64,000 nucleotides of DNA, taken from the NCBI GenBank assembly GCA_030710605.1, contig CP092879.1, positions 44,831,151-44,895,150 on the forward strand. Direction: 5' to 3'. Below the pieces are notes generated by a model. That model did no database searches. It saw only the letters and a program-made list of their open reading frames with translations, and was not told the origin of the DNA. The position numbers and the translations under genes are program-made. Positions 1 to 64,000 of this stretch are shown piece by piece. Origin of the DNA: Cordylochernes scorpioides (Eukaryota > Arthropoda > Arachnida > Pseudoscorpiones > Chernetidae). Every line of letters begins with the position of its first letter. The stretch's first letter is position 1.

Positions 1-63
1 CAACATTTAGTTGCATGATCAGGATATACATCAATTCGATAAAATAATCCCTTGAATCAATAT

Positions 64-219
64 TAAAACAAGAACATTAAGCCTCCAGGGAAAGTTTCTT
101 TTAAAAATAATATTTTTTTCTCCCGTATAAGGACTTTCTTGCCCGAAAGCTTTAGAGATTTTCAAATAAAAAATATCTTTAAAAGAAACTTCTCCCTGGT
201 TACTTGATGTTCTTCTTTT
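64..219. repeat. Foldback (inverted-repeat) element
   Basis: Arms at about 64-106 and 175-219 are inverted complements, sharing the core CCAGGGA...TTTCTTTTAAA and its reverse. The centre contains CCCGAAAGCTTT. The copy-2 counterpart is at about 24163-24318. Related foldback elements are at 3327-3553 and 27306-27545. It is non-coding and MITE-like; the superfamily is unknown. Confidence 0.6.
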
Positions 220-1318
220 AATATACATTAATCTTAATTTATCAGGTAAATCCCTGTACAATTTCACTTTTGTACTATTTTATATTAAAGGATTAGTTTC
301 CTTGAAAATATTGACTTTGCGAGGGTTGCAGAAATGTCGGAAATAAAGTCAAAGAAAGGTTTTAAAGTGGATCATAACTCTTATATAATTATAGCTGGTA
401 TTTTAGATTGATTTCATAATGGTATTCCTTTTTGTGTTCTCTCTCAAAACTATCATAAAGATTAAGTTTAAAAATTTATTTTTCATATTAGTTTTTTTTT
501 TCAATATCTTTCAAGTACCATTCAAATATTAATAGTAGTTTACAAACTATCTAGATTAATAATTCCATTAAATTTTTTCTTCTCAAATTTTTAGAAAGTT
601 AATTTGAAAAAGGCAAATGTTGTCTCTAGTGCGTATATAGAGTTTTTTTTCTCTCTAACAACAAGTCATGTTTTCGACGCAAAATTCACCAAATTCATTA
701 CACCTGTAGAAGAATAAAGATGTTCGAAAACTTATGTTAACAAAACTCAAAATAAAGAACCTCTTCACTTTTAAGTTGTTCTTCTTGATTTTTAAATAGA
801 TTATCGCACCAACACACTTGGTTATAATAAAGGGGATACGTTTTATTTTCTTTTAATGAGTATTTTCACATTTTCTATTATAGGATGACTTTCAAATGGA
901 ATTGTAAAAATGCTACGAGTGTTTCTCGATGATGACCAGGCTCTCCAAATATATCCCCCCCCCCCCCCCCATAGCTCAGAAAATATACTTGGAAGTATCT
1001 CTGAATATCTTTGCAGAGAGAAATAGGATCAAATTCAAATCGTGGTTGACATCTTTGCAACCATAATTTTCAAAAAGGCGAAATGTTGAAAAATGATATT
1101 TAGTAAACAATATAATGGTGTTCAAATTTAAGTGAAAGAACTATGTAGATATTTTAGACACGTTATTTATTACAAATTATGAAATTTGGTTCAAAAAATT
1201 GTTTATTCTATTGGTATTTATTATGGCTTTAGGGATTAAATATGATAATGAAAAATTATTTTATTGTTTCAACATTATACAGACAAAATGAAGCAGCCTC
1301 GCTCAAAACAATAGAGAG
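220..1318. other. AT-rich stretch without a gene
   Basis: No ORF with a recognisable domain and no RNA gene is seen. A poly-C tract of about 17 bases lies at 953-969 (a somewhat shorter run lies near 25060 in copy 2). The counterpart in copy 2 is about 24319-25420. Confidence 0.6.
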
Positions 1319-1676
1319 GTGAATAAGGACCATGGTCACCTCTAACAGCTATCAAAACGAGCATTTATTCTGATTAAAAGATTTTAAAGAAATTTCTGAG
1401 GCATTAAATCCCATTCCTAACAAAGAATGAAAAAAAATGAAAAAGGACCACGGTCACATCTAACAGCTATCAGAACGAGCATTCACTCTGATTGAAAGAT
1501 TTTAAAGAAATTTCTGAGGCATATATTAAATCCCATTCCTAACAAAGAATGAAAAATATGAAAAAGGACCACGGTCACATCTAACAGCTATCAAAACGAG
1601 CATTTATTCTGATTAGAAGGTTTTTGAGAAATTCTGAGGCATTAAGTCCCATTCCTAACAAAAAATTAGATAATAT
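1319..1676. repeat. Tandem repeat, unit about 119 bp, three units
   Basis: Units start near 1326, 1444 and 1565 with AGGACCAYGGTCAC and end with CCCATTCCTAACAAAGAAT. Copy 2 has only two units (from about 25423), so the unit number differs between the duplicated blocks. Confidence 0.85.
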
Positions 1677-1683
1677 AAAAAAA

Positions 1684-2390
1684 AGTATAAGACTCCGTAA
1701 CTCTTTTTATTAATTGTATAAAGAAATTTTCGGGCATGCTCTTCCTCAGCAAACGAAAACATAAAAAAGGTATGGAGAGAGATTATATAGCATTTTAAAG
1801 ATATATCACAATGTTCATCAACCTTTTCATAGTTTGTTCTTCAAATTTTTAAATTATGTCTTCTTCTTTCTTATCTTCACTCAATCATATTAGGGTACCA
1901 AGCTTGTAAAGCTTGATTTTTGAAAACCATCATTACAGGGTGAAGTAGAATACTTCTGCCTTTGTCATTAAGACTGAGAGCACTACTCAGTAGCAGGCCG
2001 ACTTAGCTCCAAAAGAAATGGCTGCCTCTGACATGAGGAACAGACGCCATATACAGCCGCTCCTAACATGGAGTACAAACGCTGCTCATCCTGTATCCCT
2101 GGATTAGGAGCCCTTACAGGGTACTATCAGCCGGGTCAGCTGACCCCAGGTTTTTTAGTGAGCTTGTTACTGCTCCCCCTCCTCCTGTTTCATCCGGGCT
2201 TGGGACCGGCAAAGGCGGAGTTTTTAATTATGTAAATTCCTGAATTTTTATGTTCTTTATTTGCATATATATCTTTGAAAATGCTATATAATCTCTCTCC
2301 ATTACCTTTTTAATGTTATAGTTTGCTGAGGAAGAGCTTGTCCGAAAGCTACTTTATACAATTAATAAAAAGCGTTGAGAGACTTATACC
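1684..2390. mobile_element. Non-autonomous element with long terminal inverted repeats
   Basis: The left arm (about 1684-1805) and right arm (about 2267-2390) are inverted complements over roughly 120 bp, including the shared block TCTTCCTCAGCAAAC and its complement. The interior (1890-2225) is more GC-rich and has no convincing ORF. The inner arm motif CTGAGGAAGAGCTTGTCCGAAA looks like a decayed hammerhead core, so the arms may derive from a Penelope-like element rather than a DNA transposon. The copy-2 counterpart is 25667-26364. Confidence 0.6.
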
Positions 2391-2419
2391 TTTGTTGTAA
2401 ATTATTGAAATCCGAAAAC

Positions 2420-3260
2420 CTGTGATAATGAAAGTAGATATTAGATCAATGCGGCTTCTGTAAGGGGGATGTTGAGCCCCAATGCCTGAGACATCCCAGA
2501 CATGTTCAACTGGATTCATGTCCTGAGATCTGGATGGCTAATCCATCCTCTGCATATTCTCGCTCTCGAAGAGATCATTGGTTAGCACTTATCTATGTAG
2601 ACGACTATTATCATCCATAAAAATAAACTGGGGGCCAATGATAACCCTGGAAAATCTCGCATATGGCTCAATATCCTCGTTATAGATTTCTTAAGCATCA
2701 AGGGCCAATTTATGCAAACGATAGATACCCAGAAATATTCGAAAAGGAAAAATTAGGTGGCAAAAAAAATATTTATTTTGAGGTGTTGCTAGCTTTCAAG
2801 TAAAAACCTGCTCTTCAACGGGCAAATACAAATTGAAAGAGAGATGTTATTAGACGTGGATAAGACTATTTCTTAATCAGTCAATATGCTTCTCTCAAAC
2901 ACGAGGATAAATGTTTGTTCGAAGTGAAACCGGCCCATACTATGATACCTCCTCCTCCAAAACTATCACTCTCTTGTATGTACTTGGCTCTCCACAGATG
3001 AGGACTCGTCGAGATTCAGAATCTAGACTGGAATATAGAATTGTCTCTAAATATGGGCCACTGATCCTGAATTCAGGCGGACATTTAAGAGGGCTTTCCT
3101 GTGGAAAGGGTGAGATGAAACATGTAATTAGTCTTCTTGCAAAAATATCATTCTCCTGCGGCCTTCGAAAAGTGGATTGTCTTGAAACTGTCGCTCTAAA
3201 GTCACATGAGAGCTCATTGGAGGGCCTATTGAGTTTAGCAGTCAGATAGTGGTCTTCTTG
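2420..3260 (-). pseudogene. Tc1-family transposase relic
   Basis: Read on the minus strand, 2890-3060 encodes a degraded FGGGGIIVWAGF-like block. About 2460-2660 encodes FIFMDDNSR..HR and then SQDMNPVEHVWD. These are the catalytic-core signatures of Tc1 transposases (GGGxxxWxGF, DDNxRPHR, SPDLNPIEHxWD). Stops and frameshifts interrupt every frame, and no terminal inverted repeats were located. A 112-codon ORF on the opposite strand (2911-3249) is a shadow of this relic. Confidence 0.75.
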
Positions 3261-3326
3261 GTTCGTGGTGGATCATATAAAGAGATTTAAAAACTGTTTC
3301 AAGTATATTATTGTCTTTTAAAAATA

Positions 3327-3553
3327 TTTTAAATCTTTCAAAGTGGAAACATCAAGTCTCCAGGGATAAGTCTCTTTCTATTTTTTTTTAATTCACAAAT
3401 CTCTCTAGCTTTCGAGCATGGAAGCCCCTCTACGGGATATTTTAATTGTATTGGGGCTCCCATGACCGAAAGCTAAAGAACTTTTTGAATAAAAAATTTA
3501 TAAAGAGACTTGTTTCTGGATACTTTATGTTTCCACTTTGATATTGATACAAG
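3327..3553. repeat. Foldback element
   Basis: The segment starting TCAAAGTGGAAACATCAAGT near 3338 is the inverted complement of the segment ending near 3541 that contains ATGTTTCCACTTTGA. The inner arms carry CTAGCTTTCGAGCATGGA and its inverse. The copy-2 counterpart is 27306-27545. Related to the element at 64-219. Confidence 0.65.
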
Positions 3554-3830
3554 GGATTGTTTTATCGAATTTTATTTTTTTCTTGAAAAGAAAAACTGAA
3601 ATTGTCAACAATGTAATTGCAATCATTGGTCAATTTTCAGCTAGCAAAAAAATTTCAAAAATTTCCTTGTAGAATGATAGTTTTTAGAAAAACTACCCTT
3701 TCGCCGCAGCCTTCAATTTTGTACAATGGTTAAATATTATCTTTCAACATCTGTTATCTAAAAAAAAAAATAATATTTTTTTTACAAATGGCGATCTCGC
3801 GTTATGAACCAAAAGATTGGCAGAGCCGAA

Positions 3831-3894
3831 GGTTGCCACGTGACCGGCGAATGTTTAAAACGTCTTGCCGCCGGTCGTTTGGCAATATTTCGAG
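3831..3894 (+). promoter_or_regulatory. Candidate proximal promoter/5' UTR with E-box and inverted repeat (copy 1)
   Basis: Just upstream of the exon-1 ATG lie a palindromic E-box CACGTG (3837-3842) and an 8-bp inverted repeat, GACCGGCG (3842-3849) and CGCCGGTC (3869-3876). This small GC-rich island in AT-rich DNA is unchanged in copy 2. bHLH-type factors bind CACGTG in general; use of this site is inference. The transcription start is not visible. Confidence 0.45.
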
Positions 3895-3931
3895 ATGGCG
3901 GGAACTACACTGATCGTCTGCCTTTTTCTTG
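3895..3931 (+). CDS. Exon 1 (signal peptide start), copy 1
   Basis: The ATG at 3895 begins a hydrophobic run (MAGTTLIVCLFL) and is followed by a strong donor GTGAGT at 3932. The exon is 37 nt, leaving phase 1. The first base of the split codon is G, which joins exon 2 to make Gly. It is too short to appear as an ORF. Confidence 0.85.
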
Positions 3932-6900
3932 GTGAGTCGTCTGCACGCAATTAACTTTCTACAATTTTTTAAATTTATTTATTTATAACTTTTCAAACTT
4001 TCATTTTAAATTGTTTTATATAATTTTCAGCAATAGTATTGTTTTTTTTTTTCTTTATAAAATTTGTTTGCCACTCATTGCCATCTCTCTCCTATTCCAT
4101 TAGTCACTCACAAATACGTGCTATATATTCCTAAAAGACGCCTCCTCCTTTTGAAAATGCACCAAAGCAATGGATTTATTTTTATCTTCTGAGTACACAT
4201 TGATTTGGGTCAATAAATATGTCATGACAACATCTTTCGACAAATTTGGGAAAGTAGTGAACTTGTATATCAAGGCTTCGGGTTGTGGCCATTATCAGTA
4301 CATGAGCTGCTTCAATTTTATGACATCGTACGGGAAAATTCATGAAATTTTCCAGATGGTATCCTGGGCGTTTAGTTCTAATTCGTTTCACACAGAAAAT
4401 ATCATAAAAATGTATTTTTAAACGGGATAGAAAATTGCTATTTTCGAACCAGAATATCTTCCTCTATTCGGGTTTGGCCATAATCAGTACATGAGCTGTT
4501 TCAATTTGATGACATTGTACAGAAAAAGTCATGAAATTTGCCAAATGGTATCCTGGGCGTTTAGTTTGAATTCGTTTCGCACAGAGAAGATCATATAAAT
4601 GGTAGTGAGGAAAGTTTTAGAACAGATATGTAAATAAATTCCTTTCAAACAAAGGCTAATTTGCACATGGGGAAAGGAAGGAAAAATTACTGCATTATTT
4701 TGTTGTTTGTATGGCTAATCCATACAGGGCAATGGGCCCTAATAAAAGCCTTGTTATTGTTGTTGTAGATCATATAAATGCAGTTTTGAACGAGCTAGAG
4801 AGTTGCTCTCTTTAAACCAGAATACCATTCTCCTACAATATATTCTTCATTTTTACAAATTAATAATAATAGTTTTATTTAGAAAGGCTATATATTGTAT
4901 TTTTGTCTTTTGTTTTCAAATGTGTTCTAAATTCTGAATATCTAGCTGCTAGATTCTAGCAGGCATATACCTTAAATGTGGTATAAGAATGTGTTCATAC
5001 TATCTCTACATAATTATTAAAAGTTGAATTCCAAAATTTTAACCAGAAATTTATTGAATTTGACTAGATAGTTAACTAGATGTTAAATCATATCGCAAGA
5101 CAATCCTATCAATCCTATGAAACGCCCTTATGATAAATTCCAGCTATTTGTATTTTCATCTTTGAGGTATAAAAATCCAAAGGATTATATATTAAGGAGA
5201 ATGACCCAGAATTTTTAAAACGGCACAAGCAGTTGGATTCTCCACGGATCAATAAAAAAAATATGTTTAAGATGGTAAACTACCTATTTTGATTCCTTTC
5301 ATGGTATTTAAGAACACTATGATGTGTGTTGGGTAGGTCGGTGGAAGGGTGGTCTGAACCGTTGTTTTTCTACCGCTACGACCCGGGCTCGATTCCCGCA
5401 TTGAGAACTTTTTTCTAATTTAAAAATAAAATGTTCCAATGGCCCCCCGATTCTTGCAAAAGAACAACCCCACCAGTGAATACAAGTAATCAAACGGAAA
5501 TCTGCACATTTTGTAAGTGCAAAAGTCGAACTCTTTTTCACATGTGTAGACATGTGGTGCACTTACAGTAAAATCAGTCTCCAACTTCTACCCACCATGA
5601 TTATCATGATCTGTACCACATGTAATTGGGATTATAAAAAAGTGTGTTTTTATTCTATAATACAAATTCATGATATAACAGTTAAATCTCTTCAGTATTC
5701 CGATTTCCTTAATGATTCCTTAGAAAGTTCAATGGTAAGTTAAAAATGTGAAGATTTCTTTCTTTTTGTAATTATATATTTGAATTAACAATTCCATGTA
5801 CTTGAATTCTTCATTCTACTTATTGTTGAAAAATCCCCAACCTAACATCTTGGCAACATGCCATTCCTTAATGTTGATGTTTTAAACGTGAAATTTACAC
5901 AAAAACTTGTATGTTCAACTATTTCGTAATACCTGACATTTTTAGGAACGTGCTTTACATTTAAATGTCGTTTTTCTTCTGGTATTTGTTCCATAAAGGT
6001 GACAAAATAAAATTTAAACGACTTTTTTTTTCTGTGAAAATTGTAAAATTAGAACCTCTTATTTTTTCTAAAAAAATATTCAATGAAAAATTGATCTTTA
6101 TTATATTGTGTACATTGGATTATTTATTAAAATAATTTGTGAAGATTCCATTATATTTGGTGTGGATCTCATGGAATAAAGTTCGTTCCGGGCTGACAAG
6201 CGTCATAGCCTGAAACCATGGTCTCCAGGTGTACGCTTCTCAGTTTGCCAAAGCTGGTGTTGTGGCTTTGTCAACGACTCGAGTTCACTAGTTTGCGGCG
6301 ACGGTCAATTGATGGGGTCTATTTTGACGGGAGATTCCTTTTTATAGAATTGTGTTTGTCATTCAGAACAGAAAATTCTGTCTTAAATGCGATTTGATTT
6401 TGGATTCTGTGTAGGTGTTCTATTAAGAATCAACCAGAATCAACACGTATTCCTCCGTTGGTGAAATTGACGCCATCTTTCACAATTTACTGAATAAACA
6501 ATATTACTTTTAATGACGTCTTCTCCTCGCAATTAGGCCCAATAATTTGATCAATTATCACGCACTTGAATTTTTTATCTTCTATATGGTAAATAAATGG
6601 AAATTTCTTCTAATAACTCTCCTATAATAAGTCAAATTGAACATTTATACATTATTAGATGTGAAGAAATAAGATAAAATAGAAACTTGTGTTGATATTA
6701 AAAATACAAAAATAGCATATCCTGACAGCCTAAATGAATATTTTAGATGGCAGAGCGCAATCTAGTGAAATAAAATCCACTAAACGTTGATTTAACTTGT
6801 TCCATGATATAGTTAAACCTGTCTATAGCGCCCCCTCTAAATAGCGCCTCCCTTTCTATAGCGTCCGATAGCACCCCCTCTCTATAGCACCCTCTTTTGG

Positions 6901-9900
6901 TGAGTCCCAAGAGAGGGCGCTATAGGCAGGTTTAACTGTATTTGGTAACCCAATTTCTTAATAAATTAAAGTCAACCAAGTACACGTTCGGGCTGTTGGC
7001 CCTTGTCAGCATGGTGCAGACTGTACCTCTAAGAAATATTTGGTCATGGAGGCTTCCTGAAAATTAGAAAAATGAGCATTTAAGGCAAACTAAGAAGAAT
7101 CCTCCTAGAGACTATGGTTTCAAGCTAATGGTCCTCTATAGCCCAGGGCGGACTTTTTTCCATGAGATCCACAAGGGATCTAATGGAATCTTCACAACCT
7201 ACCAAAGAGGTGTTTTGCTGGCAAGGTGGCTGGGCCAAATCTATAGCTAGAATATAGATGGAATTCATTATTAGATGTTTTCTGTTCCACATTACACACA
7301 CACACACACACATAGAAAGTTGATCTATTGAGGTATAATTATGCATGAGTGAAATGATTTTTTTTCAGGAATGTTTTTTTTTATAAGAATACTTCTATTG
7401 TACTTACAAGGTTGGAAAATATTGAGAGAATGTCTAGATAATTAGTCTTCTAGTTGTTGTGCCAGTTTAATCAACTATGGATAATTGTTGAGAGGACCTG
7501 GCTCATCAGTACTTAACCCTTCCAGTGGTTTCGTTAGCTTAATCATTACCGATCAGCCTAGTAATTTTATTTACTCGAATACCGAGAGCATGCTAATGCC
7601 CTATGTACGGATATTTATGTGTTTTTATTTTTTTATTTATAAAAATGATATATACATCCATGGACTAAACTTAAGGTAGCTGGTGTTGTGGCTTTGTCAC
7701 CGACCCAAGGCCGCTAGTTGCGGCGACAATCAATAGATGGCGTCAGGTTTTGACGTTTATTTTGACGGGAGAAGCGCCCTATGCTTCTCTATGGATCAAT
7801 TTCCTCCCGGCAAATTTTCCATCTATAAACTTTGGGTAGTTTCATATTTTGATATTTAATTTAACAACACAAAATCAACAAGTTAAAAGAGATATGGCGT
7901 AGGATGGCCTGTTGATTTTGTTAAAGGCAGGGAAGAATATGCGTTATATTTTGATGCCGCCTGTTGTCTGATCGTTTTTTTTTTTTTTTTTAGGAGACAG
8001 AGCCAATTTTGTTTACACTTGGTTATCTCATAGGTCTTCAATAAAGGTCAATGTGTATTATATATCTTTCAAACTTATTATCTGAATCCCAAAATACATG
8101 CTAAAATGTAAAATTTCCTTAAGTTTTGTCCATGAGTGTAAACAAGATATATAACATTGGGAAAAGCTTATTTAGTCAAGTTTAAAAGCAAGCTCTTTAT
8201 GAATATTTTGTAAAAGAAATTGAGACAAAACTTTGTAACTTTTGAAACATTAAGTGCTTATGTGACGTGTGGTGCAAACGCGTGGCGTGAAGCAATTCAA
8301 GCTTCTAATTATATACACGATTTTCTAATATCTATCCAAAGTGTGCTAAATGCGCCAAAATGACCATTTGGATGTGTATTTGAGAAATTGATTATCATAA
8401 TTAAAAGCTAGATTTCAAGAACTTATTCACCCTATGGAAGATAACAGTTAATCGCTGAAATATCGGGAAATAAACAACTCAAGGAAGTTTGATAAGTATT
8501 CATATCCTTTTTAACCCTTTGGCTGATGGATTAGCTATTCTATGTTGTTATCCAATGTCGATATCATAGGTATAGCCTGGTTCCAGGTGCCGACGTTACG
8601 CTTCAACACAGTTTTCCCAAACACATAAAGGCCTATATATCCAATAATTATTACGACCAAAGTCCATGGCAACTAGATACCAACACTTTTCCTCTGATCC
8701 CATCAAATTTAGTTGAAAGACAATTAAGATTGATCTTGAAGATTAAATGTTGGAGCTAAAACCACGGCCAAGCGTGTTATAGGCTCATATGGAAAAGTTT
8801 ATTAATCACAGACAACAACACAACAAAAATCTTTATTAAGACCTCCTTGTCTTATACAGGTTCTTCTAGAAGAAATGTAAGGTAAATGTAGGAATAACAG
8901 TAATAGTACCAGTAATCAGCAATGTTATTTACAGTGTATCAAATTAGAAAGAAAAAGGAAAGACTTAGCCAAAACATATATACAAGTAGTGTTGAGAACA
9001 AGCAGTTCTCTTTTATCAAAGAACAATCATTAGTAGAATTGACAGAAATTAACATAATTATCAGGAATCGTAATAATTGTATACATGAATGTGTGGATCA
9101 GGAGTAGAGGGTCGTCTAAAGCCGAAATATAAAGTTTTAGAGGTTAAATTTGTTCATTCCATTAATCACAGGCCTGTAGTCATCAGCGAAAACCCAAGCA
9201 GAAAATTATTTTGATAACAAAAACACAATGGAGATTATCAATGTTTTATAGTGTGTGTGCTGTATGTTTTTATATTTAAACGGTCGATGCGTTGTTTAAA
9301 AGTCAAAGTGTAGATTCTTTCTGTTGAATCCTTGTGAACAATATTGGAATCATTCTATTGAGATGGTTAGACAAAGAAATTTATAAAAGAGAATTCTTTC
9401 TCGTAGGGCTCTAAGTAATTTTCCTTGCAGATGTTTATCCTTATCCTTATAAATATATATAAATGAAATGCGAAATCGATGTTTGTTATCGCATCACGCA
9501 AAATCTACTGACTCAATCATTATGGAATTTCGCATGTAGTTAGCTGAAGATTTCGTTTAACATATAGGCTATTCAAAAAACTAAAAAAGTTAATGTGCTT
9601 TTTTTAAAAAATAAAAAACCAAAAAGCGTTAGTTCCAGTCTTTTATCGCTAGGGCGCAGCACTGGTCGCGACGATAAATGAATTTGATTTTTTTAAAGCA
9701 TCGGTGGTTCAGTGGTAGAATGCTCGCCTGCCACGCGGGCGGCCAGGGTTCGATTCCCGGCCGATGCATTTTTTTAAACAATTTTTAAAACTCATTTATA
9801 TTATATCTATATTAATAAAATGGAAATCTTCTATATAAATGGAAATTTCATAAGTGGTGTTCGCTAAAAACTTTCGTTACAATGCATCAATTTCGACCAA

Positions 9901-12900
9901 ATTTTCAACATTTATGTAAAACGAGATGGAGCAGGTTTTGCTTAACATCAAAATATTTTTCCTAACTTTAAAATACATAACTTTGCTGTTATCGATAAAA
10001 TACAAAAAAAATTCAACAGAGTTAATTTTATTTATATATAAATACAAAAAAAAAAAATTCAGCAATTCATTCAACTCAATCTAAAAAAATATTCAAAACA
10101 AGCAATTTTAAGATAACACCATATGTAAAACAGTCGGCCAAGAAAACAACAACGATATTACATCTTTCTCACATATTCACACACAATCTTGATTAATAAT
10201 TAAAACTAATCTTTAGCATTGTTTATTATACTTCATAATATATAATATTCGTTAGGCAAACTTTCACTCGGATAAAACCCGGGCGAAGCCGGGTACACAT
10301 CCGCTAGTAAATTATAATTTATCAGAAAAAAACGACTTTTACTGGATCTTTACAGCGTAGTAACGGGAGACATCTAGAGATTTTAGAAAATTGGGAATAT
10401 CGTGATGTAAGTTAGATCAGAGATTTGTTGTTAGTAAATTAATTTAGATATCCTTTATATACGTGATTCAGCATCACAAGGGAACAGCTACAAATTTAAA
10501 ATGACTATAAACATCATTTCAAAGGAAACAACTTCTTACTATAATTTACAAGTTTGTTTACTTGTACAGAAATACTTGAACAGAATAATTTACGCTACCT
10601 CAACTTACACAAATTTGAGTTACACAGTTTTGTTTATTTTTCTTGTCATCCGTTATTTTGAATGTTTCACTTGTTGTGATATGTTTATGGTGTCTTTGAG
10701 GTAAACTCTACAACCAGGATGTACCATTGTGATTGATAATAAGGAAGATATTTTCATGTCCAAAGAACTCCCGTATACACATTCAATCTAAATCTTTAAA
10801 GAAAGATAATCTTCTATATTTCGCTATAGAATTCAATATCGTTCTGAAAGCAATCCATATTTAAATCTTTAGATAATAAAATGTATACATTGTTGGAATA
10901 TTACACAGAGTAACAATGGCTATAGATGAGCTCGTGTTTGAAAAGGAACTTGTATGTGTATTGTAACAAAGTATGTATTATTTTATTAGCAGAGTATTAT
11001 TGTTTATTTAATATTTTGCTATAATCTGTACACTTCCCTCTTTTGCTTATCTTTTGTTTATCACTCATAGTTTGCTCTAGCCTGAAATAAATTGTTGACT
11101 TATCTCCAAGTTGGTCTTCCCTAATTTTCCACGTGGCGATATAATATTTATTGTTTTTGTTGTTGCCATGTATAAACATATACCAAGATTTGTTTTGTAT
11201 AATTGCTATTAATAATAAATAATATGTAAAGTTGAATTGGTTACTGATTCATCCTTCTTACTTACTTGAATTACATAACATATATTGGATTGAATTAAAG
11301 ATTTGTTTTAATAGATAACTTACATATATTTTTACTTTCATCTATTTAATGAAATATTTGATGAATTATATTTTATGTACTTAATATACAAATATTTTAA
11401 AATATAGGATAGATATTATTTTTCTCCTTTAAAAATTATAAGATATTTAACTTATTCTGATTGTAATTTTTTATAATATTTTTTTCATGCACAAATTTCT
11501 CCCCACCTCTTTTGTATTTTTTTTTTTATTTTTTCAACTGTAAAATTATAACACAATGCGGTGCTGAGTTTGTTTATATAAAAATGTAAGGCCTTTATAA
11601 AGGTTGGCGTTCAGCCAACCGATGTATTGCTAAACAAATCTTTTATTTAATCCAATATATGCCTTTTTGTAGAACGACATTTGAAAATTATCCCGCATCT
11701 GTTTCTCAGGAATTCTCATCCCTGGATACTTTATTTTTCCGTTTATCATTACTCTTCACAATTCATCCTTTCATACTTCATCCCTAAGGTTAGAAATAAG
11801 CGTTATTTCTCCTTAAAATAAATTTAGATTTTTCATTCAAAAGAAACACATGCGGGATAATTTTCAAATATCGTTCTACAATCATAAGTCGCATTATATT
11901 GTATTATAAATATGCCTTTTTATAATCTAAAGAGTTTTCAATATATTTAACCAAACGTGTTGTTTCCAAGAACACTAATGAGATATTCGTCTAGCTGTCA
12001 CGCTAGTGAGAAGGTTGACTAATGATTGACAGTCGGGTGAGGAAATACCGATGTCCAATTATCTTTGTCCCTTTCCTGGTAGTTTGTATTGTTAAGGTAA
12101 AATACATAAATAAGGCAATTTTGGATATGATTCAGAATATTTTATCTATGTGCTGGTACATGTTTGCCTTTATATACAGTCATATTCTCCTTATACATTC
12201 TATTTGATAAAGATATTCCTTTTTTTGTAAAATCAAATATCGTTCAAGATTCTTAAAATGATTGCAAAGGTTTAAACACGATATTAGACACACACGTACA
12301 ACTTTATAAAGACCACCGGTCTTATACAGATTCACAACAGGAAGGAAACATAGATGGAGCTCCTATACTCCAGGCAGCGCAGAGCCCAACAGCCTCCAGA
12401 TCTGTCACATGTCCAGTGGCCACAGAATCCACCGTACATAGGTTAGCGTATTTTTCCTTTTTAATATTGATAATCGACGTATATTTATTCCTTGTTTTAA
12501 CATATTCTGAACGGTCTAAATCCTTGTTCGATTTAGTTTATTTTGCCAGAATTTCTTCCATGGTATTTTTCGCTATGTAGCAATCATAATCAAACCAAGG
12601 GTTCAACATTGGGTTAAATACGATATATCAACCAGGATGTTTGAAAAATATTTCTTTATTAAGATAAAATACCAAGCTTTCAAGCGTTAGCTTATCACCA
12701 GGCCTTATGTGTGTAGTGTTTGTACTGATTATAATTCATAGAATGAATGTTTGTCTTGAACTTCTGTTTGCAGTACTTCTCTATTAACAAATAAATGTTT
12801 ATACTAAAAAAATGCAATGTATCAAACAATATCTTCAATATTTACATTAATAACAACAATTCTCATAGCATTAAATTTCAAAAGACGCCAAAATTGGCCT

Positions 12901-15900
12901 ATTTGAAGGTAAAAACCGAATTAAATGTTAACCAAAGGAGAAAAAGTCTTCTATTTTCAATTTTATATGCAGAGATTATTTTATATATAGAATATAGAAA
13001 AAATACCAATATAAATTTCTTGATGCGCTTGAAAAATAAGTTTGATACATACCTCCCCTCTAATTTTCACAAACCCTACACACGCGCACTGAACGGCATT
13101 AGAATAATAAAAATGTTTCATCAATATTTTAGGCTTTAAAATATGTGCTAAATAGTTGTTTATTAAAATTTTCTTCGTTCAAGATAATGTACCGTATCTT
13201 TATTCTGTGCAAAGCATTAGCCAGCTATGATATAGATTTTATGGATAGAAAGATGTGCTATTAAACGGAGAGAGATTCAAACGAGAATCTATCTACAGCG
13301 ATTTAGTAATGTCCACACAGCCCATATGCAAATAATAGTGTCGATTTAAATTTAGGCAGAACGTCGCTTGAGGACTCAAACATTCTGGAAAACCAAAGAC
13401 TGCATCTGACACTCTTAAAACAGAAATACACTAATGGACATAACTTAAGAAGGTGTACATTTTAGCATGTATATCGGGATTCAGACAATAACTCTGAAAG
13501 ATATTTGATACACAGTGAGCTTTATTGAAGACACACGAGATAACCAAGTGTGAACAAATTTGCGATATATAGTCGAAATTAGACTTTCCACTTCCTTAAT
13601 TTTGTCCATGAATGTATATGTTGGGGGTTATTGAAATAAATTGTTACCATTCATTACAAGTCCTATTATAAAATAAATAAAGCTTCCAGGTCTTAATTTC
13701 TTGTATAACTTTTTTATTTTCAAACTTTCGGACTTGTCAGTCTTTCAAAAGGAGTTTCACGTTAACAAATCAATAATAAATACTATTTTTATATTATTAT
13801 ACAAGTCATAGCAGATGCTGTTCATGTTTCTTAAGGCTTCTTAGCAAATATAATGAAAACGGAAAAAAACAAGCGACTGAGACTTCTATCTGCAGGAAAG
13901 ATGCTGATGCAGGACAATGCTAGACCTCACACAGATACAGTTACGATATTGCTTAGTTTGGATGGAAGTTTCTACCACATCCAACCTACTGTCTCGAATC
14001 AAGTCGCTGTGGCTACCACTTATTTGGGCCGTTGAAGATGATAATGTTAGGACGCCATATATATCGGATAATGGGATGAATGAATGAATTGGTTGCATTC
14101 ATAACCAAGATTTTTCTTTGAATTAAGTTTCAATCATACTGTTTGAAACATGTGATACTGTTAAGAACGATTTTATTTAATAAAATATATTTTCATATAC
14201 TTCTGTAATGTTATTAAACCTATTAACAGCACCAAATATAGCTATCTGTTTATGATAAAATTGTGAAAAACGTTTGAACATTTTTAAATTTACCTATAAT
14301 TTTTTTAAATTTCAGTTGTAAAAAAAAATTCACGCTGCGCGCGTATATTTGTGAAATTTATTGTAAGAAACAGTCCATGTTTTTATTAAGCCCGTTGAAG
14401 AGAGGGTTATCGTTTGAAAGCTTGCTTTAAAAAAAAAAAGAAACTCATTGTGAGAAAATATTTTTGTAGTTTTCAATAGCTCTCTGTGCTTCTCTGGACA
14501 GATTAACGATATAGAGCGTCATTTTGAACGAAATAATTTTGCATAAATATTTAATATCCGATAGACCTTCACTTTTAAAATAGAGATAAGATAATTATTG
14601 TTCTAATTCTGTTCTATGCATTTGCGAAGGGAATTTGGAAATTCTAGGTGCAATATATTAAAATTACTTCTTAACAAATATATGTAAAGTTGTCCTGGAA
14701 AATTCGCAATTGTTGAAATAGCTTATATTGCTATCTTTTCCTTTTAGATAACATCGAATTTCTCAATCACATTATCAACGTTCCAATGTTCTAGTAAACA
14801 AATCAGTTTGGGATAACCTGTAGACATTTTACAAACAGGAAGTTGTAAAATCTTGCATACCAAAGTCTTGTCTGCTATCCAATCAATGTTTTTTGCAAGA
14901 GCTATCGGAAAGTGATTGCCTGACCTTCATATGTCTGAGGTAATAATGATTTCCCCTTTTCTATCTAATTGGGAAGCGGATTGCATAAACGCTGGAGGCA
15001 AGGACAGCTTTCTGGAATACGGCGGGTAGAAAGATGGTTCTATATGAATGGATTCTAAAACCCTTCCTCTTCTTTAAAAGTGCATATACAATCTAAAATT
15101 CTCTTGAAAATCTTAATATAATTTGATGAGCATCAAAGTATATAATTGCATTAACATATCCGTCTGGGCTAAAAATGAGAATAATAAATAAAAACATATA
15201 ATGAAAATAAAATATTTCTATTAGATAATAAAAAGGCCTATATTGGTAAATAAATATTTTATTCAATCCAATATGTGCCTTTTTATTATATAACGATTCA
15301 AGTATGGATTGCTCAATTTTCAGAAATATCTCTATGTTTATCTTTATTTTCTGTCATTCAATATGTAAAACAAACGTCTATAGAACAAACAATAATCACC
15401 GATGGTATTTTGCGTTTAAATGTAACATATAAAACAGTATGAAAAAATAGTACAAATGTAACATTGTACTGGGATAAGGTGCATAAATTAAGAAAAAGGC
15501 ATCTCCTTATCGTGCAACTGAAAGTTGCTGATGGCTGGCGCCATCTATCGGAATAAATATCAACTATTCTCGTTGATTTTTAATTATTCCAGAATTTGCC
15601 AAATAACCATTCTTGATTAATCAAGAAAAGCTAACCACGGACGCGTTTCGGGCTGTTGGCCCTCATCAGCGTGGTGCAAGCTGTACCTCAACGACCAAAA
15701 ATTGGTCATTAAGGCATCCTGAAAAATCATGAAACGGGTAGTTAAGGCCAGAATTGCGTGAGGACGCTACACAATGTGAAAAAATAGTACAAATGTAACA
15801 TTGTACTGGGATAAGGTGCATAAATTAAGAAAAAGGCATCTCCTTATCGTGCAACTGAAAGTTGCTGATGGCTGGCGCCATCTATCGGAATAAATATCAA

Positions 15901-18900
15901 CTATTCTCGTTGATTTTTAATTATTCCAGAATTGGCCAAATACCCATTCTTGATTAATCAAGAAAATTATCCAAGAGAAATATCCCAGTACAATGTTACA
16001 TTTGTACTATTTTTTCACATTGTGTAGCGTCCTCACGCAATTCTGGCCTTAACTACCCGTTTCATGATTTTTCAGGATGCCTTAATGACCAATTTTTGGT
16101 CGTTGAGGTACAGCTTGCACCACGCTGATGAGGGCCAACAGCCCGAAACGCGTCCGTGGTTAGCTTTTCTTGATTAATCAAGAATGGGTATTTGGCCAAT
16201 TCTGGAATAATTAAAAATCAACGAGAATAGTTGATATTTATTCCGATAGATGGCGCCAGCCATCAGCAACTTTCAGTTGCACGATAAGGAGATGCCTTTT
16301 TCTTAATTTATGCACCTTATCCCAGTACAATGTTACATTTGTACTATTTTTTCACATTGTGTAGCGTCCTCACGCAATTCTGGCCTTAACTACCCGTTTC
16401 ATGATTTTTCAGGATGCCTTAATGACCAATTTTTGGTCGTTGAGGTACAGCTTGCACCACGCTGATGAGGGCCAACAGCCCGAAACGCGTCCGTGGTTAG
16501 CTTTTCTTGATTAATCAAGAATGGGTATTTGGCCAATTCTGGAATAATTAAAAATCAACGAGAATAGTTGATATTTATTCCGATAGATGGCGCCAGCCAT
16601 CAGCAACTTTCAGTTGCACGATAAGGAGATGCCTTTTTCTTAATTTATGCACCTTATCCCAGTACAATGTTAAATTTGTACTATTTTTCACATTGTGTAG
16701 CGTCCTCACGCAATTCTGGCCTTAACTACCCGTTTCATGATTTTTCAGGATGCCTTAATGACCAATTTTTGGTCGTTGAGGTACAGCTTGCACCACGCTG
16801 ATGAGGGCCAACAGCCCGAAACGCGTCCGTGGTTAGCTTTTCTTGATTAATCAAGAATGGGTATTTGGCCAATTCTGGAATAATTAAAAATCAACGAGAA
16901 TAGTTGATATTTATTCCGATAGATGGCGCCAGCCATCAGCAACTTTCAGTTGCACGATAAGGAGATGCCTTTTTCTTAATAAAACAGTATGTAGCTTTAA
17001 TTATAGGTACTTGAGTATGTTGAAGAACAGTTATGCCAGAAAGCTTGTGTGAATAATTACTGAAAAAAAAAACGCCTCCCCTAGGTCTACTCGTTTTAGC
17101 GTACAGTTTAATATATTAAAAACAAATAAGGTCAATCCTGACCACTAACAAGGGCGTTTTTTATGGAGTTTAATATATAGATAGAATATTTGCCGGAAGG
17201 GGGGATATTGATCTATAAAAATAAAGGTCACATTTGCCGTCAAAGCTATACGCCATCTATTGACTGTCGCCGCAAACTAGCGGCCTCGGGTTCGATGACA
17301 AAGCCACAACTCCAGTCTTGGTAAACCGAGAAGCGTCCACCTGAAGACCATGGTTTCAGTCTAATGGTCCTACTCAGTCTAAGGCGGACTTTATTCCATG
17401 AGATCCATATTAGACCATGATCTGTTGTAGTGGAAGAGGATGGTGAGAGAAGAATGACGTTATTGCGACCTGCATGAGTGGAGATTCCACTCCGAAACTG
17501 TGTTGGAACAGAAACCATGAGTTATTCATGGTAATCAAGACGATATTTTTAAATGATAGGAGGGGGGATACACTTTTATCTCTCCCCTTCTCTCTAAAAC
17601 TAATTAAAAAAAAACAATTATTTTATAAAAATTCTAAATTAACGAATTGAATTTCGTTAAACAGGATACAGATATACTTTATACATTTTTCTATTAAATT
17701 GATACAGTTCAGAAAAAAATAAAAATATATAACAATTAATTTTTAATTATTTTTATCTATGCACGATCGTGTCGTAATTTTTTCCAGTACATGTAGAGTA
17801 GAAAGAAGAGTTTAACAGTAGTCTGTCGCTCTATCTTCATACAGTTTTCACAAAGATGCCTCTCACATGCTCTATATCTGGCTTTTTGGCAGTCATATCA
17901 TTGAATTTTAAATATAAATGTCACCTCTCTGATATAAACTATATTCCAGTCTCTTTAAAGTTTTTTTTTTTTCATTTAGGCTGCAGTTGAAGATATTCAG
18001 AAGCCAGTTCTCTTCTATGGGGGGTAGATTTTTAATCATGATTCCATGTATATCATCAGGTCAAGAGAAAAACTCTTAAAAACACCTTCTGGAGATTTAG
18101 CAACCCACTGAAGACGCTGAGAACTATTTCAGAAAAGAATAATATAGCAATAGAACTCTATAATTTCTGATGATCAATTGTAAATAGATTTATACACAAA
18201 AGAGGAAGTGAGGAAAGTTTTAGAACAGATGTGTAAATCATTCCTTTTCAAACAAAGGCTCACGTTCACATGGGGAAAGGGAGAAAAATAAATACTGTAT
18301 TATTTTGTTGTTGTATGGCGAATCCATACAGGGCAATGGGCCCTAATAAAACCCTTTTTGTTGTTGTTTTGTTGTTGTTGTATATCATCAGGTCCACTTA
18401 CTTTGTTTATATTAATTATTTTTATTGCATCAGAGAGTTCTTTCTGGGTGAAAGGGCTATGGAGACTTGGTTTGGTACTCTTTTTTTTTTTGAGATTTTG
18501 AAATTTTGGGGTAAGTTTGAGATATTTTACTTATTTTCTTATCGGTGGCTGGGTTCATTTCAAGCTTATTGAATTTTGAAAAGTATTCTACAAAGGAATT
18601 AGCTTTCTCAATATCTGTTCTCATGATTCTGTGTTCTGTTTGGAATGTATTAGTATATTGTTTTGCTTATCCCTAGTACACGTGGTACAGGCCATTATAT
18701 TCATGATGGGTAGAAGTAGGCGACTGCTTTTACTGTAAGTGTACCACATGTCTACACATATGAAAAGCAGTTCGACTTTGTACTTACAAATGTGCTAGAG
18801 CCCCGTTTAGTTACCTGCACTCGCTGGTAAGGTTGGACTTTTGCAAGAATCGGGGGTCATTGGATCATTTTTTTAAATCAGAAAAAAGTGCCCAATGCGG

Positions 18901-20808
18901 GAATCGAACCCGAGTCGTAGCGGTCGAAAACCAACGGTTTAGACCATCCTTCCATCGACCCCCTTCTCACATGTATTATTAATATAAGTATATTAATTAA
19001 ACAAGTCAATAAGTCTCCGGAGATGAGTTTCTTTTTTCTTTTTATTGCCAACTCTAGCTTTCGCAGCCCTTCTACAGGAGTACAGATATATCACACCATT
19101 AGATCACTGTTATACTTTTATATATACATATGTTTTGGCCGGAATTTTTGCATATTGGAATTTATTGAGCTGAATATTATTTGCATATTACTTGTTGTTT
19201 ATTATATCTTGAGTGTTCAATTATTGGTTGAATTAGTATATGTGAATAGGTATATGAATGCTTGCTGTATCCAGATATACTTGTACATTCTGCTTTGAAT
19301 AATTGAGCATTAATGTCCAGGCTGTGTCACCGCTCTCAGCGCCGCCCCCACAGACGATGCTTGCTCGGACAAGATCCCCGACCTCTGTCTGAATGATGTA
19401 CTGATCATTGGGAACAGCGAATTGCAAATTCCTGGAGATGAAAGTGTCTTGGACAAGTTCTGCGAGTAAGTCTTCTTCACATTGACCTGCTATCTATATA
19501 TTGATGATATTTAGTCCAGTAATCATGTGAGTAATTAAAAATCATGCACACACACAACAAGAGTTGCGTTTGTACTCATGTTAGAGTCGGCAGCAAAGGC
19601 GTCTGCTTCCATGTTAGAAACGGCCTCAAAATATAGGAAAAGTCAGACTTTCACCAAAGTGTGCCTGGATCATAGTGCCATGATCAACGAAAGCTGCATC
19701 CCTGCACCCCAATCAATTGGAATTCGTGTAATCTTTACACAAGGGGATAAGAAACAACAACGACACACACAATTAAGACCTCTTTACGTTGACCCGCTAT
19801 GTATTAACAAGTTCTGCAAATAAATCTTCTTTATAATATAAAGCTGCTATCGAGCTGCTATATATTGACAAGTTTTATTCCAGTAAGAGCTATCTATACA
19901 TAATTCTGCTCCGATTGAAGAATTATATGCAATTAAGTTCCCTTACCTGCTATGTGTGTTAACAATTTCTGCATGTAAGTCTTCAGTACATTGGTCTGCT
20001 ATGCAATAAAGAGAGATGCAAATAAGAATTCGATATGTCGACCTGCTTTACATTGACAATTTCTGTAAATAAGGCTCGTATATGTGATTGAGTATGTTGA
20101 CAAATTTGCGATATACTGTCCTTATTTTTAAAAGTCCTCTTTGTAAGAAAGAAAGAGAGAGTTTCATTATTATTGTCATCTAATGGTTAGCAGGATAAAA
20201 CGAAAAATGATTTACACACCTTTTTTAAAATAAAATTAGGAATGGACAAAATTCATTTGGGCAGAACTCAGTTCAAACTGCATCATTCATCAGTATTAGA
20301 TACATACACTCATTAATAAAACTTGGGGAAGTCGAAAGTAGTTTATGTCGCCGATCTTTCATTTTTTTTAAAGAGACAGAGGAAATTTTGTTCACTCTTG
20401 GTTATCTTGTGTGTCTTCAATAAAGGTCACTGTGTATCAAATATATTTCATAGTTATTGTTTATATCCCGATATTCATTCTAAAAGGTACAACTTCCTTA
20501 AGTTTTGTCTCCATATGAGTGGTTTAAAAATGCTTACAATATAATATTATCAAAAAGCAATCTGTTATAGTAAATATATTACGAGCTTCTTTTATAGTGT
20601 TCTAATAAAAATCAATAAACTATCTAATTTCACTAGAGTTATGTTGACGTGTCCCGGGTGTATGACAGTATTGCCAAGACGAAAACCGAGCCCTGTGTCC
20701 GCGACCACATCAAGACTTGCCTGAAGTCCTTCCCCAAGCAAGTGGCGACCATCTTAGTGAACAGCGTCATCAAAGAGCTGGATCTTTGGTGTGGGGATGA
20801 GAAAGACA
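3895..20808 (+). CDS. Secreted cysteine-rich protein gene, duplicated 5' part (exons 1-3 only)
   Basis: Exons 3895-3931, 19321-19465 and 20639-20808 join in phases 1 and 2 to 117 codons plus one base, matching the first half of the complete gene in copy 2. Exon 3 differs from copy 2 only at synonymous sites (Thr ACG/ACA, Leu TTA/TTG). Exons 4 and 5 are absent before the gap at 21950 and in the minisatellite that follows. Three outcomes are possible: a dead 5' fragment; a short product reading through the exon-3 donor to a stop at 20982-20984; or splicing into copy-2 exons, since exon 3 ends in phase 1 and exon 2 starts in phase 1. The exons are clear; whether the copy is expressed is not. Confidence 0.75.
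4278..4595. repeat. Local direct duplication in intron 1
   Basis: A segment of about 125 bp at 4278-4405 is repeated at 4470-4595 with scattered changes. Both contain ATCAGTACATGAGCTG and GGTATCCTGGGCGTTTAGTT. It is also present in copy 2 at 28275-28590, so it predates the large duplication. The ORFs over it on both strands show no domain. Confidence 0.75.
4602..4766 (+). mobile_element. 5'-truncated SINE/LINE-tail retroposon with target-site duplication
   Basis: A 165-bp insert ends in TAATAAAAGCC followed by a TTG-rich tail. It is flanked by a 14-bp direct repeat AGATCATATAAATG (4588-4601 and 4767-4780). The same 3' end recurs at 18063-18380, where the element is longer. TSDs plus a simple tail indicate target-primed reverse transcription. 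The copy-2 counterpart is 28597-28761. Confidence 0.85.
4781..5330. other. Intron 1, nothing recognised
   Basis: AT-rich intronic DNA with no ORF, repeat structure or RNA gene that can be supported. The copy-2 counterpart is 28776-29306. Confidence 0.5.
5331..5625 (+). mobile_element. tRNA-derived SINE
   Basis: The first 75 bases look like a tRNA head: an A-box-like TAGGTCGGTGG, and a B-box-like GGCTCGATTCC near 5389-5399 where copies elsewhere have GGTTCGATTCC. They are followed by TTTTTT and an unrelated body of about 220 bp ending near CATGATCTGTACCACATGT. Four copies occur in the window: this one, 29307-29600, and two on the minus strand (18672-18966, 40471-40765). Confidence 0.75.
6157..6345 (+). 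repeat. Dispersed repeat family A (unclassified)
   Basis: This segment, with CTCATGGAATAAAGT, ACCATGGTCT, GTTGTGGCTTTGTCA and GTTTGCGGCGAC, recurs inverted at 17234-17410 and in halves at 7090-7200 (minus) and 7680-7780 (plus). Copy-2 counterparts lie near 30290-30485, 39034-39215, 31290-31390 and 31865-31980. It is non-coding and may be a non-autonomous retroelement. Confidence 0.6.
6810..6938. mobile_element. pogo-type MITE nested in a ribozyme-element relic
   Basis: Terminal inverted repeats GTTAAACCTGTCTATAGCGC and GCGCTATAGGCAGGTTTAAC flank a short core rich in TATAGCGCC. TA dinucleotides border both ends (6808-6809 and 6939-6940). In copy 2 the element starts with CAGTTAAACC, and the CAGT start with a TA duplication is typical of pogo. 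The copy-2 version (30965-31141) is about 48 bp longer inside. It sits in an older repeat whose uninterrupted form is seen at about 48970-49050. Confidence 0.75.
6975..7015 (-). ncRNA. Decayed hammerhead ribozyme (copy 1)
   Basis: On the minus strand this matches the 42-nt hammerhead found at 15634-15675. Stem II and its loop (GGGCCAACAGCCC) are intact, but the core reads CUGACAA instead of CUGAUGA. That changes U7 and the catalytic G8, and GAAA is also altered. It should be inactive. It marks a relative of the 337-bp retrozyme family. Confidence 0.7.
7970..8140 (+). repeat. MITE family M1 (truncated)
   Basis: Member of a MITE family of about 205 bp whose full copy at 52783-52988 has inverted ends CTCATGGACAAAACTTAAGG. 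This copy keeps the right end (CTTAAGTTTTGTCCATGAGT). The copy-2 counterpart is about 32172-32325. Confidence 0.75.
8805..8885 (-). repeat. LINE/SINE 3' tail fragment
   Basis: On the minus strand it ends ..CTTATTAAAGATTTTTGTTGTGTTGTTG-like, meaning a short A/T-rich end followed by a TTG-rich tail. A related sequence, TCTGTATAAGACCGGTGGTC, occurs at 12285-12330 on the same strand. It is probably the 3' end of a non-LTR retroposon. The copy-2 counterpart is about 32990-33065. Confidence 0.4.
9438..10307 (+). mobile_element. Helitron carrying a tRNA-Gly gene, copy-1 specific
   Basis: This 870-bp insertion is absent from copy 2, whose empty site is A33616^T33617. It begins TC and ends CTAG, with A before and T after: the A^T integration without target duplication known for Helitrons. 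A 3' hairpin (10277-10294, ACCCGG/CCGGGT) lies 9 nt before CTAG. It holds no Rep/helicase gene, so it is non-autonomous. Inside are a tRNA-Gly (9698-9768) and a second Helitron-like 5' end at 9806 (TCTATATTAATAAAATGG), implying a shorter 502-bp Helitron (9806-10307) extended at its 5' side. A 65-codon minus ORF (9877-10074) is a chance frame. Confidence 0.9.
9698..9768 (+). tRNA. tRNA-Gly(GCC), inside a Helitron, one T-stem mismatch
   Basis: A 71-nt cloverleaf with acceptor GCATCGG/CCGATGC, anticodon GCC at 9730-9732, B-box GGTTCGATTCC and a T run after the gene. It differs from the copy at 49258 by CAGGG instead of CCGGG in the T arm, which breaks one pair (A opposite G). The Pol III boxes look intact. 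It may be a slightly damaged, Helitron-transported copy. Confidence 0.85.
10308..11279. other. Intron 1, nothing recognised
   Basis: AT-rich; short ORFs show no domain. Copy 2 has an extra AGAGAGAGAGCATA-type insertion near 34074-34087. Confidence 0.5.
11280..11664. repeat. MITE-like element with inverted ends
   Basis: ATATATTGGATTGAATTAAA at the left and TTTATTTAATCCAATATATG at the right are near-perfect inverted complements of about 30 bp. The interior carries GATAAAGGTTGGCGTTCAGC (copy 2) beside the right arm, a motif shared with the palindrome at 43502-43765. The copy-2 counterpart is about 34600-34984. Confidence 0.6.
11669..11882. repeat. MITE with inverted ends of about 39 bp
   Basis: TGTAGAACGACATTTGAAAA.. 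at 11669 is the inverted complement, with few mismatches, of the segment ending ..TTTTCAAATATCGTTCTACA near 11880. The 214-bp element is non-coding. The copy-2 counterpart is about 34988-35202. Confidence 0.7.
12285..12440 (-). repeat. Non-LTR retroposon 3' fragment (probable)
   Basis: A GC-richer island on the minus strand ends TCTGTATAAGACCGGTGGTC followed by TTTATAAAG. It shares that terminal block with the fragment at 8805-8885. No reverse-transcriptase motif is visible. The copy-2 counterpart is about 35610-35760. Confidence 0.35.
12441..13428. other. Intron 1, nothing coding recognised
   Basis: A 114-codon ORF (12795-13139, and 36115-36459 in copy 2) is preserved in both copies. It has an AT-driven composition (Asn, Ile, Lys rich) and no domain, so it is not called. 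A hammerhead-like relic motif lies near 12671-12704 (see findings). Confidence 0.5.
13429..13615. repeat. MITE family M1
   Basis: Both ends are present: CACTAATGGACATAACTTAA at the left and CTTCCTTAATTTTGTCCATG at the right. The core ACACGAGATAACCAAGTGTG is shared with the other family members. Confidence 0.8.
13850..14035 (+). pseudogene. mariner transposase fragment
   Basis: The frame starting at 13853 encodes GKMLMQDNARPHT, the second-aspartate signature of mariner transposases, with about 30 poorly matching residues after it. The first and third catalytic blocks are missing, and no inverted repeats were found. It is a small relic, also present at 37171-37353. Confidence 0.7.
14040..15428. 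other. Intron 1, nothing coding recognised
   Basis: AT-rich. A short inverted repeat, AAAAAGGCCTATATTGG and CCAATATGTGCCTTTTT, lies at 15230-15287. Copy 2 (37400-38778) differs by an (AT)n run and small indels. Confidence 0.5.
15634..15675 (-). ncRNA. Hammerhead ribozyme (minus-strand unit)
   Basis: Read on the minus strand: stem I ACCACG/CGUGGU, core CUGAUGA, stem II GGGC-CAACA-GCCC, GAAA, then stem III ACGCGU and cleavage triplet GUC followed by CGUGG. All conserved core bases are present. Stem III is a palindrome with only a 2-nt loop, the minimal type expected to cut best as a dimer. Confidence 0.9.
16119..16160 (+). ncRNA. Hammerhead ribozyme 1 of the plus array
   Basis: CUGAUGA at 16125-16131, stem II 16132-16135 with 16141-16144, GAAA 16145-16148 and GUC 16152-16154. 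Predicted cleavage is after C16154. Stem I pairs 16119-16124 with 16155-16160 without mismatch. Confidence 0.92.
16456..16497 (+). ncRNA. Hammerhead ribozyme 2 of the plus array
   Basis: Identical core to the first, exactly 337 nt downstream, with CUGAUGA at 16462-16468 and predicted cleavage after 16491. Two such sites in one transcript would release a 337-nt monomer RNA. Confidence 0.92.
16792..16833 (+). ncRNA. Hammerhead ribozyme 3 of the plus array
   Basis: Same 42-nt motif, 336 nt after the second because of a one-base loss in the T run of this unit. CUGAUGA is at 16798-16804 and predicted cleavage is after 16827. Confidence 0.92.
17234..17410 (-). repeat. Dispersed repeat family A, inverted copy
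   Basis: Reverse-complement match to 6157-6345, sharing TGACAAAGCCACAAC and ACCATGGTTTCAG. A 90-codon minus-strand ORF across it (17246-17518) has no recognisable domain and is probably chance. The copy-2 counterpart is about 39034-39215. Confidence 0.6.
17520..18048. other. Intron 1, nothing recognised
   Basis: AT-rich DNA without supportable features. The copy-2 counterpart is 39320-39847. Confidence 0.5.
18063..18380 (+). mobile_element. SINE/LINE-tail retroposon, longer copy, with target-site duplication
   Basis: A 318-bp insert between TATATCATCAGGTC direct repeats (18049-18062 and 18381-18394). The 3' half matches the 165-bp element at 4602 and ends with CCCTAATAAAACCC and a TTGTTG tail. 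The extra 5' part may be the 3' end of a parent LINE; no RT motif can be read. A 100-codon ORF over its end is chance. The copy-2 counterpart is about 39862-40180. Confidence 0.85.
18672..18966 (-). mobile_element. tRNA-derived SINE
   Basis: Minus-strand copy of the SINE at 5331. The tRNA-like head lies at about 18889-18966 with B-box GGTTCGATTCC, and the body extends left to the CATGATGGGTAGAAG end. It retains a better B-box than the copy at 5331. Confidence 0.8.
19321..19465 (+). CDS. Exon 2, copy 1
   Basis: The acceptor ATGTCCAG precedes 19321 and the donor GTAAGT follows 19465. The exon enters in phase 1, completes the signal peptide (GCVTALSA), and then encodes a first module C-x7-C-x24-C ending LDKFC. 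An alternative acceptor at CCCCCACAG (19351-19353) is also in phase, but it would remove the end of the signal peptide. Confidence 0.85.
20306..20522. repeat. MITE family M1
   Basis: Ends CACTCATTAATAAAACTTGG and TTCCTTAAGTTTTGTCTCCA around the common core GTCTTCAATAAAGGTCA. It sits in intron 2, about 115 bp before exon 3. The copy-2 counterpart is 42091-42307. Confidence 0.8.
20639..20808 (+). CDS. Exon 3, copy 1
   Basis: The acceptor CACTAGAG lies before 20639 (phase 2) and the donor GTAAGT follows 20808 (phase 1). It encodes a second module C-x7-C-x23-C, with EPC, KTC and LWC at the three cysteines. The frame stays open past the donor to a TAA at 20982-20984, inside a dispersed repeat. 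Confidence 0.85.
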
Positions 20809-20914
20809 GTAAGTTGGGGTTCCCATCTTCAGAAGCAATGATCCTGCATCCTCAACATGCTCAAGAGAATTTACTAGAAAACTCTTGGTCCTCCATAAAA
20901 CGTCCACACTTTTA

Positions 20915-21050
20915 TATTACACACATTAGTGGAGGATTCACCATTGATGAGCCAGGCCCTCCCATTAATTTTTCATTGCAGTAAGGACAGTAGAAAATTG
21001 TTCAATTTTTAAAAGAATCATAAGCGTCTATAATAGTTTCGAATTCTCGT
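20915..21050 (+). repeat. Dispersed repeat family B
   Basis: GATGAGCCAGGCCCTCCCAT..TTCATTGCAGTAAGGACAGTAG recurs inverted at 48620-48780, and both arms occur in the foldback element at 63705-63993. It lies just after exon 3 and supplies the stop codon of a read-through frame. The copy-2 counterpart is about 42706-42841. Confidence 0.65.
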
Positions 21051-21082
21051 AACAGATGGCTTGCTAATGTATCATATTATAT

Positions 21083-21277
21083 ACACTCATGAACTAAATT
21101 TAGTGGAAAGTCTTTAATGTATATGTCCTTTTAAGGAGATAGAGCCCATTCTGTTCACACTTTATTATCACATGTGTCTTCAATAACTTTCTATCAAATA
21201 TCTTTCAGAGTTATTGTCTGAATTCTGATTATACATGCTAAAAGGTACAACTTTCTTAAGATGTGTCCATGACTGTA
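21083..21277. repeat. MITE family M1
   Basis: Ends ACACTCATGAACTAAATTTA and TTTCTTAAGATGTGTCCATG around the family core. The copy-2 counterpart is 42874-43068. Confidence 0.75.
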
Positions 21278-21708
21278 TATCCTATCTTATTTTATCTTAT
21301 AATATTGTAGCAAAGTATTTATCATATTTTATGTACAGATTATAAATTTTGATATTTATATTATTCATATTTTGCTACTCTCTGGAAACTTCCCTCATTG
21401 CTTAACTTGTATCTTATAAATGTTGATTTGTGTTTGCGCCTTAAATATATTGATGTCAGTCTGAAATCTGTCTTCCCTAATCTATCCAGCATCTCCACCA
21501 AAGGTAACGTAGAAAATTAGGAAAGACAAATTAAGGATGACACAGAAATTCATTTAAGGCTCAAACACAAATCAACATTTATAAGATATAAGATATAAGC
21601 AATAAGGGAAGTTTCCAGAGTAACAAAATATAAATAATATAAATATGAAAATTAATAATCTCCTCATAAAATATAATGAATACTTTGCTACAATATCATT
21701 TATTTAAT

Positions 21709-21949
21709 TAAAAAGACATATATTGGATCGAAATATCATTTATATTACCAATATTTCAGTTGGCTGAACGCCAACCTTTATCAAGGTGTTATAACATTTT
21801 AAAGTTTGCCAACAACAAACTCAGCTCCACATAACGTCAACGGAATTGAATGGCGTTGAGTTGTTGTTGACACAATTTAAAATGTTATAACACCTTGATA
21901 AAGGTTGGCGTTCAGCCAACTGAAATATTGGTAAAATAAATTATATTTT
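21709..21949. repeat. Long palindromic (foldback) element cut by the assembly gap
   Basis: Two arms of about 85 bp (around 21755-21840 and 21860-21940) are near-perfect inverted complements containing CAGTTGGCTGAACGCCAACC. In copy 2 the element is complete (43502-43765), and both outer ends read AAAAAGRCATATATTGGATC. In copy 1 the sequence stops at the N gap 16 bases after the arm, exactly where the two blocks cease to be comparable. Confidence 0.8.
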
Positions 21950-22049
21950 NNNNNNNNNNNNNNNNNNNNNNNNNNNNNNNNNNNNNNNNNNNNNNNNNNN
22001 NNNNNNNNNNNNNNNNNNNNNNNNNNNNNNNNNNNNNNNNNNNNNNNNN
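21950..22049. other. Assembly gap (100 N)
   Basis: A placeholder-sized run of N at the right edge of duplication copy 1. The true missing length is unknown, so the right breakpoint cannot be placed. Confidence 0.99.
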
Positions 22050-22345
22050 CATTTAATGAAATAATTTCGTGCTGCATTTTAGCAATACAATTTCGTGTTA
22101 CATCTCGTGCAAAAATTTCGTTAAATAATTTCGTGCAAATTTTATGTGAAACATTCCGTGACATAATTTCGTGCTACAGCTTCGTGAAAAAATTTCTTTA
22201 AATAATTTTCTAAGACAATTTCGTGCTGCATTTTCATTAAACAATCTCGTGATATATTTTAGTAAAACAATTTCGTGTTACATTTTCGTTAAACAACTTC
22301 GTGATACATTGACGTGAAGCAAATTCGTGCTGTATTTTTGAGACA
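22050..22345. repeat. Degenerate short tandem repeat (about 27-30 bp)
   Basis: About ten imperfect repeats of AATTTCGTGCTACATTTTCG type, with AATTTCGTG recurring every 25-32 bases. It starts at the gap edge, so the array may extend into it. No counterpart is seen after copy 2. Confidence 0.75.
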
Positions 22346-22349
22346 TAAA

Positions 22350-22919
22350 GTATTGTTCCGTCCTATTCATCGCAATAATATTTAATATAGTCAATCAAAG
22401 ATAACTCAAACTCTGTAATGAGTATTTTTATCAGATAAATTATTTCGATAATATATTTTTCCTCTAAAAGTAATTTCCAACTTTTACCTCATCGAATATT
22501 AAAGCGTAGTATTTCACGAAGGCAAAAATTATTATGTCACTTTGTGATTCCCCTTATTAACATTTTTATCATATTTATTAATAATTAATAAGGAAAAATA
22601 GTAGTTTTTTTCTGATTCAATCATGTACTTTGATAATATATAGATGGCTATATTGCGTGTCTAAATTTACTTGAAAAACACCTTTTTATGAAATATTAAT
22701 CAACACGGTAATATCTTTATAAACCTATATAAGCAATGGGCTAAATTTAACCTCACATATTTCAAATTGTTTTCTAAAATGTACGCCGTGTGTTATGTAA
22801 AGTATATTAAATATTTCTGATTGTTTCTTAAACAAATAGTGATGAATAAAATATCCTAATCGGTGTCTAATTGGGCTCTACCCTAAACGTGCAATTAAAG
22901 GTTTCTGATATCATCAATA
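22350..22919. other. AT-rich spacer, nothing recognised
   Basis: No gene, RNA or repeat structure supported between the two tandem arrays. Confidence 0.5.
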
Positions 22920-23955
22920 CGAACATCACCTATGTTGGCCGGTATTGTGATCAGAGTGCACGGACCGATCTGATCTGTTCCATGAACAAGACACCACCAC
23001 CACTACTCTGAATAAATACGAACAAGACACCTATGCTGGCCGGTATTATGATCAGGTTGCACGGACCGATCTGATCTGCTCCATGAACAAGACACCACCA
23101 ACATTCTGTATCAATACGAACAAGACACCTTTGTTAGCCGGTATTGTGATCAGGGTGCACAGACCGATCTGATCTGCTCCATGGACAAGACACCACCACC
23201 ATTCTGTATCAATACGAACAAGACCCTTTTGTTAGCCGGTATTGTGATCAGGGTGCACGGACCGATCTGATCTGCTCCATGGACAATACACCACCATTCT
23301 GTATCAATACGAACAAGACACCTTTTTTGACCGTATTGTGATCAGGGTGCACGGACCGATCTGATCTGCTCCATGGACAAGACACCACCACCATTCTGTA
23401 TCAATACGAACAAGACACCTTTGTTGGCCAACAAAGTGATCAGGGTGCACGGACCGATCTGATCTGCTCCATGGACAATACACCACCATTCTGTATCAAT
23501 ACCAACAAGACACCTTTGTTGGCCAGTATTGTGATCAGAGTGCACTGACCGATCTGATCTGCTCCATGGACAAGACACCACCACCATTCTGTATCAATAC
23601 GAACAAGACACCTTTGTTGGCCAACAAAGTGATCAGGGTGCACGGACCGATCTGATCTGCTCCATGGACAATACACCACCATTCTGTATCAATACCAACA
23701 AGACACCTTTGTTGGCCAGTATTGTGATCAGAGTGCACTGACCGATCTGATCTGCTCCATGGTCAAGACACCACTACCATTCTGTATCAATACGAACAAG
23801 ACACCTTTGTTGGCCAACAAAGTGATCAGGGTGCACGGACCGATCTGATCTGCTCCATGGACAATATACCACCATTCTGTATCAATACCAACAAGACACC
23901 TTTGTTGGCCAGTATTGTGATCAGAGTGCACTGACCGATCTGATCTGCACCATGG
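22920..23955. repeat. Minisatellite, 95/98-bp units with a 193-bp higher-order period
   Basis: Eleven units marked by GGACCGATCTGATCTG or TGACCGATCTGATCTG at about 22961, 23062, 23160, 23258, 23352, 23450, 23545, 23643, 23738, 23836 and 23931. From 23352 on, two variants alternate: CAACAAAGTGATCAGGGTGC (A) and CAGTATTGTGATCAGAGTGC (B), giving exact 193-bp steps. The overlapping minus-strand ORFs are repeat artefacts. Confidence 0.95.
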
Positions 23956-23966
23956 GCAAGACATCG

Positions 23967-24109
23967 CTAAAAGTTGCTGATGGCTGCGTTATCTGTCGAA
24001 ATAAACATTAACTAATCGTTTATTTTCAAATATTAAAATATTAGAGAATAATTGAAATATCAACGGTTAGTTTTTCTGACAGATGACGCAAGCCATCAGC
24101 AACTTTTAG
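23967..24109. repeat. Inverted repeat at the left boundary of duplication copy 2
   Basis: CTAAAAGTTGCTGATGGCTG at 23967 is the inverted complement of the arm ending at 24109 (about 32 bp, few mismatches), around an AT-rich loop. The arm sequence is related to the GTTGCTGATGGCTGGCGCCA segment of the 337-bp retrozyme unit. The window's first bases are the end of the same right arm upstream of copy 1. Confidence 0.75.
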
Positions 24110-25422
24110 TTGCATGATCAGGATATACATCAATTCGATAAAATAATCCCTTGAATCAATATTAAAGCAAGAACATTAAGCCTCCAGGGAAAGTTTCTTT
24201 TAAAAATAATATTTTTTTCTCCCGTATAAGGACTTTCTTGCCCGAAAGCTTTAGAGATTTTCAAATAAAAAATATTTTTAAAAGAAACTTTTCCCTGGTT
24301 ACTTGATGTTCTTGTTTCAATATACATTAATCTTAATTTATCAGGTAAATCCCTGTACAATTTCACTTTTGTACTATTTTATATTAAAGGATTAGTTTCC
24401 TTGAAAATATTGACTTTGCGAGGGTTGCAGAAATGTCGGAAATAAAGTAAAAGAAAGGTTTAAAAGTGGATCATAACTCTTATATAATTATAGCTGGTAT
24501 TTTAGATTGATTTCATAATGGTATTCCTTTTTGTGTTCTCTCTCAAAACTATCATAAAGATTAAGTTTAAAAATTTATTTTTCATATTAGTTTTTTTTTT
24601 CAATATCTTCAAGTACCATTCAAAGATTAATAGTAGTTTACAAACTATCTAGATTAATAATTCCATTAAAATTTTTATTCTCAAATTTTTAGAAAGTTAA
24701 TTTGAAAAAGGCAAATGTTGTCTCTATTGCGTATATAGAGGTTTTTTTTTTCTCTCTAACAACAAGTCATGTTTTCGACGCAAAATTCACCAAATTCATT
24801 ACACCTGTAGAAGAATAAAGATGTTCGAAAACTTATGTTAACAAAACTCAAAATAAAGAACCTCTTCACTTTTAAGTTGTTCTTCTTGATTTTTAAATAG
24901 ATTATCGCACCAACACACTTGGTTATAATAAAGGGGATACGTTTTATTTTCTTTTAATGAGTATTTTCACATTTCCTATTATAGGATGACTTTCAAATGG
25001 AATTGTAAAAATGCTACGAGTGTTTCTCGATGATGATCCAGGCTCTCCAAATATATCCCCCCCCCCCCCCCATAGCTCAGAAAATATACTTGGAAGTATC
25101 TCTGAATATCTTTGCAGAGAGAAATAGGATCAAATTAAAATCAGTGTTGACATCTTTGCAACCATAATTTTTCAAAAAGGCGAAATATTAAAAAATAATA
25201 TTTAGTAAACAATATAGTGGTGTTCAAATTTAAGTGAAAGAACTATGTAGATATTTTAGACACGTTATTTATTACAAATTATGAAATTTGGCTCCAAAAA
25301 TTGTTTATTCTATAGGTATTTATTATGGCTTTAGGGATTAAATATGATAATGAAAAATTATTTTTATTGTTTCAACATTATACAGACAAAATGAAGCAGC
25401 GTCGCTCAAAGCAATAGAGAGG

Positions 25423-25650
25423 TGAATAAGGACCATGGTCACCTCTAACAGCTTTCAAAACGAGCATTTATTCTGACTAAAAGATTTTAAAGAAATTTCT
25501 GAGGCATTAAATCCCATTCCTAACAAAGAATGAAAAAAATGAAAAAGGACCACGGTCACATCTAACAGCTATCAAAACGAAGCATTCATTCTGATTAGAA
25601 GGTTTTTGAGAAATTCTGAGGCATTAAGTCCCATTCCTAACAAAGAATTA
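25423..25650. repeat. Tandem repeat, unit about 119 bp, two units
   Basis: Copy-2 counterpart of the three-unit repeat at 1319-1676. One unit was lost here or gained in copy 1 after duplication. Confidence 0.8.
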
Positions 25651-25666
25651 GATAATATAAAAAAAA

Positions 25667-26364
25667 AGTTTAAGACTCCGTAACTCTTTTTATTAATTGT
25701 ATAAAGAAATTTTCAGGCAAGCTCTTCCTCAGCAAACGAAAAAATAAAAAAGGTATGGAGAGAGATTATATAGCATTTTAAAGATATATCACAATGTTCA
25801 TCAACCTTTTCATAGTTTGTTCTTCAAATTTTTAAATTATGTCTTCTTCTTTCTTATCTTCACTCAATCATATTAGGGTACCAAGCTTGTAAAGCTTGAT
25901 ATTTGAAAACCATCATTACAGGGTGAAGTAGAATGCTTCTGCCTTTGTCATTAAGACTGAGAGCACTACTCAGTAGCAGGCCGACTTAGCTCCAAAAGAA
26001 ATGGCTGCCTCTGACATGAGGAACAGACGCCATGTACAGCCGCTCCTTACATGGAGTACAAACGCTGCTCATCCTGTATCCCTGGATTAGGAGCCCTTAC
26101 AGGGTACTATCAGCCGGGTCAGCTGACCCCAGGTTTTTTAGTGAGCTTGTTACTGCTCCCCCTCCTCCTGTTTCATCCGGGCTTGGGACCGGCAAAGGCG
26201 GAGTTTTTAATTATGTAAATTCCTGAATTTTTATGTTCTATATTTGCATATATATCTTTGAAAATGCTATATAATCTCTCCATTACCTTTTTAATGTTGC
26301 TGAGGAAGAGCTTGTCCGAAAGCTACTTTATACAATTAATAAAAAGCGTTGAGAGACTTATACC
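25667..26364. mobile_element. Non-autonomous element with long terminal inverted repeats (copy 2)
   Basis: Duplicate of the element at 1684-2390, with the same inverted arms and a small deletion just before the right arm (about 26295). Confidence 0.6.
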
Positions 26365-26399
26365 TTTGTTGTAAATTATTGAAATCCGAAAACCTGTGA

Positions 26400-27232
26400 T
26401 AATGAAAGTAGATATTAGATCAATGCGGCTTCTGGAAGGGGGATGTTGAGCCCCAATGCCTGAGACATCCCAGACATGTTCAACTGGATTCATGTCCTGA
26501 GATCTGGATGGCTAATCCATCCTCTGCATATTCTCGCTCTCGAAGAGATCATTGGTTAGCACTTATCTATGTAGACGACTATTATCATCCATAAAAATAA
26601 ACTGGGGGCCAATGATAACCCTGGAAAATCTCGCATATGGCTCAATATCCTCGTTATATATTTCTTAAGCATCAAGGGCCAATTTATGCAAACGATAGAT
26701 ACCCAGAAATATTCGAAAAGGAAAAATTAGGTGGCAAAAAATTATTTATTTTGAGGTGTTGCTAGCTTTCAAGTAAAAACCTGCTCTTCAACGGGCAAAT
26801 ACAAATTAAAAGAGAGATGTTATTAGACGTGGATAAGGCTATTTCTTAATCAGTCAATATGCTTCTCTCAAACACGAGGATAAATGTTTGTTCGAAGTGA
26901 AACCGGCCCATACTATGATACCTCCTCCTCCAAAACGGTCACTCTCTTGTATGTACTTGGCTCTCCACAGATGAGGACTCGTCGAGATTCAGAATCTAGA
27001 CTGGAAAATAGAATTGTCTCTAAATATGGGCCACTGATCCTGAATTCAGGCGGACATTTAAGAGGGCTTTCCTGTGGAAGGGGTGAGATGAAACATGTAA
27101 TTAGTCTTCTTGCAAAAATATCATTCTCCTGCGGCCTTCGAAAAGTGGATTGTCTTGAAACTGTCGCTCTAAAGTCACATGACAGCTCATTGGAGGGCCT
27201 ATTGAGTTTAGCAGTCAGATAGTGGTCTTCTT
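26400..27232 (-). pseudogene. Tc1-family transposase relic (copy 2)
   Basis: Duplicate of the relic at 2420-3260, with the same catalytic-core remnants and the same kind of stops. It was already broken before the segmental duplication. Confidence 0.75.
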
Positions 27233-27305
27233 GGTTCGTGGTGGATCATATAAAGAGATTTAAACACTGTTTCAAGTATATTATTGTATTTTAAAAATAT
27301 TTTAA

Positions 27306-27545
27306 ATCTTTCAAAGTGGAAACATCAAGTCTCTAGGGACAAGTCTCTTTCTAATTTTTTTTTAAATTCACAAATCTCTCTAGCTTTCGAGCATGGAAGC
27401 CCCTCTATGGGAGATTTTTATTGTATTGTGTTTTTCTCCTGTAGAGGGGCTCCCATGACCGAGAGCTAAAGAACTTTTTGAATAAAAAATTTATAAAGAG
27501 ACTTGTTTCTGGAGACTTGATGTTTCCACTTTGATATTGAAACAA
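27306..27545. repeat. Foldback element (copy 2)
   Basis: Duplicate of 3327-3553. It retains the left arm and a longer loop (CTCCTGTAGAGGGGCTCC is present here but missing in copy 1), so this copy is the more complete one. Confidence 0.65.
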
Positions 27546-27825
27546 GGGATTGTGTGTTTTATCGAATTTTATTTCTTTCTTGAAAAAAAAAACTGAAATT
27601 GTCAACAATGTAATTTCGATCATTGGCCAATTTTCAGCTAGCAAAAAAATTTCAAAAATTTCCTTGTAGAATGATAGTTTTTAGAAAAACTACCCCTTCG
27701 CCGCAGCCTTCAATTTTGTACAATGGTTAAATATTATCTTTCAACATCTGTTATCTAAAAAAAAAAAATTATTTTTTTACAAATGGCGATCTCGCGTTAT
27801 GAACCAAAAGATTGGCAGAGCCGAA

Positions 27826-27889
27826 GGTTGCCACGTGACCGGCGAATGTTTAAAACGTCTTGCCGCCGGTCGTTTGGCAATATTTCGAG
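27826..27889 (+). promoter_or_regulatory. Candidate proximal promoter/5' UTR with E-box and inverted repeat (copy 2)
   Basis: Copy-2 version, with CACGTG at 27832-27837 and the GACCGGCG/CGCCGGTC inverted repeat just downstream. No difference from copy 1 was seen over this stretch, so both copies may be transcribed. Confidence 0.45.
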
Positions 27890-27926
27890 ATGGCGGGAAC
27901 TACACTGATCGTCTGCCTTTTTCTTG
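27890..27926 (+). CDS. Exon 1 (signal peptide start), copy 2
   Basis: Same 37 nt as copy 1, with donor GTGAGT at 27927, phase 1. Confidence 0.85.
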
Positions 27927-30900
27927 GTGAGTCGTCTGCACGCAATTAACTTTCTACAATTTTTAAAATTTATTTATTTCTAACTTTTCAAACTTTCATT
28001 TTAAATTGTTTTATATAATTTTCAGCAATAGTATTGTTTTTTTTTTTTTCTTTATAAAATTTGTTTGCCACTCATTGCCATCTCTCTCCTATTCCATTAG
28101 TCACTCACAAATACGTGCTATATATTCCTAAAAGACGCCTCCTCCTTTTGAAAATGCACCAAAGCAATGGATTTATTTTTATCTTCTGAGTACACATTGG
28201 TTTGGGTCAATAAATATGTCATGACAACATCTTTCGACAAATTTGGGAAAGTAGTGAACTTGTACATCAAGGCTTCGGGTTGTGGCCATTATCAGTACAT
28301 GAGCTGCTTCAATTTTATGACATCGTACGGGAAAATTCATGAAATTTTCCAGATGGTATCCTGGGCGTTTAGTTCTAATTCGTTTCACACAGAAATATCA
28401 TAAAAATGTATTTTAAACGGGATAGAAAATTGCTATTTTCGAACCAGAATATCTTCCTCTATTCGGGTTTAGCCATAATCAGTACATGAACTGTTTCAAT
28501 TTGATGACATTGTACAGAAAAAGTCATGAAATTTGCCAAATGGTATCCTGGGCGTTTAGTTTGAATTCGTTTCGCACAGAGAAGATCATATAAATGGTAG
28601 TGAGGAAAGTTTTAGAACAGATATGTAAATAAATTCCTTTCAAACAAAGGCTAATTTGCACATGGGGAAAGGAAGGAAAAATTACTGTATTATTTTGTTG
28701 TTTGTATGGCTAATCCATACAGGGCAATGGGCCCTAATAAAAGCCTTGTTATTGTTGTTGTAGATCATATAAATGCAGTTTTGAACGAGCTAGAGAGTTG
28801 CTCTCTTTAAACCAGAATACCATCCTCCTACAATATATTCTTCATTTTTACAAATTAATAATAATAGTTTTACTTAAAAAGGCTATATATTGTATTTTTG
28901 TCTTTTGTTTTCAAATGTGTTCTAAATTCTAAATATCTAGCAGGCATATACCTTAAATGTGGTATAAGAATGTGTTCATACTATCTCTACATAATTATTA
29001 AAAGTTGCAATTCCAAAATTTTAACCGAAATTTATTGAATTTGACCAGATAGTTAACTAGATATTAAATCATATCGCAAGACAATCCTATCAATCCTATG
29101 AAACGTCCCTATGATAAATTCCAGCTATTTGTATTTTCATCTTTGAGGTATAAATCCAAAGGATTATATATTAAGGAGAATGACCCAGAATTTTTGAAAC
29201 GGCACAAGCAGTTGGAATCTCCACGGATCAATAAAAAAGATGTTTAAGATGGTAAACCATCTATTCTAATTATTTTCATTGTATTTAAGAACACTAAGAT
29301 GTGTTTGGGGAGGTCGGTGGAAGGGTGATCTAAACCGTTGGTTTTCGACTGCTACGACCCGGGATCGAATCCCGCATTAGGCACTTTTTTCTGATAAAAA
29401 AATGCTTCATTGGCCCCACGATTCTTGCAAAAGACCAACCCCACCAGCGATTGCAAGTAATCAAATTGAAATCTGCACATTTTTTAAGTGCAAAAGTAAA
29501 ATTCCTTTTCACATGTGTAGACATGTAGTGTACTTACAGTAAAAGCAGTTGCCAACTTCTACACACCATAATTATCATGATCTGTACCAAATGTACTTGG
29601 AATAATAGAAAAATATGTGTTTTTATTCTAAAAGACAAATTCATGCTTTAACAGTTTAATATATTCAGTATTCAGATTTCCTTAATGATTCCTTAGAAAG
29701 TTCAATGGTAAGTTAAAATTTTAAAGATTTATTTCTTTTTTTTTTGTAGGGACATATTTAGATTGACACAATTCCGTGTACTTGAATTCTTCATTCTAAT
29801 TCTTTTTTCTTTACATTCATTCTTTAACAGTTTAATAACTTCAGTATTCCGATTTCCTTAATGATTATTAATAGAAATTTCAATGGTAACTTGAAAATTT
29901 GAAGATTTCTTTCTTTTTGTAAGGATATATTTGAATTAACAATTCCGTGTACTTGAATTATTCAATCTACCTCTTGTTGAAAAATCCCGAACCTAAAATC
30001 TTGGCAACATGCCATCCCTTAATGTTGATATTTTAAACGTGAATTTTACACAAAAACTTGTGTGTTCAACTCTTTCGTAATACCTGACATTTTTAGGAAC
30101 GTGCTTTACATTTAAATGTCGTTTTTCTTCTGGTATTTGTTCCATAAAGGTGACAAAATAAAATTTAAACGACTTTTTTTTTCTGTGAAAATTGTAAAAT
30201 TAGAACCTCTTATTTTTTCTAAAAAAATATTCAATGAAAAATTGATCTTTATTATATTGTGTACATTGGATTATTTATTAAAATAATTTGTGAAGATTCC
30301 ATTAGAATTGGTGTGGATCTCATGGAATAAAGTTCGTTCCGGGCTGACAAGCGTCATAGCCTGAAACCATGGTCTCCAGGTGTACGCTTCTCAGTTTGCC
30401 AAAGCTGGTGTTGTGGCTTTGTCAACGACTCGAGTTCACTAGTTTGCGGCGACGGTCAATTGATGGGGTCTATTTTGACGGGAGATTCCTTTTTATAGAA
30501 TTGTGTTTGTCATTCAGAACAAATAATTCTATGTCTTAAATGCGATTTGATTTTGGATTCTGTGTAGGTGTTCTATTAAGAATCGACCATAATCAAAACG
30601 TATTCCTCCGTTGGTGAAATTGACGCCATGTTTCACAATTTACTGAATAAACAATATTACTTTTAATGACGTCTTCTCCTCGCAATTAGGCCCAATAATT
30701 TGATCAATTATCACGCACTTGAATTTTTTATCTTCTATTTGGTTAATGATTGGAAATTTTATTCTGATAATTCTCCTATAATAAGTTAAATTGAACATTT
30801 ATACATTATTATATGTGAATAAATAAGATAAAATATAAACTTGTGTTGATATTAAAAACACAAAAATAGCATATCCTGACAGCCTGAATGAACATTTTTA

Positions 30901-33900
30901 GATGGCAGAGCGCAATCTAGTGAAATATAATCAACTAAACGTTGATTTAACTTGTTCCATGATACAGTTAAACCTGTCTATAGCGCCCCCTCTAAATAGC
31001 GCCTCCCTCTCTATAGCGCCCGATTTTAAATACGTAGTGCGATGCAATTTACATTAAAAGTGACCTGTCTATAGCACCCCCTCTCTATAGCACCCTATTT
31101 TGGCGAGTCCCAAGAGAGGGCGCTATAGGCAGGTTTAACTGCATTTGGTAACCCATTTTCTTAATAAAGTCAACCAAGTACACGTTCGGGCTGTTGGCCC
31201 TTGTCAGCATGGTGCAGACTGTACCTCTAAGAAATATTTGATCATGGAGGCTTCCTGAAAAATAAAAAATGGAATTCAAAGCAAACTGAGAAGCATCCAC
31301 CTAGAGACCATGGTTTCAAGCTAATGGTCCTCTTTAGCCCAGGGCGGACTTTTTTCCATGAGATCCACAAGGGATCTAATGGAATCTTCACAACCTACCA
31401 AAGAGGTGTTTTGCTGGAAAGGTGGCTGGGCCAAATCTATGGCTAGAATATAGATGGAATTCATTATTAGATGTTTTCTGTTCCACATTACACACGCACA
31501 CACACATAGAAAGTTGATCTATTGAGGTATAATTATGCATGAGTGGAATGATTTTTTCAGGAATGTTTTTTTTTTTTATAAGAATACTTCTATTGTACTT
31601 ACAAGGTTGGAAAATATTGAGAGAAGGTCTAGATAATTAGTCTTCCAGTGATTGTGCCATTTTAATCAACTATGGTAATTGTTGAGAGGGCCTGGCTCAT
31701 CAGTACTTAACCCTCCAGTTGTTTCGTTAGTTTAATAATTACCGATGAGCCTAAGTAATTTGATTTACTCGAATACCGAGAGCATGCTAATGCCCTATGT
31801 AAGTATATTTATGTTTTTATTTGTTTATTTATAAAAATGATATACATCCATGGACTAAACTTAAGGTAGCTGGTGTTGTGGCTTTGTCACCGACCCAAGG
31901 CCGCTAGTTGCGGCGACAATCAATAGATGGCGTCAGGTTTTGACGTTTATTTTGACGGGAGAGGCGCCCTATGCTTCTCTATGGATCAATTTCCTCCCGG
32001 CAAATTTTCCATCTATAAACTTTGGGTAGTTTCATATTTTGATATTTAATTTAACAACACAAAATCAACAAGTTAAAAGAGATATGGCCTAGGATGGCCT
32101 GTTGATTTTGTTAAATCATAAAGGCAGGGAAGAATATGCGTTATATTTTGATGCCGCCGGTTGTCTGTTTGTTTTTTTAAAGGAGACAGAGGCAATTTTG
32201 TTCACACCTGGTTATCTCATAGGTCTTCAATAAAGGTCAATGTGTATCAAATATATTTCAGACTTATTATCTGAATCCTGATATACATTCTAAAAAGTAC
32301 AATTTCTTAAGTTTTGTTCATGAGTGTAAACAAGATATATAACATTGGGAAAGCCTATTCAGTCAAATTTAAAGGAAATCTCTTTATAAATATTTTGTAA
32401 AAGAAATTAAGACAGAACTTTGTAACTTTTGAAACATTAAGTGCTTAAGTGACGCGTGGTGCAAACGCGTGGCGTAAAACAATTCTAGCTTCTAATTATA
32501 TACACGATTTTCTAATATCTATCCAAAGTGCTAAATGCGCCAAAATGACCCTTTGGATGTATTTGAGAAAATGATGTATATAATTGGAAGATAAATTTCA
32601 AGAACTTATTCACCCTATGGGAGATAACAGTTAGTCACTGAAACATCGGGAAATAAATAACTCAAAAAAGGTTGATGCGTATGCATATCCATTTTCGCCT
32701 TTTGGCTGATGGTTTAGCTATTCTATGTTGTTATCCAATGTCGATATCATAGGTATAGCCTGGTTCCAGGTACCGACGTTACGCTTCAACACAGTTTTCC
32801 CAAACACATAAAGGCCTATATATCCAATAATTATTACAACCAAAGTCCATGGCAACTAGATACCAACACTTTTCCGCTGATCCCATCAAATTTAGTTGAA
32901 AGACAATTAAGATTAATCTTGAAGATTAAATGTTGGAGATAAAACCACGGCCAAGCGTGTTATAGGCTCATACGGAAAAGTTTATTAATCACAGACAACA
33001 ACACAACAAAAATCTTTATTAAGACCTCCTGGTCTTATACAAGTTCGTATAGAAGAAATGTAAGGTAAATGTAGGAATAACAGTAATAGAACCAGTAATC
33101 AGCAATGTTATTTACAGTGTATCAAATTAGAAAGAAAAAGGAAAGACTTAGCCAAAACATATACACAAGTAGTGTCGAGAACAAGCAGTTCTTTTATCAA
33201 AGAACAATAATTAGTAGAATTGACAGAAATTAACATAATTATCAGGAATCGTAATAATTGTATACATGAATGTGTGGATCAGGAGTAAAGGGTCGTCTAA
33301 AGCCGAAATATAAAGTTTTAGGGGTTAAATTTGTTCATTCCATTAATCACGTGTAGTCATCAGCGAAAACCCAGGCAGAAAAGTATTTTGATAACAAAAA
33401 CACTATGGAGATTATCAATGTTTTATAGTGTGTGTGCTGTATGTGTTTTTATATTTAAACGGTCGATGCGTTGTTTAAAAGTCAAAGTGTAGATTCTTTC
33501 TGTTGAATCCTTGTGAACAATATTGGAATCATTCTATTGAGATGGTTAGACAAAGAAATTTATAAAAGAGAATTCTTTCTCGTAGGGCTCTAAGTAATTT
33601 TCCTTGCAGATGTTTATAAATTATAATTTATCAGAAAAAAACGACTTTTACTGGATCTTTACAGCGTAGTAACGGGAGACATCTAGAGATTTTAGAAAAT
33701 TGGGAATATCGTGATGTAAGTTAGATCAGAGATTTGTTGTTAGTAAATTAATTTAGATATCATTTATATACGTGATTCAGCATCACAAGGGAACAGATAC
33801 AAATTTAAAATGACTATAAACATCATTTCAAAGGAAACAACTTGTTACTATAATTTACAAGTTTGTTTACTTGTACAGAAATACTTGAACAGAATAATTT

Positions 33901-36900
33901 ACGCTACCTTACTTACACAAATTTGAGTTACACAGTTTTGTTTATTTTTCTTGTCATCCGTTATTTTGAATGTTTCACTTGTTGTGATATGTTTATGGTG
34001 TCTTTGAGGTAAACTCTACAACCAGGATGTACCATTGTGATTGATAATAAGGAAGATATTTTCATGTCCAAAGAGAGAGAGAGCATAACTCCCGTATACA
34101 CATTCAATCTAAATCTTTAAAGAAAGATAATCTTCTATATTTCGCTATAGAATTCAATATCGTTCTGAAAGCAATCCATATTTAAATCTTTAGATAATAA
34201 AATGTATATATTGTTGGAATATTAGACAGAGTAACAATGGCTATAGATGAGCTCGTGTTTGAAAAGGAACTTGTATGTGTATTGTAACAAAGTATGTATT
34301 ATTTTATTAGCAGAGTATTATTGTTTATTTAATATTTTGCTATAATCTGTACACTTCCCTCTTTTGCTTATCTTTTGTTTATCACTCATAGTTTGCTCTA
34401 GCCTGAAATAAATTGTTGACTTATCTCCAAGTTGGTCTTCCCTAATTTTTCACGTGGCGATATAATATTTATTGTTTTTGTTGTTGCCATGTATAAACAT
34501 ATACCAAGATTTATTTTGTATAATTGCTATTAATAATAAATAATATGTAAAGTTGAATTGGTTACTGATTCATCCTTCTTACTTACTTGAATTACATAAC
34601 ATATATTGGATTGAATTAAAGATTTGTTTTAATAGATAACTTACATATATTTTTACTTTCATCTATTTAATGAAATATTTGATGAATTATATTTTATGTA
34701 CTTAATATACAAATATTTTAAAATATAGGATAGATATTATTTTTCTCCTTTAAAAATTATAAGATATTTAACTTATTCTGATTGTAATTTTTTATAATAT
34801 TTTTTTCATGCACAAATTTCTCCCCACCTCTTTTGTATTTTTTTTTTAATATTTCAACTGTAAAATTATAACACAATGCGGTGCTGAGTTTGTTTATATA
34901 AAAATGTAAGGCCTTGATAAAGGTTGGCGTTCAGCCAACCGATGTATTGCTAAACAAATCTTTTATTTAATCCAATATATGCCTTTTTGTAGAACGACAT
35001 TTGAAAATTATCCCGCATCTGTTTCTCAGGAATTCTCATCCCTGGATACTTTATTTTTCCGTTTATCATTACTCTTCACAATTCATCCTTTCATACTTCA
35101 TCCCTAAGGTTAGAAATAATCGTTATTTCTCCTTAAAATAAATTTAGATTTTTCGTTCAAAAGAAACACATGCGGGATAATTTTCAAATATCGTTCTACA
35201 ATCATAAGTCGCATTATATTGTATTATAAATATGCCTTTTTATAATCTAAAGAGTTTTCAATATATTTAACCAAACGTGTTGTTCCCAAGAACACTAATG
35301 AGATATTCGTCTAGCTGTCACGCTAGTGAGAAGGTTGACTAATGATTGACAGTCGGGTGAGGAAATACCGATGTCCAATTATCTTTGTCCCTTTCCTGGT
35401 AGTTTGTATTGTTAAGGTAAAATACATAAATAAGGCAATTTTGGATATGATTCAGAATATTTTATCTATGTGCTGGTACATGTTTGCCTTTATATACAGT
35501 CATATTCTCCTTATACATTCTATTTGATAAAGATATTCCTTTTTTTGTAAAATCAAATATCGTTCAAGATTCTTAAAATAATTGCAAAGGTTTAAACACG
35601 ATATTAGACACACATGTACAACTTTATAAAGACCACCGGTCTTATACAGATTCACAACAGGAAGGAAACATAGATGGAGCTCCTATACTCCAGGCAGCGC
35701 AGAGCCCAACAGCCTCCAGATCTGTCACATGTCCAGTGGCCACAGAATCCACCGTACATAGGTTAGCGTATTTTTCCTTTTTAATATTGATAATCGACGT
35801 ATATTTATTCCTTGTTTTAACATATTCTGAACGGTCTAAATCCTTGTTCGATTTAGTTTATTTTGCCAGAATTTCTTCCATGGTATTTTTCGCTATGTAG
35901 CAATCATAATCAAACCAAGGGTTCAACATTGGGTTAAATACGATATATCAACCAGGATGTTTGAAAAAGATATCTTTATTAAGATAAAATACCAAGCTTT
36001 CAAGCGTTAGCTTATCACCAGGCCTTATGTGTGTAGTGTTTGTACTGATTATAATTCATAGAATGAATGTTTGTCTTGAACTTCTGTTTGCAGTACTTCT
36101 CTATTTACAAATAAATGTTTATACTCAAAAAATGCAATGTATCAAATAATATCTTCAATATTTACATTATTAACAACAATTATCATAGCATTAAATTTCA
36201 AAAGACGCCAAAATTGGCCTATTTGAAGGTAAAAACCGAATTAAATGTTAACCAAAGGAGAAAAATTCTTCTATTTTCAATTTTATATGCAGAGATTATT
36301 TTATATATAGAATATAGAAAAAATACCAATATAAATTTCTTGATGCGCTTGAAAAATAAGTTTGATACATACCTCCCCTCTAATTTTCACAAACCCTACA
36401 CACGCGCACTGAACGGCATTAGAATAATAAAAATGTTTCATCAATATTTTAGGCTTTAAAATATGTGCTAAATAGTTGTTTATTCAAATTTTCTTCGTTC
36501 AAGATAATGTACCGTATCTTTATTCTGTGCAAAGCATTAGCCAGCTATGATATAGATTTTATGGATAGAAAGATGTGCTATTAAACGGAGAGAGATTCAA
36601 ACGAGAATATCTACAGCGATTTAGTAATGTCCACACAGCCCATATGCAAATAATAGTGTCGATTTAAATTTAGGCAGAACGTCGCTTGAGGACTCAAACA
36701 TTCTGGAAAACCAAAGACTGCATCTGACACTCTTAAAACAGAAATACACTAATGGACATAACTTAGGAAGGTGTACATTTTAGCATGTATATCGGGATTC
36801 AGACAATAACTCTGAAATATATTTGATACACAGTGAGCTTTATTGAAGACACACGAGATAACCAAGTGTGAACAAATTTGCGATATATAGTCGAAATTAG

Positions 36901-38103
36901 ACTTTCCACTTCCTTAATTTTGTCCATGAATGTATATGTTGGGGGTTATTGAAAGAAATTGTTACAATTCATTACAAGTCCTATTATAAAATAAATAAAG
37001 CTTCCAGGTCTTAATTTCTTGTATAACTTTTTTATTTTCAAACTTTCGGACTTGTCAGTCTTTCAAAAGGAGTTTTACGTTAACAAATTAATAATAAATA
37101 CTATTTTTATACTATTATACAAGTCATAGCAGATGCTGTTCATGTTTCTTAAGGCTTCTTAGCAAATATAATGAAAACGGAACAAAACAAGCGACTGAGA
37201 CTTCTATCTTCAGGAAAGGTGCTGATGCAGGACAATGCTAGACCTCACACAGATACAGTTACGATATTGCTTAGTTTGGATGGAAGTTTCTACCACATCC
37301 AACCTACTGTCTCGAATCAAGTCGCTGTGGCTACCACTTATTTGGGCAGTTGAAGATGATAATGTTAGGAAGCCATTGATATCGGATAATGGGATGAATG
37401 AATGAATTGGTTGCATTCATAACCAAGATTTTTCTTTGAATTAAGTCTCAATCAGACTGTTTGAAACATGTGATACTGTTAAGAACGATTTTATTTAATA
37501 AAATATACTTTCATATACTTCTGTGATGTTATTAAACCTATTAACAGAACCAAATATAGCTATATGTTTATGATAAAATTGTGAAAAACGTTTGAACATT
37601 TTAAAATTTACCTATATATATTTTTTAAATTTCAGTTGTAAAAAAAAAAAAAAAATTGACGCTGCGCGCGTATATTTGTGAAATTTCTTGTAAGAAACAG
37701 TCCATGTTTTTATTAAGCCCGTTGAAGAGAGAGCGTTATCGTTTGAAAGCTTGCTTTAAAAAAAAAAAGAAACCTCATTGTGAGAAAATATTTTTGTAGT
37801 TTTCAATAGCTCTCTGTGCTTCTCTGGACAGATTAACGATATAGAGCGTCATTTTGAACGAAATAATTTTGCATAAATATTTAATATCCGATAGACCTTC
37901 ACTTTTAAAATAGAGATAAGATCATTATTGTTCTAATTCTGTTCTACGCATTTGCGAAGGGAATTTGGAAATTCTAGGTGCAATATATTAAAATTACTTC
38001 TTAACAAATATATTTACATATACGAGACAAGGTCTATATGTAAAGTTGTCCTGGAAAATTCGCAATTGTTGAAATAGCTTATATTGCTATCTTTTCCTTT
38101 TAG

Positions 38104-38135
<32 letters not shown>

Positions 38136-41100
38136 GCATCGAGAATTTCTCAATCACATTATCAACGTTCCAATGTTCTAGTAAACAAATCAGTTTGGGA
38201 TAACCTATAGACATTTTACAAACAGGAAGTTGTAAAATCTTGCATACCAAAGTCTTGTCTGCTATCCAATCAATGTTTTTTGCAAGAGCTATCGGAAAGT
38301 GATTGCCTGACCTTCATATGTCTGAGGTAATAATGATTTCCCCTTTTCTATCTAATTGGGAAGCGGATTGCATAAACGCTGGAGGCAAGGACAGCTTTCT
38401 GGAATACGGCGGGTAGAAAGATGGTTCTATATGAATGGATTCTAAAATTCTCTTGAAAATCTTAATATAATTTGATGAGCATCAAAGTATATAATTGCAT
38501 TAACATATCCGTCTGGGCTAAAAATGAGAATAATAAATAAAAACATATAATGAAAATAAAATATTTCTATTAGATAATAAAAAGGCCTATATTGGTAAAT
38601 AAATATTTTATTCAATCCAATATGTGCCTTTTTATTATATAACGATTCAAGTATGGATTGCTCAATTTTCAGAAATATCTCTATGTTTATCTTTATTTTC
38701 TGTCATTCAATATGTAAAACAAACGTCTATAGAACAAACAATAATCACCGATGGTATTTTGCGTTTAAATGTAACATATAAAACAGTATGTAGCTTTAAT
38801 TATAGGTACTTGAGTATGTTGAAGAACAGTTATGCCAGAAAGCTTGTGTGAATAATTACTGGAAAAAAAAAAACGCCTCCCCTAGGTCTACTCGTTTTAG
38901 CGTACAGTTTAATATATTAAAAACAAATAAGGTCAATCCTGACCACTAACAAGGGCGTTTTTTTATGGAGTTTAATATATAGATAGAATATTTGCCGGAA
39001 GGGGATATTGAGCTATAAAAATAAAGGTCACATTTGCCGTCAAAGCTATACGCCATCTATTGACTGTCGCCGCAAACTAGCGGCCTCGGGTTCGATGACA
39101 AAGCCACAACTCCAGTCTTGGTAAACTGAGAAGCGTCTACCTGAAGACCATGGTTTCAGTCTAATGGTCCTACTCAGTCTAAGGCGGACTTTATTCCATG
39201 AGATCCATATTAGACCATGATCTGTTGTAGTGGAAGAGGATGGTGAGAGAAGAATGACGTTATTGCGACCTGCATGAGTGGAGATTCCACTCCGAAACTG
39301 TGTTGGAACAGAAACCATGAGTTATTCATGGTAATCAAGACGATATTTTTAAATGATAGGAGGGATATACATTTTTATCTCTCCCCCTCTCTCTAAAACT
39401 AATTTTAAAAAAACAATTATTTTATAAAAATTCTAAATTAACGAATTGAATTTCGTTAAACAGGATACAGATATACTTTATACATTTTTCAATTAAATTG
39501 ATACAGTTCAGAAAAAATAAAAATATATAACAATTAAGTTTTCATTATTTTTATCTATGCACGATCGTATCGTATTTTTTTTCCAGTACATGTAGAGTAG
39601 AAAAAAGAGTTTAACAGTAGTCTGTCGCTCTATCTTCATACAGATTTCACAAAGATGCCTATCACATACTCTATATCTGGCTTTTTGGCAGTCATATCAT
39701 TGAATTTTAAATATAAATGTCACTTCTCTGATATAAACTATATTCCAGTCTCTTTAAAGTTTTTTTTTTTTCATTTAGGCTGCAGTTGAAGATATTCAGA
39801 AGCCAGTTCTCTTCTATGGGGTGTAAATTTTTAATCATGATTCCATGTATATCATCAGGTCAAGAGAAAAACTCTTAAAAACACCTTCTGGAGATTTAGC
39901 AACCCACTGAAGACGCTGAGAACTATTTCAGAAAAGAATAATATAGCAATAGAACTCTATAATTTCTGATGATCAATTGTAAATAGATTTATACACAAAA
40001 GAGGAAGTGAGGAAAGTTTTAGAACAGATGTGTAAATCATTCCTTTTCAAACAAAGGCTCACGTTCACATGGGGAAAGGGAGAAAAATAAATACTGTATT
40101 ATTTTGTTGTTGTATGGCGAATCCATACAGGGCAATGGGCCCTAATAAAACCCTTTTTGTTGTTTTTTTTTGTTGTTGTTGTATATCATCAGGTCCACTT
40201 ACTTTGTTTATATTAATTATTTTTATTGCATCAGAGAGTTCTTTCTGGGTGAAAGGGCTATGGAGACTTGGTTTGGTACTCTTTTTTTTTTTTGAGATTT
40301 TGAAATTTTGGGGTAAGTTTGAGATATTTTACTTATTTTCTTATCGGTGGCTGGGTTCATTTCAAGCTTATTGAATTTTGAAAAGTATTCTACAAAGGAA
40401 TTAGCTTTCTCAATATCTGTTCTCATGATTCTGTGTTCTGTTTGGAATGTATTAGTATATTGTTTTGCTTATCCCTAGTACACGTGGTACAGGCCATTAT
40501 AATCATGATGGGTAGAAGTAGGCGACTGCTTTTACTGTAAGTGTACCACATGTCTACACATATGAAAAGCAGTTCGACTTCGTACTTACAAATGTGCTAG
40601 AGCCCCGTTTAGTTACCTGCACTCGCTGGTAAGGTTGGACTTTTGCAAGAATCGGGGATCATTGGATCATTTTTTTAAATCAGAAAAAAGTGCCCAATGC
40701 GGGAATCGAACCCGAGTCGTAGCGGTCGAAAACCAACGGTTTAGACCATCCTTCCATCGACCCCCTTCTCACATGTATTATTAATATAAGTATATTAATT
40801 AAACAAGTCAATAAGTCTCCGGAGATGAGTTTCTTTTTATTGCCAACTCTAGCTTTCGTAGTCCTTCTACAGGAGTACAGGTATATCACACCATTAGATA
40901 ACTGTTATACTTTTATATATACATATGTTTTGGCCGGAATTTTTGCATATTGGAATTTATTGAGCTGATTATTATTTGCATATTACTTGTTGTTTATTAT
41001 ATCTTGAGTGTTCGATTATTGGTTGAATTAGTATATGTGAATAGGTTTATGAATGCTTGCTGTATCCAGATATACTTGTACATTCTGCTTTGAATAATTG

Positions 41101-44100
41101 AGCATTGATGTCCAGGCTGTGTCACCGCTCTCAGCGCCGCCCCCACAGACGATGCTTGCTCGGACAAGATCCCCGACCTCTGTCTGAATGATGTACTGAT
41201 CATTGGGAACAGCGAATTGCAAATTCCTGGAGATGAAAGTGTCTTGGACAAGTTCTGCGAGTAAGTCTTCTTCACATTGACCTGCTATCTATATATTGAT
41301 GATATTTAGTCCAGTAATCATGTGAGTAATTAAAAATCATGCACACACACAACAAGAGTTGCGTTTGTACTCATGTTAGAGTCGGCAGCAAAGGCGTCTG
41401 CTTCCATGTTAGAAACGGCCTCAAAATATAGGCAAAGTCAGACTTTCACCAAAGTGTGCCTGGATCATAGTGCCATGATCAACGAAAGCTGAATCCCTGC
41501 ACCCCAATCCATTGGAATTCGTGTAATCTTTACACAAGGGGATAAGAAACAACAACGACACACACAATTAAGACCTCTTTACGTTGACCCGCTATGTATT
41601 AACAAGTTCTGCAAATAAATCTTCTTTATATCTCGAGCTGCTATATATTGACATGTTTTATTCCAGTAAGAGCTATCTATACATAAATCTGCTCCGATTG
41701 AAGAATTATATGCAATTAAGTTCCCTTACCTACTATGTGTGTTAACAATTTCTGTGCATGTAAGTCTTCAGTACATTGGTCTGCTATGCAATAAAGAGAG
41801 ATGTAAATAAGATTTCGATATGTCGACCTGCTTTACATTGACAATTTCTGTAAATAAGGCTCGTATATGTGATTGAGTATGTTGATAAATTTGCGATATA
41901 CTGTCCTTATTTTTAAAAGTCCTCTTTGTAAGAAAGAAAGAGAGAGTTTCATTATTATTGTCATCTAATGGTTAGCAGGATAAAACGATAAATGATTTAC
42001 ACACCTTTTTTAAAATAAAATTAGGATTGGACAAAATTCATTTGGGCAGAACTCAGTTCAAACTGGATCATTCATCAGTATTAGATACATACACTCATGA
42101 ATAAAACTTGGGGAAGTCGAAAGTAGTTTATGTCGCCGATCTTTCATTTTTTTTAAAGAGACGGAGGAAATTTTGTTGACTCTTGGTTATCTTGTGTGTC
42201 TTCAATAAAGGTCACTGTGTATCAAATATATTTCATAGTTATTGTTTATATCCCGATATACATTCTAAAAGGTACAACTTCCTTAGGTTTTGTCTACATA
42301 TGAGTGGTTAAAAAATGCTCACAATATAATTAATAATATTATTAAAAAGCTATCTGTTATAGTAAATATATTACGAGCTTCTTTTATAGTGTTCTAATAA
42401 AATCAATAAACTATCTAATTCCACTAGAGTTATGTTGACGTGTCCCGGGTGTATGACAGTATTGCCAAGACAAAAACCGAGCCCTGTGTCCGCGACCACA
42501 TCAAGACTTGCCTGAAGTCCTTCCCCAAGCAAGTGGCGACCATCTTGGTGAACAGCGTCATCAAAGAGCTGGATCTTTGGTGTGGGGATGAGAAAGACAG
42601 TAAGTTGGGGTTCCCATCTTCAGAAGCAATGATCCTGCATCCTCAACATGCTCAAGAGAATTTACCAGAAAACTCTTGGTCCTCCATAAAACGTCCACAC
42701 TTTTATATTACACACACTAGTGGAGGATTCACCATTGATGAGCCAGGCCCTCCCATTAATTTTTCATTGCAGTAAGGACAGTAGAAAATTGTTCAATTTT
42801 TAAAAGAATCATAAGCGTCTATAATAGTTTCGAATTCTCATAACAGATGGCACGCTAATGAATCATAGTATATATACTCATGAACTAAACTTAGTGGAAA
42901 GTCTTTAATGTATATGTCCTTTTAAGGAGATAGAGCCCATTCTGTTCACACTTTATTATCACATGTGTCTTCAATAACTTTCTATCAAATATCTTTCAGA
43001 GTTATTGTCTGAATTCTGATTATACATGCTAAAAGGTACAACTTTCTTAAGATGTGTCCATGACTGTATATTCTATCTTATTTTATCTTATAATATTGTA
43101 GCAAAGTATTTATTATATTTTATGTACAGATTATAAATTTTGATATTTATATTATTCATATTTTGCTACTCTCTGGAAACTTCCCTCATTGCTTAACTTG
43201 TATCTTATAAATGTTGATTTGTGTTTGCGCCTTAAATATATTGATGTCAGTCTGAAATCTGTCTTCCCTAATCTACCCAGCATCTCCACCAAAATGTAAA
43301 GTAGAAAATCAGGAAAGACAAATTCAGGATGACACAGAAATTCATTTAAGGCTCAAACACAAATCAACATTTATAAGATATAAGATATAAGCAATAAGGG
43401 AAGTTTCCAGAGTAACAAAATATAAATAATATAAATATGAAAATTAATAATCTCCTCATAAAATATAATAAATACTTTGCTACAATATCATTTATTTAAT
43501 TAAAAAGACATATATTGGATCGAAATATCATTTATTTTACCAATATTTCAGTTGGCTGAACGCCAACCTTTATCAAGGTGTTATAACATTTTAAAGTTTG
43601 TCAACAACAAACTCAGCGCCACATAACGTCAACGGAATTAAATAGCGCTGAGTTGTTGTTGACACACTTTAAAATGTTATAACACCTTGATAAAGGTTGG
43701 CGTTCAGCCAACTGAAATATTGGTAAAATAAATTATATTTTGATCCAATATATGCCTTTTTGATTAAATATTTATTTATGGATTTTTTAAATAATATCAT
43801 TTATTTTACATCATTTGTGAATATAATTCCATCCAAAAATACGTATACCTTTATTGGATGAAGCACAATTTGGATATAAAGGAAACGTTTCAACATTGCC
43901 AACTGTATGGCTAATGAAGAAATGGTTGCAGTTCTCATGGGCAACGCCGAGTGTCTGACCACCATCAAAGAGGATCTGGACCATTGCATGAAGGACTTCA
44001 TTTTGGTCCTCGACTCCATCTCCAGGCATGACGATGAGGACAACATCATTCCGCATGCTTGCTGGTGAGTTCGAACAACAGATCAAAGTCGTCCAGTTTG

Positions 44101-47100
44101 TGACGATCCTACGCAGTGAAATTCCCCATGAGCGACCCATTTCATGGGTAATCACCTCTCTTTAGAGATCATCTTTATAAAATTAATTAGAATTTAATAT
44201 GAACTCACCCAACTTTAATGAGATTGGACAATGTGACCAGTATGGAACAGGCATGTTGCTGTTTAAAGGTATCCAAACCTAGTTGCATATGGAACAGACA
44301 TTTTATGATATGAAATCACCTCAACCTAGTTGCATATGGTACAGACATGTTAAGATATAAAAGCACCTCAACCTAGTTGCATATGGTACAGACATGTTAT
44401 GATATAAAAATAAATAAACCTAGTTGCATATGGTACAGACATGTTATGATATAAAAGAACCTCAACTTAGTTGCATATGGAACAGACATGTTATGATATA
44501 AAAGCACCTCAACCTAGTTGCATATGGTACAGACATGATATAAAAGCACCTCAACCTAGTTGCATATGGTACAGACATGTTATGATATAAAAACACCTCA
44601 ACCTAGTTGCATATGGAACAGACATGTTATGATATAAAAGCAATTAAATCTAGTTGCATATGGTACAGACATGTTTTGATATAAAAGCAATTAAACCTAG
44701 TTACATATGGTACAGACATGTTTTGTTATAAAAGCACCTCAACCTAGTTGCATATGGTACAGACATGTTATGATATAAAATCACCTCAACCTAGTTGCAT
44801 ATGGTACTGGCATGTTTTGATATAAAAGCAACTCAACCTAGATGCATATGGTACAGGCATGTTTTGATATAAAAGCACTTCAACCTAGTTGCATATGGTA
44901 CAGACATGTTATGATATGAAAGCACTTCAACCTAGTTGCATATTGTACAGACATGTTATGATATGAAATCACCTCAACCTAATTGCATATAGAACAGGCA
45001 TGTTATGATATAAAAGCACCTCGATAAGTTGCATATGGTAAAAAGGCATGCTATGTTATAAATACACAAACTTAGTTATATATGTTACAGGTATTATGTG
45101 GTATAAAGCATCAAGCACGAATTTAATTTTTAAATAAAACACAACTCTTATACTATATTATAAAGAGATTAAAAACCTTCGCAATATTTATGCTATCCCT
45201 ACGGCAATGAAAAATATCGGGAGGGTTCCCCACTAATTAACCAAACCTTCCCAATATTTTTTCATTGCAGAAAGGCTAATGGAAAGTTTATTTGAATTAG
45301 AAACAAAAATTCTCTCTTAATTATTTTCTATTAATTATATATAGATGGCGCATTATTTCCTTATGGCTATTTGCATATGCTACATGCAATATAGATAAGG
45401 GAATATAGATATTTGGTTAATGTGGCAATTCACCCTCTCTATAGAGGGGAACCTCTCAAGTATGAGAGACTTTCTCTAAAACACGGATAAGCCTGATGTC
45501 TCCCAGAGGTCTTCGTCTCTTATTGGTGGGTAAATTAGTTCAGTTCAAGTCATTTTACACTTTTCTCAAAACTAGAAATAGATGAACTCTAGCAATAGTA
45601 TCCAACATACTTCACAGCATTAATAGAAAGAAAGAATTGCCAGATATATATAACTAAATTTGTACTAATCTCGGTTACTCATTTGAATTTCTTGTTTTTT
45701 TACACTTGTTTCCTTCCTTCCATATAGTATATGATTGGATTTGCATATACACCTATCCCCCGATTTACACGGTAGATACGTTCCTGAGAAAAACGTGTAA
45801 ATCGAAAATTAAAAATTTTCAAGTCAAAACCGTGTAAATCGAAAAATGTGCAGAAAATGCATAATTTTGCTATTTAACAGTTGTGATTTTTTTTCAATAT
45901 TTTTAGGTGTACACAGAAATAAAAATAAAATGCATTGACAGGTTAAAATATGTAATATATTAAGGAAAGACTGTTTTTTTAATATAAATACAATACATAC
46001 ATAAACAGAGAAGAACAAAAAATAAAACCAAAAGTGTTTTATTATCCTTCATCACTGTCAGAAATTACTCTCATTCTTTTTTTCGGAATCGAAGGTTCGA
46101 ATTCACTTTCATCACTCGAAGTTATTTGTGCCGATTCGATGTTTAAGGCAGAAATATTTAAATTATGAGAGATGGTAATAAAATCGGTTATTAACAATTG
46201 CTTCGATTTTTTTTGTAAGATCTTTGTAAACCGTTTCATATTTGAGCCAAGCAGCGATTTATGTCACGTTGGTATCGTAAAGCGCTTTCAACGTTAGTGT
46301 CATTTTGCATAAAATGATTACCCAGCTTTCTTCCCAATGCGAGTCCTTCGCGGATGACTTTTGCAGTGAATCTTATTGGTACTAATTCCTCTTCATTAGA
46401 TTTGTCAGACTCACTTTGGCAAACTAAGTTAACTAAATCATCCTCACTTAGTCCTTTATCAGCCATTAACTCTGCGATATCACCATCAGTAAAATCATCA
46501 AAACCTACTCCGCCCAATGAATGCGCCATCTGTACTATCTGCAAATACTCATTTAACGTTGAAATGGAATGTTCATTTTTGACTACATTTGGCCACAATT
46601 ATTTCCAACAGCTATTGAACGTTGTTTGCTTAATCGCAGTGTATGATAAGGCGATATGCTTCACACAGTCTAACATTGTGAAATTTTTCCATAACTGTTA
46701 AAGATTCATTGTTCTCCATTTGTTCCAAAATATATGTAAAGGCTCGTTTTATGTACAAAGCTTTAAAAGTAGAAATTATGCCTTGGTCCAATGGTTGTAA
46801 TAATGAAGTTGTATTTTTTGGTAAAAATTTTACTTTAACGTTCTCATATTCTATATCTTGTGGGTGACCCGGCGCATTGTCAATTAACAAAAGCACTTTA
46901 AAAGACAATCCCTTTGAACTTAAATATTTTTTGGCATCTGGGTTAAAAACATTCATGAAACCATTCAGTAAACATTGCAGCAGTAACCCACGCTTTCTTA
47001 TTAGCCATCCAATAGACGGGAAGATTATTGATGTTTACTCCTTTAAAGACACGGGGCATTTTTGATTTGTTAATCACTAATGGTTTCATAATATAATTTC

Positions 47101-50100
47101 CTGAAGCACACACACATTGCTACAGAAAAGAATTGTTATGCGATCTTTTGCTGCTTTATGACCACTAGCCAATTTATAAAATTTTGAGACATAAGTCCTT
47201 TCAGGCATTTTTTTTTCAGAATAACCCTGACTCATCAGCATTGAAAACCTGATTAAGGGGTGTATGAATTGTCGTTAATAATTTCTGCAAAATTTGCTGG
47301 ATATTCTTGGGCTGCATCTACGTCGCCAGGAGCCAGTTCACCTTTTAATTTTAAGCTCTGTGTAAAGAATGTCTTATTTTAAATCTTTCAAACCAGCCAT
47401 GTCTTGCCAAAAAAAATTGGCTTCTTTTCAGTTGAAGAAGAAGATGGCATTTGCTCTACAATTTTTTCGTGAATTCGTAATGCTTTATTTGTCATAGCGC
47501 CCGTATCAATGGGTACTCTTTTTGCGTTTGATCTTCTATCCAAAGCATTAACGCTTGCTCCATTTTTTCCATTGCGATATTTCTGGTGTATGATGTTGTG
47601 CCCATACACGTTGTATTGCCAGCTGCAACACTCTTTCTAATTGTGTTTTCATTTGTTCTAATAGTTCTTATTGTAGCTTCGTTCATGCTATATGATTTTG
47701 TAACATCTACTACTCTATCTCCCTTTCGTAAGCGATCCAAAATTTCGATTTTAGTTTCTAAAGAAATAACTTTTCTTTTAACTTCTTTCTTCATTATGAG
47801 TCTAAATTTTTTTAAATCTATGTTAATTTGGCTGTGATTAAAGTAAAATTCAGAGGGAAAAAATGCGGGAAATTTTGGAGGGAAGATTAAAAACTTTTAT
47901 TTTTTAAAAAAATATTTTATATTATAATTTTTATTCAAATTAAAATGTTTTAATTTTTTTTATTTTAAATAAACCTATTTGGTAAATTGCCATCATTTCC
48001 CTCCAAAATTTCCTGCATTTTTTCCCGCGATAAAAATTGCGATAAAAACAAAAAAAAAAAACTTATTTGGAAAACCGTGTAAAAGCGAAAACGTGTAAAA
48101 CAAGTACCGTGTAAATCGGGGGATAGGTGTATTTATATATATATTTGTACTACATATATTGTGTGTCAATCTTTTCGCACTATGTATCATAAGTTTAGTA
48201 ATAGAAAAAAAAAGTGAATTATGTGAAATAATTTCGTGAAAGTGTATATATGTGTGTGTGTGAAAAAATAGTACAACACTATTTATTAATAGTGTTGTTC
48301 ATTTTATATTTTCTATATTGTCAGAAAAAACTTTCTCTTTCGCCAGTAGAAAAGCATTTTTCTCGAAAGCTTGCGTTTTGCTACCAATATAAAACACGCT
48401 TCACCCAACCGCCTAATGTCTTTTTTGGATAATCGCCTGGAACAGGATATTGTAAAATGTGCAAATTCGTGAGGCGAAGAATTTCTTCATTACAAGACAC
48501 TCTTCACTTTAAGAATTTTTTTCTAAGGTATTGTGGCGAAACCACTTAGATAGTTCACCATTGATTGACCAAACCATTTTCATATGATTCCTATCATTGC
48601 AATAAGATCGATAGATATCATATTTTAAATTCGAAACTATTATAGACGCTTGTGATTATTTTTTCAAAATAAACAATTTCTACTGTCCTTACTGCAATGG
48701 AAAAATTAATGGGAGGGCCTTGATCATCAGTGGTGAACACTCCCAACGGTTTCGCCAGTTTAATCTACCATACCGCTATTNNNNNNNNNNNNNNNNNNNN
48801 NNNNNNNNNNNNNNNNNNNNNNNNNNNNNNNNNNNNNNNNNNNNNNNNNNNNNNNNNNNNNNNNNNNNNNNNNNNNNNNNCATTATTATGCTCATTACTT
48901 TTATAATGGACCCTGTATATATATATATAAAGAAGGCATTTCCTGACCACGAGCACATGTGCTTTTTTAGATGGCAGAGCGCCATCTAGTGGAGAAAAAA
49001 TAAACCAAACGTTTATTTAACTTGCTCCGTGATATTTGGCCAACCCAATTTATTGCCATCTAAAAAAAGGAACATGTGCTCGTGGTCAGGAAAGGCCTTC
49101 TTTATTTTTAATATCAACACCTGACCCACTTATCTTTTATTTTTTTCTATTGTTTTTTCACATTTTATATACAAGTATCAGAGTCACCAACAATCAATTC
49201 TGTCATCGTTTGCTTTTGTGAATGGAATAAATACCCAAATATGGCCATTTCTAATAAGCATCGGTGGTTCAGTGGTAGAATGCTCGCCTGCCACGCGGGC
49301 GGCCCGGGTTCGATTCCCGGCCGATGCATTTTTTTTTTTACAATTTTTAAAACTCATTTATATTATTATCCCTATATATATAAAAGTCAACGTATGTATG
49401 TATGTATGTTTGTCAACTATACACGTCCACAATACGTAACTAATCTGACTGAAATTTCAACAGTATATAGAGTAGAATCTGGAAAAACTCTTAGTGAAAA
49501 TTTCAGGTCTCTATCCCGAATATCCGTCGTGTTATTTGCAAATTTGCTCTTTCGCTCGCGCCTCTAGCGGTGAAAATGGGGGGGGGGGGGGGGGGGGTGG
49601 GGGGGTAATACCAGCTGACCTAATGTACATGTAAAGTTTGGAACGGGACGTTTCACAAGAGTGACATCCACGGCTCCAATTTATAATTGTAACGAATAGT
49701 ATTTGAATAAAAACATTTAATCGGGTAAAACCCGGGCGTTGCCCGGGTCATTCGGCTAGTGTATATATATATATATGAAAAAATAGTACAAATGTAACAT
49801 TGTACTGGGATAAGGTGCGTAAATTAAGAAAAAGGCATCTCCTTATCGTGCAACTGAAAGTTGCTGATGGCTTGCGCCATCTATCGGAATAAATATCAAC
49901 TATTCTGGTTGATTTTTAATTATTCCAGAATTGGCCAATTACCCCTTTCTTGATTAATCAAGATTATATACACGGATATCTTAGCTTTCAAGTAAAATGA
50001 ATACACTATTCTCTTCATGTAACTTATCATTCTGATATATTTGGCGAACTTAATGTAAATTAGAGAGGTTTGGCTGTGAAGACTTGAGAAAGTTCAAGTT

Positions 50101-50399
50101 TGAAGACCTTTGGTATTTATCTATTATTATCTGTTTGAGTTTTCTCGGTGTATGTTTGCAGTACTTTGGCTTCTTACAAGCAATGCGCCGGCAAAGCCAC
50201 TAACTCCTGCTCTAAAGAAAGTTCTGATTTCTTCGTGGAGCTGCTCAATAACTACGCCAAGGGTCTGATCAACGTCTCCTGTTTCTCTGGAGAGGACTTC
50301 GACCAGGAATGTCGATCTTTGGATCCATTGGACCCCGAGCCACGAACCGGATTCTCTAGTTCAATCCCAGGACTTTTCGGGGTGATCAAACGCCTGTAA
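27890..50399 (+). CDS. Secreted 14-cysteine modular protein, complete five-exon gene
   Basis: Join 27890-27926, 41116-41260, 42430-42599, 43932-44064, 50162-50399 (723 nt, 240 aa, TAA). Phases match at every junction (1, 2, 1, 2), and all introns are GT-AG. Residues 1-20 form a signal peptide ending about ALSA. The mature chain has 14 cysteines in four modules C-x7(10)-C-x23/24-C, roughly one per exon, plus one Cys directly after module three and one near the C-terminus, so seven disulfides are possible. The layout recalls arthropod 27-kDa hemolymph glycoprotein-like secreted families; that link is inference and no database was searched. Function is unknown. Introns are large (13.2, 1.2, 1.3 and 6.1 kb) and full of transposons. 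Exons 1-3 are duplicated upstream. Confidence 0.85.
28597..28761 (+). mobile_element. 5'-truncated SINE/LINE-tail retroposon (copy 2)
   Basis: Duplicate of 4602-4766 with the same AGATCATATAAATG target-site duplication (28583-28596 and 28762-28775). The insertion predates the segmental duplication. Confidence 0.85.
29307..29600 (+). mobile_element. tRNA-derived SINE (copy 2)
   Basis: Duplicate of the SINE at 5331-5625, with the B-box-like GGGATCGAATCCC. It is noticeably more diverged from its partner than most of the duplicated block. Confidence 0.75.
29640..29945. repeat. Tandem duplication of about 190 bp specific to copy 2
   Basis: The stretch with TTTAACAGTTTAATA..TTCAGTATTC, a TTCAATGGTAA block and ATTCCGTGTACTTGAATT occurs twice here but once in copy 1 (5670-5810). 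It arose after, or was lost since, the segmental duplication. Confidence 0.7.
30965..31141. mobile_element. pogo-type MITE (copy 2)
   Basis: Longer form of the MITE at 6810-6938. It has 29-bp inverted ends beginning CAGTTAAACCTG and an internal segment of about 48 bp missing from copy 1. A TA precedes it at 30963-30964. Confidence 0.75.
31173..31213 (-). ncRNA. Decayed hammerhead ribozyme (copy 2)
   Basis: Duplicate of 6975-7015 with the same CUGACAA core change, so decay predates the segmental duplication. Confidence 0.7.
32172..32325 (+). repeat. MITE family M1 (copy 2)
   Basis: Duplicate of 7970-8140, with the right terminal repeat TTAAGTTTTGTTCATGAGTG. Confidence 0.75.
34600..34984. repeat. 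MITE-like element with inverted ends (copy 2)
   Basis: Duplicate of 11280-11664 with the same inverted termini. Confidence 0.6.
34988..35202. repeat. MITE with inverted ends of about 39 bp (copy 2)
   Basis: Duplicate of 11669-11882. Confidence 0.7.
36746..36934. repeat. MITE family M1 (copy 2)
   Basis: Duplicate of 13429-13615 with both terminal repeats. Confidence 0.8.
37171..37353 (+). pseudogene. mariner transposase fragment (copy 2)
   Basis: Duplicate of 13850-14035, with GKVLMQDNARPHT at the catalytic block. Confidence 0.7.
39862..40180 (+). mobile_element. SINE/LINE-tail retroposon (copy 2)
   Basis: Duplicate of 18063-18380 with the same 14-bp TATATCATCAGGTC flanks and a slightly different TTG tail. 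Confidence 0.85.
40471..40765 (-). mobile_element. tRNA-derived SINE (copy 2)
   Basis: Duplicate of 18672-18966. A 69-codon ORF across the head is chance. Confidence 0.8.
41116..41260 (+). CDS. Exon 2, copy 2
   Basis: No coding difference from copy 1 was seen. Acceptor GATGTCCAG, donor GTAAGT at 41261. Ends the signal peptide and encodes module 1, C-x7-C-x24-C. Confidence 0.88.
42091..42307. repeat. MITE family M1 (copy 2)
   Basis: Duplicate of 20306-20522, just upstream of exon 3. Confidence 0.8.
42430..42599 (+). CDS. Exon 3, copy 2
   Basis: Acceptor CACTAGAG, donor GTAAGT at 42600. Encodes module 2, C-x7-C-x23-C. Enters in phase 2 and leaves in phase 1. Two synonymous differences from copy 1. 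Confidence 0.88.
42874..43068. repeat. MITE family M1 (copy 2)
   Basis: Duplicate of 21083-21277. Confidence 0.75.
43502..43765. repeat. Long palindromic (foldback) element, complete
   Basis: A 264-bp element ending in AAAAAGACATATATTGGATC and its inverse, with inner arms of about 85 bp that could form one long hairpin. It lies 166 bp before exon 4. The arm sequence TTGATAAAGGTTGGC..GCCAACTGAAA resembles a hammerhead core with changed bases. Confidence 0.8.
43932..44064 (+). CDS. Exon 4 (single copy)
   Basis: Acceptor GGTTGCAG ends at 43931 and donor GTGAGT begins at 44065. Of the nearby AG sites, this is the one giving the required phase 1. It encodes module 3, C-x10-C-x24-C (AEC, DHC, HAC), and leaves in phase 2. 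The frame is also open upstream of the acceptor, and the pyrimidine tract is weak, so the 5' edge is less certain. Minus-strand ORFs here are shadows. Confidence 0.75.
44264..45060. repeat. Minisatellite of about 46 bp in intron 4
   Basis: About 17 units of the form CCTAGTTGCATATGGTACAG followed by ACATGTTATGATATAAAAGC and ACCTCAA, with variants at a few fixed positions. It begins about 200 bp after exon 4. Non-coding. Confidence 0.92.
45061..45749. other. Intron 4, nothing coding
   Basis: AT-rich DNA with one short hairpin (45204-45272: CAATGAAAAATATCGGGAGG and its near-inverse), related to dispersed repeat family B. No gene. Confidence 0.5.
45750..48129 (-). mobile_element. pogo/Tigger-like DNA transposon, full length, degraded
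   Basis: 2380 bp with perfect 25-bp terminal inverted repeats starting CACCTATCCCCCGATTTACA. It is flanked by TA (45748-45749 and 48130-48131). Sub-terminal repeats of CCGTGTAAATCGAAAA occur at the left, and CGTGTAAA motifs occur at both ends, which may bind transposase. It lies in intron 4 in antisense to the host gene. Confidence 0.92.
46042..47794 (-). pseudogene. Tigger/jerky-type transposase pseudogene
   Basis: Minus-strand pieces in order are: an N-terminal psq-like helix-turn-helix starting at 47794 (KIEILDRLRKGDRVVDVTK); a linker (47388-47540); the first catalytic Asp in FNADESGLF (about 47230-47260) followed by TGA where Trp is expected; LLLIDNAPGHP and LLQPLDQGII (46630-46956), with 30 residues between the two Asp; and an acidic tail (46042-46598). 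DD30D spacing and NAPGH fit the pogo superfamily. Several frameshifts and at least one stop make it non-functional. Confidence 0.85.
48620..48780 (-). repeat. Dispersed repeat family B, cut by gap
   Basis: Inverted match to 20915-21050 (CTACTGTCCTTACTGCAATG, GACGCTT). The right side runs into the 100-N gap. Confidence 0.6.
48781..48880. other. Assembly gap (100 N)
   Basis: Placeholder gap in intron 4. ORFs spanning it are not real. Confidence 0.99.
48926..49116. repeat. Inverted repeat with a retrozyme-like core
   Basis: The left arm (about 48930-48977, with CCTGACCACGAGCACATGTG) and right arm (about 49056-49112) are inverted complements of about 45 bp. The loop, with GCAGAGCGCCATCTAGTGGA, is the uninterrupted form of the sequence that hosts the pogo MITE at 6810. 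Confidence 0.7.
49258..49328 (+). tRNA. tRNA-Gly(GCC), canonical
   Basis: 71 nt with complete pairing: acceptor GCATCGG/CCGATGC, T arm CCGGG/CCCGG, anticodon GCC at 49290-49292, discriminator A and a long T run as Pol III terminator. A-box and B-box (GGTTCGATTCC) are intact. The 27 bp after the T run are nearly the same as those after the tRNA at 9698, and a Helitron follows at the equivalent place. It is probably a functional-quality gene within intron 4 of the cysteine-rich gene. Confidence 0.95.
49369..49759 (+). mobile_element. Short non-autonomous Helitron
   Basis: 391 bp beginning TCCCTATATATATAAAAGTC and ending in the hairpin ACCCGGGC-GTT-GCCCGGGT (49730-49748) followed 11 nt later by CTAG. 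It is flanked by A and T. It contains a G-run of about 28 bases near 49577-49605. No Rep/helicase. Confidence 0.88.
49777..49963 (-). mobile_element. Truncated retrozyme unit (no ribozyme)
   Basis: 187 bp matching the partial unit at 15778-15965. It stops at the same palindrome TTGATTAATCAAGA just before the hammerhead. Shared truncation at this point suggests a hot spot in reverse transcription or integration. Confidence 0.85.
50162..50399 (+). CDS. Exon 5, terminal (single copy)
   Basis: Acceptor TTTTCTCGGTGTATGTTTGCAG gives phase 2. The split codon becomes Cys. It encodes module 4, C-x7-C-x23-C (KQC, NSC, VSC), a last Cys (QEC) and a proline-containing tail ending GVIKRL, TAA at 50397-50399. 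No obvious AATAAA follows within about 300 bp. Confidence 0.88.
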
Positions 50400-50615
50400 A
50401 GTCTTTGAATGACACAACTAAGTTCTGTTTTAAGGTGAAAACATCATGCTTCCAAGGATACGTTTCTTTTTACAAATTGTAATTCAAATCTCTACATCGT
50501 GTTTATCCTGTTGAAAGGATTTCATGCCCGAATTGATAGAATTGATACAATAGTTTATTTTATTGAATTGTGAACTCAAGTTCTGTTACTTGTAAATGTA
50601 AAGTTTGTAAATGTA
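50400..50615 (+). other. Probable 3' UTR/flank of the cysteine-rich gene
   Basis: It follows the TAA of exon 5. It contains GTGAAAACATCATGCTTCCA..GATACGTTTCTTTTT, a one-armed relative of the foldback family at 64-219. No canonical AATAAA is seen. Confidence 0.35.
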
Positions 50616-50739
50616 CACTCATGAACGAAACTTAAGAAAGTTGTATCTATTAGCATGTACAATCGGGATTCATACAATAACTCTGAAAGAAATTTGATAC
50701 ACAGTGACCTTTATTGAAGACACACGAGATAACCAATTA
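50616..50739. repeat. MITE family M1 (truncated)
   Basis: Left end CACTCATGAACGAAACTTAA and core through ACACACGAGATAACCAAT; the right end is missing. Confidence 0.75.
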
Positions 50740-51459
50740 CCACTATGAAGATTAAAAAAATTGACTTATAAATATATTTTGGTAGCTAGAGTGGTGTTTT
50801 CCATGAGAGACTAACTAAAAGTATGGACAACCTCTCAGTCTGTCTTGAAGAGGAGGTCTGTTTTTTTAAAGAATTCTTTCATATCGGGTCAAGTCATGAG
50901 ATGTCTCTTAACCAAAACAAAGTCTCTGATGAGAGACTATCTTCAAGATACCTGGTTTCGCCATATTTCAGGCAGTTTCTCAAGGAAGACTCTACTCTAT
51001 TTGTTTTATTCGATGTTTTGATATTTTGAAATTAGATTCCATTATTTCTTTGTAAAATTATATATGTTTAAAATACTTACAAAAGTACATAGTAATGTTT
51101 CAGTTATCTATAGAAGTTTCCTCTTTTAGTCAAAATTTAACAAATTGCGAAATAATACAGATCAATTCCTATTTAAATTCTTTTTTTAAATACAAAATTA
51201 CAATTATTTATATAAAAATATACCGAAAAGAATAAGTTGTTTTAAAATTCCAAAATATTTCCTCACAGTGAGTTTTTTTTTATTTTAAATTGCTAGCTTT
51301 CAAGCGATAATCGCTCTTAAACGGGCTTAAAAACATCGACTATATCTAACAAGAAATATATACAAATACTTTAGAATGTCAACTCTTTCTCAGGTTTTCT
51401 GAATCAGTAAATAAGATGTTTAATTACAGAAAACCATATTCTCATACAATATGTATATA
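50740..51459. other. Intergenic, nothing coding
   Basis: AT-rich. A hammerhead-like relic (CTAGCTTTCAAGCGATAATC) is at 51291-51326. The 68-codon ORF at 50823-51029 shows no domain. Confidence 0.5.
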
Positions 51460-52741
51460 CGAGGGGTGTCCCATAAGTCCGTGGCCCGACCATGAGAACG
51501 AAATATTTGAAACTAATAAATTCTACCAAATATACCTTAAAGCCTTGTATAAATATATGTACATTTTCAAGTTTCTAAAACTAACCGTTTTTTTTTTGTT
51601 ATGGGTTCTGAAAGAGGACAAGAAACAGGAATCATCTAAAATGGAGACAAACGAGATTCGTGCTGTAATAAAATATCTTTGTAAAAAAGGAATGTTGCCA
51701 AAGGAAATCTATGAGGGTATGGTGGATACATTAAGGGAAGATGGTCCTTCCTATAGCACAGTAAAAAATGGGTAGCTGCGTTTAAATTAGGGAGGATCAG
51801 CACCGAAGACGAACATCGACCAGGAAGACCTGTTGAGTCAGTTACTCAAGAAAACATCGACAAGATACATGTTTTCGTTATGTTGGACAGAAGAATGACA
51901 GTTCGTCGGATAGAAGAGACCTTGGGTATTCTAAAAACAACAGTGTTTCGGATTATGGGAGAACACTTGGACCTCGGGAAGCTTTCTGCCCGTTGAGTTC
52001 CCAAACCTTTGACACCCGATCAAAAGGCTGTAAGGAGAAAGTTATTTTCGGACAATCTTGCGTTATTTGAAGCCAATCCAGAGGAATTTGTCAGTAGAAT
52101 TGTTACCATGGATGATATTTGGGCCCATCACTTTACACCAGTCCAAGCAACAATCTATGCAATGGAGAACCTCCGGTTCCCTTCCCCCCAAGAAAGCCAA
52201 GACAGTTCCATCAGCAGGGAAAGTTATGATGTCTGTCTTTTGGGATTCCGAGGGTGTACTTCTTCTAGACTTTCTGAATAAGGGTCAAACCATCACTGGC
52301 AATTATTATGCAAATCTTGTGAAGCAACTACGAGGAATAGAGAAGAGGAATGTTGTCCAGGAGGATTGTTTACCATCAAGAAAATACTCCGAGTCATCGG
52401 TCGCTGCAAGCCATGGCTGCTATTTATGATTCTGGCTTTGAACTTTTACCACATGCACCCTATTCACCAGATCTAGCTCCGTCTGACTTCCACCTATTTT
52501 CTCATTTGAAAAAATCACTTTCTGGCATTCATTTTAGGTCAGATGAAGAGGTCATTGATGCTGTAACCTCATTTTTTGAGTCACTTGAAACATCGTTATT
52601 TTTGGAGAGTATAAAAGCATTAGAATATCGCTGGAAGAAGTGTATAGACCTTAAAGGGGATTATGTTGAAAAATAAATCATAATAATTTTATTAGTCATT
52701 TTCTTTATATGTCGGGCCACGGACTTATGGGACACCCCTCG
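51460..52741 (+). mobile_element. mariner element with perfect 31-bp inverted repeats
   Basis: 1282 bp with terminal repeats CGAGGGGTGTCCCATAAGTC.., identical at both ends over 31 bp, with TA on each side (51458-51459 and 52742-52743). The ends are intact although the transposase is broken, so it could still be mobilised in trans. Confidence 0.93.
51642..52676 (+). pseudogene. mariner transposase pseudogene
   Basis: It starts METNEIRAVIKYL at 51642. A frameshift in an A run occurs near 51766. A TGA replaces the Trp of a (W)VPKPL-type motif near 51994. Further frame changes occur near 52150 and 52350. Catalytic blocks are TMDDIW, HQENTPSH and YSPDLAPSDFHLF with 34 residues in the second interval. 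The second catalytic residue is Glu where mariners have Asp. The C-terminus (WKKCIDLKGDYVEK) is complete. Confidence 0.9.
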
Positions 52742-52782
52742 TATTAACTCATATGACTATAAAACACAAGTTTGTAAATGTA

Positions 52783-52988
52783 CACTCATGGACAAAACTT
52801 AAGGAAGTTGTATCTATTAGCATGTATATCGGTATTCAGACAACAACTCTAAAAGATATTCGATACACAATGACCTTTATTGAAGACACATGAGATAACC
52901 ATGTGTGAACATAATTGCCTCTGTCTCCTTAAAAACAGATGACCGTCAACATCAAAGATGTTTCACTTCCTTAAGTTTTGTCCATGAG
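52783..52988. mobile_element. MITE family M1, full-length reference copy
   Basis: About 206 bp with ends CACTCATGGACAAAACTTAA and TTAAGTTTTGTCCATGAG, next to TA at both sides (52781-52782, 52989-52990). The core has ACCTTTATTGAAGACACATG and AATTGCCTCTGTCTCCTTAA. The TA target and end sequence suggest a Tc1/mariner-driven MITE. Confidence 0.85.
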
Positions 52989-53118
52989 TACATATATACG
53001 GGTATCTTTCTTAAATCCTTAAAGAAGTGTATGAATAAAACATTTATACTAATTCCCCATCTTAAAATTGTCTTGTTTTTTATTGAATTATATCAACATT
53101 ACAAAAATAATAAATAAA

Positions 53119-53232
53119 AAAAGGCATCTCCTTAATGTGCATCAGTTGCATGATAAGGAGATGCCTTTTTTATTTCTTAATTTATGCTCTTTATCCCATT
53201 AAAATATCACATATGTACTATTTTTTTCACGT
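53119..53232 (+). repeat. Retrozyme-related fragment with hairpin
   Basis: A hairpin AAGGCATCTCCTTA../ATAAGGAGATGCCTT (53119-53167) is followed by TTCTTAATTTATGC and GTACTATTTTTTTCAC, matching the end and start of the 337-bp unit in divergent form. The ribozyme is missing. Confidence 0.65.
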
Positions 53233-53423
53233 TAAAAAAAGAGTAAAAATAAAAATACAAAGAATGCATTTTTTTTACATATAAAGCAAAATTTCCAAGG
53301 GTGGCCAATCAGTAGGTGGGCCAAATTTCAGAATTAGAAGGTTGTCCCAAAAGTTCGTAAACCCTTGTAAATATAAATCATAATCATAAAATGTTTACTA
53401 ACATTTGGGACAGCCCTATATTA

Positions 53424-54744
53424 CGAGATGTGTTCAAAAAGTATCGCGACTTTTGTGTTTTTTCAAAAATTATTTATTTATTCATGAATACCTATTTTGT
53501 CCTCTTCAAGGTAATCCCCATGAGATATTAAACACTTGTGCCAACGGTTTTTCTAATCTTCGAAGCACTTCAGATTTTTTTTTTCAAATCTTTTTTCAGC
53601 TCCTCCTTCGATGCCGTCTTCATCTCGTCAAGCGTAGCGTAACGTCGTCCTTTCATGGGCCTCTTCAGTTTAGGGAACAAGAAAAAGTCACAGGGGGGCA
53701 GATCTGGGGAATACGGTGGCTGCGGCATCATTAGTGTGTTGTTTTTGGCCAAAATGTCGCGCACAAGCAACGATGTGTGAGCAGGGGCGTTATCGTGGTG
53801 CAAAAGCCAATTTTTGTTCTCCCACAAATCCGGGCGTTTCTGGCGGATTGCTTCGCGCAAATTGCGCATAACTTGCAGGTAATATTCCTTATTGACCGTT
53901 CTACCCTGTGGCAAGAACTCATGATGCACCACGCCCCTGCAATCGAAGAAAACTGTCAGCAAAACTTTCACATTCGACCGAACTTGGCGCGCTTTTTTCG
54001 GTCTTGGTTCGTGCGGCAGCTTCCATTGAGATGATTGAGCTTTGGTTTCCACGTCATAACCATAAACCCACGATTCGTCACCAGTTATGTCCCTCTGGAG
54101 CAAATTTGGGTCGTCGCGGACAGAGTCCAACATCTCATTAGCAATGTTCATGCGATGCTGTTTTTGGTCGCAATTGAGCAATTTTGGTACGAATTTCGCG
54201 GCGACCCGTCTCATGCCCAAATCATTGATAAAAATCGAATGGCACGAGCCAATCGATATGTTTAGGTCCTCAGAAACTTTTCTAACGGTGATTCGACGAT
54301 TGGCCAATATCATTTTCTCCACTTCATTAATTTTTTCGTCTGTTGTTGAAGTGCTCGGGCGTCCGACACGCTCTTCGTCGTTCACATCTTCTCGGCCTTC
54401 TGAGAACATTTTGTACCACCGATAAACGTTGCTTCGGTTCAAGGTAGCTTCTCCGTATTCCACAGTCAACATTCGGAATGCATCCGCGCACTTAATTTCG
54501 TTTTTCACACAAAATTTGATACAGGTTCTTTGATCCATTTTTTTTAATAGGTAAAAATCGAAGACGATCCAAAACACCTGCAAGCAAAGCAACTGTTAAC
54601 AATTAAGTGAACATTCAAAATGGCCGAGCTTGTCGGCATAAGTGAGAGACATGAGTACCAACATAAAGCCACAAAAAGATCGAAATTCGAATATACGTAA
54701 CCCGCGAAAATTCAAAATTCGCGATACTTTTTGAACACACCTTG
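53424..54744 (-). mobile_element. mariner element, nearly intact
   Basis: 1321 bp with terminal inverted repeats of about 26 bp: CGAGATGTGTTCAAAAAGTA.. at the left; the right end, read inwards, begins CAAGGTGTGTTC (2 mismatches). TA flanks both ends (53422-53423 and 54745-54746). It carries one long transposase frame on the minus strand. Confidence 0.93.
53570..54538 (-). CDS. mariner transposase, C-terminally truncated
   Basis: The likely start is the Met of MDQRTCIKFC at 54538, giving 322 codons; a longer frame from 54592 adds 18 residues unlike the family. The paired helix-turn-helix region is residues 1-110 (including RVGRPSTST). The catalytic blocks are TGDESWVYGYD, HHDNAPAH and YSPDLPPCDFFLF with 34 residues in the last interval (DD34D). 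The product ends KKDLKKKI, about 30 residues short. Downstream, the usual end (LKCFED.KNRWHKC..GDY) follows in another frame after a poly-A run near 53577-53590, with TAG replacing Trp. Probably inactive but recently so. Confidence 0.9.
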   Translation of the reverse strand: MDQRTCIKFCVKNEIKCADAFRMLTVEYGEATLNRSNVYRWYKMFSEGREDVNDEERVGRPSTSTTDEKINEVEKMILANRRITVRKVSEDLNISIGSCHSIFINDLGMRRVAAKFVPKLLNCDQKQHRMNIANEMLDSVRDDPNLLQRDITGDESWVYGYDVETKAQSSQWKLPHEPRPKKARQVRSNVKVLLTVFFDCRGVVHHEFLPQGRTVNKEYYLQVMRNLREAIRQKRPDLWENKNWLLHHDNAPAHTSLLVRDILAKNNTLMMPQPPYSPDLPPCDFFLFPKLKRPMKGRRYATLDEMKTASKEELKKDLKKKI

Positions 54745-54746
54745 TA

Positions 54747-55062
54747 TATATATGATGCCAATGACAAAATGTTATTTTGTATGGGTTAACACAAAATGCA
54801 ATAAACTAAGGCCTAAAGTAATAGTAACTAAACACACAAAAAGCGTACACTCAAAAGTACAACAAAACAAAAAGTAAATAATAAATCACAATTTGTTAAA
54901 TAAAATAAAAAACCAGTACTTATCTTCATTGTTGCGTTGGTAGGGATCGGACCGGGGTTACACAGGTATGTGAGGAGATAGCCAGACACGGATATAGCAC
55001 GCAGAGAACACTTTAAGCGTCTCCACACGATAAACCACCACACTGGCCTCTCGACTATATAT
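54747..55062 (-). repeat. Possible tRNA-like SINE fragment
   Basis: On the minus strand, GGTCCGATCCC near 54945-54955 and an upstream TGGTTTATCGTG near 55030 could be B- and A-box remnants of a tRNA-derived repeat. The spacing is longer than in a tRNA and no cloverleaf forms. Weakly supported. Confidence 0.25.
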
Positions 55063-55262
55063 ATGTTATATAAAGGTATTATTTGAAATGTTATATAAAG
55101 GTATTATTTAAAATGTTATATAAAGGTATTATTTAAAATGTTATATAAAGGTATTATTTAAAATGTTATATCAAGGTATTATTTAAAATGTTATATAAAG
55201 GTATTATTTAAAATGTTATATTAAGGTATTATTTAAAATGTTATATTAAGGTATTGTTTTAT
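55063..55262. repeat. 25-bp tandem repeat, eight units
   Basis: Units ATGTTATATAAAGGTATTAT..TTAAA at exact 25-bp steps from 55063, with A/T variants in units 5-8. Confidence 0.97.
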
Positions 55263-55466
55263 TTAAAAATATATTTCATAGATCCAAATACTCTGTTTAA
55301 ATCGACCGCCAGAGGTCACGCTTTCTCTATAAATGCTCATTGTTGTTCTTCCCGTTGGCCGGCTCAAAACTTTTGTACATTATGTAAATAAGCTTTTCTT
55401 TTTTATTCTTACGCCTTAAGTCAGGCAGCACTTTTATCAAATTATCTCTTTTTTTTATTATATAAG

Positions 55467-55508
<42 letters not shown>

Positions 55509-56113
55509 AGAGAAATAAGGATAACTCAGGCCCTTGGAGCACATGAAACACCAACTGCCCGATATATATATGTAAAATTGTTGCAATGTGCCTACGTATG
55601 GATGAACTGGCAGTCGTGTACGTGAGGCGAGTGTTGATGATCTTCCCACACGCGGACAACAAGAAGCAGAGGCAGGGCTAGATGTTAGCACAAAGAGGGA
55701 TCGGGGACAGCCCACGGGACAGAGGTAGAGGCCATGACACGAACTTTGATGTTTATCACCGAGACATGGAGGGAGAGTGTGTGTGTGAAAGACAGCCAGG
55801 CTGAAGCGAACTGCTGAGAAACACCCCCTAGAACATCTGCCGACCCCCTGCCAAAACTTGTCCTGTTTTGGGGGGTCTCTATAAGAATGTCCCTCGGGAC
55901 CCCACATGGGCTGGGCGTTGCCCTTTTCCACCCCTCTGTCCCTGCTGCCACCAGCTGACCGCTCTCTCTTTGGATCTTTATTTTGATGTCACCAATTTTA
56001 GTTTATATACAAAAAGGGTGTACAGGTTATATTAATAAAGATATAGCATATATACAAAATATGGGGGTGGCAGCAAATAGAAAGTGTCATTATTATACAG
56101 TGTAAAATATACG

Positions 56114-56144
<31 letters not shown>

Positions 56145-56157
56145 AGGTATATATATA
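55263..56157. other. Spacer with microsatellites, no supported gene
   Basis: (TA)n next to (GA)n at 55467-55508 and (TA)n at 56113-56140. The central part (55530-55970) is unusually GC-rich for this window and gives a 157-codon minus ORF (55458-55931). The frame has no recognisable domain and runs into the microsatellite, so it is not called a gene. Confidence 0.5.
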
Positions 56158-56445
56158 TGTGACAATATAGTGATAATGTGGGAAAAGGAAATAATCACGC
56201 CACAAATTGTAGAGGAATTTGGAAGCCATCCGAGAGAGAGCGAGCGCCACCGCTGAATGACCGTTTTTGTCTTGTACACCACCCCCGACTATCCAAAAAT
56301 AGCCTCCAGGTGTTGGCGGACGGGCCCCATTTTCCGCCTCTTTGGAATGTCCTGCTGTCTCAATTGACCGTACTTTACATCCCATCTCTCTCTGGGATGG
56401 CTCTAGGTTTGTTTTATTATTCCTGGAAGAGTATATATTATGACA
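56158..56445 (-). repeat. 3' LTR of the Ty3/gypsy element
   Basis: Written on the plus strand it starts TGTGACAATATAGTG and ends TATTATGACA, so it has TG..CA ends. It lies next to the polypurine tract at its inner side. Confidence 0.9.
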
Positions 56446-57206
56446 TATGGCCCCCGTTGAAGAAGGCTGAACATGGTTTGAGTATACTTAAAGCTGGAGA
56501 AGCCAGGAATAGAGAAAATAATTTTACAGTTAAAATTAGTTAAGGTAATGGTGACATAGTTTTATGTAAATAAAATATTGTATAGTACACAAGTAAATAT
56601 TATTTACAAGCAGTTTTACAACACCAGAGGGTTTGATATTTATGGGAAATTTTGAAAATATCAAGGTTATAAAAGGCTATATACAATAAATTCTAATGTA
56701 TTATAAGGGAAATGTTATTGAGAGGTGTGAACAAGGAGAAGAAGAGTCACATACACATGATGAAAATATTGAGCCATTAAGACTGGAAAACTCTACACTT
56801 TAAGATATTTTTCAGGCGGACATGGCAAGGGGAAGACTTGGCATGGGCTTTCTATGCTATAGATGTAGAGTACCAGAAATGAGGTTGAGGCTGGAAATTG
56901 CGTGAGCTCAGGACTGAGGTAAATATCGAACTACATACAATGTTAGAATTTTGACGAACAGAGCGAGGGGAAACTTGCTTTGGGCCACTCTACCTTATCT
57001 ATGTAGTTACTTGTGTAGCGAGTCCGAGGGGAAAAGTCCCGTGTGTAGGTGAGGAAGTCGAATGGACTTATATTTAATTTGCGAAGATAAAGTAGTTCGA
57101 GATGCAAAGGTAGAATATAGGCGGACAGAGCAAGGGGAAACTTGCCCTGGGCCTTTCTACCTTAATTATTTAGATACTACTGGGTTCGTAAAGTCTTGTT
57201 GTCAGG
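56446..57206 (-). other. 3' untranslated region of the Ty3/gypsy element
   Basis: No ORF. An imperfect direct repeat of about 55 bp with ACAGAGCRAGGGGAAACTTG occurs at about 56957-57007 and 57124-57175. Confidence 0.6.
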
Positions 57207-60200
57207 TTAGTAATTGGTAAAGATTTCAGGGGATAAGCGGTTCAAATATCTTTGATCATCTTGATTGTAAGTGTAGTCATGTTGCTTTCGTGAGTTAATA
57301 GCCTTTTTAGTATGGATTAGAGTGTGATTGAAGTGTTTATATGGGAAATTGAAGGTATTTTTGGGTTGGTCTCGATCATTTACGGGCGGTGAAATAAATT
57401 GTTCGTTTTCCGTATTGTGTTTTAGTTTGTTGACATGAATTGTATCTGTCTCACGACCTAGAGGTCGGTTGGAGCGGTTGATCCGTACGATTTGAGGGGA
57501 AATTATCTCCAGTATTTCATAAGGTCCTGAGAAGAAAGGTGCCAGTTTACCGGTGTCTGGATGGTGGTATGTTTTTGCTAAAACGAGATCGCCTACTTCA
57601 AAATCGGAAGCTCTATGTGTTTGGTCGAATCTCGCTTTGTCGCGTAAGTGTCGTTCGTGTGTCCTTTGATAGGCCAATTCTCTGGCGTCGTCGATTTTTG
57701 GGTAGTTTTGTACGTGCTCGGATAGTTGTAGCGGGAAACTCCCTAACAAAAGGTATGACGGTGGAAACCCGGTCACAGAATGTGGGGTATGGTTATAAGC
57801 CTGAAGGACCTGAGGTAGTAGTTTGGTCCAGGACGTCTTAGGTTGTTGGAGGCGCAACAGTTTAAGTTTGCCAGTAATCGTGGCGTTTAGTCGTTCACTT
57901 AATCCGTTGGCCTGAGGGTTGTTGCTTGTCGTGAGAAGTTGGCCAATGTTATGTCTAATCAAAAATCTACGAAATTTCGGAGAGGTGAAGGCAGGAGCTC
58001 TATCCGTCAAAAGTCGTTTAGGAGAACCAAACTGCATCACCTTTTTAATCACTTGGGTATAGGTGAGAATGCTGGTGGACCGCGATGGAAATGCCCACGC
58101 GTATCGTGTGGCATGGTCCACTACGACATGTAAGAAGGTCTGAGAATTTCCATATTTCGCGAATCCAGAAATAGTATCTAGGGACACTAGTTCGTATGGC
58201 AGGACCGCTGGGGGGAGTTGTCCCAATTCTCCGTAGATAGGTCCTTTTGGTGGTTTGACTAATTGGCATACTGAACAGGTTCTTACATGTGTCCTGATGC
58301 CATTTGTCATGCCGTCCCAATAGTATTGGGCTGCGATCAGTCTGGTCATCTGCGAAATGCCGGGATGATTTAAATCGCGATGGGCTCGTTGTAGTAGGGT
58401 GCCACGGAGTGATAGTGGAACAATTATTTTAGTGAGACCCCGTCGTGTGATTGTCATAAGGTCCTTGTAATTGAGGATATACATTGTGTCCCTCCGTAAT
58501 TCGCCCTGATGATCTTTTATTTGACCTGTGGATAGAAATCCGCAGAAAGGGTTACGGGAGAGTAGGTCCGCCTCGTACTGACGCGAGCCCTTGAGGTATT
58601 TGACCTCATAGTCGTAAGCTGAGAGTCGAAGGCTCCAACGAAAGAGGCGTCCAGTGGGGTCTTTTATGGTCTTTAGCCATTGTAAGGCGTGATGATCCGA
58701 GTAGATGACAAACCTTGTACCTAGGAGGTACACTCGGAATTTGTCAACGCACTCTACAATGGATAAGCACTCCAGTTCAGATATAGTGTAATTACGCTCA
58801 TAGGAACGCAACGCGCGACTGTAATATTGTACAGGGTAGATGTTACCGTCAGGATGTACTTGTTTGAGTACACCTGCGATGCCCTGCGTGGAAGCGTCGC
58901 AATAGACTTGGCATGGGAGCCCTTCTTGAAATAGATGTAACACAGGTTGTGTTGCGAGGTGTTGCTTCAATTTATCAAAGGCTTGTTGACAATTCGGGCT
59001 CCAAAGCCATTTGGCATTCTTTTTTAGTAATTGATTTAAGGGGTGGCGAAGTCTAGCATATTCTGGGATGAATTTATGATATACGTTGACGGCCCCTAAA
59101 AATGATTGTAGAGTTTTAATGTTGATAGGGGTTCTAATAGCGTTGATGATTTCGGTATTTTTAATATTAGGTGTGTAAGTCCCTGCGGTGATGTGGTAGC
59201 TGAGAAAATCTATTTCATTTTGATAAAAATTGCATTTTTTAAGGTTAAGCTGGAGATTTTCCTCTAAACAAAATTTAAAGAAAAGTCGAAGGTGTGTAAG
59301 GTGTTGTTCTGAGGAGTCAGAAAAAATAACGAAGTCGTCATAATAATGGGCTATGAAAGAGAGGTGGTGTTTGTGGATCAACTGGGTGATCACACGTTCG
59401 AAAATTTGGGGTGCTGATTTGAATCCAAAGGGTAAGCGTTTGAAATTATATTGCCCTTGTTGAGTCACGAAAGAGAGTAGTGGTTGACTCTCCTCCGCGA
59501 TGGGGATTTGATAGTATGCATTGCTTATGTCAACGGTGCTAAATACTCTGGCTTTCGACAGGTTATCCAGTACCGTTTCTATCAATGGCAAAGGATGCAA
59601 ATCCGAGGGTACTAGTTCGTTCACGCGACGGAAGTCAATGCAGAGACGCATGGTGTTATCGCGTTTGCGAACGAGTGTCACAGGGGAGGAATATGGGCTA
59701 GAGGAGGAGGTGATTATGTCATGTTTTAGAAGTTGAGATACCTGGTCCTGAATTTCCTTCTGGTAGGCATAGGGAGTTCGGTATGGTCGGAGGGAAATAA
59801 CCTTATCGGAAATAATTTTGAGTTTTACAGGGGTTATGTTGAGTGATAATACATTGAATTTATTGATAGGGAAAATATCTTTAAAAGAATACAATAATTC
59901 CTGATAAGGGATAGGCAGTTCTGGGCGTTGTTCGATAAATTCTTTAATCATTAATTCTCTAGAGGGGCATGGGCTGGTAGGAAGGCTATTAAGGTTGTAA
60001 GGGTGAGAGGGGCATTCAGGGGAAGGTTGATAAATATTACTAAGGGTTGTTTGTAAGCAAGGCTCACGTGGAGGTTGAAAATCGTCAACGCCTAAGTTAA
60101 CCGAGTGAATTATGGGTCGTTTAGGGTTAGAAGTTATTATTCGCGAGCCGTGCTTACAAGTGGGAAGGTCACATACAAAATGGTACAAATGTTTAGGTAC

Positions 60201-60263
60201 TAGAACACTATTTTGAAGTATCAATTGATTATGAAAATCTATTGTTAATCTTAAGAATTGCAT
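57207..60263 (-). CDS. pol: Ty3/gypsy pol: reverse transcriptase, RNase H, integrase
   Basis: A 1018-codon open frame, counted from the first Met; it continues in frame upstream into protease sequence. RT: first Asp about 245 (FSTVDISNAY), YYDD at 307-310. RNase H: D456 (YCDAST), E498, D523 (YSDHHALQ). Integrase: zinc finger H628, H633, C663, C666; catalytic D696, D754, E790 with DD35E spacing, then a C-terminal GPYEILEI block. All catalytic residues are present, so this polyprotein part looks functional. The gag, protease and pol frames are each offset, with at least one shift likely a mutation. Confidence 0.95.
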   Translation of the reverse strand: MQFLRLTIDFHNQLILQNSVLVPKHLYHFVCDLPTCKHGSRIITSNPKRPIIHSVNLGVDDFQPPREPCLQTTLSNIYQPSPECPSHPYNLNSLPTSPCPSRELMIKEFIEQRPELPIPYQELLYSFKDIFPINKFNVLSLNITPVKLKIISDKVISLRPYRTPYAYQKEIQDQVSQLLKHDIITSSSSPYSSPVTLVRKRDNTMRLCIDFRRVNELVPSDLHPLPLIETVLDNLSKARVFSTVDISNAYYQIPIAEESQPLLSFVTQQGQYNFKRLPFGFKSAPQIFERVITQLIHKHHLSFIAHYYDDFVIFSDSSEQHLTHLRLFFKFCLEENLQLNLKKCNFYQNEIDFLSYHITAGTYTPNIKNTEIINAIRTPINIKTLQSFLGAVNVYHKFIPEYARLRHPLNQLLKKNAKWLWSPNCQQAFDKLKQHLATQPVLHLFQEGLPCQVYCDASTQGIAGVLKQVHPDGNIYPVQYYSRALRSYERNYTISELECLSIVECVDKFRVYLLGTRFVIYSDHHALQWLKTIKDPTGRLFRWSLRLSAYDYEVKYLKGSRQYEADLLSRNPFCGFLSTGQIKDHQGELRRDTMYILNYKDLMTITRRGLTKIIVPLSLRGTLLQRAHRDLNHPGISQMTRLIAAQYYWDGMTNGIRTHVRTCSVCQLVKPPKGPIYGELGQLPPAVLPYELVSLDTISGFAKYGNSQTFLHVVVDHATRYAWAFPSRSTSILTYTQVIKKVMQFGSPKRLLTDRAPAFTSPKFRRFLIRHNIGQLLTTSNNPQANGLSERLNATITGKLKLLRLQQPKTSWTKLLPQVLQAYNHTPHSVTGFPPSYLLLGSFPLQLSEHVQNYPKIDDARELAYQRTHERHLRDKARFDQTHRASDFEVGDLVLAKTYHHPDTGKLAPFFSGPYEILEIISPQIVRINRSNRPLGRETDTIHVNKLKHNTENEQFISPPVNDRDQPKNTFNFPYKHFNHTLIHTKKAINSRKQHDYTYNQDDQRYLNRLSPEIFTNY

Positions 60264-60675
60264 AACATGAATAGATAGGATACCAAGTTCAAGGGGTGAA
60301 TTTAAAATATAAAATGTTTCATTAAAATTAAAATTATTAAATTGTATTGGTAAGGTAACTAATCCGATTGGTTTGGCATTAATAGATATAGTACGGATAA
60401 TAACATCATTGTTAATAGGGGTGGAACAAATGAAACTATTAAAATTTTTAATATATTCAAATTGGTTTTAAACTAATTATGGAAACATTGGCTCCAGAGT
60501 CAATTAGAAATGGCATCTTTAAAGAATGAATGATAGGCGTTAAAATAATTGCACTTACAGGCGTATGCTGGTTTAGGGTGCAGGTAGGTTCATTGAGCTT
60601 CGGAGGAGTTCTGCTGCCGAAGTTGGCATTACTTGGTTTCTCCCGAGCTCGTCGTTGCTGCGGTCTCGTAGACAC
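60264..60675 (-). CDS. Ty3/gypsy protease region, frameshifted
   Basis: PFLIDSGANVSIISL gives the DSG active site of a retroviral-type aspartic protease. The frame then ends in TGA at about 60457, just after a run of four A. Shifting by one base continues into NFNSFIC..LELGILSIHV and the RT frame. A single extra A in that run would explain it. The protease frame overlaps the end of gag by about 47 nt. Confidence 0.8.
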
Positions 60676-61583
60676 CTGCAGGGCGAGTCAATCTTTGGGG
60701 TTGTTCGACGTTGTGGATCGCAGGTGTAAAGGTCCGAAAGGGCCGCTGGTAGGGCCCTCGCTGCTGACACTGTGCGTGCCAGTGTTGTCCGCTACAGTAA
60801 CGGCAAGGATATGGTGAGGTCTTGTCCACGGTGGTGGAAGGTGCTCTGCTCTGGCGCGGCGATCGTTGTTGGGCAGCTTTAGTGCTGGTGTTATCCCCTT
60901 CGTAGGTCAGCTGTTGGGCTAAGCACAACCATTCTTCTGGTCCCGAGGGTTGTGCCATCTTTAAAAGGTTGCCATAGTTACGTGGCACACCGTTGGATAG
61001 TGCTTGCACGATGGCACTCTTAGGGAGGTTGATCGCCAATCCTATTCGGACCTTGTAGTAGGTCTCGATCTCGGCCTTCAATGTGCATTTAAGTTCATAG
61101 AACTCTTGAAGAGTGAAGCTAGGGCGTCGGGGATAGACGGCGCAGAGTGACTCCTTGACCTCTTCATAAGTCTTATTGAATAGAGCTAAGTCTTGTGCAA
61201 TTTTGCGAGGTTCGCCNNNNNNNNNNNNNNNNNNNNNNNNNNNNNNNNNNNNNNNNNNNNNNNNNNNNNNNNNNNNNNNNNNNNNNNNNNNNNNNNNNNN
61301 NNNNNNNNNNNNNNNNTCTGAGTGATGATAGAGCCTTTCGAGCTTGGCGTGCTGGCTCTAAGTTGTGGAAGTTCGGCTGAGACTCAAGTTGTGAGAAGAA
61401 GTGTGCGGCAGGTTCATCTCCGTCGTAGGTGATTGCTTCTTCACACTCACGGTTTAAAAGTTGGTCGAGACAGAGGGTAGGAGTTCGAAGGGAAGCGGCT
61501 ACAGTAGAGTCGGTCGTTGGCTCTTGTGGAACTTGGTTGTGGGTTTGTTCGATCATCGTGGTATTGCTTCTTGTTTTCTTCAT
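60629..61583 (-). CDS. gag: Ty3/gypsy gag, interrupted by an assembly gap
   Basis: It starts MKKTRSNTTMIEQ at 61583, 56 nt after the 5' LTR. The N-terminal part runs to the gap (61217-61316) and resumes at GEPRKIAQDLALFNKTYEEV in the frame that continues to 60629. Near the C-terminus is a zinc-knuckle-like CRYCSGQHWHAQC. The frame across the gap cannot be checked. Confidence 0.85.
61217..61316. other. Assembly gap (100 N) within gag
   Basis: Placeholder run of N; the real size is unknown. Confidence 0.99.
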
Positions 61584-61639
61584 ACTCTGGTATATGAGGG
61601 ATTTGTTTCCCGGTCAGGTCTTATCCTGTCGACTTTCAA

Positions 61640-61929
61640 TGTGACAATATAGTGATAATGTGGGAAAAGGAAATAATCACGCCACAAATTGGTAGAGGAA
61701 TTTGGAAGCCATCCGAGAGAGAGCGAGCGCCACCGCTGAATGACCGTTTTTGTCTTGTACACCACCCCCGACTATCCAAAAATAGCCCCCAGGTGTTGGC
61801 GGACGGGCCCCATTTTCCGCCTCTTTGGAATGTCCTGCTGTCTCAATTGACCGTACTTTACATCCCATCTCTCTCTGGGATGGCTCTAGGTTTGTTTTAT
61901 TATTCTTGGAAGAGTATATATTATGATAT
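61640..61929 (-). repeat. 5' LTR of the Ty3/gypsy element
   Basis: Matches the 3' LTR with about four differences, including the terminal GACA, which reads GATA here. It abuts a related LTR at 61935 with only TATAT between. Confidence 0.9.
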
Positions 61930-61934
61930 ATATA

Positions 61935-62244
61935 TGTGACAATATAGTGGTAATAATGTGGTGAGGTGAGAACTAATCACACGACGAGTTGATAGAGCAA
62001 TAACCCAGGCAGCCAGCCGAGAGAGAGCGAGCGAGAGGTTATCCGCTGAACGACTGTTTTCCCTGTGTACACAACCGGGGGGGCTAACCAGAATAGTCGC
62101 CAGGTGGTGAAGGCGGCCCCCTCAGGAATGTGGCTAAAAAGGGTCGTAAGTTAGTTGTCTAAAGTGTCTCGCTTTAGCTGCCCATCTCTCTCTCGTTGGC
62201 TGTTGGTTTGTTTTATTAATCCTTGAAGAGCATATATTATGACA
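61935..62244. mobile_element. Solo LTR of a related Ty3/gypsy family
   Basis: 310 bp with the same ends (TGTGACAATATAGTG..TATTATGACA) and similar blocks (CGAGAGAGAGCGAGCG, TGGTTTGTTTTATTA) but otherwise clearly diverged. It is flanked by TATAT on both sides. The complete element seems to have inserted in the TA-rich flank of this older LTR. Confidence 0.85.
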
Positions 62245-62448
62245 TATATATATATAGGTATGCAAATTGTGCTACAGCAAAGAATAGATATGCAAATACA
62301 CAACAAATGAGAACGGATTTCTTTTAATATAAGCAATATCTGTTATCGTTAACACTATCCTTATATAGCATATAGAGTATGTTATGTATTGTTTACTGAT
62401 ATTGTTTACATGTTTATTTATTTATATTAAAAATTCTGTTTAAAAATA

Positions 62449-62785
62449 CACTCATAGACAAGACATAAGGCGGTGGAAAGTCTGAAAGCCGGTGATCTGT
62501 TTTTTTTTTTTAAGGCGACAGAGGCAATTTTGTTCAACCTGGTTATCTCGAGTGTCTTCAATAAAGGTTGATATGTATCAAATATCTTTCAGAGTTATTG
62601 TTTGAATCTCGATATACCTACTAAAAGGTATTTGAAAAAGACAGAGACAATTTTGTTCAAACTTGGTTATCTCGATTTTCTTCAATAAAGGTCAATGTGT
62701 ATCATATAACTTTCAGAGTTATTGTCTAAATCTCGATATTTCATGCCAAAAGGTGAAAATATTTCAAGTTTTGACCTTGAATGTA
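62449..62785. repeat. MITE family M1, tandem 1.7 copies
   Basis: A copy starting CACTCATAGACAAGACATAA runs to about 62630 and is followed directly by a second partial copy ending GTTTTGACCTTGAATGTA. Both share TTGTTCAA..TTGGTTATCTCGA and AATAAAGGT. Confidence 0.75.
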
Positions 62786-63704
62786 TTTTAATTTTGCGAA
62801 TTTTTTGAAAAAAGCTTATTATAAATGACTTTTATTTTAAATTAAAATAACTTATGTTATTTGAGATGAAGTTAGGTGTTTATGGCATGAAAATGTATAG
62901 AATAAAAGATGTATTTTCAGAGAGCTCAAGACTGTAGCATCGTTACATAATAATTCGATTAGGAAAACATATTATGTAAATCAGAAATTAATGATATCAT
63001 ACCAGGGGACTCGCCCAATGATTTTTTGCTATAAGATGACCACACACAGAATTATTTCATAAACACAGATTTCATAAAAAAGAATCTTCATAATAACCCT
63101 ACCTATGAACAACACTTCGAATATAAAAAGTTGGAATGCTACATAATGAGTCAATTACAAGATGGAAAAAAAAATCGAGTAAATTTCATAATGTTTTTAT
63201 CGATGAATTCTACTTCAAATGTTTTTGTCAACGAATGAACTTTTTTGCCACATCGCGAAACATTTTAGACAATTGCAACATAACCACTAAATATGTAAAA
63301 ATCCAAAGAAATGATATGAAGGATACCTAAGTTCTTTGAAAAATTCTCATCTTTAGGGTACTTAAGCTTATTATATGATCTTTTTTTTTTTTTGTATTCC
63401 TGAAAGGTATCTGAGATCAACTTTGATGTTAAATTTGTTATTTGGTTAAGTTTTGTGCGATGTAATTTGGTTTGAGAAAGAGATTTTTTGTATTTAATTA
63501 GGAATGACAAATCTCACTTAATTTAGCCATTACTAAATAATAAACAAAACGGTTTCCGAGGATGAGTATCTTGCTTTACTTTATATTATTCCAAGATTTC
63601 GGGTATTATACAAATCCTATACAGGAGTATATGAAAAAAAAAACGAATCTTAATCTTCAATAAGAAAGGGAAGCATTGAATAAGAATGTTTTTTAAACAT
63701 AAAA
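62786..63704. other. Intergenic, nothing coding recognised
   Basis: AT-rich. Short ORFs on both strands (63136-63330, 63265-63510) are lysine/asparagine rich with no domain. Confidence 0.5.
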
Positions 63705-63993
63705 CAAACTTCTACTGTCCTTACTGCGATGAAAAAATATATTGGGAGGGCTTGGCTCATCAGTGGTGAATCCTCCAAGCAGTTTCGCTAATTTAATCCA
63801 CCAGACCACTTCCTAGAGCTTTAATACTGTATTGAACGATTCTGCCTATACTTGTGTATATAAGCCTATATATATTGTATTCTGCAACAATGAGTGTAAT
63901 ATTAGAAATGGTATTCAAGCAAATTATGGATATAAGATGAGCCAAGCTCTCCGAATATATTTTTGTCATCGTAGTAAGGACAGTAGAAGTTTT
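63705..63993. mobile_element. Foldback/MITE with inverted ends of about 57 bp (family B)
   Basis: AACTTCTACTGTCCTTACTG at 63707 and the arm ending CAGTAGAAGTTTT near 63993 are inverted complements over about 57 bp. The arms match dispersed repeat family B at 20915 and 48620. The interior is short and non-coding. Confidence 0.8.
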
Positions 63994-64000
63994 ATGTTTA

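Follow-up and report, generated by a model that had tools for sequence, protein, structure and literature searches.

The window, which is the whole stretch of 64,000 nucleotides analysed from the pseudoscorpion Cordylochernes scorpioides, contains a 1.5-kb insert built from a 337-bp unit at positions 15442–16979, in which 1.6 units on the minus strand are followed by 14 bp of filler and then by 3 units on the plus strand. The left arm (15442–15966, minus strand, 1.56 units) runs from unit position 185 to a 3′ end designated A (..UUUUUUC(A)), and the right arm (15981–16979, plus strand, 2.97 units) from unit position 1 to a 3′ end designated B (..CCUUUUUCUUAA), so that A and B lie outermost; the filler between them (15967–15980) was not matched exactly anywhere else in the window. 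An earlier sequence-only reading had placed the array at 15441–16980, an extent that is here slightly refined, with an exact period of 337 bp, which holds for most units; the plus arm showed spacings of 337 and, owing to one T absent from its third unit, 336. Among six unit pieces (three per arm, ~1.5 kb), 4 differences were found, namely three substitutions and the one missing base. The insert is bounded by two copies of the target-site duplication TAAAACAGTATG, at 15430–15441, where the final TG could equally belong to the element, and, with the same letters, at 16980–16991. The duplication measures 10–13 bp, depending on how the shared edge bases are counted (10–12 bp had been proposed), and the empty site, a single uninterrupted copy of TAAAACAGTATG, was located at 38779–38790 in a duplicated block; together they bear out the earlier view that the insert moved as one piece. 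A second copy of the family in the window consists of one arm (49773–49963, minus strand, unit 188 to 40, A end), and a diverged mini-insert at 53110–53226 joins a minus arm of unit 298–331 (B) to a plus arm of unit 293–35 (A), of which a stricter-threshold survey picked up the plus arm alone. The unit has a GC content of 0.41 and no coding capacity, the longest open frame in the tandem units being 52 residues; it therefore encodes neither a reverse transcriptase (RT) nor a GIY-YIG endonuclease and is not itself a Penelope-like element (PLE).

Four identical type I hammerhead motifs (CUGAUGA, a 4-bp stem II, GAAA, GUC and a 6-bp stem I) were found in the insert by structural scan and by E-value covariance match, one in the left arm (15634–15675, minus strand) and three in plus-arm units 1, 2 and 3 (16119–16160, 16456–16497 and 16792–16833, plus strand), each covering the core with stems I and II. 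A 337-bp retrozyme array with hammerheads in both orientations, as previously described, is thus present. The control for the structural scan gave 1 match in 300 Markov windows, and the pattern CTGATGAN{4,34}GAAA gave 7 matches in the window versus 1.7 expected, 4 of the 7 being the hammerhead motifs. Rfam returned no hammerhead matches in the window at the gathering threshold, and with an E-value threshold all four motifs matched RF02275 (HH9) at 26.5 bits (E 7.5e-4), short of the gathering score of 52. Stem III consists of one A-U pair with a CGCG cap, so the description of these hammerheads as complete was generous; their cores are intact. The circular unit was calculated to have a minimum free energy of −112.9 kcal/mol (z = −4.4 versus 100 Markov shuffles), which indicates a highly self-paired monomer RNA, and the hammerhead region folded alone as a single strand gave z = −0.04. 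In an alignment of nine relatives, 8 cells showed changes on both sides versus 4.3 in shuffles, with 6 of 500 shuffles equally high, and two other measures in the same nine relatives were no higher than in shuffles. Stem II was found to be altered on both sides in a sister variant.

The genome search that had been recommended for this family yielded thousands of copies: the 30-nt ribozyme core occurs 9,777 times without mismatch in the C. scorpioides genome (control, 0), and a second variant contributed a further 8,040, giving ~17,800 exact cores for both variants. Each unit carries a type I hammerhead, the tandem units lie within the ~150–450 bp and below the 50% GC known for metazoan non-LTR retrozymes, and the copies are non-coding, dispersed with target duplications above 4 bp and strongly self-paired as monomer RNA. 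Judged from these sequence features, the insert belongs among the metazoan (non-LTR) retrozymes of the type I hammerhead class and is non-autonomous; the name animal retrozyme is right for it. No relatives emerged when GTDB genomes and IMG/VR were scanned for exact patterns, as expected of an animal element.

The anatomy of insertion was tallied at 36 retrozyme loci, which constitute a sample rather than the whole genome. The groups examined comprised 29 head-to-head, 0 tail-to-tail and 29 in one orientation only; L070, the only one of the first 100 places with the 30-nt core where a minus copy closely follows a plus copy, was considered as a tail-to-tail insert and is actually a three-piece complex copy. 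The outer ends cluster at two set places in the unit, A and B, which are ~46–48 nt apart, and the 21 inserts with both ends classed comprised 20 A+B, 1 A+A and 0 B+B (19 of 20 A+B once the duplicate L017/L018 is counted once; binomial P = 2e-5 if the ends were independent). The single A+A group was without a clear target duplication, and at least one end was neither A nor B in 8 of the 29 head-to-head groups. At least 10 bp were common to both ends in 24 of 38 groups versus 16% of 1,406 mismatched end pairs (20 of 38 versus 9% when pure TA runs were excluded), and fewer than 8 bp in 9 of 38. Across 72 units, the mean divergence was 0.74% between the arms of one insert versus 2.58% between inserts, which suggests that both arms copy one RNA type, and since the longest arms reach 6.0 units, the template must be circular or multimeric. 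Arms do not as a rule begin by run-off at unit 174, where the ribozyme cuts: this had been considered as their usual 5′ end, but 3 of 66 arms started at unit 172–180 versus 1.8 expected if starts were even. Head-to-tail and inverted units had been noted earlier, and both orientations are indeed present; in the copies sampled they turn out to be a signature of insertion, together forming a single head-to-head product and not separate units.

A comparable layout was found in the PLEs of the same genome. All 11 close pairs of GIY-YIG matches were minus-then-plus (read by eye from 146 rows), and in all 9 informative pairs the arms lay head-to-head and ended differently, one end being short and the other long (tailed). 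RT and GIY-YIG domains were both confirmed in the PLE locus L054, and the PLEs carry a hammerhead-like motif. With exceptions, PLE and retrozyme alike have head-to-head arms, a short and a tailed end and an AT-rich duplication, and this shared anatomy points to PLEs as the source of the moving machinery. The earlier suggestion of a PLE sharing the ends of the retrozyme thus holds for layout and hammerhead-like motif but not for sequence: the one PLE 3′ region compared with the unit gave no significant match, the best being 8-mers and one 13-nt match (E of at least 5.4). The end spacing is 46–48 nt in the retrozyme versus 29–36 nt in most main-family PLE insertions, with exceptions at L053 (~50 nt) and in a second family (~25 nt). 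Three candidate links were set aside. A 63–70 nt match beside a GIY-YIG match at L047, considered as a PLE sharing the retrozyme end, is here taken for an independent, diverged B/A mini-insert next to the PLE. PLE loci also match the A site over 17 nt, but this match runs antisense to the sequence coding for GIY-YIG and was discarded. Nor is a stem-loop claimed that PLE and retrozyme would have in common at their start sites: a compensatory change was seen by eye in L047, but the retrozyme stem is not the local minimum-energy fold.

The reading preferred here, with a probability of roughly 0.8, is that of a non-autonomous metazoan retrozyme integrated by PLE machinery, with retrozyme RNA as the template on which both cut strands of the target are primed. 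Tandem units would be transcribed, the hammerheads would cleave directly after GUC, probably in dimeric form with a shared, self-complementary ACGCGU stem III, and the unit RNAs would be ligated into 337-nt circles. A PLE RT/GIY-YIG endonuclease, presumably acting in trans on the retrozyme RNA, would cleave AT-rich target DNA on both strands, the two cuts being offset by ~9–14 nt. With the retrozyme RNA as template, the freed 3′ ends would then prime cDNA synthesis, which would start at site A (..UUUUUUC(A)|) for one strand and at site B (..UUUUUCUUAA|) for the other; both cDNAs would run round the putative circle, for a fraction of a lap to six laps, and would finally be joined head-to-head, with the gaps filled and a target duplication left. 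As read from the sequenced products, the last three of these steps, from priming to joining, would account for the fixed paired ends, the head-to-head arms and the duplications. In the available portions of the cited papers, both target strands are cut and extended in PLE insertion from two adjacent internal start sites (PMC11167929), and in PLEs one of the two inverted pLTRs bears a tail, target duplications are short and copies are mostly head-to-head (PMC3846280).

Movement of the copies by PLE enzymes from uncut multimeric transcripts, with circle and ribozyme dispensable for insertion, is considered unlikely. Multi-unit arms suit multimeric RNA as well as a circle, and an anole PLE did without hammerhead cleavage in vitro according to the portion of PMC11167929 available; however, the exact cores in 9,777 and 8,040 copies, together with the two-sided change in stem II of a sister variant, suggest that the ribozyme has been kept, although exact cores could equally result from recent amplification alone. 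The majority of arms continue through the ribozyme cut site, which fits circular and multimeric templates equally. A far less probable agent, and one already disfavoured, is a LINE moving the retrozyme by target-primed reverse transcription, the inverted arm being a product of twin priming. Twin priming likewise yields an inverted 5′ segment within one target duplication, but it is expected to fix one outer end only, whereas both outer ends are fixed and different in 20 of the 21 inserts with both classed (20 of 29 head-to-head groups). No poly-A or LINE-like tail was evident in the flanks inspected, and the matching pattern lies in the PLEs of the genome, the comparison covering its PLEs rather than its LINEs. 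The 15-bp target duplications of Nematostella retrozyme repeats have been called LINE-like (PMC4918200, in the part available), which favours a LINE. An ordinary satellite, multiplied through unequal exchange or via extrachromosomal circles and retaining its hammerhead by descent only, would fit the near-identical tandem units but is already refuted, for the dispersed copies with target duplications, by short inserts with fixed ends and by the empty site. Similarly, an assembly artefact, which the sequence-only reading had named as what could undo its claim and to which inverted repeats are prone, is already very unlikely for the class as a whole, given thousands of copies, site-specific shared ends and duplications recurring at many sites and the clean empty site in the duplicated block.

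Integration of retrozymes by PLE enzymes would have a wider bearing. Autonomous PLEs have been called "a strong candidate" for moving animal retrozymes (PMC7229834, in the portion available), and the partnership has been proposed in print, with no demonstration found in the literature; the enzyme behind this movement has been a guess. An unusual anatomy common to retrozyme and PLE in one genome argues the case by structure and makes the partnership testable with one purified protein. The Penelope tail, otherwise optional, sits on exactly one arm in 9 of 9 informative insertions here, which is a strong constraint on PLE integration, and the ~17,800 exact cores in two variants offer a large natural data set for its study. 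The start sites of the anole PLE were apparently alike on the top and bottom strands in vitro (PMC11167929, in the part available), so the one-of-each pairing is not explained by anole PLE biochemistry so far. PLE insertion may be a coupled two-strand reaction, in which a dimeric enzyme holds a single RNA (here the retrozyme circle) bearing two start sites, one reserved for each of the cut DNA strands, a proposal for and against which we hold the odds to be even. If it were true, every full insertion would have one short and one tailed arm, the cDNAs would circle the RNA until joined, and in the retrozyme nature would have provided a minimal substrate, consisting of two start sites and a circle-making ribozyme.

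The comparison with known systems rests on the portions of the cited papers available to us. The metazoan non-LTR retrozymes (Cervera & de la Pena 2020, PMC7229834) resemble the element in type I hammerhead, tandem repeats of a few hundred bp, low GC, no LTR seen, target duplications above 4 bp and self-paired RNA; the paired fixed outer ends in head-to-head arrangement seen here are undescribed for them in the available portion. A figure legend mentions a retrozyme of the tick Argas monolakensis (PMC4918200), so arachnid retrozymes are not new. Helix III is typically longer in invertebrates, and stem III here is of the one-pair, palindromic-tetraloop type of axolotl HHR_Amex1 (PMC7229834); a weak helix III occurs in many cases (PMC7761336). 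The satellite-type retrozymes of newt and axolotl (HHR_Amex1, ~330 bp; PMC7229834) are similar in unit length, weak helix III with palindromic tetraloop and predicted dimeric cleavage, but belong to another host phylum, and the likeness is one of description rather than of sequence comparison. Plant LTR retrozymes (PMC4918200) are likewise non-autonomous, with a hammerhead and a circular RNA model, but have type III ribozymes, LTRs, 4-bp target duplications and Ty3-type machinery. Finally, the retrozyme differs from PLEs (GIY-YIG; PMC3846280, PMC11167929) in being non-coding and in the outer helix of its stem I, compared with the minimal PLE ribozyme, and shares with them the head-to-head arms, the one-arm tail, the short AT-rich target duplication, the internal start of reverse transcription and a hammerhead within the repeat.

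The retrozyme insert of the window, at C17:44831151-44895150 in the 2.62 Gb (24 contigs) of genome searched, was found to consist of a minus-strand arm at 15442-15966 (unit 185 to about 37), a filler of 14 bp after 15966 and before 15981, and a plus-strand arm at 15981-16979 (unit 1 to 326, position 1 of the unit being window 15981). Its six unit pieces showed 4 differences over about 1.5 kb. Both the target duplication and the empty site claimed in the sequence-only reading were confirmed, with TAAAACAGTATG on either side of the insert (15430-15441 and 16980-16991) and a single uninterrupted target in the paralogous block (38779-38790). The block copies flanking the insert were 92% and 98% identical in gapped alignment, and since the paralogous block keeps the empty site, the block duplication appears to be older than the retrozyme insertion. 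The direct duplication spans about 20 kb (window 1-22000 and 24100-43600; about 92-100% alike where compared), with the insert present in the first copy only. The window also holds a Ty3-type pol (57207-60467) whose best matches are Cordylochernes scorpioides proteins; the closest of these share 90-97% identity with it along part of their length. Further features are a Mos1-type mariner transposase frame (53570-54595, minus strand), a minisatellite of about 16 copies of 47 bp (44276-45040) and a DDE_1 transposase fragment (46630-47034, minus strand) that we take to be Tigger/Jerky-like. Two Rfam tRNA matches (9698-9768 and 49258-49328) are glycine-type by eye; the same tRNA-like sequence, but shorter in its 3' part, recurs at about 600-700 of another locus, L047, likewise judged by eye. 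Together these are possibly a SINE-like family.

The exact 30-nt ribozyme core gave 4,936 + 4,841 matches in the genome, and the core of a sister subfamily 3,981 + 4,059 (8,040), with 0 for the reversed-pattern control in each case. The sister subfamily (locus L055 26-396, L040 1622-1815 and L014 1-51) has stem II GCGC/GCGC and 73-77% identity in its longer copies. Among the first 100 matches listed for each core, opposite-strand neighbours closer than 1.5 kb, read by eye from the match lists, were minus-then-plus in 8 cases and plus-then-minus in 1 for the main core, and 8 and 0, respectively, for the sister core. The lone plus-then-minus neighbour was rejected as a tail-to-tail insert, being a complex three-piece copy. 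In the genome search with the retrozyme, 40 of the 836 first-look candidates were scored, giving a list of 115 matches; the end tally covers the window, 35 further loci (the remaining match places) and loci L044-L069, the 35 being a biased sample because they were found through holding a near-full unit. Among 58 match groups, 29 were head-to-head, 29 had one orientation and none was tail-to-tail. The outer 3' ends fell into two clusters, A (unit 33-43, ending in UUUUUUC(A)) and B (unit 319-331, ending in UUUUUCUUAA), the distance between the two round the unit being about 46-48 nt. The head-to-head groups comprised 13 with A left and B right, 7 with B left and A right, 1 A/A (L026, which has no clear target duplication) and 0 B/B, the other 8 of 29 having at least one end that is neither. 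Mixed ends thus made up 20 of 21 (P = 1e-5); flank comparison showed that L017 and L018 resemble one event inside an inverted duplication, so that 19 of 20 are independent, with P = 21/2^20 (about 2e-5, by hand) under free choice per end. Outside the tally stand the mini-insert at window 53110-53226, which is B/A, and L030, probably another B/A insert interrupted by a later insertion. This mini-insert and two others (L047 1001-1135 and L034 4119-4229), diverged and about 110-135 bp long, lack the ribozyme and consist of nothing but a B and an A end, joined head-to-head; they are the smallest family forms seen. The 3' ends of the one-orientation groups were 11 B, 10 A and 8 other; some of these groups are diverged pieces, and two pairs are copies inside the duplicated block.

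The longest string common to both insert ends reached at least 10 bp in 24 of 38 groups and at least 8 bp in 29, and was below 8 bp in 9. As a control, 16% of 1,406 mismatched end pairs reached 10 bp, because many target sites are TATATA-like; without pure TA runs, 10 bp were shared in 20 of 38 groups versus 9% of mismatched pairs. Individual short shared strings prove little, but these rates against the controls indicate that a duplication borders the majority of clean inserts; outside microsatellites it would measure about 8-14 bp. Arm length ranged from 0.1 to 6 units. Among 72 full units, mean divergence was 0.67% for units of the same arm, 0.74% for units in opposite arms of one insert and 2.58% for units of different inserts, which indicates that both arms of an insert are copied from one RNA type, either circular or multimeric. 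The circular fold predicted for the unit (-112.9 kcal/mol, z -4.4) leaves the A and B stretches unpaired; in the local predicted fold of the A/B region part of the B stretch is paired.

A genome-wide search for GIY-YIG scored 150 of 17,015 first-look candidates and gave 146 matches, among which, as listed and read by eye, close opposite-strand pairs were minus-then-plus in 11 of 11. A reverse transcriptase frame was located in L054 (RVT_1, E 3.7e-8), together with GIY-YIG frames. The ends of all 11 Penelope-like (PLE) pairs were examined, 4 whole and 7 by outer parts; L058/L059, whose arms exceed the examined part, and L068/L069, with one arm disrupted, fell outside the end count. All 9 informative pairs had one short and one long arm. 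Seven insertions of the main family carried an extra tail of 29-36 nt on the long arm; the tail was about 50 nt long in L053, and a second family (L060/L061) had one of about 25 nt. A target string of 9-14 bp was common to the ends of 7 of these 9 pairs and was indistinguishable in the remaining two, L055 because it lies within TA microsatellite sequence and L056/L057 because its flank is repeated. The main family carries the hammerhead-like motif CTGACGAGGACAAAAGCTTTTTGTCGAAACGTC, or near variants, upstream of the arm ends. The second family (C3:60213200-60217900) differs from it in the 3' region, and its insertion is probably recent because the arms are identical across 651 bp. Published PLE copies are mostly head-to-head, with inverted pLTRs, an optional tail on one of them, and TSDs that measure 8-10 bp in some copies and are absent from others (PMC3846280). 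With a purified anole PLE, both strands were cut and extended, cDNA starting at two adjacent internal sites (PMC11167929). LINEs and PLEs are candidate drivers named in PMC7229834, which defines metazoan retrozymes. A tick retrozyme RNA is mentioned in PMC4918200, as are 15-bp TSDs likened to those of LINEs. No report of retrozyme A/B end pairing was found in the open-licence literature, including the sections consulted of PMC7229834 and PMC7761336. The novelty lies in structural evidence that Penelope-like machinery probably inserts the retrozyme, each target strand having its own start site.

The four hammerheads with intact cores described in the sequence-only reading were all recovered, each with stem I ACCACG/CGUGGU, possibly extended by an outer AGC/GCU helix, the core CUGAUGA, stem II GGGC/GCCC, GAAA and then CGCGUC, so that stem III is reduced to a single A-U pair closing a CGCG loop. 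Rfam matched all four only below the gathering score. The hammerhead fold was predicted at -14.7 kcal/mol for the monomer and -37.1 kcal/mol for a dimer sharing ACGCGU, the overall minima being lower (-18.2 and -42.2 kcal/mol, respectively). Across 9 relatives, the paired share of helix cells was 85.5%, versus 31-51% with partners slid. Changes on both sides affected 8 cells, a count reached by 6 of 500 shuffles (shuffle mean 4.3), and were for the most part two changes common to several sequences; pairs changed on both sides (287/500 as high) and pair types (428/500) did not exceed the shuffles. Nothing on pseudoscorpion hammerhead ribozymes was found in the open-licence literature, and the element is a new retrozyme family within a known class. 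The axolotl ribozyme HHR_Amex1 cleaves poorly as a monomer and much better as a dimer, and its helix III, a single pair with a palindromic tetraloop, is described in terms that match the one pair and palindromic loop of the retrozyme (PMC7229834).
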